In this document: positions 1 to 64,000 of the stretch, piece by piece
How the letters are laid out: every line of letters begins with the position of its first letter
Numbering within the stretch: the first letter of the stretch is position 1
Assembly (NCBI GenBank): GCA_006226415.1
Contig: SBGZ01000085.1
Coordinates: forward strand, 29,348 to 93,347
Direction of reading: 5' to 3'
Length of the DNA stretch: 64,000 nt
Origin: Alphaproteobacteria bacterium
Lineage (GTDB): Bacteria; Pseudomonadota; Alphaproteobacteria; M2410
Notes under the pieces: generated by a model
The model's database searches: none
Told to the model about the DNA's origin: nothing
The model's input: the letters and a program-made list of their open reading frames with translations, nothing else
Position numbers and translations under genes: made by a program

Positions 1-405
1 CCAGGCCGTCTCAAGGAGGCCATCAACTTCACGCTCTGAAAGGATCTTGGGCAAGGGACGCGCGCGCTGCGGGCTGTCAATCACCGAGCAGGGATCGTCC
101 GCGCGGACGCCTTCCGCATAGAGAAACTTGTGATACTGCCGAAGCGCCGACAAACGCCGGGCGGCGGTCGAGGCCGCGAGCCCCGCCACTTCCAGCTTGC
201 GCAGATAGCTGCGCACTGCGTCGGAGTCCGCATTTGCCGCCGTGAGCCCCAGCTCCGCTGCGTAAACAGCAAAGTCCGTCAGGTCACGGGCATAGCTTTC
301 AAGGGTGTTCTGGGCAGCGCCCCGCTCGGCGGAGAGCATCTCAAGAAAGGCCTCCACATGGTGAAAACCGTCCATTTGCTTATGTGCTTGATCGAGTAGG
401 GCCAT
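1..405 (-). CDS. xerD: Tyrosine recombinase XerD, N-terminal part (cut by window edge)
   Basis: The minus strand is open from an ATG at 405-403 to base 1 (135 codons, no stop). The residues visible fit the N-terminal SAM-like core-binding domain of Xer recombinases: a HVEAFLEMLSAERG start, an NTLESYARDL helix, the ALRQYHKFLYAEG stretch, and then RPLPKILSEREVDGLL, which is the junction to the catalytic domain in XerD. XerC/XerD resolve chromosome dimers at dif in the cytoplasm. The catalytic R-K-H-R-H-Y residues lie outside the window. XerD is preferred over XerC because of the LPK-L-S-EV junction and because xerD next to aroK/aroB is a common alphaproteobacterial order. A XerC assignment cannot be fully excluded without the C-terminus. 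Confidence 0.87.
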   Translation of the reverse strand, partial: MALLDQAHKQMDGFHHVEAFLEMLSAERGAAQNTLESYARDLTDFAVYAAELGLTAANADSDAVRSYLRKLEVAGLAASTAARRLSALRQYHKFLYAEGVRADDPCSVIDSPQRARPLPKILSEREVDGLLETAW

Positions 406-474
406 GTAAACCTTATCGATCGTTTACCGTTAAAAAAGGGTTAATAGTTAAGGGCTTGTCTTAAGAATTTTCAT

Positions 475-509
475 AAAAAAGGAACGGGAGCCGTCGCTTG
501 ACGGCGTTC
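475..509 (-). terminator. Rho-independent terminator for the 625-residue exported protein gene
   Basis: The inner stem GCCGTC/GACGGC (490-495 with 500-505, loop GCTT) is extended by GAAC/GTTC (482-485 with 506-509) with a small bulge. On the minus strand it is followed by a run of six T (complement of 475-480). It lies 18 bases past the stop of the minus-strand gene at 528, and would also separate it from xerD. Confidence 0.6.
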
Positions 510-527
510 ATTTTCTAGGGCGAGAGG

Positions 528-2405
528 TTAAGAAGCCCGGGCGATCAGGGACTCAATGGCAATCGCCTGCGCTTCGGTAAAAAGACCGACACGGGCAAGC
601 GCCGCCACCACTTTCTCAACCACCGCGGTTGGCGCGCCCTGCGGACCTTCCGGCCCCAGCGCGACCAAAGAGAACATAACCGTTTCGCCAAGACGCCCGG
701 CCCGCGAGGCCGCCTCAAGCCCTGAAAGCACACCGCTGGGCGGCATCTGTCCTTCAACCTCCAGCGGCCGGGAGATAATCAACTGACGGGCCTCCATGGG
801 CACCATCACCCCCAGAATTTCCATCAGTCGCATTTCATGAACCGCCAGGGCAAAACTGGCGTCTTCCTTGGCACCGAGAAGACGCGCGACCGGATCCCAG
901 TTCATCAGCGTATCCTGGCGCGGCAGATTTCGGATCTGTCGGCAGGTATCAAAAGTTTGCAGACGCTGCGATCTCTCGCCGCCACTTGCAACAACTTGCA
1001 TCTCCTGCGCCAAAGCCAATTCCAACCAGGCCTCTCCCTGCGCATAATGGTTGATGGCATAAAGTGCCGGCACAAAATCCCCCGCATAGGGCGCAAATGC
1101 CGGATCGGCTTCAAGCTCACCGATCATGGGGCCATAAATGTCCATGGCAACTTGATAGGTTCCGGACAAGCGTCCAACATCCAAAGCTTTCTTGATCTGG
1201 CTCGCCCGGGCCTGGAGCGCCTCCTGCGCTTCTACATATTGATAGAGCGCCGCCCGCGCCTCGGGAGAAGGGTTTTCATAGACTTTCTCAACCAGACCCA
1301 TCATTTCCGACTGCAAAAAAGGCACATTGTGGTAAAGGATTGCCAGTTTGCGCGGCTCCAGCGCACCGCCACGCGCCGCAGTTTCGGCCACCGGCAATCG
1401 CGCAGCCATCAGATCGGCCGCCGCCCCGCCCGCCATACCGGTTTTGGCGATTTCCAATTGAACCGGCAAGGATGCGGCGCCCATGGCTGTTGTCGGTAAA
1501 CCGGCCTCCGCCAGACGCAACAGCGCGAGGGTCAACTCATCCGCCTCGCCAAAATCGTCGATCTCCACGGGCAAATGATCGAGCGCCGACAAAAGCAGAC
1601 TGAAAAAGACCGGATCTTCATAGCCATCTTCGCGCAAAAGATTGGCCGACAGACGCGCCGAGGCCTGATCGCCAGCCACTGCATAACAATAGGCCCGGAT
1701 CTTGAGCCACAGATTGTCATCTGAAAGGCCGCGGGCGCGGGCGGCCTGCCCGCAAGCACTCTGCACATCGCCGCCAAGCAGGGAAACTTTTGCGGCAACC
1801 AGCAAAACATCAGGATCGCCGCCAGGGGTCAGATCCTGTTGCGTCAGACTTTCCGCGGCCTCAATAAACCCCGCCTTGTAAAGCCCCTCCAACCGCAGCC
1901 CCAAAAGCGATGCGCCATCGGCTTCACCGGCAGGTGCCAATGACTTGGAAGCATAAAGGCGATAGGCCATGTCACGCATCGTCTTTGACGACAAGCGACC
2001 TGGAATTTGCGGCAAATAGGCGGTAACCGTCTTGCGATTCGACCCGGACCACATATCAGACGGAAATCCGCCGCCCGCTTCGTCGATGAGCCCCAAAACC
2101 ACCGAATCCAGAGAATCGAGCGTGCCGACATCGACAGCGTTTTCAGCCCCCGGGGCCGCGCGCAGCGATTCCAGCCCGCTTTCTCTTTTGTCTTCCTTGG
2201 GCGCCACAAAGCCGCCGCCAATCAGGCCGATAGGCGCGCCGGTGGCCTCATCAGACCCCTCGCCCTCATCATCAGCCGACCCGGCACGCACCACGGGCGG
2301 CGCAGCCCCCTTACTGCTGGCATCCACGCCGCGAGCAGGCCCGCTCAAGGTCAGCACAAGAGCGAGAACCGAAAAATTTGAAAGCTTACTGAGAGAACCT
2401 GTCAT
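528..2405 (-). CDS. Large exported alpha-helical protein of unknown function
   Basis: This 625-residue protein starts with a Sec-type signal peptide (hydrophobic core around residues 11-22, SGPARG cleavage region). A low-complexity acidic/Ser/Gly segment follows (about 30-60), then a long helical, Ala/Leu-rich body with alternating 30-40 residue helix pairs that looks like a TPR-like or Sel1-like solenoid without a clear consensus. No catalytic motif was recognised. Large unassigned exported proteins occur at this position beside xerD/aroK in alphaproteobacteria, sometimes mislabelled antifreeze-like because of Ala richness (recollection, not checked). Its start overlaps the small membrane protein gene at 2386-2517 by 20 bases in another frame, suggesting translational coupling. 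The role is unknown; a periplasmic scaffold is only a guess. Confidence 0.8.
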   Translation of the reverse strand: MTGSLSKLSNFSVLALVLTLSGPARGVDASSKGAAPPVVRAGSADDEGEGSDEATGAPIGLIGGGFVAPKEDKRESGLESLRAAPGAENAVDVGTLDSLDSVVLGLIDEAGGGFPSDMWSGSNRKTVTAYLPQIPGRLSSKTMRDMAYRLYASKSLAPAGEADGASLLGLRLEGLYKAGFIEAAESLTQQDLTPGGDPDVLLVAAKVSLLGGDVQSACGQAARARGLSDDNLWLKIRAYCYAVAGDQASARLSANLLREDGYEDPVFFSLLLSALDHLPVEIDDFGEADELTLALLRLAEAGLPTTAMGAASLPVQLEIAKTGMAGGAAADLMAARLPVAETAARGGALEPRKLAILYHNVPFLQSEMMGLVEKVYENPSPEARAALYQYVEAQEALQARASQIKKALDVGRLSGTYQVAMDIYGPMIGELEADPAFAPYAGDFVPALYAINHYAQGEAWLELALAQEMQVVASGGERSQRLQTFDTCRQIRNLPRQDTLMNWDPVARLLGAKEDASFALAVHEMRLMEILGVMVPMEARQLIISRPLEVEGQMPPSGVLSGLEAASRAGRLGETVMFSLVALGPEGPQGAPTAVVEKVVAALARVGLFTEAQAIAIESLIARAS

Positions 2406-2517
2406 TGGAAATTACCTGCTCCACCTCAGTTTGCGGCGTTGGCAGGGTATAGGCATAGACAACGAGCCCGGCGAAAACCAAAAAGAGAATTCCGGCAACA
2501 ATCAAAAATAGACGCAT
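2386..2517 (-). CDS. 43-residue single-span membrane protein, coupled to the next gene
   Basis: Reading the minus strand from ATG at 2517-2515 gives a 43-residue frame ending TAA at 2388-2386. Residues 1-24 form one hydrophobic helix (MRLFLIVAGILFLVFAG and onward, ending in YAYTLP). A short polar tail follows with TPQTEVEQVISNDRFSQ. The hydrophobicity pattern, the upstream position and the 20-base overlap with the start of the 625-residue gene support a real gene too short for most gene finders. The tail motif (TPQTxEVEQVI followed by DRF) feels familiar from small alphaproteobacterial membrane proteins at this locus, but I cannot confirm that. Its function is unknown; it may tether or assist export of its partner. 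Confidence 0.72.
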   Translation of the reverse strand: MRLFLIVAGILFLVFAGLVVYAYTLPTPQTEVEQVISNDRFSQ

Positions 2518-2817
2518 GTTTTTCTGTTCGACTTAGGTTGTTCAAATCTCTGTAAAGCCGCCCCCGGCTTTCCCCGCCTTGCCCCGTTCACAGTTAAGGG
2601 CATAGCACACTTGCCCTGCCGAGCCCAAGGGTCTGGCACTATTCGGCTCATATTTCCGCCAAATCGTGCCCGAAAAGCCCCGATTGAGCGGTCTTGATGC
2701 TTCTCTTGCCATAGATTTATGGCGAAATCTGGTGTAAATCCAAGACTTGAAGTGGCACAGAGCCCCCATGACAGGACAAATGCTCGGCCCTAGGACAATA
2801 AGGAAAACTCCGGAGCC
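2518..2817. other. Divergent intergenic region between the small membrane protein gene and aroK
   Basis: These 300 bases must hold the promoters of both divergent operons. I see one clear inverted repeat (2708-2723, listed separately). A poor promoter-like pair reads towards aroK (TTGATG, 17-base gap, TTATGG). No convincing RNA gene or ORF is present; the open frame at 2542-2769 on the minus strand has no family resemblance. Confidence 0.5.
2708..2723. promoter_or_regulatory. Inverted repeat in the divergent aroK promoter region
   Basis: GCCATA and TATGGC are perfect 6-base arms around a 4-base centre (GATT). The site is about 95 bases before the aroK start codon and could be an operator. 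No regulator is known for it. Confidence 0.3.
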
Positions 2818-3393
2818 GTGAGTTCAGATCAACACCCAAGCCCCCTCGGCACCGACAAGCGGTCAATCGTGCTTGTCGGCCTCATGGGCTCGGGAAAATC
2901 GACCGTTGGACGCCGATTGGCCAATACCCTCAACCTTCCGTTCTACGATGCCGATACCGAGATTGAGCGCGCGGCGGGGGAATCCATCAACGAAATATTC
3001 GAACTGCGCGGCGAAGAAGTGTTCCGGCGCGGCGAAGCCAAAGTGATCGCCCGCTTGCTGGACGGTCATCAATGTGTGCTGGCAACAGGCGGCGGCGCCT
3101 TTATGAACGATGAAACCCGGCAGATCATTAAGGACCGCGCTATTTCGATTTGGCTGAAAGCCGATCTCGATTTGTTGATGGCCCGTGTCCTGCGCCGCGA
3201 CACCCGGCCCCTTTTGCGAACCGGCGACCCTGAAGAAACCATGCGCCGCCTCATGGAAGTGCGCAACCCGGTCTATGCCAAAGCCGACATTGCGGTAGAA
3301 AGCCAATCGGGGCCACACAACATAACGATCAAAAACATCCTGGACGCCCTGGAAGCCCATTGCCAGATCGCTGAGGACAACCTTTCATCATGA
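2818..3393 (+). CDS. aroK: Shikimate kinase
   Basis: The product phosphorylates shikimate to shikimate-3-phosphate in the aromatic amino acid pathway (cytoplasm). The 191-residue protein has a Walker A loop GLMGSGKST at 21-29, the shikimate-binding DADTEIE segment near 44-50, an ATGGGAF glycine-rich loop, and the lid RDTRPLL. A short N-terminal extension of about 12 residues precedes the core. The start is GTG at 2818; no in-frame ATG lies upstream, since the ATGs at 2768 and 2780 are out of frame. The stop overlaps the start of aroB in an ATGA arrangement, so the two are translationally coupled. Confidence 0.95.
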   Translation: MSSDQHPSPLGTDKRSIVLVGLMGSGKSTVGRRLANTLNLPFYDADTEIERAAGESINEIFELRGEEVFRRGEAKVIARLLDGHQCVLATGGGAFMNDETRQIIKDRAISIWLKADLDLLMARVLRRDTRPLLRTGDPEETMRRLMEVRNPVYAKADIAVESQSGPHNITIKNILDALEAHCQIAEDNLSS

Positions 3394-4526
3394 CCTCCCC
3401 CGCACCGCAAAATGCTAAACCGCTCCATGCCTGTGTGCCGGTTGATCTGGGTGAGCGATCCTACGACATCCTGATTGGCCCCGGCCTCCTGCAATCGGCC
3501 GGCGAACACATCGCACCCCGATTAAACCAGCCGCGCACCCTTGTCGTCACCGACAGCACAGTGGCAAATATTCATCTGGAGACCCTCCTGAACAGCTTGC
3601 GCGCCTCAGGGATAGAAACGTCATCTTATGTGGTGCCCGCTGGTGAGGCCTCCAAATCTTTCACCGAGCTTGAGAAGCTTTGCGAAGCCATTCTCACCGC
3701 GCGCCTCGAACGCGCTGACAGCATCATCGCCCTTGGGGGCGGTGTTATCGGTGACCTCACCGGGTTTGCCGCCGCAATTGTCCGCCGCGGCATGAAGTTC
3801 ATTCAGATCCCGACCACGCTTTTGTCTCAGGTGGATTCCTCGGTCGGTGGCAAAACCGGCATCAACACCACAATGGGCAAAAATCTGGTCGGCGCCTTCC
3901 ATCAGCCCAGCTTGGTTCTGGCGGATATTGCCTGCCTGGATACCTTACCTGCGCGCGACTTCCTGTCGGGCTATGCGGAAGTGGTCAAATACGGGCTCAT
4001 CAATGATCCGGATTTCTTTTCCTGGCTTGATCTAAACCTGGACCTTTTGAAGGCGGGCGATATCGACGCGCGTGCCGAAGCGGTGCGCCGGTCCTGCCTC
4101 GCCAAGGCGAACATCGTCGCCCAGGATGAAACCGAACAGGGCCTGCGTGCCCTGCTCAACCTCGGCCACACCTTTGGCCACGCTCTGGAAGCCGAAACCG
4201 GTTACTCGGCACGCCTGACCCATGGCGAAGGCGTCGCCATCGGCATGGCGCTGGCCATGGCTTTTTCCGCCGAAGAGGGCCTGTGCCCCTCGCAAGAAAG
4301 CGAGCGCGCCACCGCGCACCTTGCGCGAGCGGGACTCAAGACCCAAATAAAACAGATCGAGGGACCGGCCCTGGACCCGGATCGACTTCTGACGGCCATG
4401 TTCCAGGACAAAAAGGTCCAAAGTGGCCGCCTTACGTTTATTTTATCGCGCGGCATCGGTCAGGCCTACATCGCCCGCGACATCGCCCCGGAAAAGCTCA
4501 AAGCCTTTCTTACAACTCAAGTGTGA
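3390..4526 (+). CDS. aroB: 3-dehydroquinate synthase
   Basis: It converts DAHP to 3-dehydroquinate, using NAD and a divalent metal. At 378 residues it has the family's usual length. Diagnostic segments are GGGVIGDLTGFAAA (NAD-binding), PTTLLSQVDSSVGGKTGIN (substrate loop), KNLVGAFHQP, and LNLGHTFGHALE carrying metal-binding His residues. It is the second gene of an aroK-aroB operon and overlaps aroK by four bases. The downstream CNNM/CorC-type gene starts 5 bases after its stop, so all three are probably one transcript. Confidence 0.96.
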   Translation: MTSPAPQNAKPLHACVPVDLGERSYDILIGPGLLQSAGEHIAPRLNQPRTLVVTDSTVANIHLETLLNSLRASGIETSSYVVPAGEASKSFTELEKLCEAILTARLERADSIIALGGGVIGDLTGFAAAIVRRGMKFIQIPTTLLSQVDSSVGGKTGINTTMGKNLVGAFHQPSLVLADIACLDTLPARDFLSGYAEVVKYGLINDPDFFSWLDLNLDLLKAGDIDARAEAVRRSCLAKANIVAQDETEQGLRALLNLGHTFGHALEAETGYSARLTHGEGVAIGMALAMAFSAEEGLCPSQESERATAHLARAGLKTQIKQIEGPALDPDRLLTAMFQDKKVQSGRLTFILSRGIGQAYIARDIAPEKLKAFLTTQV

Positions 4527-4531
4527 CCCCC

Positions 4532-5839
4532 ATGGAAACCGACCTTTTGTCTCACAGCGCCCTACTCATGGTCGCCATTGCGATATTGATATTATTGTTG
4601 CTGTCCGGCCTATTTTCCGGCTCAGAAACCGCCCTTACGGCCACCTCAAAAGCCCGCATGCACCGTCTGGAGCAAGACGGCAATGATCGCGCCAAGCAGG
4701 TCAACAAATTGATCTCCAATCGCGAAAGGCTGATTGGCGCCATTCTCCTGGGCAACAATCTGGTCAACATCCTGGCCTCGGCCCTGGCCACCACCTTATT
4801 CCTGACCCTCTTCGGCCAGGCGGGTGTCCTTTACGCCACGCTGATCATGACTGCCCTGGTGGTTATATTTGCCGAAGTGCTGCCCAAAACCTACGCCATT
4901 ACAAATGCGGAACGCTCCGCCATGGCGGTTGCCCCGATCATGCGCCTTTTGGTGACCCTCTTCGCGCCGGTGGTTGCCACCATCAGCTGGGTCGTGCGCA
5001 AAACTTTACGCGCCATTGGTTATAGCATTGACGAAGACACCTCCGTCTTATCAGCCCATGAGGAAATCAGAGGCGCGATCGACCTTCACATGTCCGAGGG
5101 CGGTGTGGACAAAGAACACCGCGATATGCTCGGCGGCATCCTCGACCTCAACGACCTCCAGGTTGAGGAGGTCATGGTTCATCGCAAATCCATGCGTATG
5201 ATCGACATCGATTTGCCGAATGAAGACATTGTCGAGCAAATGCTCTCAAGCCCCTTCACCCGTGTCCCGCTCTGGCAGGGGGAACAGGAAAACATCGTCG
5301 GCGTCTTGCACGCCAAAGACCTCCTGCGCGCCATGCGCGATGTCAGCGGAGAGGTCTCAAAGATCAACATTCTCGACATCGCCAACGAGCCATGGTTTGT
5401 GCCGGAGACCACCGGTTTGCAGGAGCAACTGAATGCCTTCCTGTCTCAACGCAATCACTTTGCTCTTGTCGTCGACGAATACGGCGCGCTGATGGGTCTG
5501 ATCACTCTGGAAGATATTCTGGAAGAGATTGTGGGCGAAATTGTTGACGAGCACGATATCGAACATGCCGGCATTCGCCCGCACCCCAATGGCACCTTCA
5601 ACATTGATGGCGCAATTGCGATCCGCGATCTCAACCGCCTTCTCGATTGGGATTTACCGGACGAAGAGGCGACAACATTGGCCGGTCTTGTCATTCATGA
5701 AGCTCGCACCATTCCAGAGCAAGGGCAGGCCTTCAATTTTTATGGCTTCAAATTCGAGATCCTGCGCAAACACCGCAATCAGATCACAGCCGTCCGGGTA
5801 ACCCCGCCGGTCGATCCGGCCAGCGAGCCGGAGGCCTAA
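4532..5839 (+). CDS. HlyC/CorC family transporter (CNNM and CBS domains)
   Basis: This 435-residue inner membrane protein has an N-terminal CNNM (DUF21) domain. Its hydrophobic stretches span about residues 7-27, 60-85 and 88-110, with an SGLFSGSETALTA signature at 21-33 and a FAEVLPKTYA motif. Next come two CBS domains (about 190-330) ending in DEYGALMGLITLEDILEEIVGE, and a C-terminal CorC/HlyC FAD-like domain. Such proteins are linked to magnesium/cobalt export or homeostasis; the substrate here is not shown by sequence. The start chosen is ATG 4532, just after the aroB stop. The frame is open further upstream but that would overlap aroB heavily. It ends 4 bases from the convergent bolA gene. 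Confidence 0.9.
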   Translation: METDLLSHSALLMVAIAILILLLLSGLFSGSETALTATSKARMHRLEQDGNDRAKQVNKLISNRERLIGAILLGNNLVNILASALATTLFLTLFGQAGVLYATLIMTALVVIFAEVLPKTYAITNAERSAMAVAPIMRLLVTLFAPVVATISWVVRKTLRAIGYSIDEDTSVLSAHEEIRGAIDLHMSEGGVDKEHRDMLGGILDLNDLQVEEVMVHRKSMRMIDIDLPNEDIVEQMLSSPFTRVPLWQGEQENIVGVLHAKDLLRAMRDVSGEVSKINILDIANEPWFVPETTGLQEQLNAFLSQRNHFALVVDEYGALMGLITLEDILEEIVGEIVDEHDIEHAGIRPHPNGTFNIDGAIAIRDLNRLLDWDLPDEEATTLAGLVIHEARTIPEQGQAFNFYGFKFEILRKHRNQITAVRVTPPVDPASEPEA

Positions 5840-5843
5840 TGCC

Positions 5844-6104
5844 TCACGGTGTTTCGAGCTTGAGCGCAAGCGCATGGATCGGACCGGCCAGCTCTTCCGC
5901 CAATACATGGTTAACGCGGCGCTGACGCTCAACACGTCCCAGACCGACAAAATCGCTTGAGATCAGCTTAACGCGAAAATGACTTTCACCGCCCTCTCGC
6001 GCCCCAGCGTGTCCCGCATGAAGGTGCGATTCGTCGGTGACGGTCAGTTCCGTGACCTGAAAAGCGTCACAAAGCTTTTTTTCGATCTGTGCCCTTACAC
6101 CCAT
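5844..6104 (-). CDS. BolA family protein
   Basis: A small cytoplasmic protein of about 86 residues with the BolA class II-like fold. It contains the conserved DESHLHAGHAGA segment (the His ligand region that pairs with monothiol glutaredoxins around a 2Fe-2S cluster), then SHFRVKLISSDFVGLGRVERQRRV and a C-terminal IHALALKLETP. BolA proteins act in iron-sulfur trafficking and stress or morphology responses. I chose the start at 6104 (MGVRAQIEKKL), the usual BolA beginning; ATG 6113 and GTG 6107 are close alternatives behind the same GGGAAGG ribosome site. It is divergent from the DnaJ-domain gene. Confidence 0.88.
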   Translation of the reverse strand: MGVRAQIEKKLCDAFQVTELTVTDESHLHAGHAGAREGGESHFRVKLISSDFVGLGRVERQRRVNHVLAEELAGPIHALALKLETP

Positions 6105-6202
6105 CACGCCCATATCCTTCCCGTTAAGTGTCACCAGAATGTGTTCAATAACACTAGATGAATTCTTGTTTTTCACACGAACTCAATCCATATTAGCCCG
6201 CT

Positions 6203-6835
6203 ATGTCAAAGGATGATGCATACCGGCCCAAATTTGGTTTTGACATTCGGGTCAAACCGCCAGGGCAAAAGAAACGCGCCGAAGATATTGTTCACCGATG
6301 CGCTTGGGAGGGCTGCTCGGAGAAAGCGCCCTATCGCGCGCCGAAATCCAAAGACAACCCGCGCGAGTTTCAGTATTTCTGTCAGAATCATATTCGCGAA
6401 TTTAATGCCCGCTGGAATTTTTTCGAGGGCATGAGCGCCGACGAAGCCAAAACCTATCAGGAGAGCATTTCCACCGGACATCGCCCGACCTGGAAAGTGG
6501 CCGCTGGCGGCACGCCCCGCGCGCGCCGCGCCGCGATGATGGGCCGCGCCGCCGCTGGCGAGGGCGTGGAAGACCCCTACCGCCTGTTTCAGGGATCCGG
6601 GTCTGGCACCGGTATGCCCCGCCAACCCAAACGCAAGCTGCCAAAGCAGCTTGAGGAGGCCTTTTTCGTCATGAAATTGGACCCGCCCTCCAGCCCGGAC
6701 AAGATCAAGGCCCGCTATAAAGAACTGGTCAAAAAGTTCCACCCGGACGCCAATCGAGGGGAAACCGGTTACGAAGAGCGCCTGAAACGGATCATTGAGG
6801 CCTACCAAAGTCTCAAAACCGCCGGATTTTGCTGA
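6203..6835 (+). CDS. DnaJ domain-containing protein
   Basis: This 210-residue cytoplasmic protein carries a C-terminal J domain (about 150-208) with the HPD motif in KKFHPDANRG, which stimulates DnaK ATPase. The N-terminal part holds a C-x4-C pair (HRCAWEGCSEKAPYRAP) and FCQNHIREFNARWNFFEGM, suggesting a small metal-binding knuckle. This architecture sits between bolA and cobS in many alphaproteobacteria. Its client is unknown; the neighbour bolA hints at, but does not prove, a link to metal or cluster assembly. Confidence 0.88.
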   Translation: MSKDDAYRPKFGFDIRVKPPGQKKRAEDIVHRCAWEGCSEKAPYRAPKSKDNPREFQYFCQNHIREFNARWNFFEGMSADEAKTYQESISTGHRPTWKVAAGGTPRARRAAMMGRAAAGEGVEDPYRLFQGSGSGTGMPRQPKRKLPKQLEEAFFVMKLDPPSSPDKIKARYKELVKKFHPDANRGETGYEERLKRIIEAYQSLKTAGFC

Positions 6836-6985
6836 AAAATTGTCAGCTTTTACTGGCATCAACAATAAATCTGCTTATTCTGTCGCCGAATAATCAAGGA
6901 AACGCCGGTCTGACGGATCGGGGGCGTGGGAAGTCCCCTGGGAAATTCTGTCCATGACCCTGAACAATAAAAAGAAGGCACCAAA

Positions 6986-7969
6986 ATGGAAAACGGTCTC
7001 GACCCGGCTTGCATGCCCGACCAGAAAATCAACGCCAAGGAACTATTCGGGATCGATACCGATATGGTGGTCCCCGCTTTTGCCGAGCGCAACGAATATG
7101 TGCCGGAAATCGACGAGGCTTATCTTTTTGATCGCGAGACCACGCTCGCCATCCTGGCTGGCTTTGCCTACAACCGCCGGGTCATGATCCAGGGCTACCA
7201 CGGCACCGGCAAATCCACGCACGTCGAACAGGTCGCCGCCCGCCTCAACTGGCCGCTCATCCGGGTTAATCTGGACAGCCACATCAGCCGGATCGATCTC
7301 GTCGGCAAAGACGCCATTGTTTTGAAAGACGGTCAGCAGATTACGGAATTCCGTGAGGGGATCCTCCCCTGGGCGCTTCAGCACCCCACCGCTCTTGTTT
7401 TTGACGAATATGACGCCGGCCGGCCGGACGTGATGTTCGTCATTCAGCGCGTGCTGGAAGTTCAGGGCCGCCTGACATTGCTTGACCAGAACCGCGTGAT
7501 CAACCCGCACCCGGCTTTCCGCCTGTTCTCAACCACCAACACCATTGGCTTGGGCGACACCACCGGCCTTTATCACGGCACGCAGCAAATCAACCAGGGT
7601 CAGATGGACCGCTGGAACATTGTCACCACCTTGAATTATCTGCCGCACGATCAGGAAACCGATATCGTCCTGTCCAAAGCCCCGGGCTATCAAACCGAGA
7701 AGGGCAAGGAAACCATCAGCGCTATGGTGCGCGTGGCCGACCTCACCCGGGCCGCCTTCATGAACGGCGACATTTCGACGGTCATGAGCCCGCGTACGGT
7801 GCTCACCTGGGCTGAGAATGCGGATATCTTTAAGGATGTCGGTTTTGCCTTCCGCATCACCTTCCTCAACAAATGCGATGAACTGGAACGCCCCACCGTG
7901 GCGGAATTCTATCAACGCTGCTTTGGCGAGGATCTGCCCGAGAGCGCGGCCAACGTTTTGGCCGGATAG
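6986..7969 (+). CDS. cobS: Cobaltochelatase subunit CobS (AAA+ ATPase)
   Basis: CobS and CobT form the AAA+ chaperone that drives cobalt insertion into hydrogenobyrinate a,c-diamide by CobN in aerobic cobalamin synthesis. The 327-residue protein has Walker [10 protein letters not shown] at 70-78, a Walker B region [14 protein letters not shown], and the sensor region [22 protein letters not shown]. The ATG at 6986 follows an AAGAAGG ribosome site. No cobalamin riboswitch hallmarks were found in the 150 bases upstream. CobN is not in this window. Confidence 0.95.
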
Positions 7970-7977
7970 AGGCCGCC

Positions 7978-8943
7978 ATGCACTTGTCAGCTGCCAGATT
8001 CTTGACCATCGCTGCGACACTGTTTTTTGTCGCAACGCCTGCCATGGCGACGACTTGTTACGAAGCGCCGGCAAAAGCGCCAACCTTTCGCCAAAGCGTT
8101 GATCAGGCAAACGACATAGTTCTGGTCAAAATCACATCAGGTCAGACCCCGCTCTTTGCCAAAAAAGACGAAATTGATTTTGACTTTGAGGTACTGGACA
8201 GCCTGAAGGGCAAATATAAAGTTGGCGACACCTTTCGTTTGCGCGCCCTTTGGATCAAGCAGGGCGGGGTGAAAGACCGCAAGGAATTTGGTGGCCACTG
8301 GGACCCGGCCTTTTGGGACCGACAGATCACACGGCTTGATTCCGTCTATGACTGCGGTCAAAAGCTCGCCTTCGACCCCAACAACATCTATCTCCTGTTT
8401 GATCCGCAAAAGAGCGGGGACCGCGCGCCTCTCGCCATCACCGCCGAGGAGATTTTTGAGCCGAGCCAGGATCGTTGGCTCAGCGCCGTACAACAATTGG
8501 TTGACGATCCGGCACTTGAAAAGGCCCGTTCGAAAACCGGCATCGAATATTTGAAAAGCCAAAAGTCCGTTGCCCTCGCCGCCGTTGAAGGCTGCAGTGA
8601 TCGGCTGCGCCCCGACGCGCATTATGTGGCCGAGGTCCAGACCCTCTCCGGCGCCGAGATGACCCGCGATCAGCTCGATCCGGAAACCTTTGCCCAGGCG
8701 CTTGAGGGCTGCGATGGCTTTACCGTGGTCTTGGGTATCTTCTATGGCTCAGATCGAGAGACCGGACTTCCCATTGATGTTGATCGCAAGCCGATGCAAC
8801 AGTTTGTTCCGGTGCGGGACGGCCTTGTCACCCTGACCGATTTCACCAGCGAGATCGGCCTGAACGGCCCTAAAACCCTGCCGCTTGAAGATATTGTCGC
8901 AGGACTTTTGCCCGCCGCTGACTTAGACGCGGTTGAGGACTAA
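7978..8943 (+). CDS. Exported protein of unknown function inserted between cobS and cobT
   Basis: A 321-residue protein with a clear Sec signal peptide (hydrophobic residues 8-21, cleavage near AMA-TT). The mature part starts with a Cys (TTCYEAP) and has about 100 residues with a beta-rich pattern: [48 protein letters not shown]. This loosely resembles netrin/TIMP-like OB folds found in exported bacterial proteins. Cys residues are sparse (about four) and may pair. It begins 9 bases after the cobS stop and ends 6 bases before cobT, so it is co-transcribed with the two cytoplasmic chelatase subunits. No enzymatic motif was recognised, and the OB-fold idea is tentative. Confidence 0.8.
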
Positions 8944-8948
8944 GCGGC

Positions 8949-10928
8949 ATGGCCGACAACAAAAAAGATAACCCGATCGAACCCTTCAAGCAGGCAATGA
9001 CCCTGACGGTGCGCTCGATTGCCGGAGACCCGGAACTGCCGGTGACCTTCGGCACCGAGCCCCCGGGCATTCGCGGCGGCCGCGTGCGCCTGCCCTTGCC
9101 CTCACGCACACTGCCGCCGGACGAAGTGGCTCTGGTGCGCGGCCACGGCGATGCCTATGCCTTGCGCCTGGCTCACCACAACGAAAAAATTCACAATTCC
9201 CATTTGCCTTCGGGCGAAAACGCCCGCCGCATTTACGAGGCCGCCGAGCAAGCGCGTGTAGAAGCCATTGGCGCCCGGCAGATGAAGGGCATGGAAAAGA
9301 ACCTGGCCCAGGTCGCCGAAAAACGCTGCAAGGACAGAGGCCTGGCCAATCTGACGGACATCCACGATGCACCCCTGGCCGATATCGTCGGGCTTTTTGT
9401 GCGAGAACAGCTCACAGGCGCCGAGCCACCGGAAAGCGCCCGCGCCCTTATGGACGCCTGGCGCCCGCTTATGGACCAAAAGGCGGGCAAAGACCTCAAT
9501 CTCCTGCTCGACAACATCGAGGATCAGGATGGATTTGCTGAGATCACCCGCGACATCATCGCCGATCTCGATTTGGGTGATGAATTGGGCGATGAGCGCA
9601 CCGATGAGGACAGCACCTCTGACGAAGCCGCCCCTGAACAAAACGAGCAGGGTGAAGAGGGCGATCAGGATCAACCCGATGGCGCCACCACCGAGCAGGT
9701 CGAATTTGCCGAAGGCGAAGGCGAAGAAGGCGAAGAGCAGATGGTCGAAATTGATACCGACCAGCTGCCCGATGATGTCGAGAGCGATGACTCTGCCGAC
9801 GGCATGCAGCCCTGGCATCCGGACCAGAACAGTGGGCGCCGCCGCAATGATGCCTATCGGGTCTATACCACCACCTATGATGAAACCATCAGCGCGGAAG
9901 ATCTTTGCGATGCGGAAGAACTGACGCGCCTGCGGCAGTACCTTGACCAGCAATTGCAGCAGATGCAGGGCGTGGTGGCACGTCTTGCCAACCGCCTGCA
10001 GCGCCGCCTGCTCGCCAAACAGAACCGCACCTGGGAGTTCGATCTGGAGGAAGGCATTCTTGATGCGGCGCGTCTCAGCCGTGTGGTCATCGACCCGACA
10101 TCGCCGCTCTCCTACAAAATCGAAAAGGATATGAATTTCCGCGATACGGTCGTCACGCTTCTGCTCGACAATTCCGGCTCCATGCGCGGCCGCCCCATCA
10201 CCGTTGCCGCCATGTGCGCCGATATCCTGGCGCGCACCCTGGAGCGCTGCAATGTGAAGGTCGAAATTCTGGGCTTTACCACCCGCGCCTGGAAAGGCGG
10301 ACAGTCGCGCGAGGCCTGGCTCGCCGCAGGCAAGCCCGCTGGCCCTGGCCGCCTCAATGATTTGCGCCACATCGTCTACAAAGGTGCGGACGCCCCCTGG
10401 CGCCGGGCGCGGCGCAATCTCGGACTGATGATGCGCGAAGGGCTTTTAAAGGAAAACATCGACGGTGAAGCCCTCCTCTGGGCCCACAACCGTCTGCTTG
10501 GACGCCAGGAACAGCGCCGCATTCTCATGGTCATATCAGATGGGGCGCCGGTGGACGATTCCACCCTCTCCGTCAACGCCGGGAACTATCTGGAAAAGCA
10601 TCTGCGCGAGGTGATCGACTATGTCGAGACCAAATCACCCGTCGAACTTCTCGCGATCGGCATCGGCCACGATGTAACCCGTTATTACCGCCGCGCGGTG
10701 ACAATTGTCGATGCTGAACAGCTCGGCGGCGCCATGACGGACAAGCTCGCCGAGCTTTTTGACGAAGACACCGGCGCCAACATTCGCGCCGATGCCCGGC
10801 AGCTCCGAGAGGTCGCCGAAGCCACCCGTCCTCCATCTGGCGAGGACATGAAGGCCATGACACGCGCGGCGCTGCAAACCGTCAAGGGCGTCGCGGCGCC
10901 GGACGCCAAGCCTGTTGGGCGCGGTTAA
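8949..10928 (+). CDS. cobT: Cobaltochelatase subunit CobT (vWA domain)
   Basis: A 659-residue partner of CobS. It has an N-terminal helical region, a long acidic Glu/Asp/Gln-rich linker (about 200-280), and a C-terminal von Willebrand A domain. The MIDAS motif is DNSGSM near residue 405, followed by [39 protein letters not shown] and [14 protein letters not shown], all typical of CobT. The acidic linker is characteristic of Mg/Co-chelatase D-type subunits. The stop overlaps the convergent dienelactone hydrolase gene by four bases. Confidence 0.95.
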
Positions 10929-11710
10929 CCCAGATGCGCCTTTAAGAACTCTGTCGTACGCGTCCAGGCGAGCGCCGCATCTTCCTCGTCGTACCGCGCC
11001 GTGGTCGGATTGGCGAAGGCATGATCGGCATTGTAGCTGTAGATTTCAGCCGCCTTGCCCGCCTCTGCCAGAGCCGCCTGAAAGCCGCTCACCATCTCTT
11101 CATTGATGTAAGTATCTCTCGACCCAAAGTGCCCCAGCACGGGTCCTTTAAGCGCAGAAAGCTCCTCAGCGCTCTTGGCCACATTGCCGTAGTAGATCAC
11201 GGTGGCATCCACTGGGGTCGCCAGACTGGCGCCCAGCGACCACCCGCCGCCAAAACACCAGCCGCACGTGCCGATTTTGCCGGTCGAGCTTTCCTGCGTC
11301 TTCAGCCAATCGGCCCAGCCAACCAAAGTTTCCGTGGCCTCCTCGGGCTTAACCTGCCCCATGGTGTAGCCGGCATCCGCGGATGTCGTGGCCACCACGC
11401 CGTTGTAGAGGTCACAGGCAAGCGTCAGATAGCCCAGCTTCGCAAACGCGGCCGCCATGGTCTTGATCTGATCATTGAGCCCCCACCACTCATGAATGAT
11501 GAGCATCGTCGCCACCGGATGGGCCTGTGGCCGTGCCAGGGCGCCTTTGACCACCCTTCCGGAGCCGAGCTCCAGGCTAACCTCGTCAAGGGTCGCCGCC
11601 ACGTCTTGCGCCAGCGACGGGGAGCCCAAAAGTGTCGCAAGCGGCAAGGATGCCAAACCTTGAGAAACCTGCCGACGCGTGGGCGAAAGAGTTGAAACTA
11701 TCCTGTCCAT
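10925..11710 (-). CDS. Dienelactone hydrolase family protein with Tat-type signal
   Basis: This 261-residue alpha/beta hydrolase has the Cys nucleophile elbow GWCFGGG, an acid in [10 protein letters not shown] and a catalytic His in NADHAFANP. That is the Cys-Asp-His triad of dienelactone hydrolases (carboxymethylenebutenolidase family). The N-terminus ([27 protein letters not shown]) has twin arginines followed by a hydrophobic stretch and an A-Q cleavage region, so export to the periplasm by Tat is likely. Some family members act on unrelated esters, and no chlorocatechol genes are nearby, so the substrate is open. Confidence 0.85.
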
Positions 11711-11805
11711 GAGAATTGCGCCTCCAATGATATCTTGCCAATGCCCTCAAACTAACACAGTTTGGCTCTCAAATGCGGGTTTAGGTGCAAGAGAGGAGTA
11801 AACTC

Positions 11806-12843
11806 ATGGCGAACAGGAAGCCGTCATTCGCAGCCATTTTTACCGCGCTGACAGCGCTCCTTTTGGCGGGTCCAGCCGGCGCGGCGGAACCACCCTCGCC
11901 ATTTGCTATTTCATCTTCGTCCACACCCGTCCCCATGACCAGCGAAGACCCGGACGAAAACCGCATCGGCGCGCTGATCTATCAGGGCGGCGTGGAGATC
12001 CAATCCCCCAACGACAATTTTGGCGGCCTGTCGGGCCTACTGGTGTCGCCGGATTTGACACGGTTTTTGGCCGTTACCGATAAAGGTGCCTGGGTAAGCG
12101 GTCAGATCGTCATCGAGCGCGGCAAACTGAAAGCGGTGCGGAATTTGGAGCTTGCCAGCATATTGGACAAAGATGGCGAACCCCTGCTCGGCAAAAAGAA
12201 GAAGGGAGACGCCGAATCCCTGACCGGCAATTGGCCGGAAGGAGCGCCCGCCCCCTCCAAGGTCTTTGTCTCCTTTGAACAAAATCACCGGATAGAAGAA
12301 TATAATTTCGGCGAAGCGGGATTTAAGGCCCGACCAAAGCCGCGGCCGCTGCCCAAGAAAGTCAGCAAGGCCAGTCACAACTCCGGCCTGGAATCGGTTG
12401 AATGGGATGGGACAGAGGACGAAAACCTGCTCGCCTTTGTCGAAGAACCGTTTAAAGACAAGGACACGATTGCTGGGTGGTTTATTGGAAAAACCGATGC
12501 CTTCTCTTTAAAACTGATCCCGCATGGATCCTACAAGATGACGGATCTTGGACGTTTGCCAAACGGGGATTACCTGACATTGGAGCGGCGGTTTTCACCG
12601 CTGGGCGGCGTCGGCGCGGAAATACGCCGCTTGCCAGCCTCCTCAATCACAAAAGACGCCCGTTTGGACGGAGAGGTTCTGGCCCAACTCGCCCCGCCCC
12701 TTACTGTGGACAATATGGAAGGCATGTCTGTTCGTCTGGATCAAGAAGGACGTACACTGATCTTCATCGTGTCAGATGACAACTTCAACCCGCTCCAAAG
12801 AACCATCCTTCTGATGTATGAACTAAAGTCCGATACGCCTTAA
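11806..12843 (+). CDS. Exported esterase-like protein of the phytase-like family
   Basis: 345 residues with a Sec signal peptide (hydrophobic 11-24, AGAAE cleavage). The mature region matches the 'esterase-like activity of phytase' beta-propeller family: GGLSGLLVSPDLTRFLAVTDKG near the start, then an NSGLESVEWDG segment, LPNGDYLTLERRFSPLGG, and VDNMEGMSVRLDQEGRTLIFIVSDDNF at the end. The start at ATG 11806 has a GAGAGGAG ribosome site 7 bases upstream; an upstream GTG at 11785 is less likely. Its 3' end overlaps the convergent transporter gene by four bases. The substrate is unknown. Confidence 0.85.
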   Translation: MANRKPSFAAIFTALTALLLAGPAGAAEPPSPFAISSSSTPVPMTSEDPDENRIGALIYQGGVEIQSPNDNFGGLSGLLVSPDLTRFLAVTDKGAWVSGQIVIERGKLKAVRNLELASILDKDGEPLLGKKKKGDAESLTGNWPEGAPAPSKVFVSFEQNHRIEEYNFGEAGFKARPKPRPLPKKVSKASHNSGLESVEWDGTEDENLLAFVEEPFKDKDTIAGWFIGKTDAFSLKLIPHGSYKMTDLGRLPNGDYLTLERRFSPLGGVGAEIRRLPASSITKDARLDGEVLAQLAPPLTVDNMEGMSVRLDQEGRTLIFIVSDDNFNPLQRTILLMYELKSDTP

Positions 12844-13529
12844 GCGCCCCCATAACCGGGCAACGGCTTCACGGAACGGCGCATCAGTTGATAGGGTACC
12901 AACAACAAGATCGCCTCAACTGATTTGATCACAAAATCCATGGCTAAGGTTGGCATCCATTCTCGGCCCAACCCCCAATTGGCCACCACGTGGAAAATGA
13001 CCACATAAAAGACGCTCGCCCAGATCACAGAGATCAAGGGTGCGCCCCACCAGGTGCGCCCGCGTGTTTTGTCAAACACAGATACCAACATAACCTGCGC
13101 AACACCGAAAGCGCCAAGAAAGGCCACAGACGTTTGCATCGGCGGGAACGGATTATCGTTTTGCCAGCTGCCAAACTGCGCCATAAAGAAAAGCGTGAAG
13201 GCCCCGAGCAGCACCCAGGTCGCCGCCACCTGTGTATAGGCATAAAGGGCGCCATATTTGCGATTGGTCATATTGATGACGAAGAAGCTGAGCGGCAGCA
13301 TCAAATGACCCACTGTGAGCCATGCACTGGGGTTCCAGGCCGCCAATTGCGGCGGAAAGATATCCAGAAAAACAACCGCGTCCCGGGTCATCAAAAAAGT
13401 CAAAATCAGTGTCACAAAAAGAACGGACACCGGCAAAATGAGCCGCAACACGCCGCGGACAATCCACCAGATCCGCTTGGCCAGTTCTTCCCTTGGGGCC
13501 TCAAAGGGCTGCGCAATAACCGAATGCAT
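12840..13529 (-). CDS. VUT family membrane protein, probable queuosine-precursor-type transporter
   Basis: A 229-residue integral membrane protein with about six hydrophobic segments. The INMTNRKYGALYAY segment matches the FLxxDLTNRxYG signature of the VUT/YhhQ family, which takes up 7-cyano-7-deazaguanine. The start at ATG 13529 is preferred because a GGGAGAG ribosome site lies 7 bases upstream; the frame is open further up but looks non-coding. The family assignment rests on a short motif and on hydropathy, so confidence is moderate; other membrane proteins share a similar profile. Confidence 0.62.
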   Translation of the reverse strand: MHSVIAQPFEAPREELAKRIWWIVRGVLRLILPVSVLFVTLILTFLMTRDAVVFLDIFPPQLAAWNPSAWLTVGHLMLPLSFFVINMTNRKYGALYAYTQVAATWVLLGAFTLFFMAQFGSWQNDNPFPPMQTSVAFLGAFGVAQVMLVSVFDKTRGRTWWGAPLISVIWASVFYVVIFHVVANWGLGREWMPTLAMDFVIKSVEAILLLVPYQLMRRSVKPLPGYGGA

Positions 13530-13720
13530 GTCTTTACTCTCCCAACTCGACGCATGGCTTAAACTCGCGCCACATCCCTGCAGATGTTGTGCCAACCCCT
13601 GATGGACCAAAGTAAGACAAGATCGGGCCTGATTAACCTTAGGACCAGGGTTCTGGAGCAAGGCAGTATAGATCAATCCTGAGACAGGGTTAATGGCCAG
13701 GCGTGCCTTTTGCCATAACC

Positions 13721-13760
13721 AAAACAACAAACGCGCCTTCCTTTTCAGAAAGACGCGCGT
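13721..13760 (-). terminator. Possible terminator of rpmB
   Basis: On the minus strand an ACGCGC/GCGCGT outer stem with an imperfect CTTTC/AAAGG inner part is followed by TTGTTGTTTT. It is 28 bases past the rpmB stop. The stem is imperfect and the T-run is broken, so this is a weak call. Confidence 0.4.
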
Positions 13761-13787
13761 CGCAATTTAAAGCCGAGTGGCGATTGG

Positions 13788-14093
13788 TTAGCTGGCTGCC
13801 TGAGCAGTGGCTGCCTGAGCGGCCTTGGCAATCTGCCGCTTCACACGGCGTGCCTTCAAGGAGAGCTGCTCGTCACGCGCTTTCAGCATGAAGGCATCAA
13901 GGCCCCCTTTGTGATCCACGGAACGAAGTGCCGCCGCGCTCACCTTGAACTTGAACTCGCGACCCAGCGAATCGCTGATCAAAGTCACGTTGCACAGGTT
14001 CGGCCGGAAGGTCCGGCGCGTCCGGTTTTTGGCGTGGCTTACATTGTTGCCAGTTATGACGCCTTTTCCTGTCAGGTCACACCGCCGAGCCAT
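13788..14093 (-). CDS. rpmB: 50S ribosomal protein L28
   Basis: A 101-residue basic protein with the L28 signature: [23 protein letters not shown] at the start (only partly quoted here), [11 protein letters not shown], and [19 protein letters not shown]. It is part of the large ribosomal subunit. The start at ATG 14093 follows a GAGGATAGAG ribosome site; the frame is open upstream but matches nothing. The C-terminus is the Ala/Gln-rich tail seen in alphaproteobacterial L28. A good sigma-70-type promoter precedes it. Confidence 0.96.
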
Positions 14094-14180
14094 CTCTCTA
14101 TCCTCACAAAATCTTTCAATTATCAGGGAACCCGTAAGAAAACGTGTTCCGGGCCTTTTTGGGCCTAAAATGAGCGCGCA

Positions 14181-14209
14181 GCTATAAGGCCGCGCGCCCA
14201 AAAGGTCAA
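14181..14209 (-). promoter_or_regulatory. Sigma-70-type promoter of rpmB
   Basis: On the minus strand TTGACC (complement of 14204-14209) is separated by exactly 17 bases from TATAGC (complement of 14181-14186). Transcription would start near 14174, giving a leader of about 80 bases before the rpmB start codon. Confidence 0.6.
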
Positions 14210-14389
14210 GCGTTCCCAGGCAAAATCCGTGAAAATATGCACCAAGCCTGCACCGGGGGGTATCTGCGAGGGAGCCACCTGCCCAATTCCTCAAGGATTT
14301 CGCCATATTTCGATCACACTAGCCCTGGAAGACTAAGCCGTGATATTGGTGACCTCTTGAAACGGGGTTGGTGGAGTAAAGGGCCAAAT

Positions 14390-15373
14390 ATGTACAGATT
14401 ATTGGCAAAATTTGTGGGGATTTCTGCGGCGCTCATGATGTTGATGAGCCTGCCGGCCTCAGCAAAGACCAAAGATGAAAAGCTGGCGGAGGCCGCCAAG
14501 GCAGCCGAATTGGCCGGGGAAATGACAGCGCTCCTCTATGAGCCCGCCTTTCCAAGAGGCGAGGACCCCGACACCACCTTTGACATCGAATATGTGGTCT
14601 ATTGGGGAGGCTTCCACCTCGCAACCCTCGAATTCATAGGCTCTGTGCGCGGGAACGAGTACCAGATTCGCACCCTTATTGAGACCGAAGGGGTAGCCGA
14701 CGCCCTCTTGAAATCCAAAGCCGACATCGGCTCAAAGGGGGATCTGGAAGGAAGCCTGGTGCGCCCAGTCCTCTTCAACTCGGACATCACCGATTCCAAC
14801 CGGCGCCAGCTGGTCTCTTTGACCTACAACGACAATGTGCCCGGCGAAGTCCTGTCTTTCCCGGAATATAATCTGGACCGCTTCCCCGTGGATGCGGAGC
14901 TTAAACCCGATACCGTCGACCCCATTAGCGCCATCATGTTCATCCTGGCTGGATCAGCTGTTACGCCAGACAATCCCTGCGGCGGCAAAATTCCGATTTT
15001 TGATGGCCGCCGCCGCTTTGACATGTCTCTGGAATATATCAAGCGCGATACGGTTTCGACAGGCCGCAAGGGCGCCTACAAGGGCGAGGCGCTCAAGTGC
15101 TGGGTCGGCTACAAGAAGATCGCTGGCTTTAAACCCGCCAAAACAGCCCACCAGGCCCGCAAGGAAGCCGCGGCCAAGAGCAACTGGCCAGATGTCTACA
15201 TGTGGCTTGCCCCCCATGACAGCTCGCTCCTGGTGCCTGTCCGCATCCAGGCGGAGAACAATCTGGGCGCCTTTATCGCTCGGGCCGTTAAAATGGACAT
15301 TACCACCCGCACAGAACTGGCGGGCGGCTCCGGGGCACCCTTTGCCCCCATGCCCGAGGCCGATGTTCGATAA
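14390..15373 (+). CDS. DUF3108 domain-containing exported protein
   Basis: 327 residues with a Sec signal peptide (MYRLLAKFVGISAALMMLM, ending LPASA-K). The mature part has the DUF3108 features: FDIEYVVYWGGFHLATLEF near 70-90, a YQIRTLIETEGVADAL segment, and then VDPISAIMFILAG and GGKIPIFDGRRRFDM. DUF3108 proteins are periplasmic beta-rich proteins of unknown function, often next to rpmB in alphaproteobacteria as here. The start at 14390 gives the signal peptide directly; the open frame extending back to 14237 does not look coding. Confidence 0.85.
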   Translation: MYRLLAKFVGISAALMMLMSLPASAKTKDEKLAEAAKAAELAGEMTALLYEPAFPRGEDPDTTFDIEYVVYWGGFHLATLEFIGSVRGNEYQIRTLIETEGVADALLKSKADIGSKGDLEGSLVRPVLFNSDITDSNRRQLVSLTYNDNVPGEVLSFPEYNLDRFPVDAELKPDTVDPISAIMFILAGSAVTPDNPCGGKIPIFDGRRRFDMSLEYIKRDTVSTGRKGAYKGEALKCWVGYKKIAGFKPAKTAHQARKEAAAKSNWPDVYMWLAPHDSSLLVPVRIQAENNLGAFIARAVKMDITTRTELAGGSGAPFAPMPEADVR

Positions 15374-15641
15374 TCCGGCCTCAAAGCCCGGTTATGTCAT
15401 CAGCCTATGCGCCTGACACATGGGCACTTGCGGCCCGTGCGGACCAAGCCACCACATTTTGTGCGTGAACAAAGCGGAAAAATGCGCATTTTAGTGATTC
15501 GTTCCCGGTTCAGTCCATTTCTGTTCCGAAGTGTTAACTGGTCGTATACGCTCGAGCTATGATAGGCAGACTAATGCCTCAATTTCCTGTCGGGCCGACG
15601 GCCTGTATTCGACAAAAACCCTCTGAAAACTGCCGCTTTTA

Positions 15642-18440
15642 ATGTCCAATCCCCGCCTCCGCAGCCAGCGTCCGGACAAGGACCAGACCAGCCGTCTGAC
15701 CGCCGTCCTCGGACCCACCAATACCGGCAAGACCCATCTGGCGGTTGAGCGCATGATGGGCCATGCCTCCGGCATGATCGGTCTGCCCCTGAGGCTGCTG
15801 GCCCGTGAGATCTATGATCGGATCAAAAAGGAAAAGGGTGCGCGCGAAGTCGCCCTCATCACCGGCGAAGAAAAGATCCTGCCCGCAAATGCCCGCTATT
15901 TTGTCTGCACCGTGGAGGCCATGCCGCTGGAGCGTCAGGTGAGCTTTCTCGCCATCGACGAAATTCAGCTCTGCGCCGATCCCGAACGCGGCCATGTTTT
16001 CACAGATCGGCTTTTGCATGCCCGCGGTGAATTTGAAACCATGTTTTTGGGATCAGAAACCATGCGTCCGCGCTTAAACGCGCTTTTCGACGACATTGCG
16101 TTTCTCGAACGTCCCCGTTTTTCGCACCTGACCTATGCCGGATCCAAAAAGATTTCGCGGCTGCCCAGACGCTCAGCCGTCGTCGGGTTTTCAACCGACA
16201 ATGTCTATTCCATCGCCGAACTCATTCGCCGCCAGCGCGGCGGGGCAGCGGTCGTCATGGGCGCCCTGTCACCGCGCACCCGCAACGCTCAGGTCGAACT
16301 CTATCAATCCGGCGAAGTTGACTTCATGGTCGCCACCGATGCAATCGGCATGGGGCTCAACATGGACGTGGATCACGTCGCCCTGGCCGGTCTTGAGAAA
16401 TTTGACGGCCGCGTTTTTAGGTCTCTTCGGGCCTCTGAGCTGGCCCAGATTGCTGGCCGCGCAGGGCGCTATCTGCGCGACGGCACCTTTGGCACCACCG
16501 GCGACGCGCCGCTTCTGGATGACGAGATCATCGACAAGATTGAAAATCATATGTTTGAGCCGGTGCGCGCCCTCCAGTGGCGCAACCGGGTGCTTAATTT
16601 CGCGACCATTGAAAGCCTCATCCAGAGCCTCGAGACAGCGCCAACGCTCAAAGGGCTGACCCGCGCCCGCGACGCCGATGACTTGAAGGCCCTGCGCAGT
16701 CTCTCGCTCAATCCCGATATTCGCGGCCAGGCCGGGGGGCCAGCTGCCATCCGCACCCTCTGGGACGTTTGTCAGGTGCCCGATTTTCGCAAGACCATGC
16801 ACGACGAGCACTCCCGCCTGCTCGGCCAGATATTCACCCACCTCATGGGCCACCACGGGGTGATCGATGAAGACTGGATCGCCGCCCAAATTGACCGTCT
16901 GGACAAAACCGAGGGCGACATTGACACCCTCTCAACCCGTATTGCCCATGTGCGTACCTGGACCTTCGTCTCAAATCGGCGCGGATGGCTGGGTGATGCT
17001 ATATATTGGCAGGAGCGCACGCGTGCGATAGAAGACAAGCTCTCAGACGCGCTTCACGAACGTTTGACCCAAAGATTTATTGACCGCCGCACCTCTATTT
17101 TGATGCGGCGCCTAAAAGATGAGGACATTTTGACAACTGAGATTTCAGCAAACGGCGACGTCACCGTGGAAGGGGAATATGTGGGCCGCCTGGCAGGGTT
17201 CCGCTTCCAGATGGACCCCCGTGTCACCTCATCAAGTGCCCTTGAGGGAAAGGCGCTGAGAGCCGCAGCCACCAAGGCACTGGAGCCAGAAATCAACCTG
17301 CGGGCAATGCGCCTGGCAAGCGCCGAAGATGGTGCCATTGAGCTTAAGAACGATGGAACACTCTGGTGGGAAGAAGCCCAGATTGCCCGCCTGACCGCCG
17401 GCAATGACGCCACCCGCCCGACCGTGGAGCTGATCAGCGACGCCCTTATGCCCGCCGCAACCCGCAGCCAACTCACTGATCGTCTGTCGGCCTGGCTAAA
17501 GGTTCACACCGAAACGATCCTCTCCGCGCTCTTTGACCTTGAAACCGCGGTCAATGCACGCCCGGAAGGCGAGGCGCCGCTCTCAGGCCTGGCACGCGGC
17601 ATTGGCTTTCAGCTTTTTGAAGGATTGGGGTTTTTGAACCGCGCCAATGTTCAAGAGGATATTCGCGCCCTGGATCAAACCGCGCGCAGTCAATTGCGCA
17701 AACTCGGTGTCCGGTTTGGTGAGTTTTCAGTTTTCATGCCGGCCCTGCTTAAACCGGCTCCCGCCAAATTGCTGGTGGTCTTGCAGCATGTTTTCGCCGG
17801 CAAACAGGAAGATGGCCATTTTTGCGAGCCCATGCCCGCCGGCCTCACCTCACAGCCCGCAGAAGCTACAAAGCCCCACAGCTATTACAATGCTGCCGGC
17901 TTTCGCCGATGCGGCAAGCGTGCGGTACGCATTGACATGCTGGAACGCCTCGCGCTTTTGATCCGTGAGCAAAAGGATGCGCAAAGCAGCGCCTGGAAAA
18001 AAGCCGAAGGAACCAACAAGCCTTTCTTCACTTTTCCTTACTTCCAGGACAAAGTCCGCCCTTATTGGCCGCGCGGCGCATTTGAGATAACTCCAGATAT
18101 GATGTCCCTGGTGGGATGCTCGGGCGAAGAGTTCGAGGAAATTCTGCGCGCCCTCAAATACCGTCCCATGACCCTAAGGGTCAAAGATGGCGAAGATCTG
18201 AAGCTGTGGCGTCTCCCACCGCCCACGGCGCCGGGCCGCAAAGCCCCCCACGGGGAAAAGCGTACGCCCAAGGGCAAAAGCGGCGCACAGGACCGCAAGG
18301 CTGATAAACCCAAGCGCCAAAGCAAGGGGCCAAAGTCAAATACGCGTCCTCAAAAGCACACAGCGCAGCCGCGCAAAAAACCACCACAAAAAGTGGACCC
18401 GGATTCGCCCTTCGCGGTTCTTCAAAACCTTAAAAAGTAA
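15642..18440 (+). CDS. Suv3-like/MgpS-type superfamily 2 helicase
   Basis: A 932-residue ATP-dependent RNA or DNA helicase related to mitochondrial Suv3. Walker A is GPTNTGKT (24-31), motif II is DEIQ (106-109), motif III-like GSETM follows, and motifs V/VI are in ATDAIGMGLNMDVDHV and QIAGRAGRY. A C-terminal helical region follows. The last 80 residues are strongly basic and Pro-rich (KxPKRQSKGPKS-type repeats), probably for nucleic-acid contact. The neighbour encoding an S4 RNA-binding protein starts at the last base of its stop, so they are coupled. RNA turnover or ribosome handling is likely but not shown. Confidence 0.9.
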   Translation: MSNPRLRSQRPDKDQTSRLTAVLGPTNTGKTHLAVERMMGHASGMIGLPLRLLAREIYDRIKKEKGAREVALITGEEKILPANARYFVCTVEAMPLERQVSFLAIDEIQLCADPERGHVFTDRLLHARGEFETMFLGSETMRPRLNALFDDIAFLERPRFSHLTYAGSKKISRLPRRSAVVGFSTDNVYSIAELIRRQRGGAAVVMGALSPRTRNAQVELYQSGEVDFMVATDAIGMGLNMDVDHVALAGLEKFDGRVFRSLRASELAQIAGRAGRYLRDGTFGTTGDAPLLDDEIIDKIENHMFEPVRALQWRNRVLNFATIESLIQSLETAPTLKGLTRARDADDLKALRSLSLNPDIRGQAGGPAAIRTLWDVCQVPDFRKTMHDEHSRLLGQIFTHLMGHHGVIDEDWIAAQIDRLDKTEGDIDTLSTRIAHVRTWTFVSNRRGWLGDAIYWQERTRAIEDKLSDALHERLTQRFIDRRTSILMRRLKDEDILTTEISANGDVTVEGEYVGRLAGFRFQMDPRVTSSSALEGKALRAAATKALEPEINLRAMRLASAEDGAIELKNDGTLWWEEAQIARLTAGNDATRPTVELISDALMPAATRSQLTDRLSAWLKVHTETILSALFDLETAVNARPEGEAPLSGLARGIGFQLFEGLGFLNRANVQEDIRALDQTARSQLRKLGVRFGEFSVFMPALLKPAPAKLLVVLQHVFAGKQEDGHFCEPMPAGLTSQPAEATKPHSYYNAAGFRRCGKRAVRIDMLERLALLIREQKDAQSSAWKKAEGTNKPFFTFPYFQDKVRPYWPRGAFEITPDMMSLVGCSGEEFEEILRALKYRPMTLRVKDGEDLKLWRLPPPTAPGRKAPHGEKRTPKGKSGAQDRKADKPKRQSKGPKSNTRPQKHTAQPRKKPPQKVDPDSPFAVLQNLKK

Positions 18441-18850
18441 TGCCCGTCCAGGATACCCCTCTCGAGCAGCGCATCGACAAATGGCTTTGGTACGTGCGCC
18501 TTTTCAAGAGCCGTTCCCTGGCGGCAAAATTTGTCGAGACCGGAAAGCTGAGGCTATCGCGGGGGCCACGCCGGGATAAACTCTCTAAGCCAAGTCAGAC
18601 AATTATCGTCGGCGACATCCTCACCTTTACCCTGCACGAAAGGGTTCGAGTGATCGAGGTCATCTCGACCGGACAGCGCCGCGGCCCCGCCAGTGAAGCA
18701 CAAACGCTCTACAAAGATCTCTCGCCGCCCCCGCCGCCGAAAGACCCGCAGACAAATTCCAAAACACCATCGCGCGCACCTGGTGAGGGCAGACCTACAA
18801 AGAAAGATCGCCGCGCCCTTGACCGCCTGAAACATTCGGGCGAAGGATAG
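18440..18850 (+). CDS. S4-domain RNA-binding protein (Hsp15-like)
   Basis: 136 residues with an N-terminal S4 domain: QRIDKWLWYVRLFKSRSLA, then FVETGKLRL and VGDILTFTLHERVRVIEV (about 8-75). This is close to Hsp15, which binds stalled 50S subunits carrying nascent chains. The C-terminal half is a basic, Pro-rich, probably disordered tail. Its ATG shares one base with the helicase stop (TAATG), indicating coupled translation and a related RNA role. Confidence 0.9.
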   Translation: MPVQDTPLEQRIDKWLWYVRLFKSRSLAAKFVETGKLRLSRGPRRDKLSKPSQTIIVGDILTFTLHERVRVIEVISTGQRRGPASEAQTLYKDLSPPPPPKDPQTNSKTPSRAPGEGRPTKKDRRALDRLKHSGEG

Positions 18851-18882
18851 GTTTCAGATTTTACCTCAAGTGAGCTTTTACG

Positions 18883-19347
18883 ATGTTTAACAAGCTTCTC
18901 GCACTCTTCGGCGCCAGCAACGAAACGGCAGCAGAAGGGACAAAGAACCACCCCCATCATTTGGCCGTGGCCTCATTGCTGATTGAAGCCGCCAGCTTGG
19001 ATGGTTCGATAGCGGAAGACGAAATGGCGACGATCTCGCGCCTGCTTTCCGAAAAGTTTGAATTTGACGTCGCCGCGACCGAGGACCTGATGCGCCAGGC
19101 GGCCGACAACCACGCCGATGCTGTTGAGATCTTCAGCTTCACGCGCACCATCAAGGACAAGTTTGATGCAGACGAACGCATCGAAATGATCGAAATGCTG
19201 TGGGAGGTCGTTTATGCCGACGAGGTGCTCCACGACTATGAGGCCAACCTCTTGCGGCGCGTTGGCGGCCTCCTTCATGTGCCCGACCGACAGGTCGGCG
19301 AAGCAAAAAAACGTGTTCGGGCAAGACTTGGTATTGACGCACGGTGA
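18883..19347 (+). CDS. TerB family protein
   Basis: 154 residues forming one helical TerB domain: AVASLLIEAASLDGSIAEDE, then a second acidic helix with FDADERIEMIEMLWEVVYADE and HDYEANLLRRVGGLLHV. The Asp/Glu clusters fit the metal-binding pockets of TerB. The family name comes from tellurite resistance, but stand-alone single-domain members like this are widespread and have no proven role. It follows the S4 gene in the same direction with a gap of 32 bases. Confidence 0.88.
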   Translation: MFNKLLALFGASNETAAEGTKNHPHHLAVASLLIEAASLDGSIAEDEMATISRLLSEKFEFDVAATEDLMRQAADNHADAVEIFSFTRTIKDKFDADERIEMIEMLWEVVYADEVLHDYEANLLRRVGGLLHVPDRQVGEAKKRVRARLGIDAR

Positions 19348-19382
19348 TGCCCGAGCATTATACCTCATGAGTCAAACGATAA

Positions 19383-19400
19383 GGGGCCCCGCAAGGCCCC
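19383..19400 (+). promoter_or_regulatory. GC hairpin in the fdxA leader
   Basis: GGGGCC (19383-19388) and GGCCCC (19395-19400) form a 6-base GC stem with loop CCGCAA, 19 bases before the fdxA start codon and just upstream of the GGGAG ribosome site. It has no T-run, so it is not a simple terminator; it may shape the leader of the fdxA mRNA or mark an RNA end. Confidence 0.35.
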
Positions 19401-19419
19401 AAATAACTGGGAGTACCAG

Positions 19420-19758
19420 ATGACCTATGTTGTTGTAGACGCATGCATTAAATGCAAGTTCATGGACTGTGTAGAGGTTTGTCCGGTGGACTGCTTCTAT
19501 GAAGGCGAAAACATGCTCGTCATCCATCCGGATGAATGCATCGATTGCGGCGTCTGCGAACCGGAATGCCCCGTTGAAGCGATCCGCCCTGATACCGAAG
19601 ATAACCTGGAGAACTGGCTGGAAATCAACCAGAAGTATTCTTTGGAGTGGCCCAATATTACCGTGAAGGGTGAGCCACCCGCAGATAACAAGGATTTCGA
19701 AGAAGAAACCGGCAAATTCGAAAAATACTTCAGCCCCAATCCGGGCGCCGGCAGCTAA
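19420..19758 (+). CDS. fdxA: 7-iron ferredoxin FdxA
   Basis: A 112-residue electron carrier. The N-terminal half has the 3Fe-4S/4Fe-4S pattern of Fdx[18 protein letters not shown], then [16 protein letters not shown]. The C-terminal extension with [20 protein letters not shown] is typical for alphaproteobacterial FdxA. It is cytoplasmic, with partner reductases unknown. It is followed by a strong terminator and then carD, an arrangement common in this class. Confidence 0.95.
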
Positions 19759-19834
19759 TCTTATTGCAGAGCAACATTGGAATTGTTGCAATTTTGTGCT
19801 ATGGTTAGCTCAACCTGTTAGGGCAAATATAAGG

Positions 19835-19872
19835 GACGCCGCGGCAAGCAAATCGCTTGCGGCGTCTTTTTT
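19835..19872 (+). terminator. Strong rho-independent terminator after fdxA
   Basis: GACGCCGC pairs with GCGGCGTC, interrupted by a 3-base bulge, then AAGC/GCTT closes a loop AAATC. The hairpin is followed by TTTTTT at 19867-19872. It lies 76 bases past the fdxA stop. Confidence 0.85.
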
Positions 19873-19892
19873 AGCGGATTATCCGCTAAAAA
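19868..19892. repeat. Perfect 25-base palindrome behind the fdxA terminator
   Basis: TTTTTAGCGGAT at 19868-19879 is the exact complement of 19881-19892, around one central T. Its T-run overlaps the fdxA terminator tail and its A-run gives a T-run on the other strand. It could act as a second terminator in either direction or as an operator upstream of carD. Confidence 0.7.
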
Positions 19893-20070
19893 CCCCCGAA
19901 ATTTGCCGGTCGCCCATGACCAGAGACCCGAAAAAGAGGGACCTGGGCGCAATGTGGCACCGGAATTGGCAGCCCTGCCCTAACGTTTGACAGAGTAAGA
20001 CGCTTTTAAAACCGGCCCAGGAGGGCGGGCGAAGCGTTTTAGCGCTTGAGAATGAGGAAGATAGCCAAAT

Positions 20071-20625
20071 ATGACTAAAAAAGCCGCCGCCAAGAAAAAG
20101 CTCGATTTCAAAAACAACGACTACGTGGTTTACCCCGCCCACGGTGTTGGCCAGATCGTTGAAGTCGAAGAGCAAGAAGTTGCGGGCATGAAAATCGAAC
20201 TCTTTGTCATCAATTTTGAAAAAGAGAAGATGACCCTGCGGGTTCCCACCGCCAAAGCCAAAAACATCGGCATGCGCGCCCTGTCTTCCAAAGACACGGT
20301 CTCAAGTGCGCTGACGACGCTTAAAGGCAAGGCACGCATCAAGCGCACCATGTGGAGCCGCCGCGCACAGGAATATGAAGCCAAGATCAATTCTGGCGAT
20401 CTGATTTCCATCGCCGAGGTTGTGCGTGACCTTTACCGGGGAACCGGTCAGCCCGAACAGAGCTATTCCGAGCGTCAACTTTATGAAGCTGCGCTGGACC
20501 GCATGGCCCGCGAAGTCGCCGCCGTTGAAAAGGTCGGCGAAGACGCAGCCATCAAAAAGGTCGAAACCGCCCTGTTTAAGCCCTCCGCCAATGATGACGC
20601 GGTGCCCGCAGTGGCAACTGCTTAA
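20071..20625 (+). CDS. carD: CarD family transcriptional regulator
   Basis: 184 residues. The N-terminal RNA polymerase interaction domain reads NDYVVYPAHGVGQIVEVEEQEVAG, and the helical C-terminal domain includes KRTMWSRRAQEYEAKINSGD and IAEVVRDLYR. CarD binds the RNA polymerase beta lobe and stabilises open complexes, notably at rRNA promoters. A perfect TTGACA sits at 19987-19992 but the matching -10 is poor (AACCGG at 17 bases). A bidirectional terminator follows. The gene is single and monocistronic. Confidence 0.95.
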   Translation: MTKKAAAKKKLDFKNNDYVVYPAHGVGQIVEVEEQEVAGMKIELFVINFEKEKMTLRVPTAKAKNIGMRALSSKDTVSSALTTLKGKARIKRTMWSRRAQEYEAKINSGDLISIAEVVRDLYRGTGQPEQSYSERQLYEAALDRMAREVAAVEKVGEDAAIKKVETALFKPSANDDAVPAVATA

Positions 20626-20649
20626 ATATTTGCAGGCAATCAATTCAGC

Positions 20650-20679
20650 AAAAAGGCCTCTCGCACGAGAGGCCTTTTT
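20650..20679. terminator. Bidirectional terminator between carD and the M48 protease gene
   Basis: AAAAAGGCCTCTCG at 20650-20663 is exactly complementary to 20666-20679 with only two bases (CA) between, so the loop opens to about 4-6 bases. A-tracts and T-tracts flank it, so it can serve carD (plus) and the convergent protease (minus). Confidence 0.85.
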
Positions 20680-20691
20680 CATGTCTGAGGG

Positions 20692-22158
20692 TCAGCCTTC
20701 CACCACCAACTTGACCCGCTGACCGGCTTTAAGGCCATCTGCGGCACCCATGCCGTTGAGCACACGAAAGCGCTCTTCCCGGAAATCATCAAAGGCCATG
20801 CGGCGGGCGAGCGACGACACCGTATCGCCGCGCTGCACTGTCACTACCTTGATTCTCAAAGGCTTCAGACTGGCCGCCTCAGAGGCAGAGAGCCGTCTGA
20901 AACTGCCCTGCAGGCTGTCGAGCGCGCCCGCAACATTGCGTGCTTGAGAGGCCGGAGACAGGATCAGCATCCGGTAAACTTCCGTCGCGGAGACCTGATA
21001 AGCAACCAGCCGTACATCCAAAGCGCCTTGCGATGTTGAAGCGCGCGTGCGGCCCACTGCCATGGGGACCCCTTGCGAGGAGCCGTTCTGAATGTTTTCA
21101 ACGGTCACTTTCAGAGAGGGACCCCAAACCTGAGAAATATAACCACTGAGCGACTGGCCCTGACGGTAGTCCCCCGCGCCGTCGAATTGGAACCGAACCT
21201 CTCCCGGTCCCTGACCCACCACGGCGCTTGGGCCATTCATCAATTGGTAGCCTCGCGGCGCCTCAAAAGCGATCCTCATTTGGCTGTGTAAAAACTTGGT
21301 TCCCCGCACAAAGCCCTGCGCCGGGTCATCGCCGTAAAGCATGCCATCGATGGCATTTAAGAAAGCATCGCGCCGGGACGGCAGCTCGCCCCGGGTGAGG
21401 CCAGTGTTGCCGGCCATCTGATAGACGCGGGCGGAGCGATTGCCAGAGTTCGGGTGCGTTGAAAAGAAATCCACACTGTTGGGGTTGTAATCCTGCCCGG
21501 CAATCTGCGCGCCGAGCGCTTGCTGCGCGCCCATGGACGCCAGAAAATCGCCCATCGCATAAGGGTCATATCCGGCCGCGCGCATATACCGTACGCCAAA
21601 GGCATCTGATTGGCTCTCCTGGTCACGCGAATAGGAAAGCAGGTAGAGCTGACTGCCCTGCTGGACCATTTGCGCCAGATCAGAGTTTCCTGTTGCCGCG
21701 CCCAGCACCATCGCGCCCACGCCTGCCAGAACCTGCTGATTGTAGCGCTTGGCGGTATGGTTGCCTGTCACGTGACCGATTTCATGACCAATCACCCCGG
21801 CCAGCTCAGCTTCAGAGTTGGCGAGCGAAAGGATCCCCCGCGTCACATAGACATAGCCCCCCGGCAGAGCGAAGGCGTTGACGACCGGTGAATCCAGCAA
21901 GGTGAAGGTATATTGCGCCTTAATCTCCTCCGTGGCATTGGCCTGCGCGGCCAAAGTGCCCCCGACCTGCGCCACATACCCGTCGAGCCCTTTTTCTGAA
22001 TAAGTCCCGCCATAGGACTTCAAAATTTTGGGATGCTCCTGCGCGCCCAATTGAGCGGCCTGTTCGGTTGACATGCACCCGCTCAAAACAATGCCGAGCC
22101 ATCCGGCAAGTGCCGTTGCTTTTACCCGTTGTCTCATCTGCTTGCTGAGTATTGTCAT
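20692..22158 (-). CDS. M48 family metalloprotease lipoprotein with C-terminal LysM
   Basis: 488 residues from ATG 22158 (ribosome site GAGAGG about 10 bases upstream). The lipobox LSGC puts the lipidated Cys at residue 28, so it is anchored in the outer membrane or periplasmic face. The M48 zinc motif is HEIGH at 125-129, and the third ligand is expected in the SRDQESQSDAFGVRY segment. A middle domain of about 200 residues follows, and a LysM-like domain at about 436-485 (VQRGDTVSSLARRM, then LKAGQRVKLV) probably binds peptidoglycan. Related BepA/YcaL-type proteases do outer membrane protein quality control. It is convergent with carD. Confidence 0.92.
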   Translation of the reverse strand: MTILSKQMRQRVKATALAGWLGIVLSGCMSTEQAAQLGAQEHPKILKSYGGTYSEKGLDGYVAQVGGTLAAQANATEEIKAQYTFTLLDSPVVNAFALPGGYVYVTRGILSLANSEAELAGVIGHEIGHVTGNHTAKRYNQQVLAGVGAMVLGAATGNSDLAQMVQQGSQLYLLSYSRDQESQSDAFGVRYMRAAGYDPYAMGDFLASMGAQQALGAQIAGQDYNPNSVDFFSTHPNSGNRSARVYQMAGNTGLTRGELPSRRDAFLNAIDGMLYGDDPAQGFVRGTKFLHSQMRIAFEAPRGYQLMNGPSAVVGQGPGEVRFQFDGAGDYRQGQSLSGYISQVWGPSLKVTVENIQNGSSQGVPMAVGRTRASTSQGALDVRLVAYQVSATEVYRMLILSPASQARNVAGALDSLQGSFRRLSASEAASLKPLRIKVVTVQRGDTVSSLARRMAFDDFREERFRVLNGMGAADGLKAGQRVKLVVEG

Positions 22159-22206
22159 CTTTAAAGGTCCTCTCTTGCCACTACGCAATATTGAGTACGC
22201 CATCCG

Positions 22207-23052
22207 TCAGTGCACAAACTCAATCTGCTCCGGATGCGTCAGCTCCATCATAGGCCCATTGCGATAATCAAGCCAACCACGCAGCCGGATCTCCTTGTGG
22301 GCCAGGCGCATGGGATCCAGGCCCTCTTTCTCAAATCGCTTGATGTTTCGTTTCGCGATGTGGGCTGAAAAATCCGTCCGCCAGTCCTCCCCAAAATCGA
22401 GATAGATCCCATCAGAGCGCACAGCTGCGCGCTGCACCTCGCCTTCCACCAATTGAAAGCTGTTGATCTCTTTCTTCAGATTAAGACTATCGCGAATGCG
22501 GTAAAAATTATGCCCCCAAATACCTCGCTTGGCGCCACGCGCTTCACCCTCGACCTTTAGCAACTCAGGCACACAGACCCGATTGTCACGAAATGTATAA
22601 ACCCGGGCCATGCCGTCGAGCAGCAAGGCTTCGGCCAGCCACACACCTTCCGTCTTTTGCAATTCATTTTCGAGGATCAAAAGATGCGCGAGAACCCGGC
22701 CATGGCGATCTTCTCGCGATCCGCCCCACAAAAGCCTGACGTGCCGACCGACCGTCAGTTTTTCCAAGTGTCGTTTGGCTTCCTTGCTGAGCGGCCAGGC
22801 CTTAAACCCGGGACGCCCCAAAGGAAGCTTGGGGGCTTGCAGACCGACAAGCCGCACTTCGCGTCCGTCATCCAGGACCAGCGTATCCCCATCAATCACC
22901 CGGCTGACCGTTTCAACCGGCCCCGCTTTTAGCCCGCAGCCGCGCAGCTCCGCCAGAGTTCGTTTCGGGGGATCGAAATCGTCTGAAATGGGCTGGGCTC
23001 CATTTAACAAATCAAACAAGCCCAAGATTATCACAAGCGCGCTCACCATCAT
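22207..23052 (-). CDS. Thermonuclease-like (SNase-fold) protein with altered active site
   Basis: 281 residues with an N-terminal hydrophobic segment (3-19), so exported or anchored. The SNase domain spans about 47-176: RVIDGDTLVLDDG, VRLVGLQAPKLPLG, then EDRHGRVLAHL. In staphylococcal nuclease the loop after VRL carries a calcium-binding Asp and the catalytic Glu (D-T-P-E); here these positions read Q-A-P-K. The second arginine region (DRHGR) is kept. A C-terminal 100-residue extension has GxxxLDFGEDWRTDFSAHI, seen in related alphaproteobacterial proteins. Nuclease activity is therefore doubtful. Confidence 0.82.
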   Translation of the reverse strand: MMVSALVIILGLFDLLNGAQPISDDFDPPKRTLAELRGCGLKAGPVETVSRVIDGDTLVLDDGREVRLVGLQAPKLPLGRPGFKAWPLSKEAKRHLEKLTVGRHVRLLWGGSREDRHGRVLAHLLILENELQKTEGVWLAEALLLDGMARVYTFRDNRVCVPELLKVEGEARGAKRGIWGHNFYRIRDSLNLKKEINSFQLVEGEVQRAAVRSDGIYLDFGEDWRTDFSAHIAKRNIKRFEKEGLDPMRLAHKEIRLRGWLDYRNGPMMELTHPEQIEFVH

Positions 23053-23093
23053 GGCGATATTTTAGTGCCTTGCGTGCATTTTGCGAAGCCAAC

Positions 23094-23126
23094 AAAAAGG
23101 CCTGCCGAAAACTCAGCAGGCCTTTT
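23094..23126 (-). terminator. Terminator of the cytochrome c gene
   Basis: AAAAGGCCTGC (23095-23105) pairs perfectly with GCAGGCCTTTT (23116-23126) around a 10-base loop. On the minus strand it ends in TTTTTG. It lies just past the stop of the cytochrome c gene. Confidence 0.85.
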
Positions 23127-23154
23127 CGCATTTCTATCTGGAAAGCTGCCTGGC

Positions 23155-23568
23155 TTAGTCAGCAGAGGCCGCAGTCTCTTCTTTCAAATAAGCCATCAAA
23201 TCGGCCATTTGTTTGTCGCTTTTGATGCCGGCAAAGGTCATTTTGGTGCCCGCGACGGTGCCGCGCGGATCTTTCAGGTAGGGCGGCAGGGTGTCATCCC
23301 CCCAAACGACGCCGTAGTCCGTCATCGCCTTGGAAAACTTAAATCCCTCAAGCGTGCCAGAGGTCCGGCCCCACAATCCATGCAAATTCGGCCCAATCTT
23401 ATTGGCGCCGCCTTCTTCGACCGTGTGGCAAGTCTTGCACTTGTTAAAGACTTTTTCGCCTTTCTCCGCATCGCCAACATAAGCTTCTTCGTCGGCAAGC
23501 GCGGCGCCGCCTAGAACGCCTACGGTTAAAGCGGCGGCAGCCAGAATTTTCATAGATTTTACAAACAC
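23155..23568 (-). CDS. Class I cytochrome c (c2/c550-like), periplasmic
   Basis: 137 residues with a Sec signal peptide (about 1-26, ALADE cleavage). The single haem site is CKTCH at 44-48. [13 protein letters not shown] and a Met ligand in AGTKMTFAG fit the mitochondrial-type class I fold. It would carry electrons between a bc1 complex and a terminal oxidase. It is monocistronic, with its own promoter and terminator. Confidence 0.93.
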
Positions 23569-23614
23569 GGATTATTCTCCTGATCAGTTTTCATTTGTGC
23601 CCCAGTCAGGCGGG

Positions 23615-23642
23615 ACTATACCCAATCGCGAGCCACTCGCAA
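23615..23642 (-). promoter_or_regulatory. Possible promoter of the cytochrome c gene
   Basis: On the minus strand TTGCGA (complement of 23637-23642) is followed after 16 bases by TATAGT (complement of 23615-23620). This would give a leader of about 40 bases. The -35 is only a partial match. Confidence 0.4.
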
Positions 23643-23703
23643 ATTGTCCAGAGTCAATTCTTTGGAATTTTCCCCAAATATAGATGCGGCAAAGAGTCGC
23701 CTT

Positions 23704-24753
23704 TTAGGGGCCCTTCACCTCATCTGAGCCTTGGGGCAGCTCGAACAGCATACCATCACGGGCCAAGACCACACCATTTGTGCGGATATTTTTAACGCCG
23801 CGCAGATAAATCCGCTCCATCACAGGGTTCGCGATGGGCGGGACAATATGGCTGAGGACAAGAAGCTTAACCCCCATGCCATTGGCCATCTCAGCGGCCT
23901 CGACCGGCGAAGTGTGATAGTCCAGCGTATCCGCCAACATATCGGACAGCCGTTCATTGCCATTGACGCGAAGTTGGTCTGCAATCTTTTGCACCAGCTC
24001 CCGCGACAAGGCCTCATGCACCAACACATCGGCGCCCGCGCCTATCTGCATCAGGTGGTCGCTTGGCACCGTGTCACCGCTCACCACCACTGAGCGCCCG
24101 GCAAAATCAAACCGATATCCATAGGCAGGTCGGATCGGGTCATGATTGACTTCAATGGGCGTCACCAAAACACTGCCGAGCTCAAAAGAAGCCTCATCAA
24201 TTTCCTGCGCCGCCATTTGCAGCGATCCCGGCGCCATATGATCCGCCCCGTGATGGGCAATCCGGTAACCTTCATCAAGGTGGTAGGCGAGCGCAAAGCC
24301 GGTCGCCACATCCTCAACCCCTTTTGGCCCATAGACCGGAAGAGGCCCCTTGCGCCCCGCCGCCCAGGACTGCATGGCTATTTCGCCAAGATCGCCAATA
24401 TGGTCCGAGTGATAATGGGTAAAAAGCACGCCTTTAAGGCGTGACAGATCAAGACCGGAGGACTGCAAGACCTTCGCCGAACCGGGCCCAATATCGACAA
24501 GGTAAAGATCACCGCCCGCGATGATCGCTGTGCAGGCACTGGCCCTGGCCGGATCAGGCATCGGCGAACCCGCCCCGCAAATAAAGACGTACAAGGACCC
24601 CTCATTGATCGGGACAGCAAGGCTTGCCATCCGCGCCGCGAGCCCTCGCTCAAATAGCTTGTCCTGAAGCCCTGCCGATGTGCGCAGAGCAACAAGACCG
24701 CCGACAGCAATCACCACAACCAATCCAACAAATCCAAGGATGATCTTTCGCAT
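23704..24753 (-). CDS. Membrane-anchored or exported metallo-beta-lactamase-fold hydrolase
   Basis: 349 residues with an N-terminal hydrophobic helix (5-24). The metallo-hydrolase motif is HYHSDH at 113-118. It is followed by the further ligand His near VLVTPIEVNHDPIRP, by VVVSGDTVPSD (Asp ligand) and by a C-terminal LSHIVPP. It resembles ribonuclease Z-like/arylsulfatase-type phosphodiesterase families (AtsA-like), which hydrolyse phosphate, sulfate or lactone esters. It is the last gene of a minus-strand operon, 9 bases after the long GST gene. The substrate is unknown; the adjacent sulfatase makes sulfate or phosphate ester turnover plausible. Confidence 0.85.
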   Translation of the reverse strand: MRKIILGFVGLVVVIAVGGLVALRTSAGLQDKLFERGLAARMASLAVPINEGSLYVFICGAGSPMPDPARASACTAIIAGGDLYLVDIGPGSAKVLQSSGLDLSRLKGVLFTHYHSDHIGDLGEIAMQSWAAGRKGPLPVYGPKGVEDVATGFALAYHLDEGYRIAHHGADHMAPGSLQMAAQEIDEASFELGSVLVTPIEVNHDPIRPAYGYRFDFAGRSVVVSGDTVPSDHLMQIGAGADVLVHEALSRELVQKIADQLRVNGNERLSDMLADTLDYHTSPVEAAEMANGMGVKLLVLSHIVPPIANPVMERIYLRGVKNIRTNGVVLARDGMLFELPQGSDEVKGP

Positions 24754-24762
24754 GGCCCTCTC

Positions 24763-25899
24763 CTAACTGAAATATTCCGCGCCCTTGTCCCGCACCATCT
24801 TGTGCTTGAGACCCCGCTCAAAAAGGCCGCGGGCGCCGACTTTTTCAAGCAGCGCGGCGACATCTGCTTTCTGCGCGACAGCGAGCTCCTGATAATAGAA
24901 CATGGAGCGCTGCAGCATGTAATAGGAAAAATGGCGAATGGCTTGATGGACCTGCACGCCGCGATAGGGCACCACATGGCGCCCAAGCCCGTTCTTACCC
25001 TCCGGCAGGACAGGCGATCCAGGCCCCATGCCATCTTGCGAGGCCCGGGCGTTAACAGCGTCAACGAGCATTTCCAGTTCCGGGAAATAATCACCAACAA
25101 ACAATTCGATCACTGGCAAGAGGGTATCAGGGATTTCATCATCGGCGACAAGCTCCGGCTCGAGATCCCAAAACTCGGCAAAACCGTCGTCTGACGCATT
25201 CATGCGCTCCACCCAGCGATAAACAAACGGCGCCCGCTTTTTCATCAGAGCAGACGGATAAACATCCCGCGCTAAATGGGCATACATCGGCCCCACCATG
25301 CCGTAATCCGCCAGACAGGGCCGACCGCCAAGAAGATAGGGGTGAAACCGGAAGTGCTCGTTAAGAAGATCAAGCAAGGTTTCATAAGAAGCCTCAATTT
25401 CCGGGATAGTCTCCTCGGTAATGCCCAGCACGGGTAAATAGCCCGCCATTTTGTCCGCCACGGGCCTTGCCATTTCACTGGCCTCATCCATCGGCAGTTG
25501 CGGCAGGAAGATCCGGCCAAACTCGCGGAAGATGAAAGGGAAATTGTCGTCCGGGAAGTTCCACCGATAATGCATCGCCGGCTTCAGCATGCATTCATCC
25601 CCGAAGAGTTCAAAAAGAAGAGCTACCAGGCGCTGCTTGGGTGTTGTCGGATAGGCAGGCTTTTCCGCAAAGCGTGCCTCAAGAAAATCGATGATATCCG
25701 TCGTATCCTGCACCACCGTCCCATCCGGCGCTTCCAGAATAGGGATCTTGCCCTGCCCGGAAATCTTCACCACCTCGCGATATCGCGGATGCCCGGAAGA
25801 ACGCTCCACAAAGGGAATACCTTTTTTGCGCAAATAGGACCGAGCCTTGGCAGTGTAGTAAGACGGCTCCGCGCCGTAGAGAATATAGGGTTCAGTCAC
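24763..25899 (-). CDS. Glutathione S-transferase family protein with long C-terminal region
   Basis: 378 residues from GTG 25899. A GGAG ribosome site lies 8 bases upstream, inside the end of the sulfatase gene. The frame can be opened to a TTG at 25923, which is less likely. The N-terminal thioredoxin-fold GST domain (1-78) reads YILYGAEPSYYTAKARSYLR, then GQGKIPILEAPDGTVVQDTTDII. The all-helical part is much longer than the usual 120 residues. Glutathione-dependent ether or thioether cleavage or isomerisation is possible. It sits between sulfatase and metallo-hydrolase genes in one operon. Confidence 0.85.
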   Translation of the reverse strand: MTEPYILYGAEPSYYTAKARSYLRKKGIPFVERSSGHPRYREVVKISGQGKIPILEAPDGTVVQDTTDIIDFLEARFAEKPAYPTTPKQRLVALLFELFGDECMLKPAMHYRWNFPDDNFPFIFREFGRIFLPQLPMDEASEMARPVADKMAGYLPVLGITEETIPEIEASYETLLDLLNEHFRFHPYLLGGRPCLADYGMVGPMYAHLARDVYPSALMKKRAPFVYRWVERMNASDDGFAEFWDLEPELVADDEIPDTLLPVIELFVGDYFPELEMLVDAVNARASQDGMGPGSPVLPEGKNGLGRHVVPYRGVQVHQAIRHFSYYMLQRSMFYYQELAVAQKADVAALLEKVGARGLFERGLKHKMVRDKGAEYFS

Positions 25900-25910
25900 G
25901 CCGCTCACTC

Positions 25911-27557
25911 CTAATTGGGCCAATAAATATATTCATCATCTTCCGCCTCCGGCTCCGCCAAAGTCTTGTCAATCGATATGGGCATTTGAACGAAGGACTG
26001 CCACAAGGGTTCAGCTTGATCGGCATTATGTGCCTCAAGTTTCGCCCGCAAGTCGGCCACCACCTCGGGCCGCGCCTCGGCAAGATTGTTTTGCTCGGTC
26101 GGATCGACGCTCAGGTCATAAAGCCAGACTTTGCGCGGATTGTCAGAAACTTGCATCTTCCAATTGTCTGACATGACGGCTTGATAGAACCCTTCACGCC
26201 AGAAAATAGTGCGTGACTGCGGATTGCTTAGTTGCGCCCGAATATCCATGCCGTCAATGACCCGGTCGGCGGGCAATGTGCCCCCACCCGCCGCAACCGC
26301 CGTGGGCATAATGTCGAGATGGCTGACCGGCGCATCCACCACCTGCCCGCCCTCAATGGCAGCCGGCCAGGAGAGGATCATGGGCACATGAGTACCACCT
26401 TCAAACAAGGTAAGTTTCCAGCCGCGATAGGGTCTGTTGATATCCGGCAGGCCGATATACCCCGCACCGCCATTGTCGCTTGTGAAAATGATCAACGTAT
26501 TGTCGGCAATCCCATTTTGCTCTAACGCATCAAGAACCTTGCCCAGGCTCCGATCGAGGGAGCGCACCATGGCCGCATAGACCCGCAGCCGCTCGTCCTG
26601 GATGTCAGAAAGCGCGTCATAATCGGCCTTTGAGGCCTGCAACGGCGTATGCACGCCCCAATGCGCCAGATAAAGAAAGAACGGACGGTTTTGGTTTGCG
26701 TCGATCACTTTTACCGCATTGTCCGTGAAGTAATCGGTCAGATAGCCTTCCGGCTTGAACCGGGCGCTGTTGTTGAAGGTGACGGCATATTGCATGGAGG
26801 CCCAGAGGAAACGGTCAATCGCATCAAAATCCTGTTTGGAATTGACCACATTTGGATCATTCTCCGGCAGGTAAAGCCCACTGGCCATGAGCAGGCTCTC
26901 ATCAAACCCTTGCGCGGTCGGGCGGAAGCTTTCCGACCGGCCCAAATGCCACTTGCCAATATGGGCCGTGTAATAACCCTGAGCTTTGAGAAGTTCGGCC
27001 ACTGTGACTTCGGACCCCACCATGCCCATATCCTCAAAATGAGGCATCTGGTCCATGATCTCATAATCAAAAATGTTCTTGCGCAGTCTTCCATCAACTG
27101 AGTTGAGCAGAGACCCAATTTTTCCCATCCCGCCTGGCGTGGGCGTGAACTCAAAACCAAAGCGCGTCGAATAACGCCCTGTCATGATCATCGCCCGTGA
27201 CGGCGCACAGACCGCATTACCCGCATAGGCATTGTTAAAACGCACGCCCTGCGCCGCCAAACGGTCAAAGTTGGGTGTTGGCACGCGGCCACCTGCGACC
27301 CCACCGCCATAGGTCTGAATGTCATTAAACCCCAAGTCATCGGTCAGAAAGACGATGATGTTGGGAGGCCGTTGATCGGATGGAACCGGAGCTGTTGTCG
27401 GCCCTTGCTGCCAAACCACCTCCTCTGTCGGGCCTATCGGGTTCTTGATTCGGTTCATCAACCCAACCCCTGCCACCATAAGATTGATACGGTAGACATA
27501 ACCCAGTCCAGCGCCGACAAGCGCAACCGCCATCAGCCCGATGAAAATCCTGCGCAT
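25911..27557 (-). CDS. Sulfatase (formylglycine-type arylsulfatase family)
   Basis: 548 residues with an N-terminal membrane or signal helix (5-30). The sulfatase signature CAPSRAMIMTGR places the Cys to be converted to formylglycine at residue 117, and metal-binding Asp residues lie at 73-74 in FLTDDLGFND. Later conserved segments are HIGKWHLGRSE and TSDNGGAGYIG. It hydrolyses sulfate esters, probably in the periplasm. Maturation needs a formylglycine-generating enzyme or anSME, neither of which is visible in this window. In its operon it is followed by GST and metallo-hydrolase genes and preceded by acyl-CoA dehydrogenases. Confidence 0.94.
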   Translation of the reverse strand: MRRIFIGLMAVALVGAGLGYVYRINLMVAGVGLMNRIKNPIGPTEEVVWQQGPTTAPVPSDQRPPNIIVFLTDDLGFNDIQTYGGGVAGGRVPTPNFDRLAAQGVRFNNAYAGNAVCAPSRAMIMTGRYSTRFGFEFTPTPGGMGKIGSLLNSVDGRLRKNIFDYEIMDQMPHFEDMGMVGSEVTVAELLKAQGYYTAHIGKWHLGRSESFRPTAQGFDESLLMASGLYLPENDPNVVNSKQDFDAIDRFLWASMQYAVTFNNSARFKPEGYLTDYFTDNAVKVIDANQNRPFFLYLAHWGVHTPLQASKADYDALSDIQDERLRVYAAMVRSLDRSLGKVLDALEQNGIADNTLIIFTSDNGGAGYIGLPDINRPYRGWKLTLFEGGTHVPMILSWPAAIEGGQVVDAPVSHLDIMPTAVAAGGGTLPADRVIDGMDIRAQLSNPQSRTIFWREGFYQAVMSDNWKMQVSDNPRKVWLYDLSVDPTEQNNLAEARPEVVADLRAKLEAHNADQAEPLWQSFVQMPISIDKTLAEPEAEDDEYIYWPN

Positions 27558-27571
27558 ATCAAAGACCCTCC

Positions 27572-28183
27572 TCAGGTCGGCACACGGGGGATCACCCCGG
27601 CAATGGAAAGAAAAAGAAGCGCCAGGATAAGGCGCGGATCACCGAGATTAATTTTCGGCGTAAATGGAAAAGCCAGCGTGCGCTCCAGCGATGCAAGCTT
27701 AAAGTCATGCGGGGCCTTAAACGCAGGATCCGAAGCAATGGCCACGAGATCCCGCCGCGAGCGATAGCGCACAAGCCCCGCCGCTTTCCAATCGTCAGCA
27801 CCCTCAATGCCCACCCGGTCCATGGCAGGGGATACGATGGGGCCGAAAAGCACCGGATGGCAGGCCCGCTTTAAAAGGGCTGGCATCATATGCGCCATAT
27901 AGCGCGCCATCGCTGCTTGTCCGCTGAGTGTCTCCCCGCGAACCGTCACCTCACCATCGGCCACATCCAAAAGGTTGACCATGATGATCTGGCGGCCGTC
28001 ATCTTCTTCCATGAAGCGCTGGATCATCGCAAGACGCGCGGGCGATGCGCCCCCCTCCGCAAACTTTTCCAAAACCGCTCTGATCTCGTCGGGCTTCAGG
28101 GGTCCGGCCAGATTTGTATACCAGAGGAAAAACACCCCATAGATCACAGCCAGGCCAATCCAGACCCAATAGACCATTTGCAT
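27572..28183 (-). CDS. Membrane protein with a DUF1330-like domain
   Basis: 203 residues. One N-terminal transmembrane helix (3-23) and a hydrophobic C-terminus (about 183-198) flank a soluble part. That part has MVNLLDVADGEVTVRGE, a YMAHMMPALLKRACHPV segment and LVRYRSRRDLVAIASDPAF, a pattern like DUF1330 and related dimeric ferredoxin-like proteins. No function is known. It lies between an acyl-CoA dehydrogenase gene and the sulfatase gene and is probably co-transcribed. Confidence 0.68.
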   Translation of the reverse strand: MQMVYWVWIGLAVIYGVFFLWYTNLAGPLKPDEIRAVLEKFAEGGASPARLAMIQRFMEEDDGRQIIMVNLLDVADGEVTVRGETLSGQAAMARYMAHMMPALLKRACHPVLFGPIVSPAMDRVGIEGADDWKAAGLVRYRSRRDLVAIASDPAFKAPHDFKLASLERTLAFPFTPKINLGDPRLILALLFLSIAGVIPRVPT

Positions 28184-28204
28184 TTGATCCTCCTAAATCG
28201 GCGC

Positions 28205-29332
28205 TCACGATGCGTCAAACAACATGGCCGCCAATCTTTGCCGGTGATAAGCACTATCGCCAAATTGCGACTGTCCCCAGATCGCGCGGCGGCGATAAAG
28301 CTGTGCGTCACAGTCATAGGTAAACCCGAAGCCGCCATGGAACTGAATGGCCCGGTCACCCGCAAAGGAAAGCGCACCCTGCGCCGCCACTTTTGCCATG
28401 CGCACGGCCATATCGCCCTGGGGTCCATCAAATTCGCCCGCCGCGTAGTAAAGGTGGCTGCGCGCACTCTCGATGGCGCAAAGCACATCGACGGTTGGGT
28501 GCTTAAGGGCCTGATAGGAACCGATCAGCCGGTCGAACTGCTTGCGCGTGTTGAGATATTCAACAATGTAATCAAGCGCCGCCTGAGCCGCGCCGCACAT
28601 ATCAGCGGCCAAAAGAAGACAGCCCACCTTGCCGATATGTTTCAAAGCTTCGTGGGTGCGGGCCGGGTCCAGAAGCTGACTTGCCGGCACCGTAATGCCA
28701 TCAAGGGACAGCCCATAAGTGCGCCGGGTTTCATCAATGGAAACCTCACGGCGAAGCGCGCCATCGGGGATCTGCCCCTTCTCCACCAGAACAAGCGCCG
28801 GGGCGCCTTCAAGAAGAAGGGAGACAATGAGCACCTCTGCCCCCGCCCCATTGACCACGGCGCATTTGCTCCCCGACAAGCGCAGACTGTCACCATCGCG
28901 GGTAGCGACTGCGTCAGGCGCGCCAAGGTTCCATTCTCCGCTTGGCTCATAAAAGGCGCAGGCGCCAAGAGTGCCACTCGCCAGCTTTGGCAGCCATTCT
29001 TGCTTTTGCGCTTCCGTGCCACCGGCCAGCAAGGCTTGTCCCGTCAAGGTGACCGCATAAAAGGGCGTCGCCATCAAATGCCGCCCCATGGGCTCGGCGA
29101 GGGTCACAACTTCCGCAAGCGAAAGACCGATCCCCCCGTATTCTTCTGGCAGGGCCACACCGAGCCAGCCCAGATCCACCATCTCTTGCCAAATATCCCC
29201 ATCGTACCCGAGGTCGTCCTCAATCAAGGCACGCACGGTTTTGATGGGCGATTTATCCCGGGCAAAATTGATCGCGACTTCAAGAAGCTGCTCTTGCTCT
29301 TCGCTAAAAGAGATCGTGACTTTTTCGCTCAT
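28205..29332 (-). CDS. Acyl-CoA dehydrogenase family protein (second subunit of a pair)
   Basis: 375 residues: N-terminal helical domain (EEYGGIGLSLAEV), middle beta domain (CAFYEPSGEWNLGAP), and C-terminal helical domain (DYIVEYLNTRKQFDRLIGSYQALKH, then QFHGGFGFTYDCDAQLYRR). It is FAD-dependent and oxidises acyl-CoA thioesters. It lies 12 bases after a second acyl-CoA dehydrogenase. Tandem pairs of this type form alpha2beta2 enzymes in sterol side-chain degradation, where one subunit lacks the catalytic base. Which subunit does so here needs an alignment. Confidence 0.9.
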   Translation of the reverse strand: MSEKVTISFSEEQEQLLEVAINFARDKSPIKTVRALIEDDLGYDGDIWQEMVDLGWLGVALPEEYGGIGLSLAEVVTLAEPMGRHLMATPFYAVTLTGQALLAGGTEAQKQEWLPKLASGTLGACAFYEPSGEWNLGAPDAVATRDGDSLRLSGSKCAVVNGAGAEVLIVSLLLEGAPALVLVEKGQIPDGALRREVSIDETRRTYGLSLDGITVPASQLLDPARTHEALKHIGKVGCLLLAADMCGAAQAALDYIVEYLNTRKQFDRLIGSYQALKHPTVDVLCAIESARSHLYYAAGEFDGPQGDMAVRMAKVAAQGALSFAGDRAIQFHGGFGFTYDCDAQLYRRRAIWGQSQFGDSAYHRQRLAAMLFDAS

Positions 29333-29344
29333 GTCCCGCCCTCC

Positions 29345-30550
29345 TTAGCTCTTGGGCAGGCCAAGGACCCGCTCGCCAATGATGTTTTGTTGGATCTGAC
29401 TGGTGCCCCCGCCAATGGTTGCCGAGAAGGCATTAAAATAAGCCCGGTGCCAAAGCCCTTTATCAACCGCGCCCGGGTCCCCCACATAAAAGGCGCCATT
29501 GGTGCCTTGAAGCGAGAGGGCATATTCATTCATTTCCCGGGTCAGCTCGGTAATCAAATATTTGCCCGAAATCGAAATCGCATGCGGGCGGTCCTGGGTC
29601 AGCGCCTTATGCGCCGAGCGGGCTGAATTTAGTCGCACGGATCTCTCGCGCATGACAAATTTCACCAGCTGATCGCGCACCAGCGGGTCTTCGATGGCGG
29701 GTTTGCCGCCACGCTTAGAACGCCGTGCCAAGTCAATCAGATGAGAGGATTCACGTTGCATCTGCGCGTGACCGCCGGCCTGACCGCCCGAGGCCCCACG
29801 CTCAAACATCAAAGTCGCCATGGCAACTTTCCAGCCATTGCCTTCGCCGCCAATCAGGGTTGAGGCGGGAATGCGCGCGTCCGTAAAGAAAGTTTGGTTG
29901 AAACCATATTCACCGGTCATTTTTTTGATCGGGACGACATCAATACCCGGCACATCCATGGGCGCCAAAAAGAAAGAGAGGCCTTCATATTTGCTGTTGG
30001 CTTCAGGGTTGGAGCGCGCCAGCAAAATCATATGCTTGGCGTGGCGTCCCAGACTGGTCCAGATCTTTGACCCGTTAAGAACAAACTCATCCCCATCACG
30101 CTCGGCCTTGAGCTGCGCATTGCCAAGGTCCGATCCATGATCCGGCTCAGAAAAGCCCTGACACCAGATTTCTTCCGCCGAGAGGATGTTTGGAATGTAG
30201 CGCTTCTTTTGTTCCTCCGACCCCATCATCAAAATAAGCGGGCCCGCCCAATTAAGGCCAATGGTGTTGACCATGAAGGGCACTTGTTGGCGCACCATCT
30301 CGCGGGTTACCACATTTTGCCAGGCCTGATCCATGCCGCGCCCGCCATAGGCCTCCGGCCAGGCCATGCCGAGATAACCCGCCTCATAGACTTTGTTTTG
30401 CCAATCTCTCAGGAAATAGAACTGCTCATCGGTCCCCACTTCCATAAAACTTTGCGGCAGAAGGAAATCAGGTTCCGGCGGTCGGTTCTCTTCAAACCAG
30501 GCCTTGACCTCACCGCGAAACGCTTCAAGTTCTTTTTCTGTAGGAGCCAT
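29345..30550 (-). CDS. Acyl-CoA dehydrogenase family protein (first subunit of a pair)
   Basis: 401 residues from ATG 30550, with GGAGG 10 bases upstream; the frame opens to 30607 but would overlap the GST gene. It has AWPEAYGGRGMDQAW in the N-terminal domain, WCQGFSEPDHGSDLG in the FAD/substrate loop, TSLGRHAKHMILLAR, and a C-terminal GGGTSQIQQNIIGERVLGLP typical of FadE-type long or bulky-substrate dehydrogenases. It begins 5 bases after the GST stop and is the first dehydrogenase of the pair. Confidence 0.92.
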   Translation of the reverse strand: MAPTEKELEAFRGEVKAWFEENRPPEPDFLLPQSFMEVGTDEQFYFLRDWQNKVYEAGYLGMAWPEAYGGRGMDQAWQNVVTREMVRQQVPFMVNTIGLNWAGPLILMMGSEEQKKRYIPNILSAEEIWCQGFSEPDHGSDLGNAQLKAERDGDEFVLNGSKIWTSLGRHAKHMILLARSNPEANSKYEGLSFFLAPMDVPGIDVVPIKKMTGEYGFNQTFFTDARIPASTLIGGEGNGWKVAMATLMFERGASGGQAGGHAQMQRESSHLIDLARRSKRGGKPAIEDPLVRDQLVKFVMRERSVRLNSARSAHKALTQDRPHAISISGKYLITELTREMNEYALSLQGTNGAFYVGDPGAVDKGLWHRAYFNAFSATIGGGTSQIQQNIIGERVLGLPKS

Positions 30551-30555
30551 GGAAA

Positions 30556-31170
30556 TTATACCTCCGTTGCCCGGATGAAAGCAGGCCGCGCCGAAACCCG
30601 CTCCCAATAGGCTTTGATGTTAGGTGTGAAGACTTCGTCGATGCCAAGGGATTTGGCGAGCACCAGAGCATAGGCGACCGAAATATCGGCAATCGTAAAA
30701 CGACCGGCCGCCAGATAATCCCTGTCCCCAAGAGCCGTCTCAACAGAGCGCATGCGCGCCAAAAACCATTTGCGATAATCCTCAACCACCTGCGGCAGAC
30801 GCCGCTCTTCCGGTTCCAGCACCGTGTAGCGCAAGACCAAAGTCTGCGGAAAGGTCAGCGTCGCATCAGAGCGATAAAGCCAATTGAGGTAGACCCCATA
30901 GTCCGGTTCGTCCGGGCGCACCGCTAGGTCGGTGGGCCCCTGAGTTTCCACAAGGTAGTGACAGATGCCGGTCGATTCGGTCATCTCCACATCCCCGTGT
31001 TTAAAAAAGGGAACCGTCCCAATCGGGTTCATCTCCTTGTAGCCCTCGTGCAGAAAACGCGGCGGGAACTTCATGGAAATAAGCTCATAGTCGAGCCCCA
31101 GCTCTTCCAGCGTCCAGAGTGGGCGCACCGAGCGGGACCCCTTGCAATGATAAAGGGTCATGGGTTTCAT
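30556..31170 (-). CDS. Glutathione S-transferase
   Basis: 204 residues from ATG 31170, behind a GGGAGG site about 10 bases upstream; the longer open frame to 31359 is unlikely. The N-terminal thioredoxin domain has LYHCKGSRSVRPLWTLEELG (Ser/Arg in the glutathione site) and PIGTVPFFKHGDVEMTESTGI. The C-terminal helical domain has YLAAGRFTIADISVAYAL. It appears to be the first gene of the catabolic operon running to 23704. Confidence 0.9.
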   Translation of the reverse strand: MKPMTLYHCKGSRSVRPLWTLEELGLDYELISMKFPPRFLHEGYKEMNPIGTVPFFKHGDVEMTESTGICHYLVETQGPTDLAVRPDEPDYGVYLNWLYRSDATLTFPQTLVLRYTVLEPEERRLPQVVEDYRKWFLARMRSVETALGDRDYLAAGRFTIADISVAYALVLAKSLGIDEVFTPNIKAYWERVSARPAFIRATEV

Positions 31171-31376
31171 GGGGTCTACGTCCTCCCTTGCCGACCTCAT
31201 TGATCCTTCCCCCGGGCCTTTCTTTTGCGAAGGCTTTTTGTCGCGGGAAAGCATGGGCCCATCTCGCCATGAATCGGGAGCCTTGTCCAGCTTTGGCCCC
31301 CTCTCTGGTCGGATCGCACAAAAAAGCGGCGGACTGTCACCAATCCGCCGCCAGATCATCCTCTCATAAAGCGAGG

Positions 31377-32234
31377 TTACTTCTTTTGATTGAGAGATTT
31401 TGCATCCAGGATCATATCAAACCCTTGCATATTGGCCGGGATGACCACCACAGATCCGCCACTGTCCGCGAAGCTGAGCAGGGCCGTGTTGATCTCGTGC
31501 TGGAGATATTCCGGGGTCAGGCTTTCATTGATGATCCGGTTGGCCTCGGCAACACCCTTTGAGCGTTCAATCTCAATTTGTGCGTCTTGTCGGGCAATAT
31601 CTACTTCGAGCTTTTTCGCTTCGAGTTTCTTTTCGTTCTGCACCGCGAGCTGGATCGACTGCTCAATAGAGGGGTCGGTATTCAGAGCTCGGATAATGAC
31701 ACGGGTAATCGTAAAGATACCAGGGTCTGATCTGTCCAACTTAGCCTGAAGACGTTCTGCAATTGCAATCGCCAACTGGTCGCGGCTTTTGTGAAGCTCA
31801 AGGCTCTCAATCTTTGAAACCGCATCATAAGCCGCGCCGCGCGCTTCCTGATGGACCAGGCCATAGGCCGGATACCAAGCGCCATCTGAGCCGCGGGCCC
31901 TTGTGCCGGCATATTTGATTTCCGTCTCGGCAATCGCCGTTGGCATGACCTTGTAGTAAACCGTGACGTCGAGGTCCTTCAGGGACAGGTTGTCCGCCGC
32001 CTTGGGCTTAAGGTCTTCCAAAGTGAAGTTGATCTCTTTGCCGACATAGATGTCTTTGTGCGTGATAATCGGCAATTTCAAATGAATGCCTTCACCAAGT
32101 TCATTCAGCTTCACTTTGCCAAGCGTGCGCTCAACCGCAATGTGTCCCGTTTCCACAGTGTAGACACTGCTCAGAAAAAACATCGCAACGAAAACGAGGG
32201 CGATCCCTCCAAATATCCGTCCGAGAACTTTCAT
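31377..32234 (-). CDS. Prohibitin/SPFH (band 7) domain membrane protein
   Basis: 285 residues. One N-terminal transmembrane helix (about 5-24), then an SPFH domain with VETGHIAVERTLGKV and LKDLDVTVYYKVMPTAIAET. A helical coiled-coil follows (QNEKKLEAKKLEVDIARQDA, SKGVAEANRIINESL). It probably forms large rings at the inner membrane and associates with proteases such as FtsH. ATG 32234 has AGGA 6 bases upstream; ATG 32252 with GGAGG is an equally possible start. It appears monocistronic. Confidence 0.85.
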   Translation of the reverse strand: MKVLGRIFGGIALVFVAMFFLSSVYTVETGHIAVERTLGKVKLNELGEGIHLKLPIITHKDIYVGKEINFTLEDLKPKAADNLSLKDLDVTVYYKVMPTAIAETEIKYAGTRARGSDGAWYPAYGLVHQEARGAAYDAVSKIESLELHKSRDQLAIAIAERLQAKLDRSDPGIFTITRVIIRALNTDPSIEQSIQLAVQNEKKLEAKKLEVDIARQDAQIEIERSKGVAEANRIINESLTPEYLQHEINTALLSFADSGGSVVVIPANMQGFDMILDAKSLNQKK

Positions 32235-32314
32235 GGTTTGTCCTTTTATCATAATTCCTCCATAGGGCGACTTCTCGAAATTTTTGCACCCATAGGTTAT
32301 GTATGCATCAGCCG

Positions 32315-32336
32315 CCGATTTTCAAGTGAAAATCGG
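32315..32336. other. Perfect 9-base hairpin between halogenase and prohibitin genes
   Basis: CCGATTTTC (32315-32323) and GAAAATCGG (32328-32336) flank a loop AAGT. It lies 36 bases past the halogenase stop, but no clean T-run follows on the minus strand. It may stabilise or end the halogenase transcript. Confidence 0.45.
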
Positions 32337-32372
32337 AAAACCATTTTTATTTCAAGAATTTAGTCGAAAACT

Positions 32373-33911
32373 CTAGGAGTTGTAAATCGCTGTCACCAGC
32401 TCTCGGTGATCGGGCAACCGCCGAACATCCACTTCTGCTTTCCGCGTGTTTTGCGCGGCCCGCAGCTTGGCAAAATCCAAATCTGAAAACCAGGCTTCCT
32501 GCCCTTTGAGGTCCGGCAGATACTCCATGCCAAACAAGATCTGATGATAGCTGGTCGGGCCAAATGTTGGCGCATGGATCGGGATATCCTCAATCACCAT
32601 GGGGCGATGACGCCACGCCTCAAGATAATTTTGAAGCCGGTCCGAAATTGTTTCCGGCTGACGATTTTCGATCCAGAAGTCGCTGTCGTCCCGGCGAGAA
32701 ATGCAATAGTGCAGCTTGATAAAGTCAAATGTTGTCTCAAACCAGGCACTCATGCGCTTGTTAAACTCAGACGCCATAAACGTCATGTCCCCTTGACGGG
32801 AAAACGTGTGGCAAAATCTGGAAAGTGAGAGCTCTACCTGGTGGATGCCTGTCGACTCCAGCGGCTCGATAAATCCCGAAGCAAGCCCAATGGACAAACA
32901 ATTTTTAACCCAGGGTTTCTCGCGATAGCCGATCCGCATCTCCAGCTTCCGGGCATTAAGACCATCGCTCAGCGGCCCGGCATATTCCCGCAAGGTCTTT
33001 TCCGCCTCATCATCGCTGATATGCCGGCTTGAATAGACATGTCCGATCCCGCGCCGCTCAACAAGGCCAATGTCCCAGATCCAGCCATTGCTTTTCGCCG
33101 TCGAAGTCGTGAACGGTCGCACCGGCGCCTCAGGCGTTTCGTAAGGGATCTGTACTGTCACCGCCCGGTCGCAAAACAACATATCCGTGCGATCAAGAAA
33201 GGGAGACCCGAGCTTCTTCTCAATCAGAAAGGCGCCGAACCCGGAGCAATCAATGAAAAGATCTGCGACCAAATCCTCTTGATCCTTCACCTTCAATCGT
33301 TCAATCGCCCCATCTTCGCCAACAACAACCTCGCTAACATGGCCGATGCGATGCTCAACGCCATCCGCCGTCCCAATGGATTTCAGCAGCGATGCAAATC
33401 GCCCCGCATCAAAGTGATAAGCATAATTTAGTCTTTGCGGCCCCGGGGCCTCGCCGAACACGAAGGGCCCACGACCCGCCTCACAAACCATGCCCTGCGA
33501 GGTTATATAATCGACATAGCTCTTATGGTTTTGCTCGCGCGTGAGAAGCCAATACCCAGCAGCTTCTTCGCCCTTAACCTGAAAAGGCCTTTGAAAGGCG
33601 TGGTAGAAGCTGTTGCGCCGTCCGTTCTCAGGTAAATGCAGCCAATCATCAAACCGAATGGCCTGCTTAAAGGTGGCCGAGGTCTCTCTCATGAATCGAG
33701 GCTCGTCCAGTCCAAAAAAATTGATGACTTTTCGAATTGTCGGGATGGTCGCTTCCCCGACACCAATGGTGCCCACGTCACTCGATTCGATCAAGGTAAC
33801 CTGAACCGATCCCGGCTGACTGGATTGAAAATACCTCGCCAGATAGGCCGCACTCAACCATCCGGCTGAACCGCCACCGACAACAGCAATTTTGTTAATT
33901 TGCTTCGTCAT
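32373..33911 (-). CDS. Flavin-dependent tryptophan halogenase family protein
   Basis: 512 residues from ATG 33911 (GGGGGG a few bases upstream; a GTG at 33950 overlapping the RND stop is also in frame). The FAD-binding GGGSAGW is at 12-18, then GVGEATIPT near 50, and TSATFKQAIRFDDW places a Lys where PrnA has its catalytic Lys. The WxWxI motif is present as WIWDIG. Proteins of this family are often found with TonB receptors and carbohydrate or aromatic uptake genes; here it follows an RND efflux pair. Halogenation of a small aromatic or indole is possible, but the true substrate is unknown. Confidence 0.9.
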   Translation of the reverse strand: MTKQINKIAVVGGGSAGWLSAAYLARYFQSSQPGSVQVTLIESSDVGTIGVGEATIPTIRKVINFFGLDEPRFMRETSATFKQAIRFDDWLHLPENGRRNSFYHAFQRPFQVKGEEAAGYWLLTREQNHKSYVDYITSQGMVCEAGRGPFVFGEAPGPQRLNYAYHFDAGRFASLLKSIGTADGVEHRIGHVSEVVVGEDGAIERLKVKDQEDLVADLFIDCSGFGAFLIEKKLGSPFLDRTDMLFCDRAVTVQIPYETPEAPVRPFTTSTAKSNGWIWDIGLVERRGIGHVYSSRHISDDEAEKTLREYAGPLSDGLNARKLEMRIGYREKPWVKNCLSIGLASGFIEPLESTGIHQVELSLSRFCHTFSRQGDMTFMASEFNKRMSAWFETTFDFIKLHYCISRRDDSDFWIENRQPETISDRLQNYLEAWRHRPMVIEDIPIHAPTFGPTSYHQILFGMEYLPDLKGQEAWFSDLDFAKLRAAQNTRKAEVDVRRLPDHRELVTAIYNS

Positions 33912-33946
33912 TGCCCCCCGCAAATTGAATATTCTGCCCGCCTTGA

Positions 33947-36900
33947 TCACTCACCCGGAAGATGGTGTTCATGCCCCTTATCACCAGGTCGCACCAACCT
34001 CCAGAGCCAGTCCAGGCCCCGCTTGATATCTTCAACGATGAGAACATTTGTCGGCACCATGATCAAGGTAATTACCGTGGCAAACAGAACGCCGAACCCA
34101 AGTGAAACCGCCATCGGGATAAGAAACTGAGACGACTTGGATTGATCAAGCATCAAAGGCAACAGCCCAAAGAAAGTTGTCACAGATGTCAGAAACACGG
34201 GACGGAACCGCGCGACCCCTGCGTTCAACACTGCATGCTCAACCCTTTCGCCCGCCCGTGTCCGTTGATTAATATAATCAACCAGCACAAGGCTATCATT
34301 GACCAAAACGCCTAGAAGCGCCATGAGCCCCAATACGCTAAGGAAGGAAATATATATCCCCAAGATCCAGTGCCCCACCACGGCGCCAATCAAACCAAAG
34401 GGAATAACGGACATAATCACGATGGGCTGCGAATAAGACTTCAAGGGCAGAGCTAACAGACAATAGATGGCAAAGAGCACGCCAAAGAAAGCCATCTGCA
34501 TGCTGCCCATGGCCTCCTGTTGTTGTTTGGCCTCGCCTTCCATGGAATAGGAAATGCCCGGATATTGCATCAGAAGATTGTCGATATAATCCCTGATGTC
34601 ACCCATGAGGACCGTCATATTGGTTTCTTCTTTATCCACATCCGCCGTCACCGTCAGCACCCGGTATCGGTCGACCCGGCGGATCTGACTTGGTCCCTTA
34701 CTCGGGGTCAGGGCTGCCACATGACTGAGCGGCACCTGGGCGCCGCTGGGTGTACGGATCAACATCTCTTCAAGAGTTTCCAGTGTGCTGCGCTCTGATT
34801 GTGGAAATCGCACAATGACGCGAATGTCATCCCGTCCGCGTTGAATGCGCTGCACTTGAATACCCTTAAAGGCCTGCCCGACCTGCCGCGCAACGTCAGA
34901 GCGCGTCAGCCCAAGAACATGGCCTTGTGGTGTGACTTCAATTTTGAGCTCTTCCTTGCCGTCGGACATACTGTCGGCAATTTCAAAGACGGTTGGATAG
35001 GTCGCAAGTCGCTCTTTGATACGGTCCCCCACCTCATTCAGCGTATCAAGAGACGTCCCGCTCAGCTGAACCTCCACCGGATTGCCGGGTCGGAAGTGCG
35101 AAGCTCTGAAATTAAGCGCCTCGGCGCCCGGCACATTCCCAATCATGCCGCGCCACTCTTGTAGAAGTTCACCAGCAGAAATTTTGCTCAGACTGCTCGG
35201 GCGCTGTTCAGCAGACATCACCTGAAACCGAACCCGTCCCCGGTTGGAAGCATTGGAGGAGCGCTGCCATGTCGCGCCCGTAATGGTCAAAATATCTTCA
35301 ATCGGGCTAAGACCGGTTGTGTCATCGCGATATTTTTCCTGAAGCTCCTCCGCCGCTTGATACATGCGTTGAATATAGGCATCCGTCACTTCAAAAGGCG
35401 TGCCCACCGGCATGGTGAGCGAGGCTGTCGCTCTGTCGGCCTCAATCGGCGGAAAGAATATCCACCGGGTCCACCCAAACGAGATCAGCAACAAGATCAG
35501 AACAAAGACTCCCACAAAGCCAGAAAGCGTTGCATAGCGATTTTCCGTCGTCAGGCGTAGGAGCGGCCTGTAATACTTCAGGACCCAAGCCTCAAACCCG
35601 TCGGCGAACCGCTGTTGCCAGCGCTCTACCTTGTTGAGCTTGCTGTCATCCTTGGAAAGATGAACATGCTTAAGGTGTGCGGGCAGGACAAATTTCGATT
35701 CAATAAGAGAAAACAGAAGTACCGGAATCACGACCGCCGCAATGGGTGAAAACCAGCGCCCCATATCACCGCCCACCAGGGCAATCGGCGCAAAGGCGAC
35801 AACCGTGGTCAACACCCCAAAGGTGACCGGAACCGCAACCTCCTTGGTGCCCTTAATGGCGGCCTCAAGGCCTGTTTCTGTCGTGCGCAGATGACTGTAG
35901 ACATTTTCGCCGGTCACAATGGCATCATCGACCACGATACCCAGCACCACAATAAATCCAAAGGCACTCATCATATTCAGGCTGATGTCCATGTAACTCA
36001 TGACAACAACCGCCCCCAGGAAACTCACCGGAATGCCGACAAATACCCACATAGCGATCTTGGGGCGCAGGAACAACGCCAGGAGCAGGAGAACAAGTGC
36101 GCCGCCCTGAAGAGCGCTTGACCCCAAAATGCCCAGACGGTCTTTCAAGACTTCGGAATCGTCGTCCCAATAGGAAAGCGTCATGCCCTCGGGCAGAGAG
36201 GTCTGTTTGGCATCAATATAATCTCTTACCGCCTTGGCAACCTCCAGTGCGCTTTGATTGCCAACGCGGTGGATGTTGATGAACGCAGCCTGCTGGCCAT
36301 TATAGTTGACCTTAAGAGAGCCTTCTTCAAAAGAGTCATTAACAGCCGCCACATCCGACAGGCGGATGATGGTTCCGTCCGGGTTGGTCTTGACGGGAAT
36401 ATTCTCAAAATCTGTCCGCCGATAGGCCTGGCCCTTCGACCGGATCAACACATCGCCGCCCGCCGCCTTCAGGTTACCGGCGGAAATATCCAGAGAGCTG
36501 CTTTGGATAGCGCTGGCGATATCAGACAGGGTCAGCCCCAGGTCCCGCAACCGGTCCTGACTTGCCTCAATCGCAATCTCATACTTGCGCACCCCGCCTA
36601 GCTCAGCCTGGCTGACCGCGTCGAGCCGCAAAAGGTCATCACGCACCTGCTCGGCAAACCGCAGGATTTCCTCCTCATGGTGCGCGCCCGACACGACAAC
36701 GTCGATAACCGGCATTTTCCAGATCGTTGCGCTGATAACGGGCTTTTCAGCCTCTGCCGGAAACGTGTTGATGGCATCGACCCGGCTCTTGACCTGCTCA
36801 AGGATGTCATTGGCGTCATAGTCGGGATCGACCTTCAGGCTGACGGATGTCGACCCTTCAACCGAGGTGCTTTCGATGCGCTCAATCCCCGGCAGATCCT

Positions 36901-37111
36901 GCACAGCTTCTTCGATCCGCGTCGCAATACCCAGTTCCACATCCTCCGGCGTCCCGCCGCGCAGCGACACCGCGACATTGATGTATTCCGGATCCGCCCG
37001 AGGAAAGACCTCCAGGGTCAATTGGGTCTTAATGGAAATGAGGCCCGTCACGATGATGACAAACATCAAAAGATTGGCGGCAACAGAATTTTTGGCAAAC
37101 CACTCAATCAT
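33947..37111 (-). CDS. RND efflux transporter permease (AcrB/MexB type)
   Basis: A 1054-residue inner membrane pump with about 12 membrane segments in two homologous halves: N-terminal anchor IEWFAKNSVAANLLMFVIIV, the first large periplasmic loop, and proton-relay helices around GIVVDDAIVTGENVYSHLR (two Asp in TM4). C-terminal repeats end at a basic tail. It belongs to the subgroup with GVLVNDSLVLVDYIN in TM10. It starts 4 bases before the membrane fusion protein stop (ATGA overlap), so both are in one operon. No outer membrane TolC-type gene is adjacent. Confidence 0.94.
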   Translation of the reverse strand: MIEWFAKNSVAANLLMFVIIVTGLISIKTQLTLEVFPRADPEYINVAVSLRGGTPEDVELGIATRIEEAVQDLPGIERIESTSVEGSTSVSLKVDPDYDANDILEQVKSRVDAINTFPAEAEKPVISATIWKMPVIDVVVSGAHHEEEILRFAEQVRDDLLRLDAVSQAELGGVRKYEIAIEASQDRLRDLGLTLSDIASAIQSSSLDISAGNLKAAGGDVLIRSKGQAYRRTDFENIPVKTNPDGTIIRLSDVAAVNDSFEEGSLKVNYNGQQAAFINIHRVGNQSALEVAKAVRDYIDAKQTSLPEGMTLSYWDDDSEVLKDRLGILGSSALQGGALVLLLLALFLRPKIAMWVFVGIPVSFLGAVVVMSYMDISLNMMSAFGFIVVLGIVVDDAIVTGENVYSHLRTTETGLEAAIKGTKEVAVPVTFGVLTTVVAFAPIALVGGDMGRWFSPIAAVVIPVLLFSLIESKFVLPAHLKHVHLSKDDSKLNKVERWQQRFADGFEAWVLKYYRPLLRLTTENRYATLSGFVGVFVLILLLISFGWTRWIFFPPIEADRATASLTMPVGTPFEVTDAYIQRMYQAAEELQEKYRDDTTGLSPIEDILTITGATWQRSSNASNRGRVRFQVMSAEQRPSSLSKISAGELLQEWRGMIGNVPGAEALNFRASHFRPGNPVEVQLSGTSLDTLNEVGDRIKERLATYPTVFEIADSMSDGKEELKIEVTPQGHVLGLTRSDVARQVGQAFKGIQVQRIQRGRDDIRVIVRFPQSERSTLETLEEMLIRTPSGAQVPLSHVAALTPSKGPSQIRRVDRYRVLTVTADVDKEETNMTVLMGDIRDYIDNLLMQYPGISYSMEGEAKQQQEAMGSMQMAFFGVLFAIYCLLALPLKSYSQPIVIMSVIPFGLIGAVVGHWILGIYISFLSVLGLMALLGVLVNDSLVLVDYINQRTRAGERVEHAVLNAGVARFRPVFLTSVTTFFGLLPLMLDQSKSSQFLIPMAVSLGFGVLFATVITLIMVPTNVLIVEDIKRGLDWLWRLVRPGDKGHEHHLPGE

Positions 37112-38349
37112 GACGGAACCTTCTCCAAAGCCGGTTTGGCGCCTTGTTCCTGTGAAGAGGTCTCAGCGTCTTTTGCGCTTTCGCCAGCCACCTTGACCCG
37201 GGTCCCCGAGGTCACTTGCCCCAATGGTGTGAGAACCAATTGGTCGCCAGGCGCAAGCCCGGACGTGACGAGAGCGACATGCGAATTCTGCCAGGCAATT
37301 TCCAAATCCCTGCGTTGCAGAACACCGTCCACGGCGGTGTAAACATAAGTTCCCTGATAAACCGTCGCGACCGGGACTGTGACCGCTTTGGGGATCAGGC
37401 GGCCTTCGATCGTGGCGGTGACATATTCACCTATCTTAAGAGGGATGGTGCCATCGTCAGCGCCGGCAAACGGGTCATCCACCTGCGCCACCACGTGCAA
37501 TTGCCGCGCGGTTTCGTCAATGGCACTTTCCGTGCGAACAATATGGGCCGTCCAGGTTTGCTTTGCGCCCAGCCGTGATTGTAATTCCACGCGGGGACCC
37601 ACAGGCGTTTCCCCCGATGTTCCTGCGAATTGTTCCGGCAAATCAATGAACCCAAGGTCATTGTTGTTGATCGGCAACCGCACTTCCACATTGTCGGTCG
37701 CATAGACCTCTGCCACTTGGGTATTAGTCGAAACAACCTGTCCGACATCGACAAACTTCTTCAAAAGTCGACCGTCAAAGGGAGCCGTGATCTGTGTACG
37801 CTCCAGCGCGAGTTCGGCCTTTTCCAAAGAAGCTTCCGCTGAGGCCACGGTGGCCTCCGCCGCCATGAGTTGAGGCTTGCGCAAAACCAGATCATTGGGC
37901 GCTTGTGTATAACCGAGCGCATACCACTCTTCTTGCGCACGATCCGCCAGCGCCTTTTGCTCTTCATATTGCCGCATGGCATCCAGAAGTGTCGCCCGGG
38001 CAATTTTCACATTGGCATCATAGTCCCTGTTATCAAGCTTGAGCAGCACCTCGCCCTTCTTGAAGAAACCACCATCACGAAATTGGGGATTGAGCCAAAG
38101 CACCTGTCCGCTCACCTGGGCCACGAGGACACTCTGGGTCTGCGGCCGCACCGTACCATAACTTTGCAACTCAATCTGGAAGGGGCCTTCTGCCACCACC
38201 ATGGTCTCCACGGTGATTCTCGGCCCACTGGGCGGCGGCCGGCGGTGCGGCTCCGGAGCCATTGCGACAATCACCACCCCAACAATACCGACAAGACCAA
38301 TAATGGCCAGCGGGGCGATCACTTTGGGGCTCATCAAAAAATTTGTCAT
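37108..38349 (-). CDS. RND efflux periplasmic adaptor (membrane fusion protein)
   Basis: 413 residues from ATG 38349 (a GTG at 38355 is also in frame). N-terminal membrane anchor (about 8-29), then the barrel-sandwich half-motif VLVAQVSGQVLWLNPQFRDG, a helical hairpin, the second half TQITAPFDGRLLKKFVDVGQ, and beta-barrel domains. A C-terminal extension rich in Glu/Lys/Ser (AESAKDAETSSQEQ) may be disordered. It pairs with the downstream RND permease and the halogenase gene. Confidence 0.93.
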   Translation of the reverse strand: MTNFLMSPKVIAPLAIIGLVGIVGVVIVAMAPEPHRRPPPSGPRITVETMVVAEGPFQIELQSYGTVRPQTQSVLVAQVSGQVLWLNPQFRDGGFFKKGEVLLKLDNRDYDANVKIARATLLDAMRQYEEQKALADRAQEEWYALGYTQAPNDLVLRKPQLMAAEATVASAEASLEKAELALERTQITAPFDGRLLKKFVDVGQVVSTNTQVAEVYATDNVEVRLPINNNDLGFIDLPEQFAGTSGETPVGPRVELQSRLGAKQTWTAHIVRTESAIDETARQLHVVAQVDDPFAGADDGTIPLKIGEYVTATIEGRLIPKAVTVPVATVYQGTYVYTAVDGVLQRRDLEIAWQNSHVALVTSGLAPGDQLVLTPLGQVTSGTRVKVAGESAKDAETSSQEQGAKPALEKVPS

Positions 38350-38713
38350 AAACACTAGCTACTTCAAGCAAAAGGGCTGAATTTTCCGGCGAGCCCCCCC
38401 CCAAAGTCTGGCCAGACAATCCTATACCCTTATTGAACGATCCAAGGCACAATTTCCAGCTACAGATAGCAGAGATTTCGACATCATTTCTGCTATTTTT
38501 TGCCTGTTTTCCCAAGTTCAGGTCACAAATGCGGCATTTTTTGCCCGCGCCGGAACGGCTTCAAGCTACAATCTGATCCTGACAGGCCACGCCAAAACGG
38601 TTGAATGGCTTGCACTCGCCCCCTAAGGCCAAGTATGACCCAAAGGGAAAGGCCTCGGAAAATGACCCCGAGTGCCAAGAAACAGCGCCTAGCCTGCGAA
38701 GAGGAACCACCAG
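38350..38713. other. Divergent intergenic region between the RND adaptor and psd
   Basis: 364 bases without a convincing gene. The psd ribosome site GAGGAA lies at its right end. No strong hairpin or consensus promoter pair was recognised. The open frame at 38523-38720 (minus) and that at 38601-38909 (plus) look like chance. Confidence 0.4.
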
Positions 38714-39388
38714 ATGTCACTTGCTGACGCCGTCATTAAACCCATGCACCCGGAAGGGCGCAAATTCGTCGCCGCCTTCGCAGCGGTCACTTTCCTGCTC
38801 TTCCTGGTTTCCAATTTTCTCGGTTGGGTCGGGATTGGTCTCACAGTCTGGTGCTACTATTTCTTCCGGGATCCGGAGCGGGTCACCCCGAGACGCAAGG
38901 ATCTCGTGATCTCCCCCGCAGACGGGGTCGTTTCACTGATCGAAAAAGCAACACCGCCCCCCGAGCTTGAGCTGGAAACCGGACCGCTGACCCGCGTCTC
39001 CATCTTCATGAATGTCTTCAATTGCCACGTGAACCGCGCCCCTGCCGAAGGACGCGTACGCCGCATCGCCTATCACCCCGGTAAGTTTCTCAATGCCTCC
39101 CTCGATAAGGCCAGCGAGGACAATGAACGTAATTCCCTTCATTTCAAATTGCCCGATGAACGCGATCTCATTGTGGTGCAGATTGCCGGTCTCGTTGCCC
39201 GGCGCATCGTCTGCTTTGTCAAGGAAGGCGCCGCCATGGAAACCGGCGAGCGCTTTGGCCTCATCCGCTTCGGCTCGCGTGTGGACGTTTATCTGCCCAA
39301 TGGCGTGTCACCCTTGGTGGAAGTCGGTCAAACCATGATTGCCGGTGAAACAGTTCTGGCGAGCCTCTCATCAGGTCACAAGGAATAA
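38714..39388 (+). CDS. psd: Phosphatidylserine decarboxylase (short form)
   Basis: 224 residues. Two N-terminal hydrophobic segments (about 20-48), then [41 protein letters not shown]. The self-cleaving Gly-Ser site is in [12 protein letters not shown], where the pyruvoyl group forms. It makes phosphatidylethanolamine from the PssA product. It starts the psd-pssA operon; the five-base spacing to pssA supports co-transcription. Confidence 0.95.
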
Positions 39389-39393
39389 CGCCG

Positions 39394-40158
39394 ATGCACG
39401 GAAACTCGGAACGCCCGCGCACTTCTGAGCTGCCCCTTATTCAGCTCCTGCCGAATTTCTTGACCATCGCGGCCATTTGCGCAGGCCTCACGGCCATCCG
39501 TTTCGGCTTTCAGGGCAATTACGAGCGCGCTGTGCTTCTCATCCTGGCCGCCGCCATCCTTGATGGGCTTGATGGCCGCCTGGCGCGAGCGCTGAAAAGT
39601 GACAGCAAGATGGGAGCGGAACTCGATTCGCTGGCCGATTTCCTGAACTTCGGCATCGCGCCGCCCCTCGTCATCTACTTCTGGGCGCTGCAGGACACCA
39701 AATCCATGGGCTGGATGGCGGTACTGACCTATGCGGTCTGCTGCGTCGTGCGCCTCGCCCGTTTTAACGTCACGGCGAAGGCCGAACAGGAAGAGGGCCA
39801 TAGCCGCAGTGACTATTTTGTCGGCGTGCCTTCGCCCGCTGGCGCCATGCTAGTCATGCTCCCCATGTTCATGTCGTTCTCCATCGCCACAGAGGTTGTC
39901 TTCCATGTCGGCGTCATCATGGGAAACATGGTGCTCATCGGCTTGCTTCTCATCAGCCGCATTCCCACCTGGTCCTTTAAAGCCATCACTATTTCGCGGC
40001 AGAATGTGAAATTCATACTTGTCGGCTTTGCCTTCCTGGCCGCCGCGCTCATGACATACGCCTGGGTGACGCTGGTGGTCTTATGCCTGGCTTATGTTGC
40101 CGGCGTTGTCTGGGCCCTGGCGTCCGGTAAAGTACCGCGCAAGCACATCAAGCTCTAA
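39394..40158 (+). CDS. pssA: CDP-diacylglycerol-serine O-phosphatidyltransferase
   Basis: A 254-residue multi-span membrane protein of the CDP-alcohol phosphatidyltransferase family. The motif DGLDGRLARALKSDSKMGAE, followed by LDSLAD, carries the D-G-x2-A-R-x8-G-x3-D-x3-D residues. PNFLTIAAICAGLTAI precedes it. It makes phosphatidylserine for Psd, so together they give the PE branch. The next gene starts 12 bases later. Confidence 0.95.
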   Translation: MHGNSERPRTSELPLIQLLPNFLTIAAICAGLTAIRFGFQGNYERAVLLILAAAILDGLDGRLARALKSDSKMGAELDSLADFLNFGIAPPLVIYFWALQDTKSMGWMAVLTYAVCCVVRLARFNVTAKAEQEEGHSRSDYFVGVPSPAGAMLVMLPMFMSFSIATEVVFHVGVIMGNMVLIGLLLISRIPTWSFKAITISRQNVKFILVGFAFLAAALMTYAWVTLVVLCLAYVAGVVWALASGKVPRKHIKL

Positions 40159-40170
40159 GGGCGCCTTTTT

Positions 40171-41097
40171 ATGAACCCTGAAACGGAGATCTTCGTTGCA
40201 AACCTGGAAATGCGCAACAAGCTTCCGTTTCTTTTCAAGTTAGCCTCTTGTCTCGCCGGCAGGAAGATACGGGGAGCCTACAGAATCTACCATAGCGCCC
40301 TGCGCCTGAACGATGCGCAGGCCATATATCCCTTTACCTTGCCCGACAAAACGACCCTATGGGCCCCCCTTGATTGGCCGGGCATTATTCACCCCCAAGT
40401 CTTTGCCCGCTACGAGCCCGATGCGATCGAAGCCTTCTCAAATCTTGCCAACCAAACAGGCTGCCCCGTCCACCTGATTGATTGCGGAGCTGACATCGGC
40501 GTCTTCACACGGCTGACAATGTGCCAATTGGATAATCTATCCTCTATCACAGCGATTGAACCCAACCCGCGCTCCTATGCCATCTTGGAGAAAAACCTGT
40601 CGGAAACAGAACTGCCGACACGAGCCATCTGCGGCGCCGTTTCCAACTTCTCCGGATATGGCCGGCTCGTCGCTCCCAAGTCAGACACGCATGCGCACGC
40701 CATGTACATCGAAGAAAGCGCGGGCCCCACACAAACCCCAATATGCCGGATTGACGACCTGGACCTGCCGCCTGGCGACACAATCGCGATGAAAGTGGAT
40801 GTCGAAGGGGCCGAAACCAAGGTCCTTATGGGCGCGCAGCGCACATTGAAGGAGGCGGCGCATTTCGTTCTCCAAATCGAAGCGCACCCGCAGGTATGCC
40901 GCAGAACAGGCAGCGACCCGGTTGAGTTCCTGCAGCTCATCAGCGAAATCCGTCCAGTCACCTGCACCGCCTTTGTCGAGAAGACGCGGGCGCGATACGA
41001 AGTGACGGATTTCCAAACACCCCTTTTCGAACAACTGGACAATAACAACATTTACGATCTCGTTCTGCATTCAGTAGAAAGTTTAAATCCGACATGA
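40171..41097 (+). CDS. FkbM family methyltransferase
   Basis: 308 residues. The SAM-binding core starts with HLIDCGADIGVFTRLTMC (motif I, about 110-127), then ITAIEPNPRSYAILEKNL and a C-terminal MKVDVEGAETKVLMGAQRTL typical of FkbM O-methyltransferases. Targets are often polysaccharides or secondary metabolites. It begins 12 bases after pssA, and its stop overlaps the amidohydrolase start (ATGA), so it bridges the lipid genes to the downstream catabolic-looking genes. Confidence 0.88.
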   Translation: MNPETEIFVANLEMRNKLPFLFKLASCLAGRKIRGAYRIYHSALRLNDAQAIYPFTLPDKTTLWAPLDWPGIIHPQVFARYEPDAIEAFSNLANQTGCPVHLIDCGADIGVFTRLTMCQLDNLSSITAIEPNPRSYAILEKNLSETELPTRAICGAVSNFSGYGRLVAPKSDTHAHAMYIEESAGPTQTPICRIDDLDLPPGDTIAMKVDVEGAETKVLMGAQRTLKEAAHFVLQIEAHPQVCRRTGSDPVEFLQLISEIRPVTCTAFVEKTRARYEVTDFQTPLFEQLDNNNIYDLVLHSVESLNPT

Positions 41098-42743
41098 CCC
41101 AAATCACCGTCTTTCCCGCCAAGAAGATCATCACCATGAACCCGGCGCAGCCAGAGGCAACAGCGGTGGCGGTGCGAGACGGGCGCATACTGGAAGTCGG
41201 CACCCTTGAAAGCTTAAGGCCCTGGCTGGAGGCTTTCCCGCACAAAATTGATGACCGGTTTAAAGATAAATTCCTGATGCCGGGCTTTATCGACCCGCAT
41301 CTGCACCCCTCCATGGCCGCGGTGCTTTTGCCCATGCGTTTTGTCACCGCTATGGAATGGCGCCTGCCCTGGGAGATCGTCGCGCCGGTGACAACGCCGG
41401 AGGCTTTCCTTAAACGCGTCCGAGACATCGACGCGGAGATGGAAAGCCCTGAGGCGCCGCTCTTCATTTGGGGCTACCACCAACTCTGGCATGGGAAAAT
41501 GCGCCGCGCGGCCTTGGACGACATCTCAAAGACCCGGCCCATCGTCATCTGGCATCGCTCCTTCCATGAGCTCTACATGAACAGCGCCTGCCTTAAATGG
41601 GCCGGGATTGATGAGGCCAGCGCAGGCGGCCATCACCAGGTAGACATTGAGAACGGTCATTTCTTTGAAAACGGCCTCCGCCTCGCCATGGCCAAGCTCA
41701 ATTCTTACCTCCTAAGCCCGGCTCACTACCACGAGGGCTTGAAGCGCCTCGCCCGGGTTGCACATTTTGGCGGGCATACCACCCTCGGCGACATGGCCGT
41801 GGGCATCTTTAACTTCGAGATGGAATGGCAAACCACCAAGACCTTCCTCGACACCGACGAGACCCCCTTCCGGGTTCAAATGATCCCCGCCAGCAATATT
41901 CTCTTTGGCGAAAAGGGCTCCAACGAAGCCGCCCTGGACTTCATCAAGACCTTGCCGGAGCGCAACACCAATCGCTTGCGCTTTTACGATCACGTCAAGC
42001 TTTTCACCGATGGCGCCTTTTTCTCGCAGCTCATGCAGCTCAAAGCGCCAGGCTATATCGACGGCCACCACGGCGAATGGCTCATGCCGCCGGAGCATTT
42101 CGAAGCCGCCGCGCGCACTTACTGGAACGCCGGTTACAAAATTCATGTTCACTGCACCGGCGATCTTGGCGTCGATCTGGCGCTCGACACTTTGGCCAAG
42201 CTGCAGGAGGAAAAGCCGCGCTTTGGCCACCGCTTCACCATTGAGCACTTCGGCCTGTCAACACCGGAGCAGGTGCGCCGCATGAAGGAGCTGGGGGCGC
42301 TTGCCTCTGTCAACATCTATTACTTCCATGAGCTTTCCGGCACCTATGCCCGCGAGGGGCTTGGATTTGAACGGGCGAGCCAAATGGCGCGTGTTGGCTC
42401 TCTCCTGCGCGAAGGCGTGCCCTTTGCCTTCCATTCCGATTTCACCATGGCCCCGGCCCTGCCCTTAAACAGCGCATCCGTCGCTGCAACCCGCATCAAT
42501 GCGGAGGGCACGCTCATGGGCGAAGACGAGCGCGTGCCGGTTCATGATGCTTTAAAAGCGATCACCTCAGAAGCGGCCTGGATCTTAGGCCTCGAAGATG
42601 AGATCGGCTCCATACGCGCGGGTAAAAAGGCCGACTTTACCGTGCTGGAAGAAGACCCCTATCAGGTCGCGCCGGAATCTTTGAATGACATTCCCATCTG
42701 GGGCACCATCTTTGAAGGCACCCCCCACGAGATCGTCCGATGA
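41094..42743 (+). CDS. Amidohydrolase, YtcJ-like
   Basis: 549 residues: N-terminal amidohydrolase beta-sandwich segment (DGRILEVGTLES), metal site MPGFIDPHLHPSMA (HxH), later HDH-type segments IHVHCTGDLGVDLALD, RFTIEHFG and FHSDFTMAP, and the C-terminal GSIRAGKKADFTVLEEDP. It is the amidohydrolase-3 subgroup. No signal peptide, so it acts in the cytoplasm. It overlaps FkbM upstream and the CobW-type GTPase downstream by ATGA at both ends. Confidence 0.9.
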   Translation: MTQITVFPAKKIITMNPAQPEATAVAVRDGRILEVGTLESLRPWLEAFPHKIDDRFKDKFLMPGFIDPHLHPSMAAVLLPMRFVTAMEWRLPWEIVAPVTTPEAFLKRVRDIDAEMESPEAPLFIWGYHQLWHGKMRRAALDDISKTRPIVIWHRSFHELYMNSACLKWAGIDEASAGGHHQVDIENGHFFENGLRLAMAKLNSYLLSPAHYHEGLKRLARVAHFGGHTTLGDMAVGIFNFEMEWQTTKTFLDTDETPFRVQMIPASNILFGEKGSNEAALDFIKTLPERNTNRLRFYDHVKLFTDGAFFSQLMQLKAPGYIDGHHGEWLMPPEHFEAAARTYWNAGYKIHVHCTGDLGVDLALDTLAKLQEEKPRFGHRFTIEHFGLSTPEQVRRMKELGALASVNIYYFHELSGTYAREGLGFERASQMARVGSLLREGVPFAFHSDFTMAPALPLNSASVAATRINAEGTLMGEDERVPVHDALKAITSEAAWILGLEDEIGSIRAGKKADFTVLEEDPYQVAPESLNDIPIWGTIFEGTPHEIVR

Positions 42744-43627
42744 CCACTCCGCCGCCCATCCCCACCGCCATCCCCGTCACTATCATTGGCGGTTATCTCG
42801 GCGCCGGCAAAACCACGCTGATCAATGAGCTGTTAAGCACCCATGACGGGCCGCCGCTCACCGTGCTCGTCAATGATTTTGGCGCCATCAATATCGATAA
42901 GGATTTGATCGCCGCCCACGCCGGCGACACCCTTGAGCTCACCAACGGCTGCGTCTGTTGTTCCATCACCGACAGTCTGACCGACACCCTGCTGCGCCTG
43001 ACCGAGCGCGAGGAAAAACCCCATCACATTGTGATTGAAGCAAGCGGCGCCGCGCATCCGGCCAAGATCGCTCTTACCGCCAGCAATTGGGGCGGCCTCG
43101 GCACGGCGCAAAGCCTTGTGCTGGTGGATGCCCTCACCCTAACGCAAAAAGAACGCGACAAATATGTGGGCGCCCTTATTCAGGACCAGATCCGCGAGGC
43201 GGATGTCCTCCTTCTGACCAAGCAGGATCTGGCACCCGAAGAAACAAAGGCCGCCGCACGCACGCGTCTTAATGCATTGAACGCGGCAGCCCTTCTCTTG
43301 GCGTCCTCCAACGAGGCGCGCATTATTTCAGGCGCGATGCCCACCGCCGCACCGCGCCAGCTCGAAGACAGCAAGGAACCACAGCTCTGGAGTTTTACGC
43401 TTCAAGGGGGCCCGCACGAGCGCAAAGCCTTTGACGCGCGCCTCAAAGACATCGCGCCCCATTGCGAGCGCATCAAAGGCACTGTCGCCTATACGGACGG
43501 CTCGGCCGAAGAACTTCAATGGGCGGGCGAGCGCTGGGCCCGCCAAGCCACACGAGCCTCTACCACGCGGCTGGTCTTCATCGGCGCTGAACGGATCGAT
43601 CTGGAGGCCTGGCGCGGCCGGTTTTGA
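42740..43627 (+). CDS. CobW/COG0523-type metal chaperone GTPase
   Basis: 295 residues. Walker A GGYLGAGKTT at 17-26, the metal-site CVCC (71-74) in NGCVCCSI, then IEASGAAHPAKI and a C-terminal CobW_C domain with WSFTLQGG. GTP-driven metal (Zn, Co or Fe) insertion is the known family role. Because it is sandwiched between a metal-dependent amidohydrolase and a P450, serving the amidohydrolase is plausible. It lacks the His-rich stretch of some zinc members. Confidence 0.9.
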   Translation: MTTPPPIPTAIPVTIIGGYLGAGKTTLINELLSTHDGPPLTVLVNDFGAINIDKDLIAAHAGDTLELTNGCVCCSITDSLTDTLLRLTEREEKPHHIVIEASGAAHPAKIALTASNWGGLGTAQSLVLVDALTLTQKERDKYVGALIQDQIREADVLLLTKQDLAPEETKAAARTRLNALNAAALLLASSNEARIISGAMPTAAPRQLEDSKEPQLWSFTLQGGPHERKAFDARLKDIAPHCERIKGTVAYTDGSAEELQWAGERWARQATRASTTRLVFIGAERIDLEAWRGRF

Positions 43628-43695
43628 AGGACCGACGCCCCTACCCTCGGCGCGCCGGGACTGCTATAAAGGCAAAGACGCAGAGGGAGGACAAG

Positions 43696-44976
43696 ATGGC
43701 CAATCGTGATATTCCGCAAAATTTTGACGAATACAGACCGCGCTCGACACCGGAGGCCGATCCCTGGTCTCTTGACCTTGAAGACATCGACATGGCCTAT
43801 GGACGGCTTTTCAAGGAAGGCGCCCATCATGAATATTTCAAGCGGCTGCGCCAGGAAGACCCCGTTCATTATTACGCCCGCAATCCCTTTGTAGGGCCCT
43901 ACTGGTCGGTCACCCGCTACAAGGATGTGATGGCCGTCGACACCAATCACAAGGTTTTCTCGTCCGAGCCCTCGATCGCTTTGATCGACAATCTTCTTCC
44001 CGGCGAAGTGGTCTCCTCTTTTATTGCCAGCGACCCGCCCAAGCATGACGTGGAGCGCAAAGCCGTCAATGGCGCGGTCTCTCCCTTCCGCCTGACCCAG
44101 CTGGACGATCTCATTCGCACCCGCACGGTAGAGGTCCTCGACGGCCTGCCTGTCGGCGTGCCGATCAACTGGGTGGAACATGTCTCCATTGAGCTCACCA
44201 CCCGCATGTTGGCAACACTTTTTGATTTCCCCTTCGAGCTGCGCCGCAAACTCACCTGGTGGTCAGATGTCTCTACCTCTGCTCCCAGCCAGATGGGCCT
44301 CACCAAGGACGAGCGCGTCCACCATCTCCTCGAATGTCTGGGCACCTTTACTGAGATGTTTAAGGCGCGGCAGTTTGAAGGCAATGAAAGCCAGGATTTT
44401 ATTTCTCTCCTCGCCAACAACCCTCAAACAAAGGACATGGAAGGGCTCGATCTCCTCGGCAATGTGCTCCTGCTCATCGTCGGCGGCAACGACACCACCC
44501 GCAACTCCATGTCCGGCGGGGTCTGGTTCATGCACAAAAATCCGGGTGAGCTTGCCAAGCTCAAAGCCAATCCGGGTCTCATCCCGAGCGCGGTTTCGGA
44601 AATTATCCGCTACCAAACACCGCTCTCTTACATGCGCCGCACCGCCACCGAAGACATTATGTTTGAAGGCAAGCACATCAAGAAGGGCGACAAGGTGGTC
44701 ATGTGGTACGCCTCGGCCAATCGCGACGAATCCGAGATCGACCGCCCGGACGAGTTTCTCATCGACCGCGACAAGCCGCGTCACCACGCCGCCTTTGGCT
44801 ATGGCATCCACCGCTGCCTCGGCAACCGCGTCGCGGAAGCGCAGCTGCGCATTCTCTGGGAGGAAATCCTCAAGCGGTTTGACCGCATCGAAGTGCTCGG
44901 CAAGCCCGACTACCTCGACCACTCCTTCGTCCACGGCATCAAAACCCTGAACGTGCAATTGCATCCGAAGGGGTGA
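43696..44976 (+). CDS. Cytochrome P450, CYP153-like
   Basis: 426 residues from ATG 43696 (GGGAGG 5 bases upstream; the open frame back to 43624 is unlikely). I-helix LIVGGNDTTRN (GGNDTT at 263-268), ExxR E302-R305, haem loop FGYGIHRCLG with Cys 374. The GGNDTTRNSMSGGV stretch and RxxILWEEILKRFDRIEV tail resemble CYP153 alkane omega-hydroxylases. No ferredoxin or ferredoxin reductase is adjacent; the nearest ferredoxin here is the unrelated FdxA. The substrate is unproven. Confidence 0.9.
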   Translation: MANRDIPQNFDEYRPRSTPEADPWSLDLEDIDMAYGRLFKEGAHHEYFKRLRQEDPVHYYARNPFVGPYWSVTRYKDVMAVDTNHKVFSSEPSIALIDNLLPGEVVSSFIASDPPKHDVERKAVNGAVSPFRLTQLDDLIRTRTVEVLDGLPVGVPINWVEHVSIELTTRMLATLFDFPFELRRKLTWWSDVSTSAPSQMGLTKDERVHHLLECLGTFTEMFKARQFEGNESQDFISLLANNPQTKDMEGLDLLGNVLLLIVGGNDTTRNSMSGGVWFMHKNPGELAKLKANPGLIPSAVSEIIRYQTPLSYMRRTATEDIMFEGKHIKKGDKVVMWYASANRDESEIDRPDEFLIDRDKPRHHAAFGYGIHRCLGNRVAEAQLRILWEEILKRFDRIEVLGKPDYLDHSFVHGIKTLNVQLHPKG

Positions 44977-45069
44977 ACTTCTGCAGCAAAACTACAAAAT
45001 TGATTGCTCATCAATTGACAGATCAAACATGGCTGCCTAGGTTTTCGCTCCCACGACCCGAGGCCATCC

Positions 45070-45876
45070 ATGCAGGAACTTATACCGCATAGCAGTCAGT
45101 GGTATGACCGGCTGAGCAAACAGCAAGAAGGGTATTACTATCCCTGGCAATCCACTGTCGCAGAAGGCAATGGAGAGGATGCCTATTTGCAGCTCGTTGG
45201 TAAGCACCTCTCAAGAAACACCAAAGTGTTGGACGTCGGTTGCGGCCATGGCGAGGTCGCCCTCGACCTAGCACCTCACTGCCAAACCATTACGGGATAT
45301 GATCAGGTCAAATCCTACATTGAAATTGCTGAGCGCAAACGCAAGGAAAGGGGTCTTTCAAATTCTCGTTTCATTTGTCATGACTCTCACAAAACGGCAA
45401 ACGGCGGCAAAGTCCTTATCCCCTTGGCCGACAATTCTGTTGACCTGATAATATCAAGACGCGGACCCACCCATTGGATTGAGGACGCACATCGCGTTTG
45501 CAAAGATGACGCTTGCCTGATCCAACTCAACCCATTGGCACGAAAAGAAGAACCTATTTGGAACAAACAACTGCCTGAAGCCCTCAAAATGCCTTCACCG
45601 GTTCGTGCTGAAGCAGAGTCAATTGTCAGTAAAATTGAAGATCGATTGGCCGCTGCAAACCTGCGCATCCACAGCGCCTGGACATTCGATGTAGCAGAAT
45701 GGCTGCATGCCCCCATTGACCTTTACAAACTTCTGACCTTTGGAAGTGACCCGGCGGTTTGCGCTTCCTGGTCGGACGTTGAGGGAGCCCTGATCCGCAT
45801 ATTCGAAAATTATGCCAGTGAAAAAGGACTGGAAGACCGCAACCGGCGGTTTTTGTGGCAAGCAAGGATAACGTGA
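45070..45876 (+). CDS. Class I SAM-dependent methyltransferase, orphan
   Basis: 268 residues. Motif I is KVLDVGCGHGEVALDLAP, then a TGYDQVKSYIEIAERKRKERG motif II and SVDLIISRRGPTHWIEDAHRV motif IV. The bases look poorer in G and C than neighbours, and neither neighbour is related. The target is unknown. It converges on the PA2778-type gene with only 4 bases between the stops. Confidence 0.85.
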   Translation: MQELIPHSSQWYDRLSKQQEGYYYPWQSTVAEGNGEDAYLQLVGKHLSRNTKVLDVGCGHGEVALDLAPHCQTITGYDQVKSYIEIAERKRKERGLSNSRFICHDSHKTANGGKVLIPLADNSVDLIISRRGPTHWIEDAHRVCKDDACLIQLNPLARKEEPIWNKQLPEALKMPSPVRAEAESIVSKIEDRLAAANLRIHSAWTFDVAEWLHAPIDLYKLLTFGSDPAVCASWSDVEGALIRIFENYASEKGLEDRNRRFLWQARIT

Positions 45877-45880
45877 AACC

Positions 45881-46759
45881 CTAAGACTGACCCACTTTCG
45901 CCGTCAACTCTTTGAAAACCTCATCAAGGTTGTGCTGAACTTCCGCGATAGTGGGGTCAATGTCGAGCGCCGCCTCATAGGCCGTGATCGCGCCCATGAG
46001 ATCTCCTTGCGCATAGGCCACATTGCCTTCACCAAAAGACCACATCCAGCTGTCCGGCCATCTTTGCCGGCCCGCCTGGTAAACCTTGATCGCCGCTTCG
46101 TAATTGCCAAGGCCTTCAAGAGCCGCGGCCCCGCGCAACACCTCGTCGCGATCCGCGCTCGCCGGTAACGCCCCGGGGCCAACCACAACCATCCCCCAGT
46201 GGTCACCACGCGCCCAAGTGCGCTGGAAGGCCGCCATGTCGACCTTTTCCATCTTGTCTTTGCCCGTGTGCAAAAGCACATAGGCATCCACAAGATCAAA
46301 GCCAACCACCACCGAATAGTGCCAGACCGGCACGGCATCGAGGCCGAGGTTTTGGAACACAATCACCGGATTGCCTGCGCCAACCTCGCGAAAGAGATCA
46401 GCGGGCTCACTCAGCGTTACCGCGAGTTGGCCGTGCCGCCGCGCGCTGCCAATAAGGTCCGCGCGATAGGCCCCGTCAGCGCCAGGACTGAAAACCTGAG
46501 CCGCCACCTCCTCCTGGGAGACCCCGGGACCCACCCAGGCAAGGGCCATCGCCAGAGACGCCGGCCCGCAATAATCGTCCTTTTGCTCAATGAGCGGCAC
46601 CCCCGCCAGAAAGACATGCGACGGCGTGCCTTGAGGCGCCGCTGTCCTTACCGAAGGCCCGGGCATGGGCGCGGAGGTGGCACAAGCAGATAGAGCCAGC
46701 GACATCACGAGGACGTACACCCGGCTCCTTGAACTATTTGAAAAACTTAACTGACGCAT
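45881..46759 (-). CDS. PA2778-type C39 cysteine peptidase lipoprotein with TPR
   Basis: 292 residues. Lipobox ALSACA puts the lipidated Cys at about 26. Peptidase C39-like core: VPLIEQKDDYCGPASLAMALAW (active-site Cys), then WHYSVVVGFD (His) and a C-terminal tetratricopeptide pair (NYEAAIKVYQAGRQRWPDS, AYEAALDIDPTIAEVQ). Together with the next gene it matches the PA2778/PA2779 pair of Pseudomonas, whose role is unknown. Overlap: its start lies 13 bases inside the PA2779-type stop. Confidence 0.9.
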   Translation of the reverse strand: MRQLSFSNSSRSRVYVLVMSLALSACATSAPMPGPSVRTAAPQGTPSHVFLAGVPLIEQKDDYCGPASLAMALAWVGPGVSQEEVAAQVFSPGADGAYRADLIGSARRHGQLAVTLSEPADLFREVGAGNPVIVFQNLGLDAVPVWHYSVVVGFDLVDAYVLLHTGKDKMEKVDMAAFQRTWARGDHWGMVVVGPGALPASADRDEVLRGAAALEGLGNYEAAIKVYQAGRQRWPDSWMWSFGEGNVAYAQGDLMGAITAYEAALDIDPTIAEVQHNLDEVFKELTAKVGQS

Positions 46760-47151
46760 CGCGTAAAACTAAACACCTTGGTCATACAAAGCAAATCTGT
46801 TGCCAAAAGAATGAGGAAGACCGTCAAGAGCGCGCCGACAACCGAACTGCCCCCTGCCGCATCCTTTTCATATTGCGCAAGTATGGAAGACAGCTCCTCA
46901 TCTGACAAGGCCGCCAGCCGGGCATCGGCTTCCGCCGGATCAACCCCCAGCGACAAGATCAGATCGCGAACCTCCTGCCGCTCCATCTCACTCATCAGAT
47001 AGGCGCGGTCCAGGGTGCCGGCGTATTTCTGGATGACATCGGATGTGGCGACCATCTCGGCCTGGGCCGCGGTTGCCATGCCGCTCGTCACCATGAGCTG
47101 GCCAGCAAGACAAAGAGCGATTGCTTTTTTGAAATTACGCAAAGCCGCCAT
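46747..47151 (-). CDS. PA2779 family membrane protein
   Basis: 134 residues from ATG 47151 (AAGGGA 9 bases upstream; the frame also opens at TTG 47157). An N-terminal signal or membrane segment (KAIALCLAGQLMVTSGMATAA), an acidic middle part (ESLILSLGVDPAEADARL region, as RDLILSLGVDPAEADARLAAL), and a C-terminal hydrophobic helix SVVGALLTVFLILLATDLL. It matches the conserved partner of PA2778-type peptidases. Function unknown; a substrate or anchor of the peptidase is a guess. Confidence 0.85.
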   Translation of the reverse strand: MAALRNFKKAIALCLAGQLMVTSGMATAAQAEMVATSDVIQKYAGTLDRAYLMSEMERQEVRDLILSLGVDPAEADARLAALSDEELSSILAQYEKDAAGGSSVVGALLTVFLILLATDLLCMTKVFSFTRCVS

Positions 47152-47401
47152 TTTCAAATGTCCCTTATTTTCAAACAGGTCCCATGTCAGCGCTAAACCT
47201 TGATCGCGCCAACGCCGCCGCCACCATGCCGTGATCAGTTTAAAACTCTGTTGCGCGCACCATCGGAAATTTTAGATAATCTTGAAACGATGGCCCCTAA
47301 GAGCAGAACCGATTTCTGGCTGTCTCGGACTTATTTTCATGATCTAATGGAAATTCAGGCAAACATAATGCGCTCGGAGGCGCCAAGGAAAGAAAGGCTC
47401 T

Positions 47402-48436
47402 ATGCATTACGGCCAAACTGTTATTTTGGGTCTCCTGTTATTGCTGCAGGGATGTCTGCATGTCCCTGGCACCTCTTCCCTTTCTAACACGACCTACACC
47501 GGCCCGGTGATCGACATGCACTTGCACGCCTTGGGCGCCGAGGACCAAGGGCCGCCGCCTCTGGCCCTTTGCGCCGGGATGACCGCCGGAACGGCCCATG
47601 ATCCCCACCAGCCCTGGGGACAAGCCTTCCTGGCACAGATGAAAGCGCCAAATTGCGCCCATCCGATCTGGTCAGCCATGACGGATACGGAGCTGCGGGA
47701 TCTTTCTCTTGCCGAGCTGGAACGCTTCAACGTCACGGCTGTTTTAAGCGGCACGCCCGCGCGCGTCGCGGATTGGAAGGAGCAGGCGCCGGGTCGCATT
47801 ATCCCGGGTCTTGGGCTCAACATCGCCCGCGACCCCTTCACCCCTGAAGACATTGCCCAGGCCTTTAAGGACGGAAACTTGAAGGTGCTGGCCGAAGTCA
47901 CCAACCAATATTCGGGCATTGCCCCCGATGACCCGCGCTTTGATGCCTTTTGGCAAGTGGCGGCAGATCTGGATATCCCTGTTGGCATCCACATCGGTGT
48001 CGGCCCGCCCGGCGCCGCCCAACTCTTTTCAGGCTATAAGGCAGGCCTCCACAGCCCCTTGCCGCTGGAAAATATTTTAAAAAGACATCCGACGCTTCGT
48101 GTCTACATCATGCATGCGGCCTGGCCCATGCGCGGGGAACTCAAGGCCATGCTCTACGCACACCCACATCTTTATGTCGATACCGGCATATTGCAAATGG
48201 CCCTCACCCGCGAAGAATATTACGATTTCCTCGAAGATCTGGTGCGGTCCGGATATGGCGACCGGATCATGTTTGGCTCTGATCAGATGGTCTGGCCGGG
48301 CCTCATTGAAGAAGGCATAAACGCCATCAACCAAGCCCCCTTCCTGACCTTGCAGCAAAGGCAGGACATTCTCTACGGCAACGCCGCCCGGTTTCTGCGG
48401 CTTTCCAATGAAACCAATCATAAGCCGCAAAAGTAG
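47402..48436 (+). CDS. Lipoprotein amidohydrolase (amidohydro_2 type)
   Basis: 344 residues. Lipobox LLLLQGC at 12-18, so exported and lipidated. The TIM-barrel metal site is IDMHLHALG (HxH); later VGIHIGVG and VYIMHAAWP give further His ligands and FGSDQMVW gives the terminal Asp. It resembles 2-amino-3-carboxymuconate-semialdehyde decarboxylase-like amidohydrolases, but in an exported form. The unrelated second lipoprotein amidohydrolase follows 39 bases later in the same direction. Confidence 0.87.
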   Translation: MHYGQTVILGLLLLLQGCLHVPGTSSLSNTTYTGPVIDMHLHALGAEDQGPPPLALCAGMTAGTAHDPHQPWGQAFLAQMKAPNCAHPIWSAMTDTELRDLSLAELERFNVTAVLSGTPARVADWKEQAPGRIIPGLGLNIARDPFTPEDIAQAFKDGNLKVLAEVTNQYSGIAPDDPRFDAFWQVAADLDIPVGIHIGVGPPGAAQLFSGYKAGLHSPLPLENILKRHPTLRVYIMHAAWPMRGELKAMLYAHPHLYVDTGILQMALTREEYYDFLEDLVRSGYGDRIMFGSDQMVWPGLIEEGINAINQAPFLTLQQRQDILYGNAARFLRLSNETNHKPQK

Positions 48437-48475
48437 TGACAGCGAGAGGCCCGGGGCGCTTAAGGGAGAAGTTAT

Positions 48476-50011
48476 ATGACCAGATTCCATGACCGCGCAG
48501 AAATTGGTCAAGCGTTTCAAGCCATGTTGCTCCTCATTTTGGGCGTGGCGACTTTTGTCGCCTTGGCGGCTTGCGACCCAACCCCCAATCCCGCGTCCGA
48601 GGAAACACGACATTTTGATATCGTAATCCAAAATGGGCGCGTGATAGACCCAGAGAGCGGATTGGACGGCTTGCGAAACATTGGCATTGTCGAAGGCAAA
48701 ATCCTGGCGATCACAGACCAGCCTATGGCAGGACAAACAATAATTGACGCCGATGGCATGATCGTCGCCCCGGGTTTTATCGATCTGCACAGCCACACCC
48801 CAACACCGCTCGGACAATACTACCAGGTCCTTGACGGTGTCACGACCGCTTTGGAGCTTGAAGCGGGCGCATATCCGGTGGAGGCGATCAAATCCTTTAC
48901 AGACAATAAAGCTGTGATCAATTACGGCGCCTCCGTAAGCCATCTGGCAATTCGCCTGCTGGTAAAACAAAATATAGTCAAGCCACACCTGCTGAGTAAC
49001 ATCGATTTTGCGGCCGCTCTGCCATCAGCCACCCAGCCAGCGACACCACAAGAAATCGATGAAATGCGTATGCACATTGAACGCGGCCTCAGTGAAGGCG
49101 GCCTGGGTATTGGGCTCTTATTGGACTACATAAGTGAGGCCGTCAGTGAGGATGAGCTGGAAATGATCTTTTCAGCAGCTGCCGCCCACGAAGCCCCCGT
49201 CTTTGTCCACATTCGTCGCGGCCTGCCAGGCGACACCACCGGGCTCCTTGAAATTGTCGAGGCGGCACGCAAATACGGCACCCCTGTCCACATTTGCCAC
49301 CTCAATGCCAGCGCCATGGGCGGGACAAGTCAGTTTCTCTCGATCATAAACAAGGCACGCGCGAGCGGCGTCGACATAACGACCGAAGCCTATCCCTGGA
49401 ACGCGGGCTCAACATCCATTTCCGCGGCGGTATTCGACAAGGACTGGCAAGCCATATTTGACATCGACTATGGTGATATAGAATGGCCCGAAACCGGAGA
49501 GCGTTTTACCGAACAGACCTGGAATGAATACAGGGAAAAGTTTCCAAACGGCACTGTCATCCACCATTATGGCCGCGAGGCGTGGACCGGTCTGGCGATG
49601 ACGGCAAAAGACGTGATCATTGCCAGCGATGCCATGCCATTGGTCAACCCCAACCAACGCGTACATCCTCGGGGCATCGGAACCTTTTCAAAAGCATTGG
49701 GGAAATACTTCACGAGCGACCCGGCTTTGGTCGAAGGATTGCGGAAAATGACGCTTTTACCAGCATTGCGGCTGCAGTCGATTGCACCGCGATTTGAACG
49801 CAAAGGTCGCATACAGATTGGAATGGATGCCGACATAACTATCTTTGACCCGAGTGCGATCGGTGCGGTCGCGACTTATCGCAGCCCGCTACAGGCTTCC
49901 AAAGGGATTACCTATGTACTGGTAGGTGGCAAGCTAGTGGTGAACCAGGGACAGGTGATCGAAGACGTTTACCCTGGGGAAATGATCCTAGGGGCCACGG
50001 GACCGCATTAA
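48476..50011 (+). CDS. Lipoprotein D-aminoacylase-like amidohydrolase
   Basis: 511 residues. N-terminal hydrophobic segment and lipobox VALAAC (Cys about 33). Amidohydrolase segments: VIQNGRVIDPESGLDG, APGFIDLHSHT (HxH), FVHIRRGLPGD, VHICHLNASAMGG, and IIASDAMPLVNP (Asp). It resembles N-acyl-D-amino-acid deacylases and related dihydroorotase-fold enzymes. The mature enzyme would sit in the periplasm. Bases are less GC-rich than neighbours. The tRNA-Arg gene follows after 78 bases. Confidence 0.88.
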   Translation: MTRFHDRAEIGQAFQAMLLLILGVATFVALAACDPTPNPASEETRHFDIVIQNGRVIDPESGLDGLRNIGIVEGKILAITDQPMAGQTIIDADGMIVAPGFIDLHSHTPTPLGQYYQVLDGVTTALELEAGAYPVEAIKSFTDNKAVINYGASVSHLAIRLLVKQNIVKPHLLSNIDFAAALPSATQPATPQEIDEMRMHIERGLSEGGLGIGLLLDYISEAVSEDELEMIFSAAAAHEAPVFVHIRRGLPGDTTGLLEIVEAARKYGTPVHICHLNASAMGGTSQFLSIINKARASGVDITTEAYPWNAGSTSISAAVFDKDWQAIFDIDYGDIEWPETGERFTEQTWNEYREKFPNGTVIHHYGREAWTGLAMTAKDVIIASDAMPLVNPNQRVHPRGIGTFSKALGKYFTSDPALVEGLRKMTLLPALRLQSIAPRFERKGRIQIGMDADITIFDPSAIGAVATYRSPLQASKGITYVLVGGKLVVNQGQVIEDVYPGEMILGATGPH

Positions 50012-50089
50012 GGGTCCGGGTAGCTCAGATTAAAAGCAGGTTTTGCCTGTTGATCTACAAAAGCTTCTCCACTATCCATGAGATCCAGC

Positions 50090-50166
50090 GGCCCCGTAGC
50101 TCAGGTGGATAGAGCACCAGATTCCTAATCTGGGGGCCACAGGTTCGAATCCTGTCGGGGTCGCCA
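50090..50166 (+). tRNA. tRNA-Arg, anticodon CCT (CCU)
   Basis: The cloverleaf folds with a 7-base acceptor stem (GGCCCCG with CGGGGTC, one G-U pair), D arm with TAGCTCAGG, anticodon stem CCAGA/TCTGG with loop TT-CCT-AA, T arm ACAGG/CCTGT with TTCGAAT, discriminator G and encoded CCA. The anticodon is at 50124-50126. It decodes AGG. Confidence 0.95.
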
Positions 50167-50173
50167 GCTTGTC

Positions 50174-51124
50174 TCAATCTTCAAAACTCACCGGCGGCAA
50201 CACCTTGCGGTTCACATCAAGTTTGAAGAGATCCGGCCGGCCATAGTGCCCTGCCACATCCAGGGACCGCCGGGCGCGCCGCGCCGCCTCGATATCAATA
50301 TCACCATAAAGAATACTTTTGTCGCGGGTGTGCGGCCCGGCAAGAACACCGCCCATCGGCTTGACGATCACGGCATCGCCGTCGTTGATCCATTCATCGT
50401 CGGTAAAGAGCTCATCGCGGCTCGGAAAATCGGCCGGCACGTCTTTGCCTTCCATCGCTGTCGCCGTGCCAATGACCCAGCAACCACCTTCCTTGGCGAT
50501 ATGCCGCATACTGGCAATCCAGCTCTCCCCGGTGTCCCAGGTCGGCGCCACGTAGATATCGATGTCCTGGGCATAAAGCGCAAAGCGCGCCAAAGGCATA
50601 TAATTTTCCCAGCAGATCAGCGCGCCAATGCGCCCGACCGCCGTTTCAACCACATTCAGGCCAGAGCCATCGCCCTGCCCCCACACCATGCGTTCCGGAT
50701 TGGTCGGCATCAATTTGCGATGACGGTTAGCAATCCACCCATCCGCATCAATGATCACCACGCTGTTAAAGAGGGTCGTGCCAGAAAAATCACTGTCGAG
50801 CTCATTGAGCCCCATCACAATCACAACCCCGTGCTTGGCCGCCGCCTCACAAAGAGGTTCAAGATCTCCGGCATCAATATCCACCGCATTGGCCCGCAAC
50901 CGGGCATGAATCTCGCCTGTCAGGCCGCCGTCATTGCCAGGTCTGAGCCGCCAGATCCAGGTCGGATACCCCGGCAGATAGGTCTCCGGAAAAACTAAAA
51001 GCTTTGCCCCCTCACCGGCGGCCTCTTCAACGGAGGCCAGAGCCGCTGCCATGGACGCCTTCAAATCAAGCAGAACCGGCGGGCGCTGGATGACGGCAAC
51101 TTTGACGCTCTGTGAATGTGTCAT
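50174..51124 (-). CDS. Nitrilase (carbon-nitrogen hydrolase family)
   Basis: 316 residues. The catalytic triad is E47 (FPETYLPGYP), K137 (RHRKLMPTNPERM) and C171 (LICWENYMPLAR); the CWENYMPL context is typical of true nitrilases that hydrolyse nitriles to acids. It is cytoplasmic and often forms spirals. Its 3' end is 7 bases from the tRNA-Arg gene. A divergent arrangement with the SLOG gene leaves 209 bases for promoters. Confidence 0.92.
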   Translation of the reverse strand: MTHSQSVKVAVIQRPPVLLDLKASMAAALASVEEAAGEGAKLLVFPETYLPGYPTWIWRLRPGNDGGLTGEIHARLRANAVDIDAGDLEPLCEAAAKHGVVIVMGLNELDSDFSGTTLFNSVVIIDADGWIANRHRKLMPTNPERMVWGQGDGSGLNVVETAVGRIGALICWENYMPLARFALYAQDIDIYVAPTWDTGESWIASMRHIAKEGGCWVIGTATAMEGKDVPADFPSRDELFTDDEWINDGDAVIVKPMGGVLAGPHTRDKSILYGDIDIEAARRARRSLDVAGHYGRPDLFKLDVNRKVLPPVSFED

Positions 51125-51333
51125 GGATTGATTCGCTTTCGGGCTTTGTTTCAGAAGTGACGATCTAAGCGGCTAACTTAACAGCCCAGGCACTCGTTGC
51201 GAAGACGGATCTCCAATGTACGCACACTTATTGATCTCCCCTTCCTCCCGGGTATAGTGAACGGATCGACTAAACATTGATTCCGGCGCCCCCGCGAAAT
51301 CTTGGGGGGAATATCCAAACAGCAAGGCTCTTG

Positions 51334-53190
51334 ATGACAGGCTTGACGCACCCACCTCGCCCCCAAATGGCCTACCGTATTGGCATTACCGGCCACCGGC
51401 GCAACCGCATAAGAGCCGAACAGATCGAGCGTATCGAAAATGAGCTGGCGAACGTCTTTTCGATTATTGATGAGGCCGTCAAAAAATCCCACGAAGCCTT
51501 TTCAACCTATTATGAGGCTAACCCGCCCGTCGTGCGACTGATCACACCTCTGGCCGACGGCGCTGATTCGCTCGCCGCCAAGGTCGCTCTCAAACATGCC
51601 TTTGATCTGCACGCCCCGATTCCTTTCCACAAAGCCGAATACGCCACCGATTTCGAACCGGACGCCCGGCGCGAACTTGAAGCCTTCATCGCCAACGCCA
51701 CAAGCATTTATGAGCTTGATGGGGGGCGCACGTCGGACCGCGATGAGGCCACGGCCTATCTCGCTGCCGGTTACATGACCCTCAAGCAATCAGATGTCTT
51801 GGTGGCGGTATGGGATGGTGAAGGCGCCAGAGGTGTCGGCGGCACGGGCATGATCGTCGAGGCCGCCGTGCAGCAAGGCATTCCCGTTGTTTGGATCCAT
51901 GCCGATGAACCCATGCCTGCCTGCATATTGTCAGAGGAGCTGACCTGCGACAAACCCTTGTCAGAGCTTACCAATATTGTCAGTCACGAATTGCAGCCGC
52001 CTTTCGTGCGCGACGCAGAGCAAAGCGATCCAGAACTCAGTGAGGAACAGCTCGCACTTGAAGTTTATTTGAGCGAAATCGAAAGACGTACAAATTACGG
52101 AATTTTCTATCGCCTCATGGAAAGCCTTCTAACCCTGTCGCGCCCACGCGGCATATCGATCCGGAAGGCGCCCTACCTTCCGCGCACTGAAGAGATGTAT
52201 CACGACCTGGCGACAAAACTGCCGTCAGCAGGGACCCGGGCTTTCACGCAAATGGAAGAGGTCCTGTTGTCCCGGTTCTGCTGGGCGGACAATCTCGCAC
52301 TGCATTACGCCGATATTTATCGCTCTTCCTACGCAATGAATTACTTCCTCAGCGCCTTTGCTGTCTTGTTGGCACTCATGGAAATCCTGACCGGCGGCTG
52401 GAAATTTGTCTGGATCTCGGTGGAAGTGGTGACCATCCTCGCGGTTCTCCTGATTACCTTGCGCGGTAAACGCAATCGCTGGCACGAAAAATGGATCGAC
52501 TACCGCCAGCTGGCCGAACAATTGCGCCACTTGCGCTATCTTTATTTGTCGGGCGGCCTGTCACGGGACTCGCGCGCCCAGCAACAAAGCGACACCTCCC
52601 TTGGATCAGATTCCTGGGTGCAATGGTATTATCAGGCAACCGTGCGAGAGCTGGGCATGGCTCACATCGAATGCACGGAAACCTTTCGCGAAGAACTCTC
52701 CCGCTCCTATATTGACGACGAGCTCAATCCGCAGATTTCCTATCACGCCGCCAAGAGCCATACGCTGGAGCATATGGAACATGCCCTGCACAAAACCGGC
52801 GAATATCTTTTTGCCGCGACTCTGGTCATCTGCATCAGCTTTCTGGGCCTTTTGATCCTCTCCAAGATAAATGACCACGGCATTGCCTATAAGCTCACCA
52901 AGGCCTTAAAGGGTTTTGTAACAGCCGCCACGGCCTTTTTCCCGGCCCTGGGCGCCGCCACCTTTGGCATCCGGGTGCAAGGCGAATTTGCCTCCACTGC
53001 CAGCCGGTCTCATGCCATGTCCCGCCGTCTGACGGTGACGCGCGACGAACTCGCTCTTTATGCGGAAAATGCGCCCCCCAACTTAAGGGATCTGCGCCGC
53101 AACATCGAAACCGCCACCGAAACCATGATGGTGGAGATCGTTGACTGGAAATTCGTCTTTAGTAGCAAACCCTTATCCCTTCCCGCCTAA
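51334..53190 (+). CDS. SLOG-domain protein with two membrane hairpins (SLATT-like)
   Basis: 618 residues from ATG 51334 (AAGG 6-7 bases upstream). The N-terminal 15-190 look like a SLOG/LOG-type Rossmann domain: RIGITGHRRNRI (glycine loop), PLADGADSLAAKVA, KQSDVLVAVWDGEGARGVGG followed by TGMIVEAAVQQGIPVVWI; such domains bind nucleotides or nucleotide-derived ligands. A helical linker follows, then TM helices at about 337-353 and 357-376, a cytoplasmic WIDYRQLAEQLRHLRYLYL helix, and a second TM pair at about 491-511 and 527-546 with a helical tail. SLATT-type two-TM modules linked to SLOG sensors were proposed as effector pores. The next gene encodes a TIR-WD40 membrane protein. Confidence 0.8.
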   Translation: MTGLTHPPRPQMAYRIGITGHRRNRIRAEQIERIENELANVFSIIDEAVKKSHEAFSTYYEANPPVVRLITPLADGADSLAAKVALKHAFDLHAPIPFHKAEYATDFEPDARRELEAFIANATSIYELDGGRTSDRDEATAYLAAGYMTLKQSDVLVAVWDGEGARGVGGTGMIVEAAVQQGIPVVWIHADEPMPACILSEELTCDKPLSELTNIVSHELQPPFVRDAEQSDPELSEEQLALEVYLSEIERRTNYGIFYRLMESLLTLSRPRGISIRKAPYLPRTEEMYHDLATKLPSAGTRAFTQMEEVLLSRFCWADNLALHYADIYRSSYAMNYFLSAFAVLLALMEILTGGWKFVWISVEVVTILAVLLITLRGKRNRWHEKWIDYRQLAEQLRHLRYLYLSGGLSRDSRAQQQSDTSLGSDSWVQWYYQATVRELGMAHIECTETFREELSRSYIDDELNPQISYHAAKSHTLEHMEHALHKTGEYLFAATLVICISFLGLLILSKINDHGIAYKLTKALKGFVTAATAFFPALGAATFGIRVQGEFASTASRSHAMSRRLTVTRDELALYAENAPPNLRDLRRNIETATETMMVEIVDWKFVFSSKPLSLPA

Positions 53191-53261
53191 TGACCGGACA
53201 AATTTTCAATATGCGCGAAAAACCGCAGAAACCCTGACCTATTACTTGGCTGAGGGTCAAA

Positions 53262-53276
53262 TACCATGTTATGGTA
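53262..53276. promoter_or_regulatory. Palindrome upstream of the TIR-WD40 gene
   Basis: TACCAT-GTT-ATGGTA is a perfect inverted repeat with 6-base arms, 31 bases before the TIR gene start, in the 117-base gap after the SLOG gene. It could be an operator or part of a leader hairpin. Confidence 0.35.
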
Positions 53277-53307
53277 ATTGGCAAATCTGCGGGGGGTGCG
53301 GGATTAT

Positions 53308-55440
53308 ATGTCCGACGTTTTTATTTCCTATTCTCGAAACGACAAGGATCGAGTTGAAAAGCTTGTCGAGGCCATGCGCGCGCGTGGAATTGATGTCTGG
53401 TGGGATCCCAAGATCCGCACCGGGACAGAATTCCGCTTCGAAATAGCCCAGGCGCTCGAGAACGCACGGGTCGTCGTTGTCGTCTGGTCGGCCCATTCCG
53501 TTGCCTCACGATTTGTCTGGGACGAAGCCGATGAAGGCGCCCAGCGCGGCGCACTCGTTCCCGCCCTCTTTGACCTGGTCGATATCCCGCTTGGTTTCCG
53601 CCAGATCCAAACAGCGGACCTATCTCGCTGGCACGGTAAGCGCAAGGACCCTGCCTTGATGGAATTCCTCGACGTGGTTCAGGACGCCGTCAAATACGGC
53701 CGCAAAGCCAAGCCGGTGAAGCCAACCAAAAAGCCCAAGCCCGTTGCCCATGAAGAGCCTCAAGAGGTCGAGGAAACAACAGCCCCCGCGCCGGCCCCTG
53801 AACGCCAGCCCAGCCGATCTGAGACCCGAAGGCGGCCGCGGCGCAGTGCCATGGTTACCGGCCAGCGCATGCGCACAAAGCTGTTCATGAAGGCGCTCAT
53901 GTTGACGGTTTTGATCGGCGGTGCCTTTGGCGCCCTGGCCTATCTGTCGGATTTCGTATTTGACGCTTACCGCCCCTATATGGTGGGCGCCATAGCCGGG
54001 TTGGTCTTTATTTCTCGTTTCTCGACCTTTGAGGCAGATCGCGCTCAGGGCGCGGCCTCGCTGAGGCTCTTGCCCCGCTCCTATCTTGCCCTCCTCTTCT
54101 TTGCCGCCATCTCGATCGCGCCAGCTCTTCTGGAGGGCCGCATGTACGCGGCAGCCCTGCAGGCGGTCCGCATGGAAGGTGTTGAAGGCGCAGACATTAA
54201 CGGCGTTGCCTTTAGCAGCGATGGCAATGAGATCATCACCACGTCAGACGACACCACCGCGCGTCTGTGGGATTCCAAAACCGGGGTCGAACTCGGGATC
54301 TATGGCGGTCATGAACATTGGGTCTGGGGCGCCGGTTTCAGCCCCGATGGTAGCGAAGTCGTCACCGCCTCGCGAGACATGACAGCCCAGGTCTGGTCCA
54401 CCAAAAATCGCAAGCCCATTGAAACACTCAAAGGGCACACAGCCAGCGTCTACGACGCCGCCTTTTCGCCCGACGGCAAAACCATTGCAACTGCCTCCGC
54501 CGACAAAACTGTTCGCCTGTGGAACGTGGAATCTGGCGAAAGCATCGCCCTCATGAGCGGCCACACAGACAAGGTAACCGGACTTGATTTCAGCCCAAGC
54601 GGCAATACCCTCGGCACGGTTTCAGAAGATGGGACTCTGCGCCTCTGGCGGGTTCCCAGCGGCAGTGCCCTTGGCCGCATGACAGCAGGCAGCAACCTTT
54701 TGTCGGTTGATTTTAACAATGACGGAACCCAGATCGCCGCCTCCGATGAAAACGGCCAAATATATGTTTGGGATGTCGGGAGCCGCAGTCTCGTCCGCAA
54801 AATCACCGCGCCTACAAAACAATATGGCGTCGCTTTCGCAGGGAACAAAAGTCAGTTTATCGCCGGTGGCGGGTTGGACGACACCTTACGCATCTGGAAA
54901 ATCTCCGACGGTGAAATTTTGCATGAATTGACCGGCCATGAGTCCGACATTCGCGCAGTGAGTGCCGCGCCCGATGGCGCCTATGTAGCCACAGCCTCAC
55001 GTGACAATACCGCACGCATTTGGGATGTAGAGACAGGCAAGCAAGTGCAAATCATGGGGCACATCAAACCAGCCCTGCGTCTGCCGATGGCCCTCGATCT
55101 GCCGCCCTACATTACTGCCTCCAGAGCACCCGTGCCGCTTGACGTGACAAAGGATCGCGATGAGCTGGTTTATTTGCTCGGCAAAGGCTTTGTCCTCGCG
55201 TCAATCTTGCTGCTGGCGGGCCTGTTCTTCAAAGGGTTCTTCAAGCTCATTCGGCTGCAGCGACTTTCAAACATCTCTGTCGTATTGATGCTGGGTCTGC
55301 CAACGCTCTACATAGCCGCTTTGATGGTCTCAGCTTTGCCCATTCAGGCCATGGGGCTTTGGGCTACGATTGCCTTCTTGCCGGCAGCGGTCTATGCGCT
55401 CCTGCGTTGGATCGCCACAAAGGCCATCGTCCGCAGATAA
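53308..55440 (+). CDS. TIR domain-transmembrane-WD40 (seven repeats)-transmembrane protein
   Basis: 710 residues from ATG 53308 (a TTG at 53278 is also in frame but lacks a ribosome site). The TIR domain is 2-125: DVFISYSRNDKDRVEKLVEA, RGIDVWWDPKI, and ASRFVWDEADEGA, where E73 matches the catalytic Glu of TIR NADases. A basic/Pro linker (130-188) leads to hydrophobic segments at about 195-213, 222-236 and 258-275. Seven WD40 repeats follow (about 290-580), each with a FSPDG-type turn and a W-D or W-x ending, enough for one propeller. The C-terminus has about three more TM helices. It ends at a terminator, so the SLOG gene and this gene may form one operon. Confidence 0.88.
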   Translation: MSDVFISYSRNDKDRVEKLVEAMRARGIDVWWDPKIRTGTEFRFEIAQALENARVVVVVWSAHSVASRFVWDEADEGAQRGALVPALFDLVDIPLGFRQIQTADLSRWHGKRKDPALMEFLDVVQDAVKYGRKAKPVKPTKKPKPVAHEEPQEVEETTAPAPAPERQPSRSETRRRPRRSAMVTGQRMRTKLFMKALMLTVLIGGAFGALAYLSDFVFDAYRPYMVGAIAGLVFISRFSTFEADRAQGAASLRLLPRSYLALLFFAAISIAPALLEGRMYAAALQAVRMEGVEGADINGVAFSSDGNEIITTSDDTTARLWDSKTGVELGIYGGHEHWVWGAGFSPDGSEVVTASRDMTAQVWSTKNRKPIETLKGHTASVYDAAFSPDGKTIATASADKTVRLWNVESGESIALMSGHTDKVTGLDFSPSGNTLGTVSEDGTLRLWRVPSGSALGRMTAGSNLLSVDFNNDGTQIAASDENGQIYVWDVGSRSLVRKITAPTKQYGVAFAGNKSQFIAGGGLDDTLRIWKISDGEILHELTGHESDIRAVSAAPDGAYVATASRDNTARIWDVETGKQVQIMGHIKPALRLPMALDLPPYITASRAPVPLDVTKDRDELVYLLGKGFVLASILLLAGLFFKGFFKLIRLQRLSNISVVLMLGLPTLYIAALMVSALPIQAMGLWATIAFLPAAVYALLRWIATKAIVRR

Positions 55441-55442
55441 AG

Positions 55443-55471
55443 AAAACCCTGATCACAAGGATCAGGGTTTT
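55443..55471. terminator. Bidirectional terminator after the TIR-WD40 gene
   Basis: AAAACCCTGATC (55443-55454) and GATCAGGGTTTT (55460-55471) are perfectly complementary around a 5-base loop. It serves the TIR-WD40 gene and probably also the convergent minus-strand gene. Confidence 0.85.
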
Positions 55472-55476
55472 AGAAT

Positions 55477-56202
55477 TTATCCTCGATGCACCAGCAAGGC
55501 TTCAGCAATGCGGCGATGAAGACTGCCAACCCCGCGCATGATGTGCAGCGAAACAAACAGTAGCACCAGACCAATGGGCACCAGCGCCAGGGCCGCATAG
55601 GGGCTTTCCACCATACCAGCCAGCCAGGCCATATTCTCCTGCAGATAAGCAAGGCTTTCACTGTCAATCCGCACTGCGGCACTCGAGTCAAACAGACTAA
55701 CGAAGGGAGCAAAAATGAAGGACAAAGAAACGCTCATCGTCGTCACCACAAAAGTGAAGTAAACAATCCCAAGCCCGAGTTGAAGAACCATATAGATCAT
55801 GCTGGTCCAGGTTCGGCCGTCCTTCAGCATGGCCTTGATCTTGCCCCACAGGTTTGGAGTTTCGTCTTCGGCCGCTTCATCGCCCACATCGCCCTCATGA
55901 GCGCGCGCCATATCTGCGCCGAGCAACCCCTGCGCCAAAAACCCTTCAAGATAAGAAAAAAGCCGGACCGTTGCCAAAAAGAGCAGTGCCAGCGGCACAC
56001 CGATGATCAAAATCATTGTGCCGAGTGACACGGAAAGACCGGTCACCACCCAAGTGAAATAAACAATGCCGGTTCCCAACGCCAGAACCATATAAAGCAT
56101 CGCGCCATAGGTTTTGGGGTCCACAATGACGCCAAAAAACCGCGCCATGCCGCCGCGCCGGTCGTCACTACTGTCAAAATTAGCCTGATCTACAAGTGCC
56201 AT
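55477..56202 (-). CDS. Internally duplicated membrane protein (putative sensor-domain family)
   Basis: 241 residues. Two near-identical 26-residue membrane segments at 35-60 and 135-160 lie exactly 100 residues apart, both containing GIVYFT and ending SVSL. A hydrophilic acidic linker (100-118) sits between the halves. Each half has about two TM helices. This fits the 'putative sensor' family of bacterial membrane proteins often fused to kinases, but here it stands alone. Ribosome site GGAGGG precedes ATG 56202. It faces the TIR-WD40 gene tail to tail. Confidence 0.75.
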   Translation of the reverse strand: MALVDQANFDSSDDRRGGMARFFGVIVDPKTYGAMLYMVLALGTGIVYFTWVVTGLSVSLGTMILIIGVPLALLFLATVRLFSYLEGFLAQGLLGADMARAHEGDVGDEAAEDETPNLWGKIKAMLKDGRTWTSMIYMVLQLGLGIVYFTFVVTTMSVSLSFIFAPFVSLFDSSAAVRIDSESLAYLQENMAWLAGMVESPYAALALVPIGLVLLFVSLHIMRGVGSLHRRIAEALLVHRG

Positions 56203-56346
56203 GGGATTTAGCCCTCCTGAAATAACGGGAAAAGACCCTTAAAGGACCCTTCTCCGGTTTGCCTGCACCAATTGGCAGGCTCAGCCCTAAAGATAAGCCG
56301 CCGCGCGTCATTCCCATGACAACAGGTTTACAGAAAGTGTGGCACC

Positions 56347-57282
56347 CTAATCTCGCAAGGTCATCCGGCGATGGCCCTGCCAGGACTGAACCTCGATAAA
56401 GATCCGCTTTGCCGCCGGCACAGCGTGTTTTATCTGGGATTCCAGAATTGTGATCGTCGCCTCCACATCGCCTGCCGACAGGGAATCTTCAAAATCAACG
56501 CTCAGCGTCAAAAGAATGTCGGAGGGCCCCAGATGCATGGTCAAAATCTCGTTGACCCGGTTAATCTGCGGATGCGCCACCAAAAGGCGCTCGATACGTT
56601 TGACAATATCAGGTGAAGCGGATTCGCCGATGAGCAAGCTCTTGGTTTCAACTGCAAGCAAAGTAGCCGTGCCCGCGAGGATAAGACCGATAACAATGGA
56701 AGCCGCGCCATCAAGCACCGGGATATCAAAGGTCTTGCCAAGAAAAATTCCGAGAAAGGCCACAACGAGCCCCAAAAGGGCGGCTGAATCCTCCAGAAGA
56801 ACCGTCATCACCGAAGGGTCCTTGGACTCTCGCATCGCCTGAAGAAAACCGCGCCGCCCCCGGCGCGAATTAAATTCCCGAAACGCAATCATCCAGGCGA
56901 TGGCCTCAAAGATCATGGCCATACCCAAAACGATATAATTCACATAGACATTGGTCAGCGGCTCCGGGTGCAAAACCTTATGCACCCCCTCGTAGAGCGA
57001 AACACCTGCGCCCACGGCAAAAACCAGAATGGCGACCATAAAGGCCCAGAAATAAACCTCTTGCGCATAGCCAAAGGGATGGTCCTTGTCCGGCTTACGT
57101 TCTGCGCGTCCAAGCCCATAGAGCAGCAGCGCCTGGTTGCCGGTGTCCACGGTTGAGTGAATAGCCTCTGAAAACATCGCCGAAGAACCGGTGATGGCGG
57201 CCGCGGCATATTTGGTAAAGGCAATGAGTGTATTGCCTGCCAGAGCCGCAAAGATGACGCGGCGAGAGCCTTGATGAGACAT
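56347..57282 (-). CDS. Cation diffusion facilitator family transporter
   Basis: 311 residues. Six TM helices; metal-site residues in SEAIHSTVDTGNQ (His and Asp of TM2) and LEDSAALLG (Glu and Asp of TM5). DHPFGYAQEVYFW is the family's connecting segment. The C-terminal cytoplasmic domain (about 215-305) has a ferredoxin-like fold. It exports Zn, Co, Fe or Mn; the metal is not shown by sequence. Confidence 0.93.
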   Translation of the reverse strand: MSHQGSRRVIFAALAGNTLIAFTKYAAAAITGSSAMFSEAIHSTVDTGNQALLLYGLGRAERKPDKDHPFGYAQEVYFWAFMVAILVFAVGAGVSLYEGVHKVLHPEPLTNVYVNYIVLGMAMIFEAIAWMIAFREFNSRRGRRGFLQAMRESKDPSVMTVLLEDSAALLGLVVAFLGIFLGKTFDIPVLDGAASIVIGLILAGTATLLAVETKSLLIGESASPDIVKRIERLLVAHPQINRVNEILTMHLGPSDILLTLSVDFEDSLSAGDVEATITILESQIKHAVPAAKRIFIEVQSWQGHRRMTLRD

Positions 57283-57364
57283 GAAGCAAAAACCGTTAAC
57301 TCAGGGTCCTTTAAAAACGCTCGACGAATCTAGCGCGATTTTCGCCCCCAAGACCAGCCTCTTC

Positions 57365-58012
57365 TCACGTCTCGGCATCCGGCTGGTTCTGCGGCGCCGC
57401 CAATTGAAAGGCCGGTAGTGACAAGGCTGCCTCCTCAATTCTTAAAATCGTCGGGTAACGCGTCATATCAACATCATAGCGCCGCGCATTAACGATTTGT
57501 GGGATGAGACATATATCGGCCAGCGTGGGCATGTCTCCATGAGCAAAGCGGCCGGTTTCTTCTTCACGGGTGAACTGCTTTTCAAGGGAGTCAAATCCAA
57601 GCGTGATCCAATGCCGGGCCCAAGCGGCCATCGTCGCGGCAGGGTCTTCAGCCCCTGCACTCACCCGCTGCAAAACCCGAAGGTTTTGGATCGGATGTAT
57701 GTCCGCGGCCACAGCCAGAGCAATCTGGCGCACCCGCGCCCGCGCAAATGCCTCTGATGGCAAAATCGGCACATCCGGATAGACCTCTTCCAGATACTCC
57801 AGAATGGCCAGCGAATTGGAGATCACGCGGCCATCTGTTTCAAGCGCCGGCACAAGCCCGTGAGGATTGACCTTAAGGTAGCTCTCCGACTTTTGCTCAC
57901 CGCCATTTTTTACGAGATGCACGGGCACGGTCTCAGCATCAAGCCCCTTGAGGTTAAGACCAATGCGCACCCGATAGGCCGCCGAGGAACGCCAGTAGGA
58001 GTAAAGCTTCAT
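57365..58012 (-). CDS. maiA: Maleylacetoacetate isomerase
   Basis: 215 residues of the zeta-class GST family. LYSYWRSSAAYRVRIGLNLKG carries the SSxx glutathione-binding pair, then NPHGLVPALETDGRVISNSLA and QRVSAG. It isomerises maleylacetoacetate to fumarylacetoacetate in tyrosine/homogentisate degradation. ATG 58012 has AAAGG 8 bases upstream; the open frame back to 58081 overlaps the neighbour and is not used. It is the last gene of phhA-FAH-maiA. Confidence 0.92.
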   Translation of the reverse strand: MKLYSYWRSSAAYRVRIGLNLKGLDAETVPVHLVKNGGEQKSESYLKVNPHGLVPALETDGRVISNSLAILEYLEEVYPDVPILPSEAFARARVRQIALAVAADIHPIQNLRVLQRVSAGAEDPAATMAAWARHWITLGFDSLEKQFTREEETGRFAHGDMPTLADICLIPQIVNARRYDVDMTRYPTILRIEEAALSLPAFQLAAPQNQPDAET

Positions 58013-58016
58013 GGTG

Positions 58017-59000
58017 CTAACCTTTGTATTGGACCACTTGTTGATCAATCGCGCCAAAGATCGACTTGCCTTGCACATCATTCATCTCAATGCGAATGCG
58101 GTCTCCGAAGGACATGAACGGCGTCTCGGGCGCGCCCTTGTCGATAGTCTCCAACATGCGGATTTCCGCCAGGCAGCAATAGCCGTTTGAGCGATCCACA
58201 TTTGAAACCGTACCGGACCCCACAATCGCACCGGACCCGAGCGGGCGGGTCTTGGCGGCATGTGCCACAAGTTCCGGGAAAGAAAACGTCATGTCGACCC
58301 CGGCATTGGGATGCCCCACCCGCACATCATTGAGGAAACACTCAAGCGGCAGGTGCACCTTGCCATCCTGAAAGGCATCTCCCAACTCATCGGGGGTCAC
58401 AGCCACCGGCGAAAAGGCGCTGGACGGCTTGGACTGATAGAAGCCAAACCCCTTGGCGAGTTCCCCCGGAATAAGATTGCGCAGCGACACGTCATTGACC
58501 AGCATCAGAAGCTTGATGTGATCGCCCGCCTTGTCGGCGGATGTCCCCATGGGCACATCGTCGGTAATCACAGCGACCTCGCCTTCAAAGTCAATGCCCC
58601 AGGCTTCGTCCGCCATTTCAATATCGTCGCGCGGACCCAGAAAAGTGTCGCTTCCGCCCTGATACATCAAAGGATCTGTCCAAAAGCTTTGCGGCATCTC
58701 AGCGCCCCGCGCCTTACGTACCAGCTCAACGTGATTGACATAGGCACTTCCGTCCGCCCACTGAAAGGCCCGCGGCAAAGGCGAAGCACAGGCCGCGGCA
58801 TCAAAGGCCTTGGCGCCTTCGGCCTCGCCAGCGTTCAAGGTGTCTGAGAGCACCTGCAGCTTGGGCGCCACAGCGGCCCAGTCATCAAGCGCGGCCTGAA
58901 GGGTCGGCGCGATATCGACTGCAGACACCATCGTCATCAGGTCTTTTGAAACAACAACAAGCGCGCCATCGCGCCCGGATTTGAGCGAAGCAAGTTTCAT
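58017..59000 (-). CDS. Fumarylacetoacetate hydrolase family protein
   Basis: 327 residues. DFEGEVAVITDDVP is the metal-binding DxExE region of the FAH fold; SFPELVAHAAKTRPLGSGAIVG and GSGTVSN follow. Cleaves fumarylacetoacetate to fumarate and acetoacetate if in the tyrosine pathway, as its place between phhA and maiA implies. Some members of this fold are hydratases or decarboxylases, so the assignment is strengthened by context rather than by motif alone. Spacing to maiA is 4 bases. Confidence 0.9.
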   Translation of the reverse strand: MKLASLKSGRDGALVVVSKDLMTMVSAVDIAPTLQAALDDWAAVAPKLQVLSDTLNAGEAEGAKAFDAAACASPLPRAFQWADGSAYVNHVELVRKARGAEMPQSFWTDPLMYQGGSDTFLGPRDDIEMADEAWGIDFEGEVAVITDDVPMGTSADKAGDHIKLLMLVNDVSLRNLIPGELAKGFGFYQSKPSSAFSPVAVTPDELGDAFQDGKVHLPLECFLNDVRVGHPNAGVDMTFSFPELVAHAAKTRPLGSGAIVGSGTVSNVDRSNGYCCLAEIRMLETIDKGAPETPFMSFGDRIRIEMNDVQGKSIFGAIDQQVVQYKG

Positions 59001-59035
59001 CTGGGGTCAATCTCCAAACTGAGGAATATAGATTT

Positions 59036-59902
59036 CTAAGCTGATTCTTTGAGCCGTGCGGCGGCATAAGCGCCCGTGCCGCGGCTCAACACCGCATCGC
59101 CCTCGACAATATCAAAGGGCTTGTGTTCAGGCAGCCCTTCCAGGCGGTCATAGATCGGACCAAAGTCTTGATAGGTTTCGTCAAACAGTTGCTTAAAACT
59201 GTCGATGACAAAATAGACTTCCTGAAAATCGTCGATCCGGTAATGGGTTTGCAGAAGTCGCTCGAGATTAAACCGAATGCGGTTGGGCGAGGCGTCTTCC
59301 AGGCAAAAGATGCTTTCCGATTTCGAGGAAAGAATGCCTGCCCCGTAAATTCTGAGGCCAGCCTCTGTCTCAATCAGACCAAATTCCACCGTGTACCAGT
59401 AAAGCCGCGCCAATTTGTTGAGCACATTGCGCCCCAGCGCGCGCAAGCCGCCCTTGCCATAGGCTTCCATATAGGCGGAAAACACCGGATCGGCGAGCAA
59501 GGGCACATGGCCAAAGACGTCATGAAAAATATCCGGCTCTTCCAGATAGTCGAGCTGGCTGCGCCGACGGATAAACCGCCCCGCCGGAAAGCGTTTGTTC
59601 GCCAAATGCTCAAAAAACACCTCGTCCGGCACCAGGTCCGGCACCGCCACGACTTGCCAACCAGTCAAGCCCGCGAGCTTGTCATTAAGATCGGCAAAAT
59701 CGGGGATTTGCGCCGAGCTCATGCCCAACACATCCACCCCGTGCAGAAATTCGTCCACCGCGCGCCCTGGCAAAAGCTTCATTTGCCGCTCATAGAGCAG
59801 GCGCCAGATATCGTGCTCTTCGGCCGTATAGGTCTCCCAGGCCTGGTCGATTGTGTAGTCCGCCCGGGTCGATTTCGGTGTCGGTGAGTGTTCTGGGGTC
59901 AT
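59036..59902 (-). CDS. phhA: Phenylalanine 4-monooxygenase
   Basis: 288 residues. The non-haem iron site is H127 and H132 (IFHDVFGHVPLL) and E173 (WYTVEFGLI), with YGAGILSSKSES and a C-terminal fold typical of the bacterial pterin-dependent enzyme. It converts phenylalanine to tyrosine. It is the first gene of the phhA-FAH-maiA operon and is divergent from an Lrp/AsnC gene, probably its regulator. Hydroxyphenylpyruvate dioxygenase and homogentisate dioxygenase genes are not in this window. Confidence 0.95.
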   Translation of the reverse strand: MTPEHSPTPKSTRADYTIDQAWETYTAEEHDIWRLLYERQMKLLPGRAVDEFLHGVDVLGMSSAQIPDFADLNDKLAGLTGWQVVAVPDLVPDEVFFEHLANKRFPAGRFIRRRSQLDYLEEPDIFHDVFGHVPLLADPVFSAYMEAYGKGGLRALGRNVLNKLARLYWYTVEFGLIETEAGLRIYGAGILSSKSESIFCLEDASPNRIRFNLERLLQTHYRIDDFQEVYFVIDSFKQLFDETYQDFGPIYDRLEGLPEHKPFDIVEGDAVLSRGTGAYAAARLKESA

Positions 59903-59913
59903 CTTGCACCATC

Positions 59914-59931
59914 CCTGAATGAAATTTCAGG
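59914..59931. promoter_or_regulatory. Candidate Lrp/AsnC operator, proximal palindrome
   Basis: CCTGAA-TGAAAT-TTCAGG has perfect 6-base outer arms, with TGAAATTTCA nested inside. It sits 12-29 bases before the phhA start codon. Lrp-type sites are AT-rich with a C-A-G type half site. The binding is inferred. Confidence 0.45.
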
Positions 59932-59944
59932 ACATAATAGCCTC

Positions 59945-59959
59945 AAATTCGCGAAATTT
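59945..59959. promoter_or_regulatory. Candidate Lrp/AsnC operator, distal near-palindrome
   Basis: AAATTCGCGAAATTT is nearly palindromic around a perfect TTCGCGAA core (59948-59955). It lies between the two divergent genes, about 31 bases from the proximal site (three helical turns), a spacing that fits an octameric Lrp-type protein. Confidence 0.4.
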
Positions 59960-60030
59960 CTTTTCTCAACTCCGTAAATTATCTATGTTTAGGGTATATT
60001 TTTTCTAAAATTCACCAATAACCGAAAATT

Positions 60031-60513
60031 ATGATCTCTCTTGATTCCCAGGATATGAGGATATTGGAAATCCTTCAGGAAGATGGCGCCAAGCCCACTG
60101 CTGAAATCGCGGAGATGGTTGGCTTGTCCCTCTCCCCCTGTTGGCGCCGCATCCGCCGTCTGCGCGACGCGGGCGTGATCGCCAAGGATGTAGCGCTTCT
60201 CGATCGCCACGCCATCGGGCTCGAAATTGATGCGGTGACCCGCGTTACCCTATCTGCCCAACAGGCCAGCGAACGCGACAGCTTCGAAAGTTGGGCCGTC
60301 AAATGCTCGGAAATCGTCGAATGCCTCTCCCTCTCCGGCGACACGGATTATATCCTGCGCATCCTGGTACCCGACTTGGCGGCTTATGAGCATTTTTTGA
60401 CCTCGGAGCTCCTCAATCAGGGATGTGTCAGTTCGGTAAGCTCTTCCTTTGTGCTGCGCGAAGTCAAAAAGACAACGGCTCTACCCCTGCCTGCGACTGC
60501 GGGACCTTCATAA
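60031..60513 (+). CDS. Lrp/AsnC family transcriptional regulator
   Basis: 160 residues. N-terminal winged helix-turn-helix (LDSQDMRILEILQEDGAKPT, AEIAEMVGLSLSPCWRRIRRL) and a C-terminal RAM ligand-binding domain (EIVECLSLSGDTDYILRILV). Divergent from phhA; such regulators commonly control phh operons with phenylalanine or tyrosine as ligand. Two palindromes in the shared gap are candidate sites. The AT-rich start region gives no clear promoter. Confidence 0.93.
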   Translation: MISLDSQDMRILEILQEDGAKPTAEIAEMVGLSLSPCWRRIRRLRDAGVIAKDVALLDRHAIGLEIDAVTRVTLSAQQASERDSFESWAVKCSEIVECLSLSGDTDYILRILVPDLAAYEHFLTSELLNQGCVSSVSSSFVLREVKKTTALPLPATAGPS

Positions 60514-60635
60514 ACGGCGTAAAATCGTCACAGGATTTAAAAAGGGACTCATATTTTGCCTGTGAAATGTATAAGGTGACGCCTCGTTTTTGATAAGAAA
60601 TGCCGCCATCCGAATGGCGGTCGGAGGAAAACCCC

Positions 60636-62483
60636 ATGCCGATCTATAAAGCCCCCGTCGACGACTACATGTTCCTGCTTTACGAGCTGTTCAATGTGCA
60701 GTCCGAGGACGAAATCCCCGGTTACGCCGATCTATCCCCTGATCTGGTGAGCGCCGTTCTTGAAGGAGGCGCCAAAATCGCTGAGGAGGTTCTCTTCCCG
60801 CTCAATCAGATCGGCGACGAAGAAGGCTGCCACCTGGAAAATGGCGTTGTCCGGACACCAAAGGGTTTCAAAGAAGCCTTCAAGGAATTTAATGACGGCG
60901 GCTGGAATCGCCTCGGTGCCTCTGAGGAAATGGGCGGCGCGGGCCTTCCTGGCGTCGTCTCCTTTGCGGTCACCGAGATGATGACCTCCGCCAACCAGGC
61001 CTTCACCATGTATCCGGGCCTCACCATGGCCGCCTATTCCGCCCTTCAGGCCACAGGCGAACCTTGGATGAAGGAACATGTCGTCAGCCGAATGGTTGAA
61101 GGCGATTGGACCGGCACCATGTGTCTGACCGAGCCCCACTGCGGCACCGACCTGAAACTGATGAAAACCAAAGCGGTCGAACAGGAAGACGGCACCTACC
61201 GCCTCACCGGAACCAAGATCTTCATCTCGGGCGGCGACCACGACATGACGGACAACATCATTCACATGGTCATTGCCAAGATCCCGGATGAAGATGGCAA
61301 GCTGCAGGATGATCTCTCCACCGTGAATTTTTTCATGGTGCCAAAGGTCTTGGTCAATCCCGAAGACGGCTCGCTCATGGAACGCAACAATGTCTCTGTC
61401 GGGTCCGTTGAAAAGAAGATGGGCATCAAGGGCAACGCCACCTGCGTCATGAATTTCGATGATGCCGTGGCTTACCGCCTCGGCCCGAAGCCGCAAAAGA
61501 AATCAGAAGGCGGCGAAAAGAAAAGATCCGCTTCTGCGGGTATGAGAGGCATGTTCGGCATGATGAATGGCGCGCGCATGGGCGTCGGCCTGCAAGGCAT
61601 CGCCATTGGCGAAATCGCCTATCAGAACGCCGCCGCCTATGCCAAGGATCGCCTGGCGGGCCGCGCCCTCACCGGGGCTGAAAATCCGGAAGGACCCGCA
61701 GACCCCATCCTGGTGCACCCGGACGTGCGCCGCATGCTGTTGAAATCCCGTGCCTTTGTCGAAGGCGCCCGCGCCCTCTTCGGCTGGACCTCAATCCTGT
61801 CCTCCAAGGCCTTTTTTGCCAAAGACGAGGAAGAGCGGCAGGACGCCGCCGCACTCTCCAATCTGATGACACCCATCATCAAGGCCTATTTCACCGATCT
61901 CGGGTTTGAAGCTGCTAACAACTCACTGCAATGCTTCGGCGGACACGGTTACATCCGCGAGCATGGGATGGAGCAATATGTCCGCGACGCCCGCATCAAT
62001 CAGGTCTACGAAGGCGCCAATGGCGTCCAGGCCCTTGACCTGGTGGGCCGCAAGCTCAATGCCGCAGGCGGTCGTGGCCCTATGGCCTTCTTCAAGGCGG
62101 TGGATGATTTTGTCGCTGAGAACGAAGGCAATGCCGACATGAAAGAATTCACCGATCCGCTCAAACGCGCATCGGAAGATCTCAAACAGGCAACTTTCTG
62201 GCTGGCAGAAAACGGCCTTAAAGACCCCAATAATGCGGCCGCCGCCTCCACCGACTATCTGCATATGTTCGGGACCGTGGCGCTCGGCCTCATGTGGGGC
62301 CGCATGGCCAAAGTCTCTCTGGCCAAGCTTACCGCAGGCGAAGGCAACCCGGATTTCTACAAGGGTAAAATCGTTCGCGCCCGCTTCTGGGCCGAACGCG
62401 CTCTGCCGGACACGGCTTCCCAGTTGATGCGGGCCACAGCCGGGGCCGATAATCTGATGGAGCTCGCCGAAGACGCCTTTTAA
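60636..62483 (+). CDS. Large acyl-CoA dehydrogenase (DmdC-like C-terminal domain)
   Basis: 615 residues from ATG 60636 (CGGAGGAAAA site upstream; the frame opens back to 60600). It begins MPIYKAPVDDYMFLLYELFN, the N-terminal extension of the 600-residue FadE/DmdC group, then the usual dehydrogenase domains with CLTEPHCGTDLKLMKTKAVE and CFGGHGYIREHGMEQYVRDA, followed by the extra C-terminal domain. Substrates range from medium and long acyl-CoAs to methylmercaptopropionyl-CoA, so the name DmdC is not assigned. Confidence 0.92.
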   Translation: MPIYKAPVDDYMFLLYELFNVQSEDEIPGYADLSPDLVSAVLEGGAKIAEEVLFPLNQIGDEEGCHLENGVVRTPKGFKEAFKEFNDGGWNRLGASEEMGGAGLPGVVSFAVTEMMTSANQAFTMYPGLTMAAYSALQATGEPWMKEHVVSRMVEGDWTGTMCLTEPHCGTDLKLMKTKAVEQEDGTYRLTGTKIFISGGDHDMTDNIIHMVIAKIPDEDGKLQDDLSTVNFFMVPKVLVNPEDGSLMERNNVSVGSVEKKMGIKGNATCVMNFDDAVAYRLGPKPQKKSEGGEKKRSASAGMRGMFGMMNGARMGVGLQGIAIGEIAYQNAAAYAKDRLAGRALTGAENPEGPADPILVHPDVRRMLLKSRAFVEGARALFGWTSILSSKAFFAKDEEERQDAAALSNLMTPIIKAYFTDLGFEAANNSLQCFGGHGYIREHGMEQYVRDARINQVYEGANGVQALDLVGRKLNAAGGRGPMAFFKAVDDFVAENEGNADMKEFTDPLKRASEDLKQATFWLAENGLKDPNNAAAASTDYLHMFGTVALGLMWGRMAKVSLAKLTAGEGNPDFYKGKIVRARFWAERALPDTASQLMRATAGADNLMELAEDAF

Positions 62484-62571
62484 GGCGTTCATTGGCGGCT
62501 TCGGTGGATGAGGGGTCGCTCCCCTCACCCAAAACACTCGTCGTGTTTTGACCTCTCCCTGAGGGAGAGGT
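62473..62571. repeat. Run of four consecutive hairpins after the acyl-CoA dehydrogenase gene
   Basis: Four perfect stems follow each other. ACGCCTT/AAGGCGT at 62473-62488 overlaps the stop codon. GAGGGG/CCCCTC is at 62510-62526. CAAAACAC/GTGTTTTG is at 62530-62550. ACCTCTCCCT/AGGGAGAGGT is at 62551-62571. The last two resemble the CCTCTCCC-GGGAGAGG type of intergenic repeat common in proteobacterial chromosomes. The block sits between convergent genes and may also act as terminator in both directions. Confidence 0.7.
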
Positions 62572-62574
62572 GAT

Positions 62575-63471
62575 CTATACCGCTTCCTTCGCAAGCACGT
62601 GATCTGTAATCAGCTCGCTAATCCGCGCGCTCAATTTGAGCGGCAGGTCGTGCCCCATGTCCTCAATGACCTCAAGGCGCGCACCCGGGATCTTATTGGC
62701 CGTATCTTCTCCGTGCGCCAAAGGCACCAGCGGGTCAATTCGCCCATGAATCACCAGCGTCGGCGCGGTGATGGTTCTTAAGATCTCTGAGCGATCCCCC
62801 GTGGCGACAATCGCCGCATACTGCCGCAAATATCCTTTGGGATAATAACAGCGGTCATAGGCAGCGGCGGCTCTGGCATAGAGCACCTCGTCCTCATCAA
62901 TAACACCCGCGGCAGAGCCGTTGACCTTGTTCGATTTGACCGCGTTCTCAATGATATCTTCGCGCGCACCACTCTTGGGGCGCTCATTGAGCGTACGCAT
63001 CGCCGCCTCTGTTGCCGGTGGCAGAGAGCGGTCTCCGGTTGAGGACATGATGCTCGTCAGCGAGAGCGCCCGCTCCGGATAAGAGCCGACAACGAGTTGC
63101 GCAATCATGCCGCCCATGGACATGCCCATGATATGCGCCTTGTCAATCTCTAGGCCATCCATGACGCCGATGACATCTGCCGCCATGTCGTGCAGCGTAT
63201 AGGGAACCTGCGGTTCGCCGCCCGCCATCACATCCGCAATGATCTCGCCGATGTCCGGAACTCTGTCATCCCCCATTTTTTCACTGAGACCCACGTCCCG
63301 ATTATCGAAAGTGACAACATGAAGTCCCTTGCCCACCAGCCCTTGCAAAAATTCCGGCGTCCAGCCAATCATCTGCGTGCCAAGGCCGCGAATAACCACC
63401 AGGGTCGGGTCCTCTGGATCTCCATGTGTTTCATATTCAAGTTGAAGACCGTTGGCCTTGATCTGCGCCAT
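62575..63471 (-). CDS. Alpha/beta hydrolase, first of a tandem pair
   Basis: 298 residues from ATG 63471 (GGAGG 7 bases upstream; the frame extends upstream without support). Nucleophile elbow GMSMGG; oxyanion segment VIRGLGTQMIGW; acid in HGRIDPLVPLA; His in DMGHDLP. Class: esterase/epoxide hydrolase-like/haloalkane dehalogenase superfamily. The substrate is unknown. It shares the same gene order and the C-terminal pattern with the next gene, so the two are probably paralogues. Confidence 0.88.
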   Translation of the reverse strand: MAQIKANGLQLEYETHGDPEDPTLVVIRGLGTQMIGWTPEFLQGLVGKGLHVVTFDNRDVGLSEKMGDDRVPDIGEIIADVMAGGEPQVPYTLHDMAADVIGVMDGLEIDKAHIMGMSMGGMIAQLVVGSYPERALSLTSIMSSTGDRSLPPATEAAMRTLNERPKSGAREDIIENAVKSNKVNGSAAGVIDEDEVLYARAAAAYDRCYYPKGYLRQYAAIVATGDRSEILRTITAPTLVIHGRIDPLVPLAHGEDTANKIPGARLEVIEDMGHDLPLKLSARISELITDHVLAKEAV

Positions 63472-63490
63472 GATTATTCCTCCGATTTTT

Positions 63491-64000
63491 TTATTCTTTG
63501 ATCGCCCCGGTAAAGGCAACAACGTGAGACACGACAATGGAACCGAGATCGGGCGTGATCTCATGACCCATGCCATCAATGATGACCAACTGAGCGCCAG
63601 GCACCAGCGATGCAACGCTTTCACCCGCCGCCAGCGGAATGAGCGGATCGTCCCGCCCGTGAATAACAAGTGTCGGCACGTCAATCTCTTGAAGCCGCTC
63701 GACATTGGGACCAGATACCATGGCCGCCGCCATCTGCCGCGCCGCACCGATGGGGTAGTGACATCGGGCAATGCCCGTCTCTGCCCGCTGGCGCAGATAA
63801 TCCGGACTCGCCTTGTATCTTGAGCCCTCCAGGATCTGCCAAAGCTTAACCACATGAGCGACTAAGGCCTCATGCTCTTCCGGCAAGGGCGCCATCAAGG
63901 CCTCTCGCGCTTTTGGGTTCCCGGGCGGCAGAGACGGATCGCCGGAAGTCGACATGGCGCTGATCAGGCTCGTCACCCGTTCCGGAGAACGGAAGGCCAC
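63491..64000 (-). CDS. Alpha/beta hydrolase, C-terminal part (cut by window edge)
   Basis: Open from the window edge to a TAA/TGA-type stop at 63491 (169 residues seen). VIHGRDDPLIPLA (acid) and DGMGHEITPDLG (His) match the neighbour's VIHGRIDPLVPLA and DMGHDLP, so it is a tandem paralogue. The nucleophile elbow lies outside the window. Nineteen bases separate it from the next gene, so the pair is probably co-transcribed. Confidence 0.82.
   Translation of the reverse strand: MAFRSPERVTSLISAMSTSGDPSLPPGNPKAREALMAPLPEEHEALVAHVVKLWQILEGSRYKASPDYLRQRAETGIARCHYPIGAARQMAAAMVSGPNVERLQEIDVPTLVIHGRDDPLIPLAAGESVASLVPGAQLVIIDGMGHEITPDLGSIVVSHVVAFTGAIKE

Follow-up and report, generated by a model that had tools for sequence, protein, structure and literature searches.

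The window, the 64-kb stretch of DNA that was analysed, is part of contig C71 in a 2.45 Mb metagenome bin that is 84% complete. The host is an alphaproteobacterium for which metagenome bins are the sole record. On the minus strand the genes of an RND adaptor, an RND permease and a flavin-dependent halogenase are transcribed in that order, with a divergent psd gene before the adaptor and an SPFH gene after the halogenase. The genes and regulatory elements of the locus are:

38466-38496, no strand assigned: 31-bp inverted repeat ATAGCAGA-N15-TCTGCTAT in the spacer that separates the adaptor gene from the divergent psd gene, followed by T6 on the plus strand
37108-38349, minus strand: RND periplasmic adaptor (membrane fusion protein) gene, ATG at 38349, 413 residues with an N-terminal membrane anchor
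33947-37111, minus strand: RND permease gene, 1054 residues, PF00873 over its full length
32373-33911, minus strand: flavin-dependent halogenase gene, tryptophan-halogenase family, ATG at 33911, 512 residues, PF04820
32315-32336, minus strand: perfect 9-bp hairpin CCGATTTTC-ACTT-GAAAATCGG in the gap between the halogenase and SPFH genes, no T run, fold z -2.3
31377-32252, minus strand: SPFH/Band-7 membrane protein gene, the next gene 3' of the halogenase, PF01145
31325-31352, minus strand: intrinsic terminator 3' of the SPFH gene, a 12-pair stem and then a T run

The original prediction held that the adaptor and permease genes overlap and that the halogenase follows about 36 bases beyond the permease. 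The domains and ORF coordinates agree with an overlap of 4 nt, and the distance from the permease stop to the halogenase ATG was measured as 35 nt. The halogenase frame is open up to a GTG at 33950, an alternative start that would overlap the permease gene. The shared strand, the 4-nt overlap and the short gap, an arrangement kept in a sister species, support co-transcription, and no sequence resembling a terminator was called in the gap before the halogenase. We infer that the three genes very probably constitute one minus-strand transcription unit.

The 3' limit of the unit is less clear. The SPFH gene is possibly its distal member, read through to the terminator at 31325, or possibly has a promoter of its own; its membership is less certain because a conserved hairpin that lacks a T run, and also a promoter-like stretch, lie before it. 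This hairpin was found in the sister species as well and may overlap the putative SPFH promoter. The terminator is likewise kept in the sister species, and the 43 nt surrounding it fold with -23.8 kcal/mol (z -5.1). At the other end of the unit, the arms of the 31-bp inverted repeat are identical in both species, the fold z-scores are -4.6 and -5.7, and a search allowing up to 2 mismatches matched nothing but the repeat itself in either genome. The repeat may serve as an operator or, alternatively, as a terminator or attenuator acting on the plus strand. An Rfam search of positions 27000-43000 gave no match.

The PF04820 profile matched the halogenase with 448 bits (residues 7-467, profile positions 1-447 of 458), while the NCBIfam matches were all below cut-off. 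The best PDB matches, 9LU2 (E about 1e-107) and 2PYX (E about 1e-103), aligned over the length of the protein. The GxGxxG flavin loop corresponds to G12-G13-G14-S15-A16-G17, and the catalytic residues, K82 in the motif FKQ and E352 in EPLES, align with those of the solved halogenases. The roles of the catalytic lysine (K79 in PrnA, K83 in BrvH) and of the glutamate (E346 in PrnA) have been described (PMC5945002). In the WxWxIP motif W277, W279 and I281 are kept, while the proline is replaced by G282. The flavin loop, K82, E352 and both tryptophans were invariant in all 10 aligned halogenase sequences; a glycine also occupies the last motif position in all 10 and in 2PYX, so that G282 more probably marks a clade variant than a defect. 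In its full-length domain, flavin loop, catalytic residues and WxW core the protein thus resembles the PF04820 halogenases PrnA, RebH and BrvH as well as 2PYX and 9LU2, and it differs from PrnA, RebH and BrvH in the glycine that it shares with 2PYX. Judged from its sequence, the halogenase belongs to an ordinary known family and is probably active. A genome scan located a flavin reductase candidate away from the halogenase, on contig C10.

The pump proteins were assigned to ordinary known families by similar profile matches. The adaptor scored 168 bits against TIGR01730 (cut-off 94.9) and also matched PF13437, and the permease matched PF00873 with 572 bits over residues 1-1021 but reached the cut-off of none of the named NCBIfam subfamilies. 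As in other tripartite RND pumps (MdtB, TriC and MexB are among the nearest solved permeases), adaptor and permease form one unit, the PF00873 domain is full length and the Asp-Asp pair of TM4 is kept (D395-D396). In contrast to those pumps, there is no TolC gene in the unit, and an asparagine replaces the lysine of the AcrB K940 type, as it does in nearly all 21 aligned homologues. It had been claimed that neither TolC nor a TonB receptor lies next to these genes; this was borne out, since no OEP/TolC or TonB-receptor domain was detected among the window ORFs scanned, and contig C71 carries no TonB receptor. The assembly has a single OEP/TolC homologue, encoded on contig C44 within the operon of a paralogous RND pump. 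Among the ORFs of the window that were scanned, Pfam detected no PKS, NRPS or similar pathway, and close to the halogenase there were no genes for making an obvious substrate of that enzyme. As the assembly is 84% complete, a missing TolC gene or substrate pathway is conceivable.

The whole block, with the same neighbours, was present in the sister species on contig SBHG01000160.1 (L034/L054), where the gap before the halogenase is 31 nt and the SPFH gene again adjoins the halogenase. The identities between the two species were 88% for the halogenase, 89% for the permease, 78% for the adaptor, 95% for the psd product and 89% for the SPFH protein. The halogenase comparison gave a dN of 0.079 with saturated synonymous change, and the permease a dN/dS of about 0.02 with dS near saturation. 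Identities of 88% and 89% despite near-saturated synonymous sites indicate that both genes are under strong purifying selection. The flanking gene order is kept between the two species in any case, so that conservation of the block does not distinguish functional from incidental linkage. In two other genomes of the family the pump had no clear orthologue and the SPFH protein no match at the threshold used, which makes the block genus-specific. It was perhaps acquired; the G+C contents of the halogenase (53%) and SPFH (51%) genes differ little from the 55-61% of most neighbours. The sister species has, in addition, a second halogenase (L035:17385-18923, minus strand), 49% identical to that of the window, with TPR-sulfotransferase genes and a family-5 solute-binding protein as neighbours; a second copy of this kind was not found in the window's own genome.

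Beyond the genus, the census of halogenase loci took the 80 best loci among 84,980 species genomes together with a class sample, giving 98 further loci, and 20 more from a phylum sample, for which 18 kb were examined. There was no RND gene within 2.5 kb of the halogenase at any of the 98 loci, nor anywhere in the 18 kb at the other 20. Thus, the triplet that had been put forward for a conservation check was kept in one congeneric genome and in none of the 118 other halogenase loci (RND gene within 2.5 kb), and the proximity of halogenase homologues to RND genes held inside the genus only. A part or the whole of an RND gene was located within about 10 kb at 5 of the 98 loci. TonB receptors, in contrast to pumps, lay within 2.5 kb at 51 or more of the 98, a lower bound since the census relied on a narrow receptor profile that overlooked receptors at the 20 extra loci, and a family-1 glycosidase was often nearby. 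This pattern suggests that much of the halogenase family works in carbohydrate-uptake loci. The combination of a TonB receptor and a family-1 glycosidase recurred among loci L056-L133, and a family 20 glycosidase was seen in L187.

In the tree, the halogenase groups with L055, from a gammaproteobacterial metagenome-assembled genome (61% identity), and with the second halogenase of the sister species, neither of which has an RND gene beside it. L055 is the closest halogenase from outside the genus, and its neighbours are RecQ, methyltransferase and histidine-kinase genes; RND homologues occur at other places in that genome, the best of them 42% identical. Three loci of the Undibacterium type (L087, L096 and L110) were considered as instances of the triplet and rejected, as the pump lies 3.3-6 kb away with genes intervening and is about 26% identical. 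Their adaptor-RND units, all 3' of the halogenase (L087:14779-19892, L096:13071-18209 and L110:15651-20874), each have a gene before them that, to judge by the start of its protein alone, probably encodes a TetR-type regulator.

Approached from the pump, the result was similar: none of 20 related pump loci had a halogenase, and in all six of those tested a TolC gene lay directly upstream of the adaptor. Among the loci scanned, a pump found across the family (the group L159:2471-9663, L158 and L171) has a class I/II aminotransferase gene behind it in L159 and L171, and in L159 a TolC gene precedes the adaptor. A cytochrome P450 gene lies 3' of the pump in L166, which belongs to another lineage.

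The three protein families are known, and the arrangement was not met elsewhere among the genomes searched. We tentatively propose that the locus is a genus-specific unit in which an active halogenase would modify a small aromatic compound and the pump would export the product or its precursor through a borrowed channel. A flavin reductase encoded elsewhere would provide FADH2, and the resulting flavin hydroperoxide would oxidise chloride or bromide to hypohalous acid, which K82 and E352 would pass to a small, electron-rich, free aromatic compound in the cytoplasm; an indole- or phenol-like compound is a likelier substrate than tryptophan. The proton-driven pump would then take up the halogenated product, or its toxic precursor, in the periplasm or inner membrane and expel it through an outer-membrane channel that another operon provides; the OEP on C44 is the simplest candidate. 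Pump and halogenase most likely share expression and perhaps a substrate. The link between them that had originally been predicted is favoured by the physical coupling and by the identities of 88% and 89% in the sister species, but it did not recur outside the genus, and functional coupling of the two is possible without being assured. A bolder form is doubtful, that of a minimal module for halogenation and export in which a lone halogenase of an uncharacterised clade and a co-expressed RND pump with no TolC of its own would make and secrete a halogenated small aromatic, a signal or an antibiotic.

Alternatively, the genes may share an operon and do separate jobs, the pump exporting toxic compounds in general and the halogenase being co-induced for another substrate. 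Several observations are consistent with this explanation, 1) the RND family is broad and normally has TolC beside it, 2) the enzymes that adjoin related pumps are varied, an aminotransferase in L159 and L171 and a P450 in L166, and 3) the relatives of the halogenase accompany TonB receptors and glycosidases, not pumps. The short distance between permease and halogenase and their equal degree of conservation favour some joint role, however, and we consider separate jobs rather unlikely. It is more unlikely still that the adjacency is incidental, the ancestor of the genus having gained the halogenase gene, or shifted it to a place behind the pump, and its descendants having kept it for reasons unrelated to the pump. 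The restriction of the linkage to the genus, the slightly lower G+C of the halogenase and SPFH genes, the lack of a clear orthologue of pump and SPFH protein in the two other family members and the different contexts of the nearest halogenase kin would all agree with such an origin, but the G+C differences are small and a same-strand spacing of 35 nt within a conserved block is closer than random insertion usually produces. Very improbable is a resistance module, not a biosynthetic one, in which a toxic aromatic entering the cell would be altered by the halogenase and then expelled by the pump; a GST gene nearby and the absence of a biosynthetic cluster among the window ORFs scanned would suit it, but the toxicity of aromatics usually rises rather than falls on halogenation, and the literature searched gave no precedent.

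The proposed export of a halogenated product would fit two precedents. Xanthomonadin and syringomycin are both halogenated and both arise from dedicated biosynthetic clusters, the syringomycin halogenase being of the non-heme iron type. At the locus described here, in contrast, the flavin halogenase stands alone behind the permease. RND proteins have been implicated in the export of the pigment xanthomonadin in Xanthomonas and of the lipopeptide syringomycin (PMC3329529), the latter through PseABC of Pseudomonas syringae, and a similar tie between an RND pump and a halogenated product is proposed here. A literature search found no paper that joins a flavin-dependent halogenase with RND efflux or describes this arrangement, and a search on tryptophan halogenase and TonB returned nothing relevant.

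Many PF04820 halogenases outside the classical antibiotic clusters have no assigned substrate, and many of them adjoin TonB receptors; the present one differs from the known halogenases in being linked to an RND pump rather than to a biosynthetic cluster or a TonB receptor. If the proposal is correct, a halogenase tied to an efflux pump would indicate that its product is secreted and would provide a handle for finding it. The present evidence is a gene arrangement restricted to one genus, which leaves export of a halogenated compound plausible and no firmer.

Elsewhere in the window, beyond a tRNA-Arg gene (50090-50166), two genes adjoin on the plus strand (51277-55440). The first product has weak similarity to the SLATT domain; the second combines an N-terminal TIR-like match with a C-terminal beta-propeller-like match and weakly resembles anti-phage TIR proteins, so the two are a possible defence pair.
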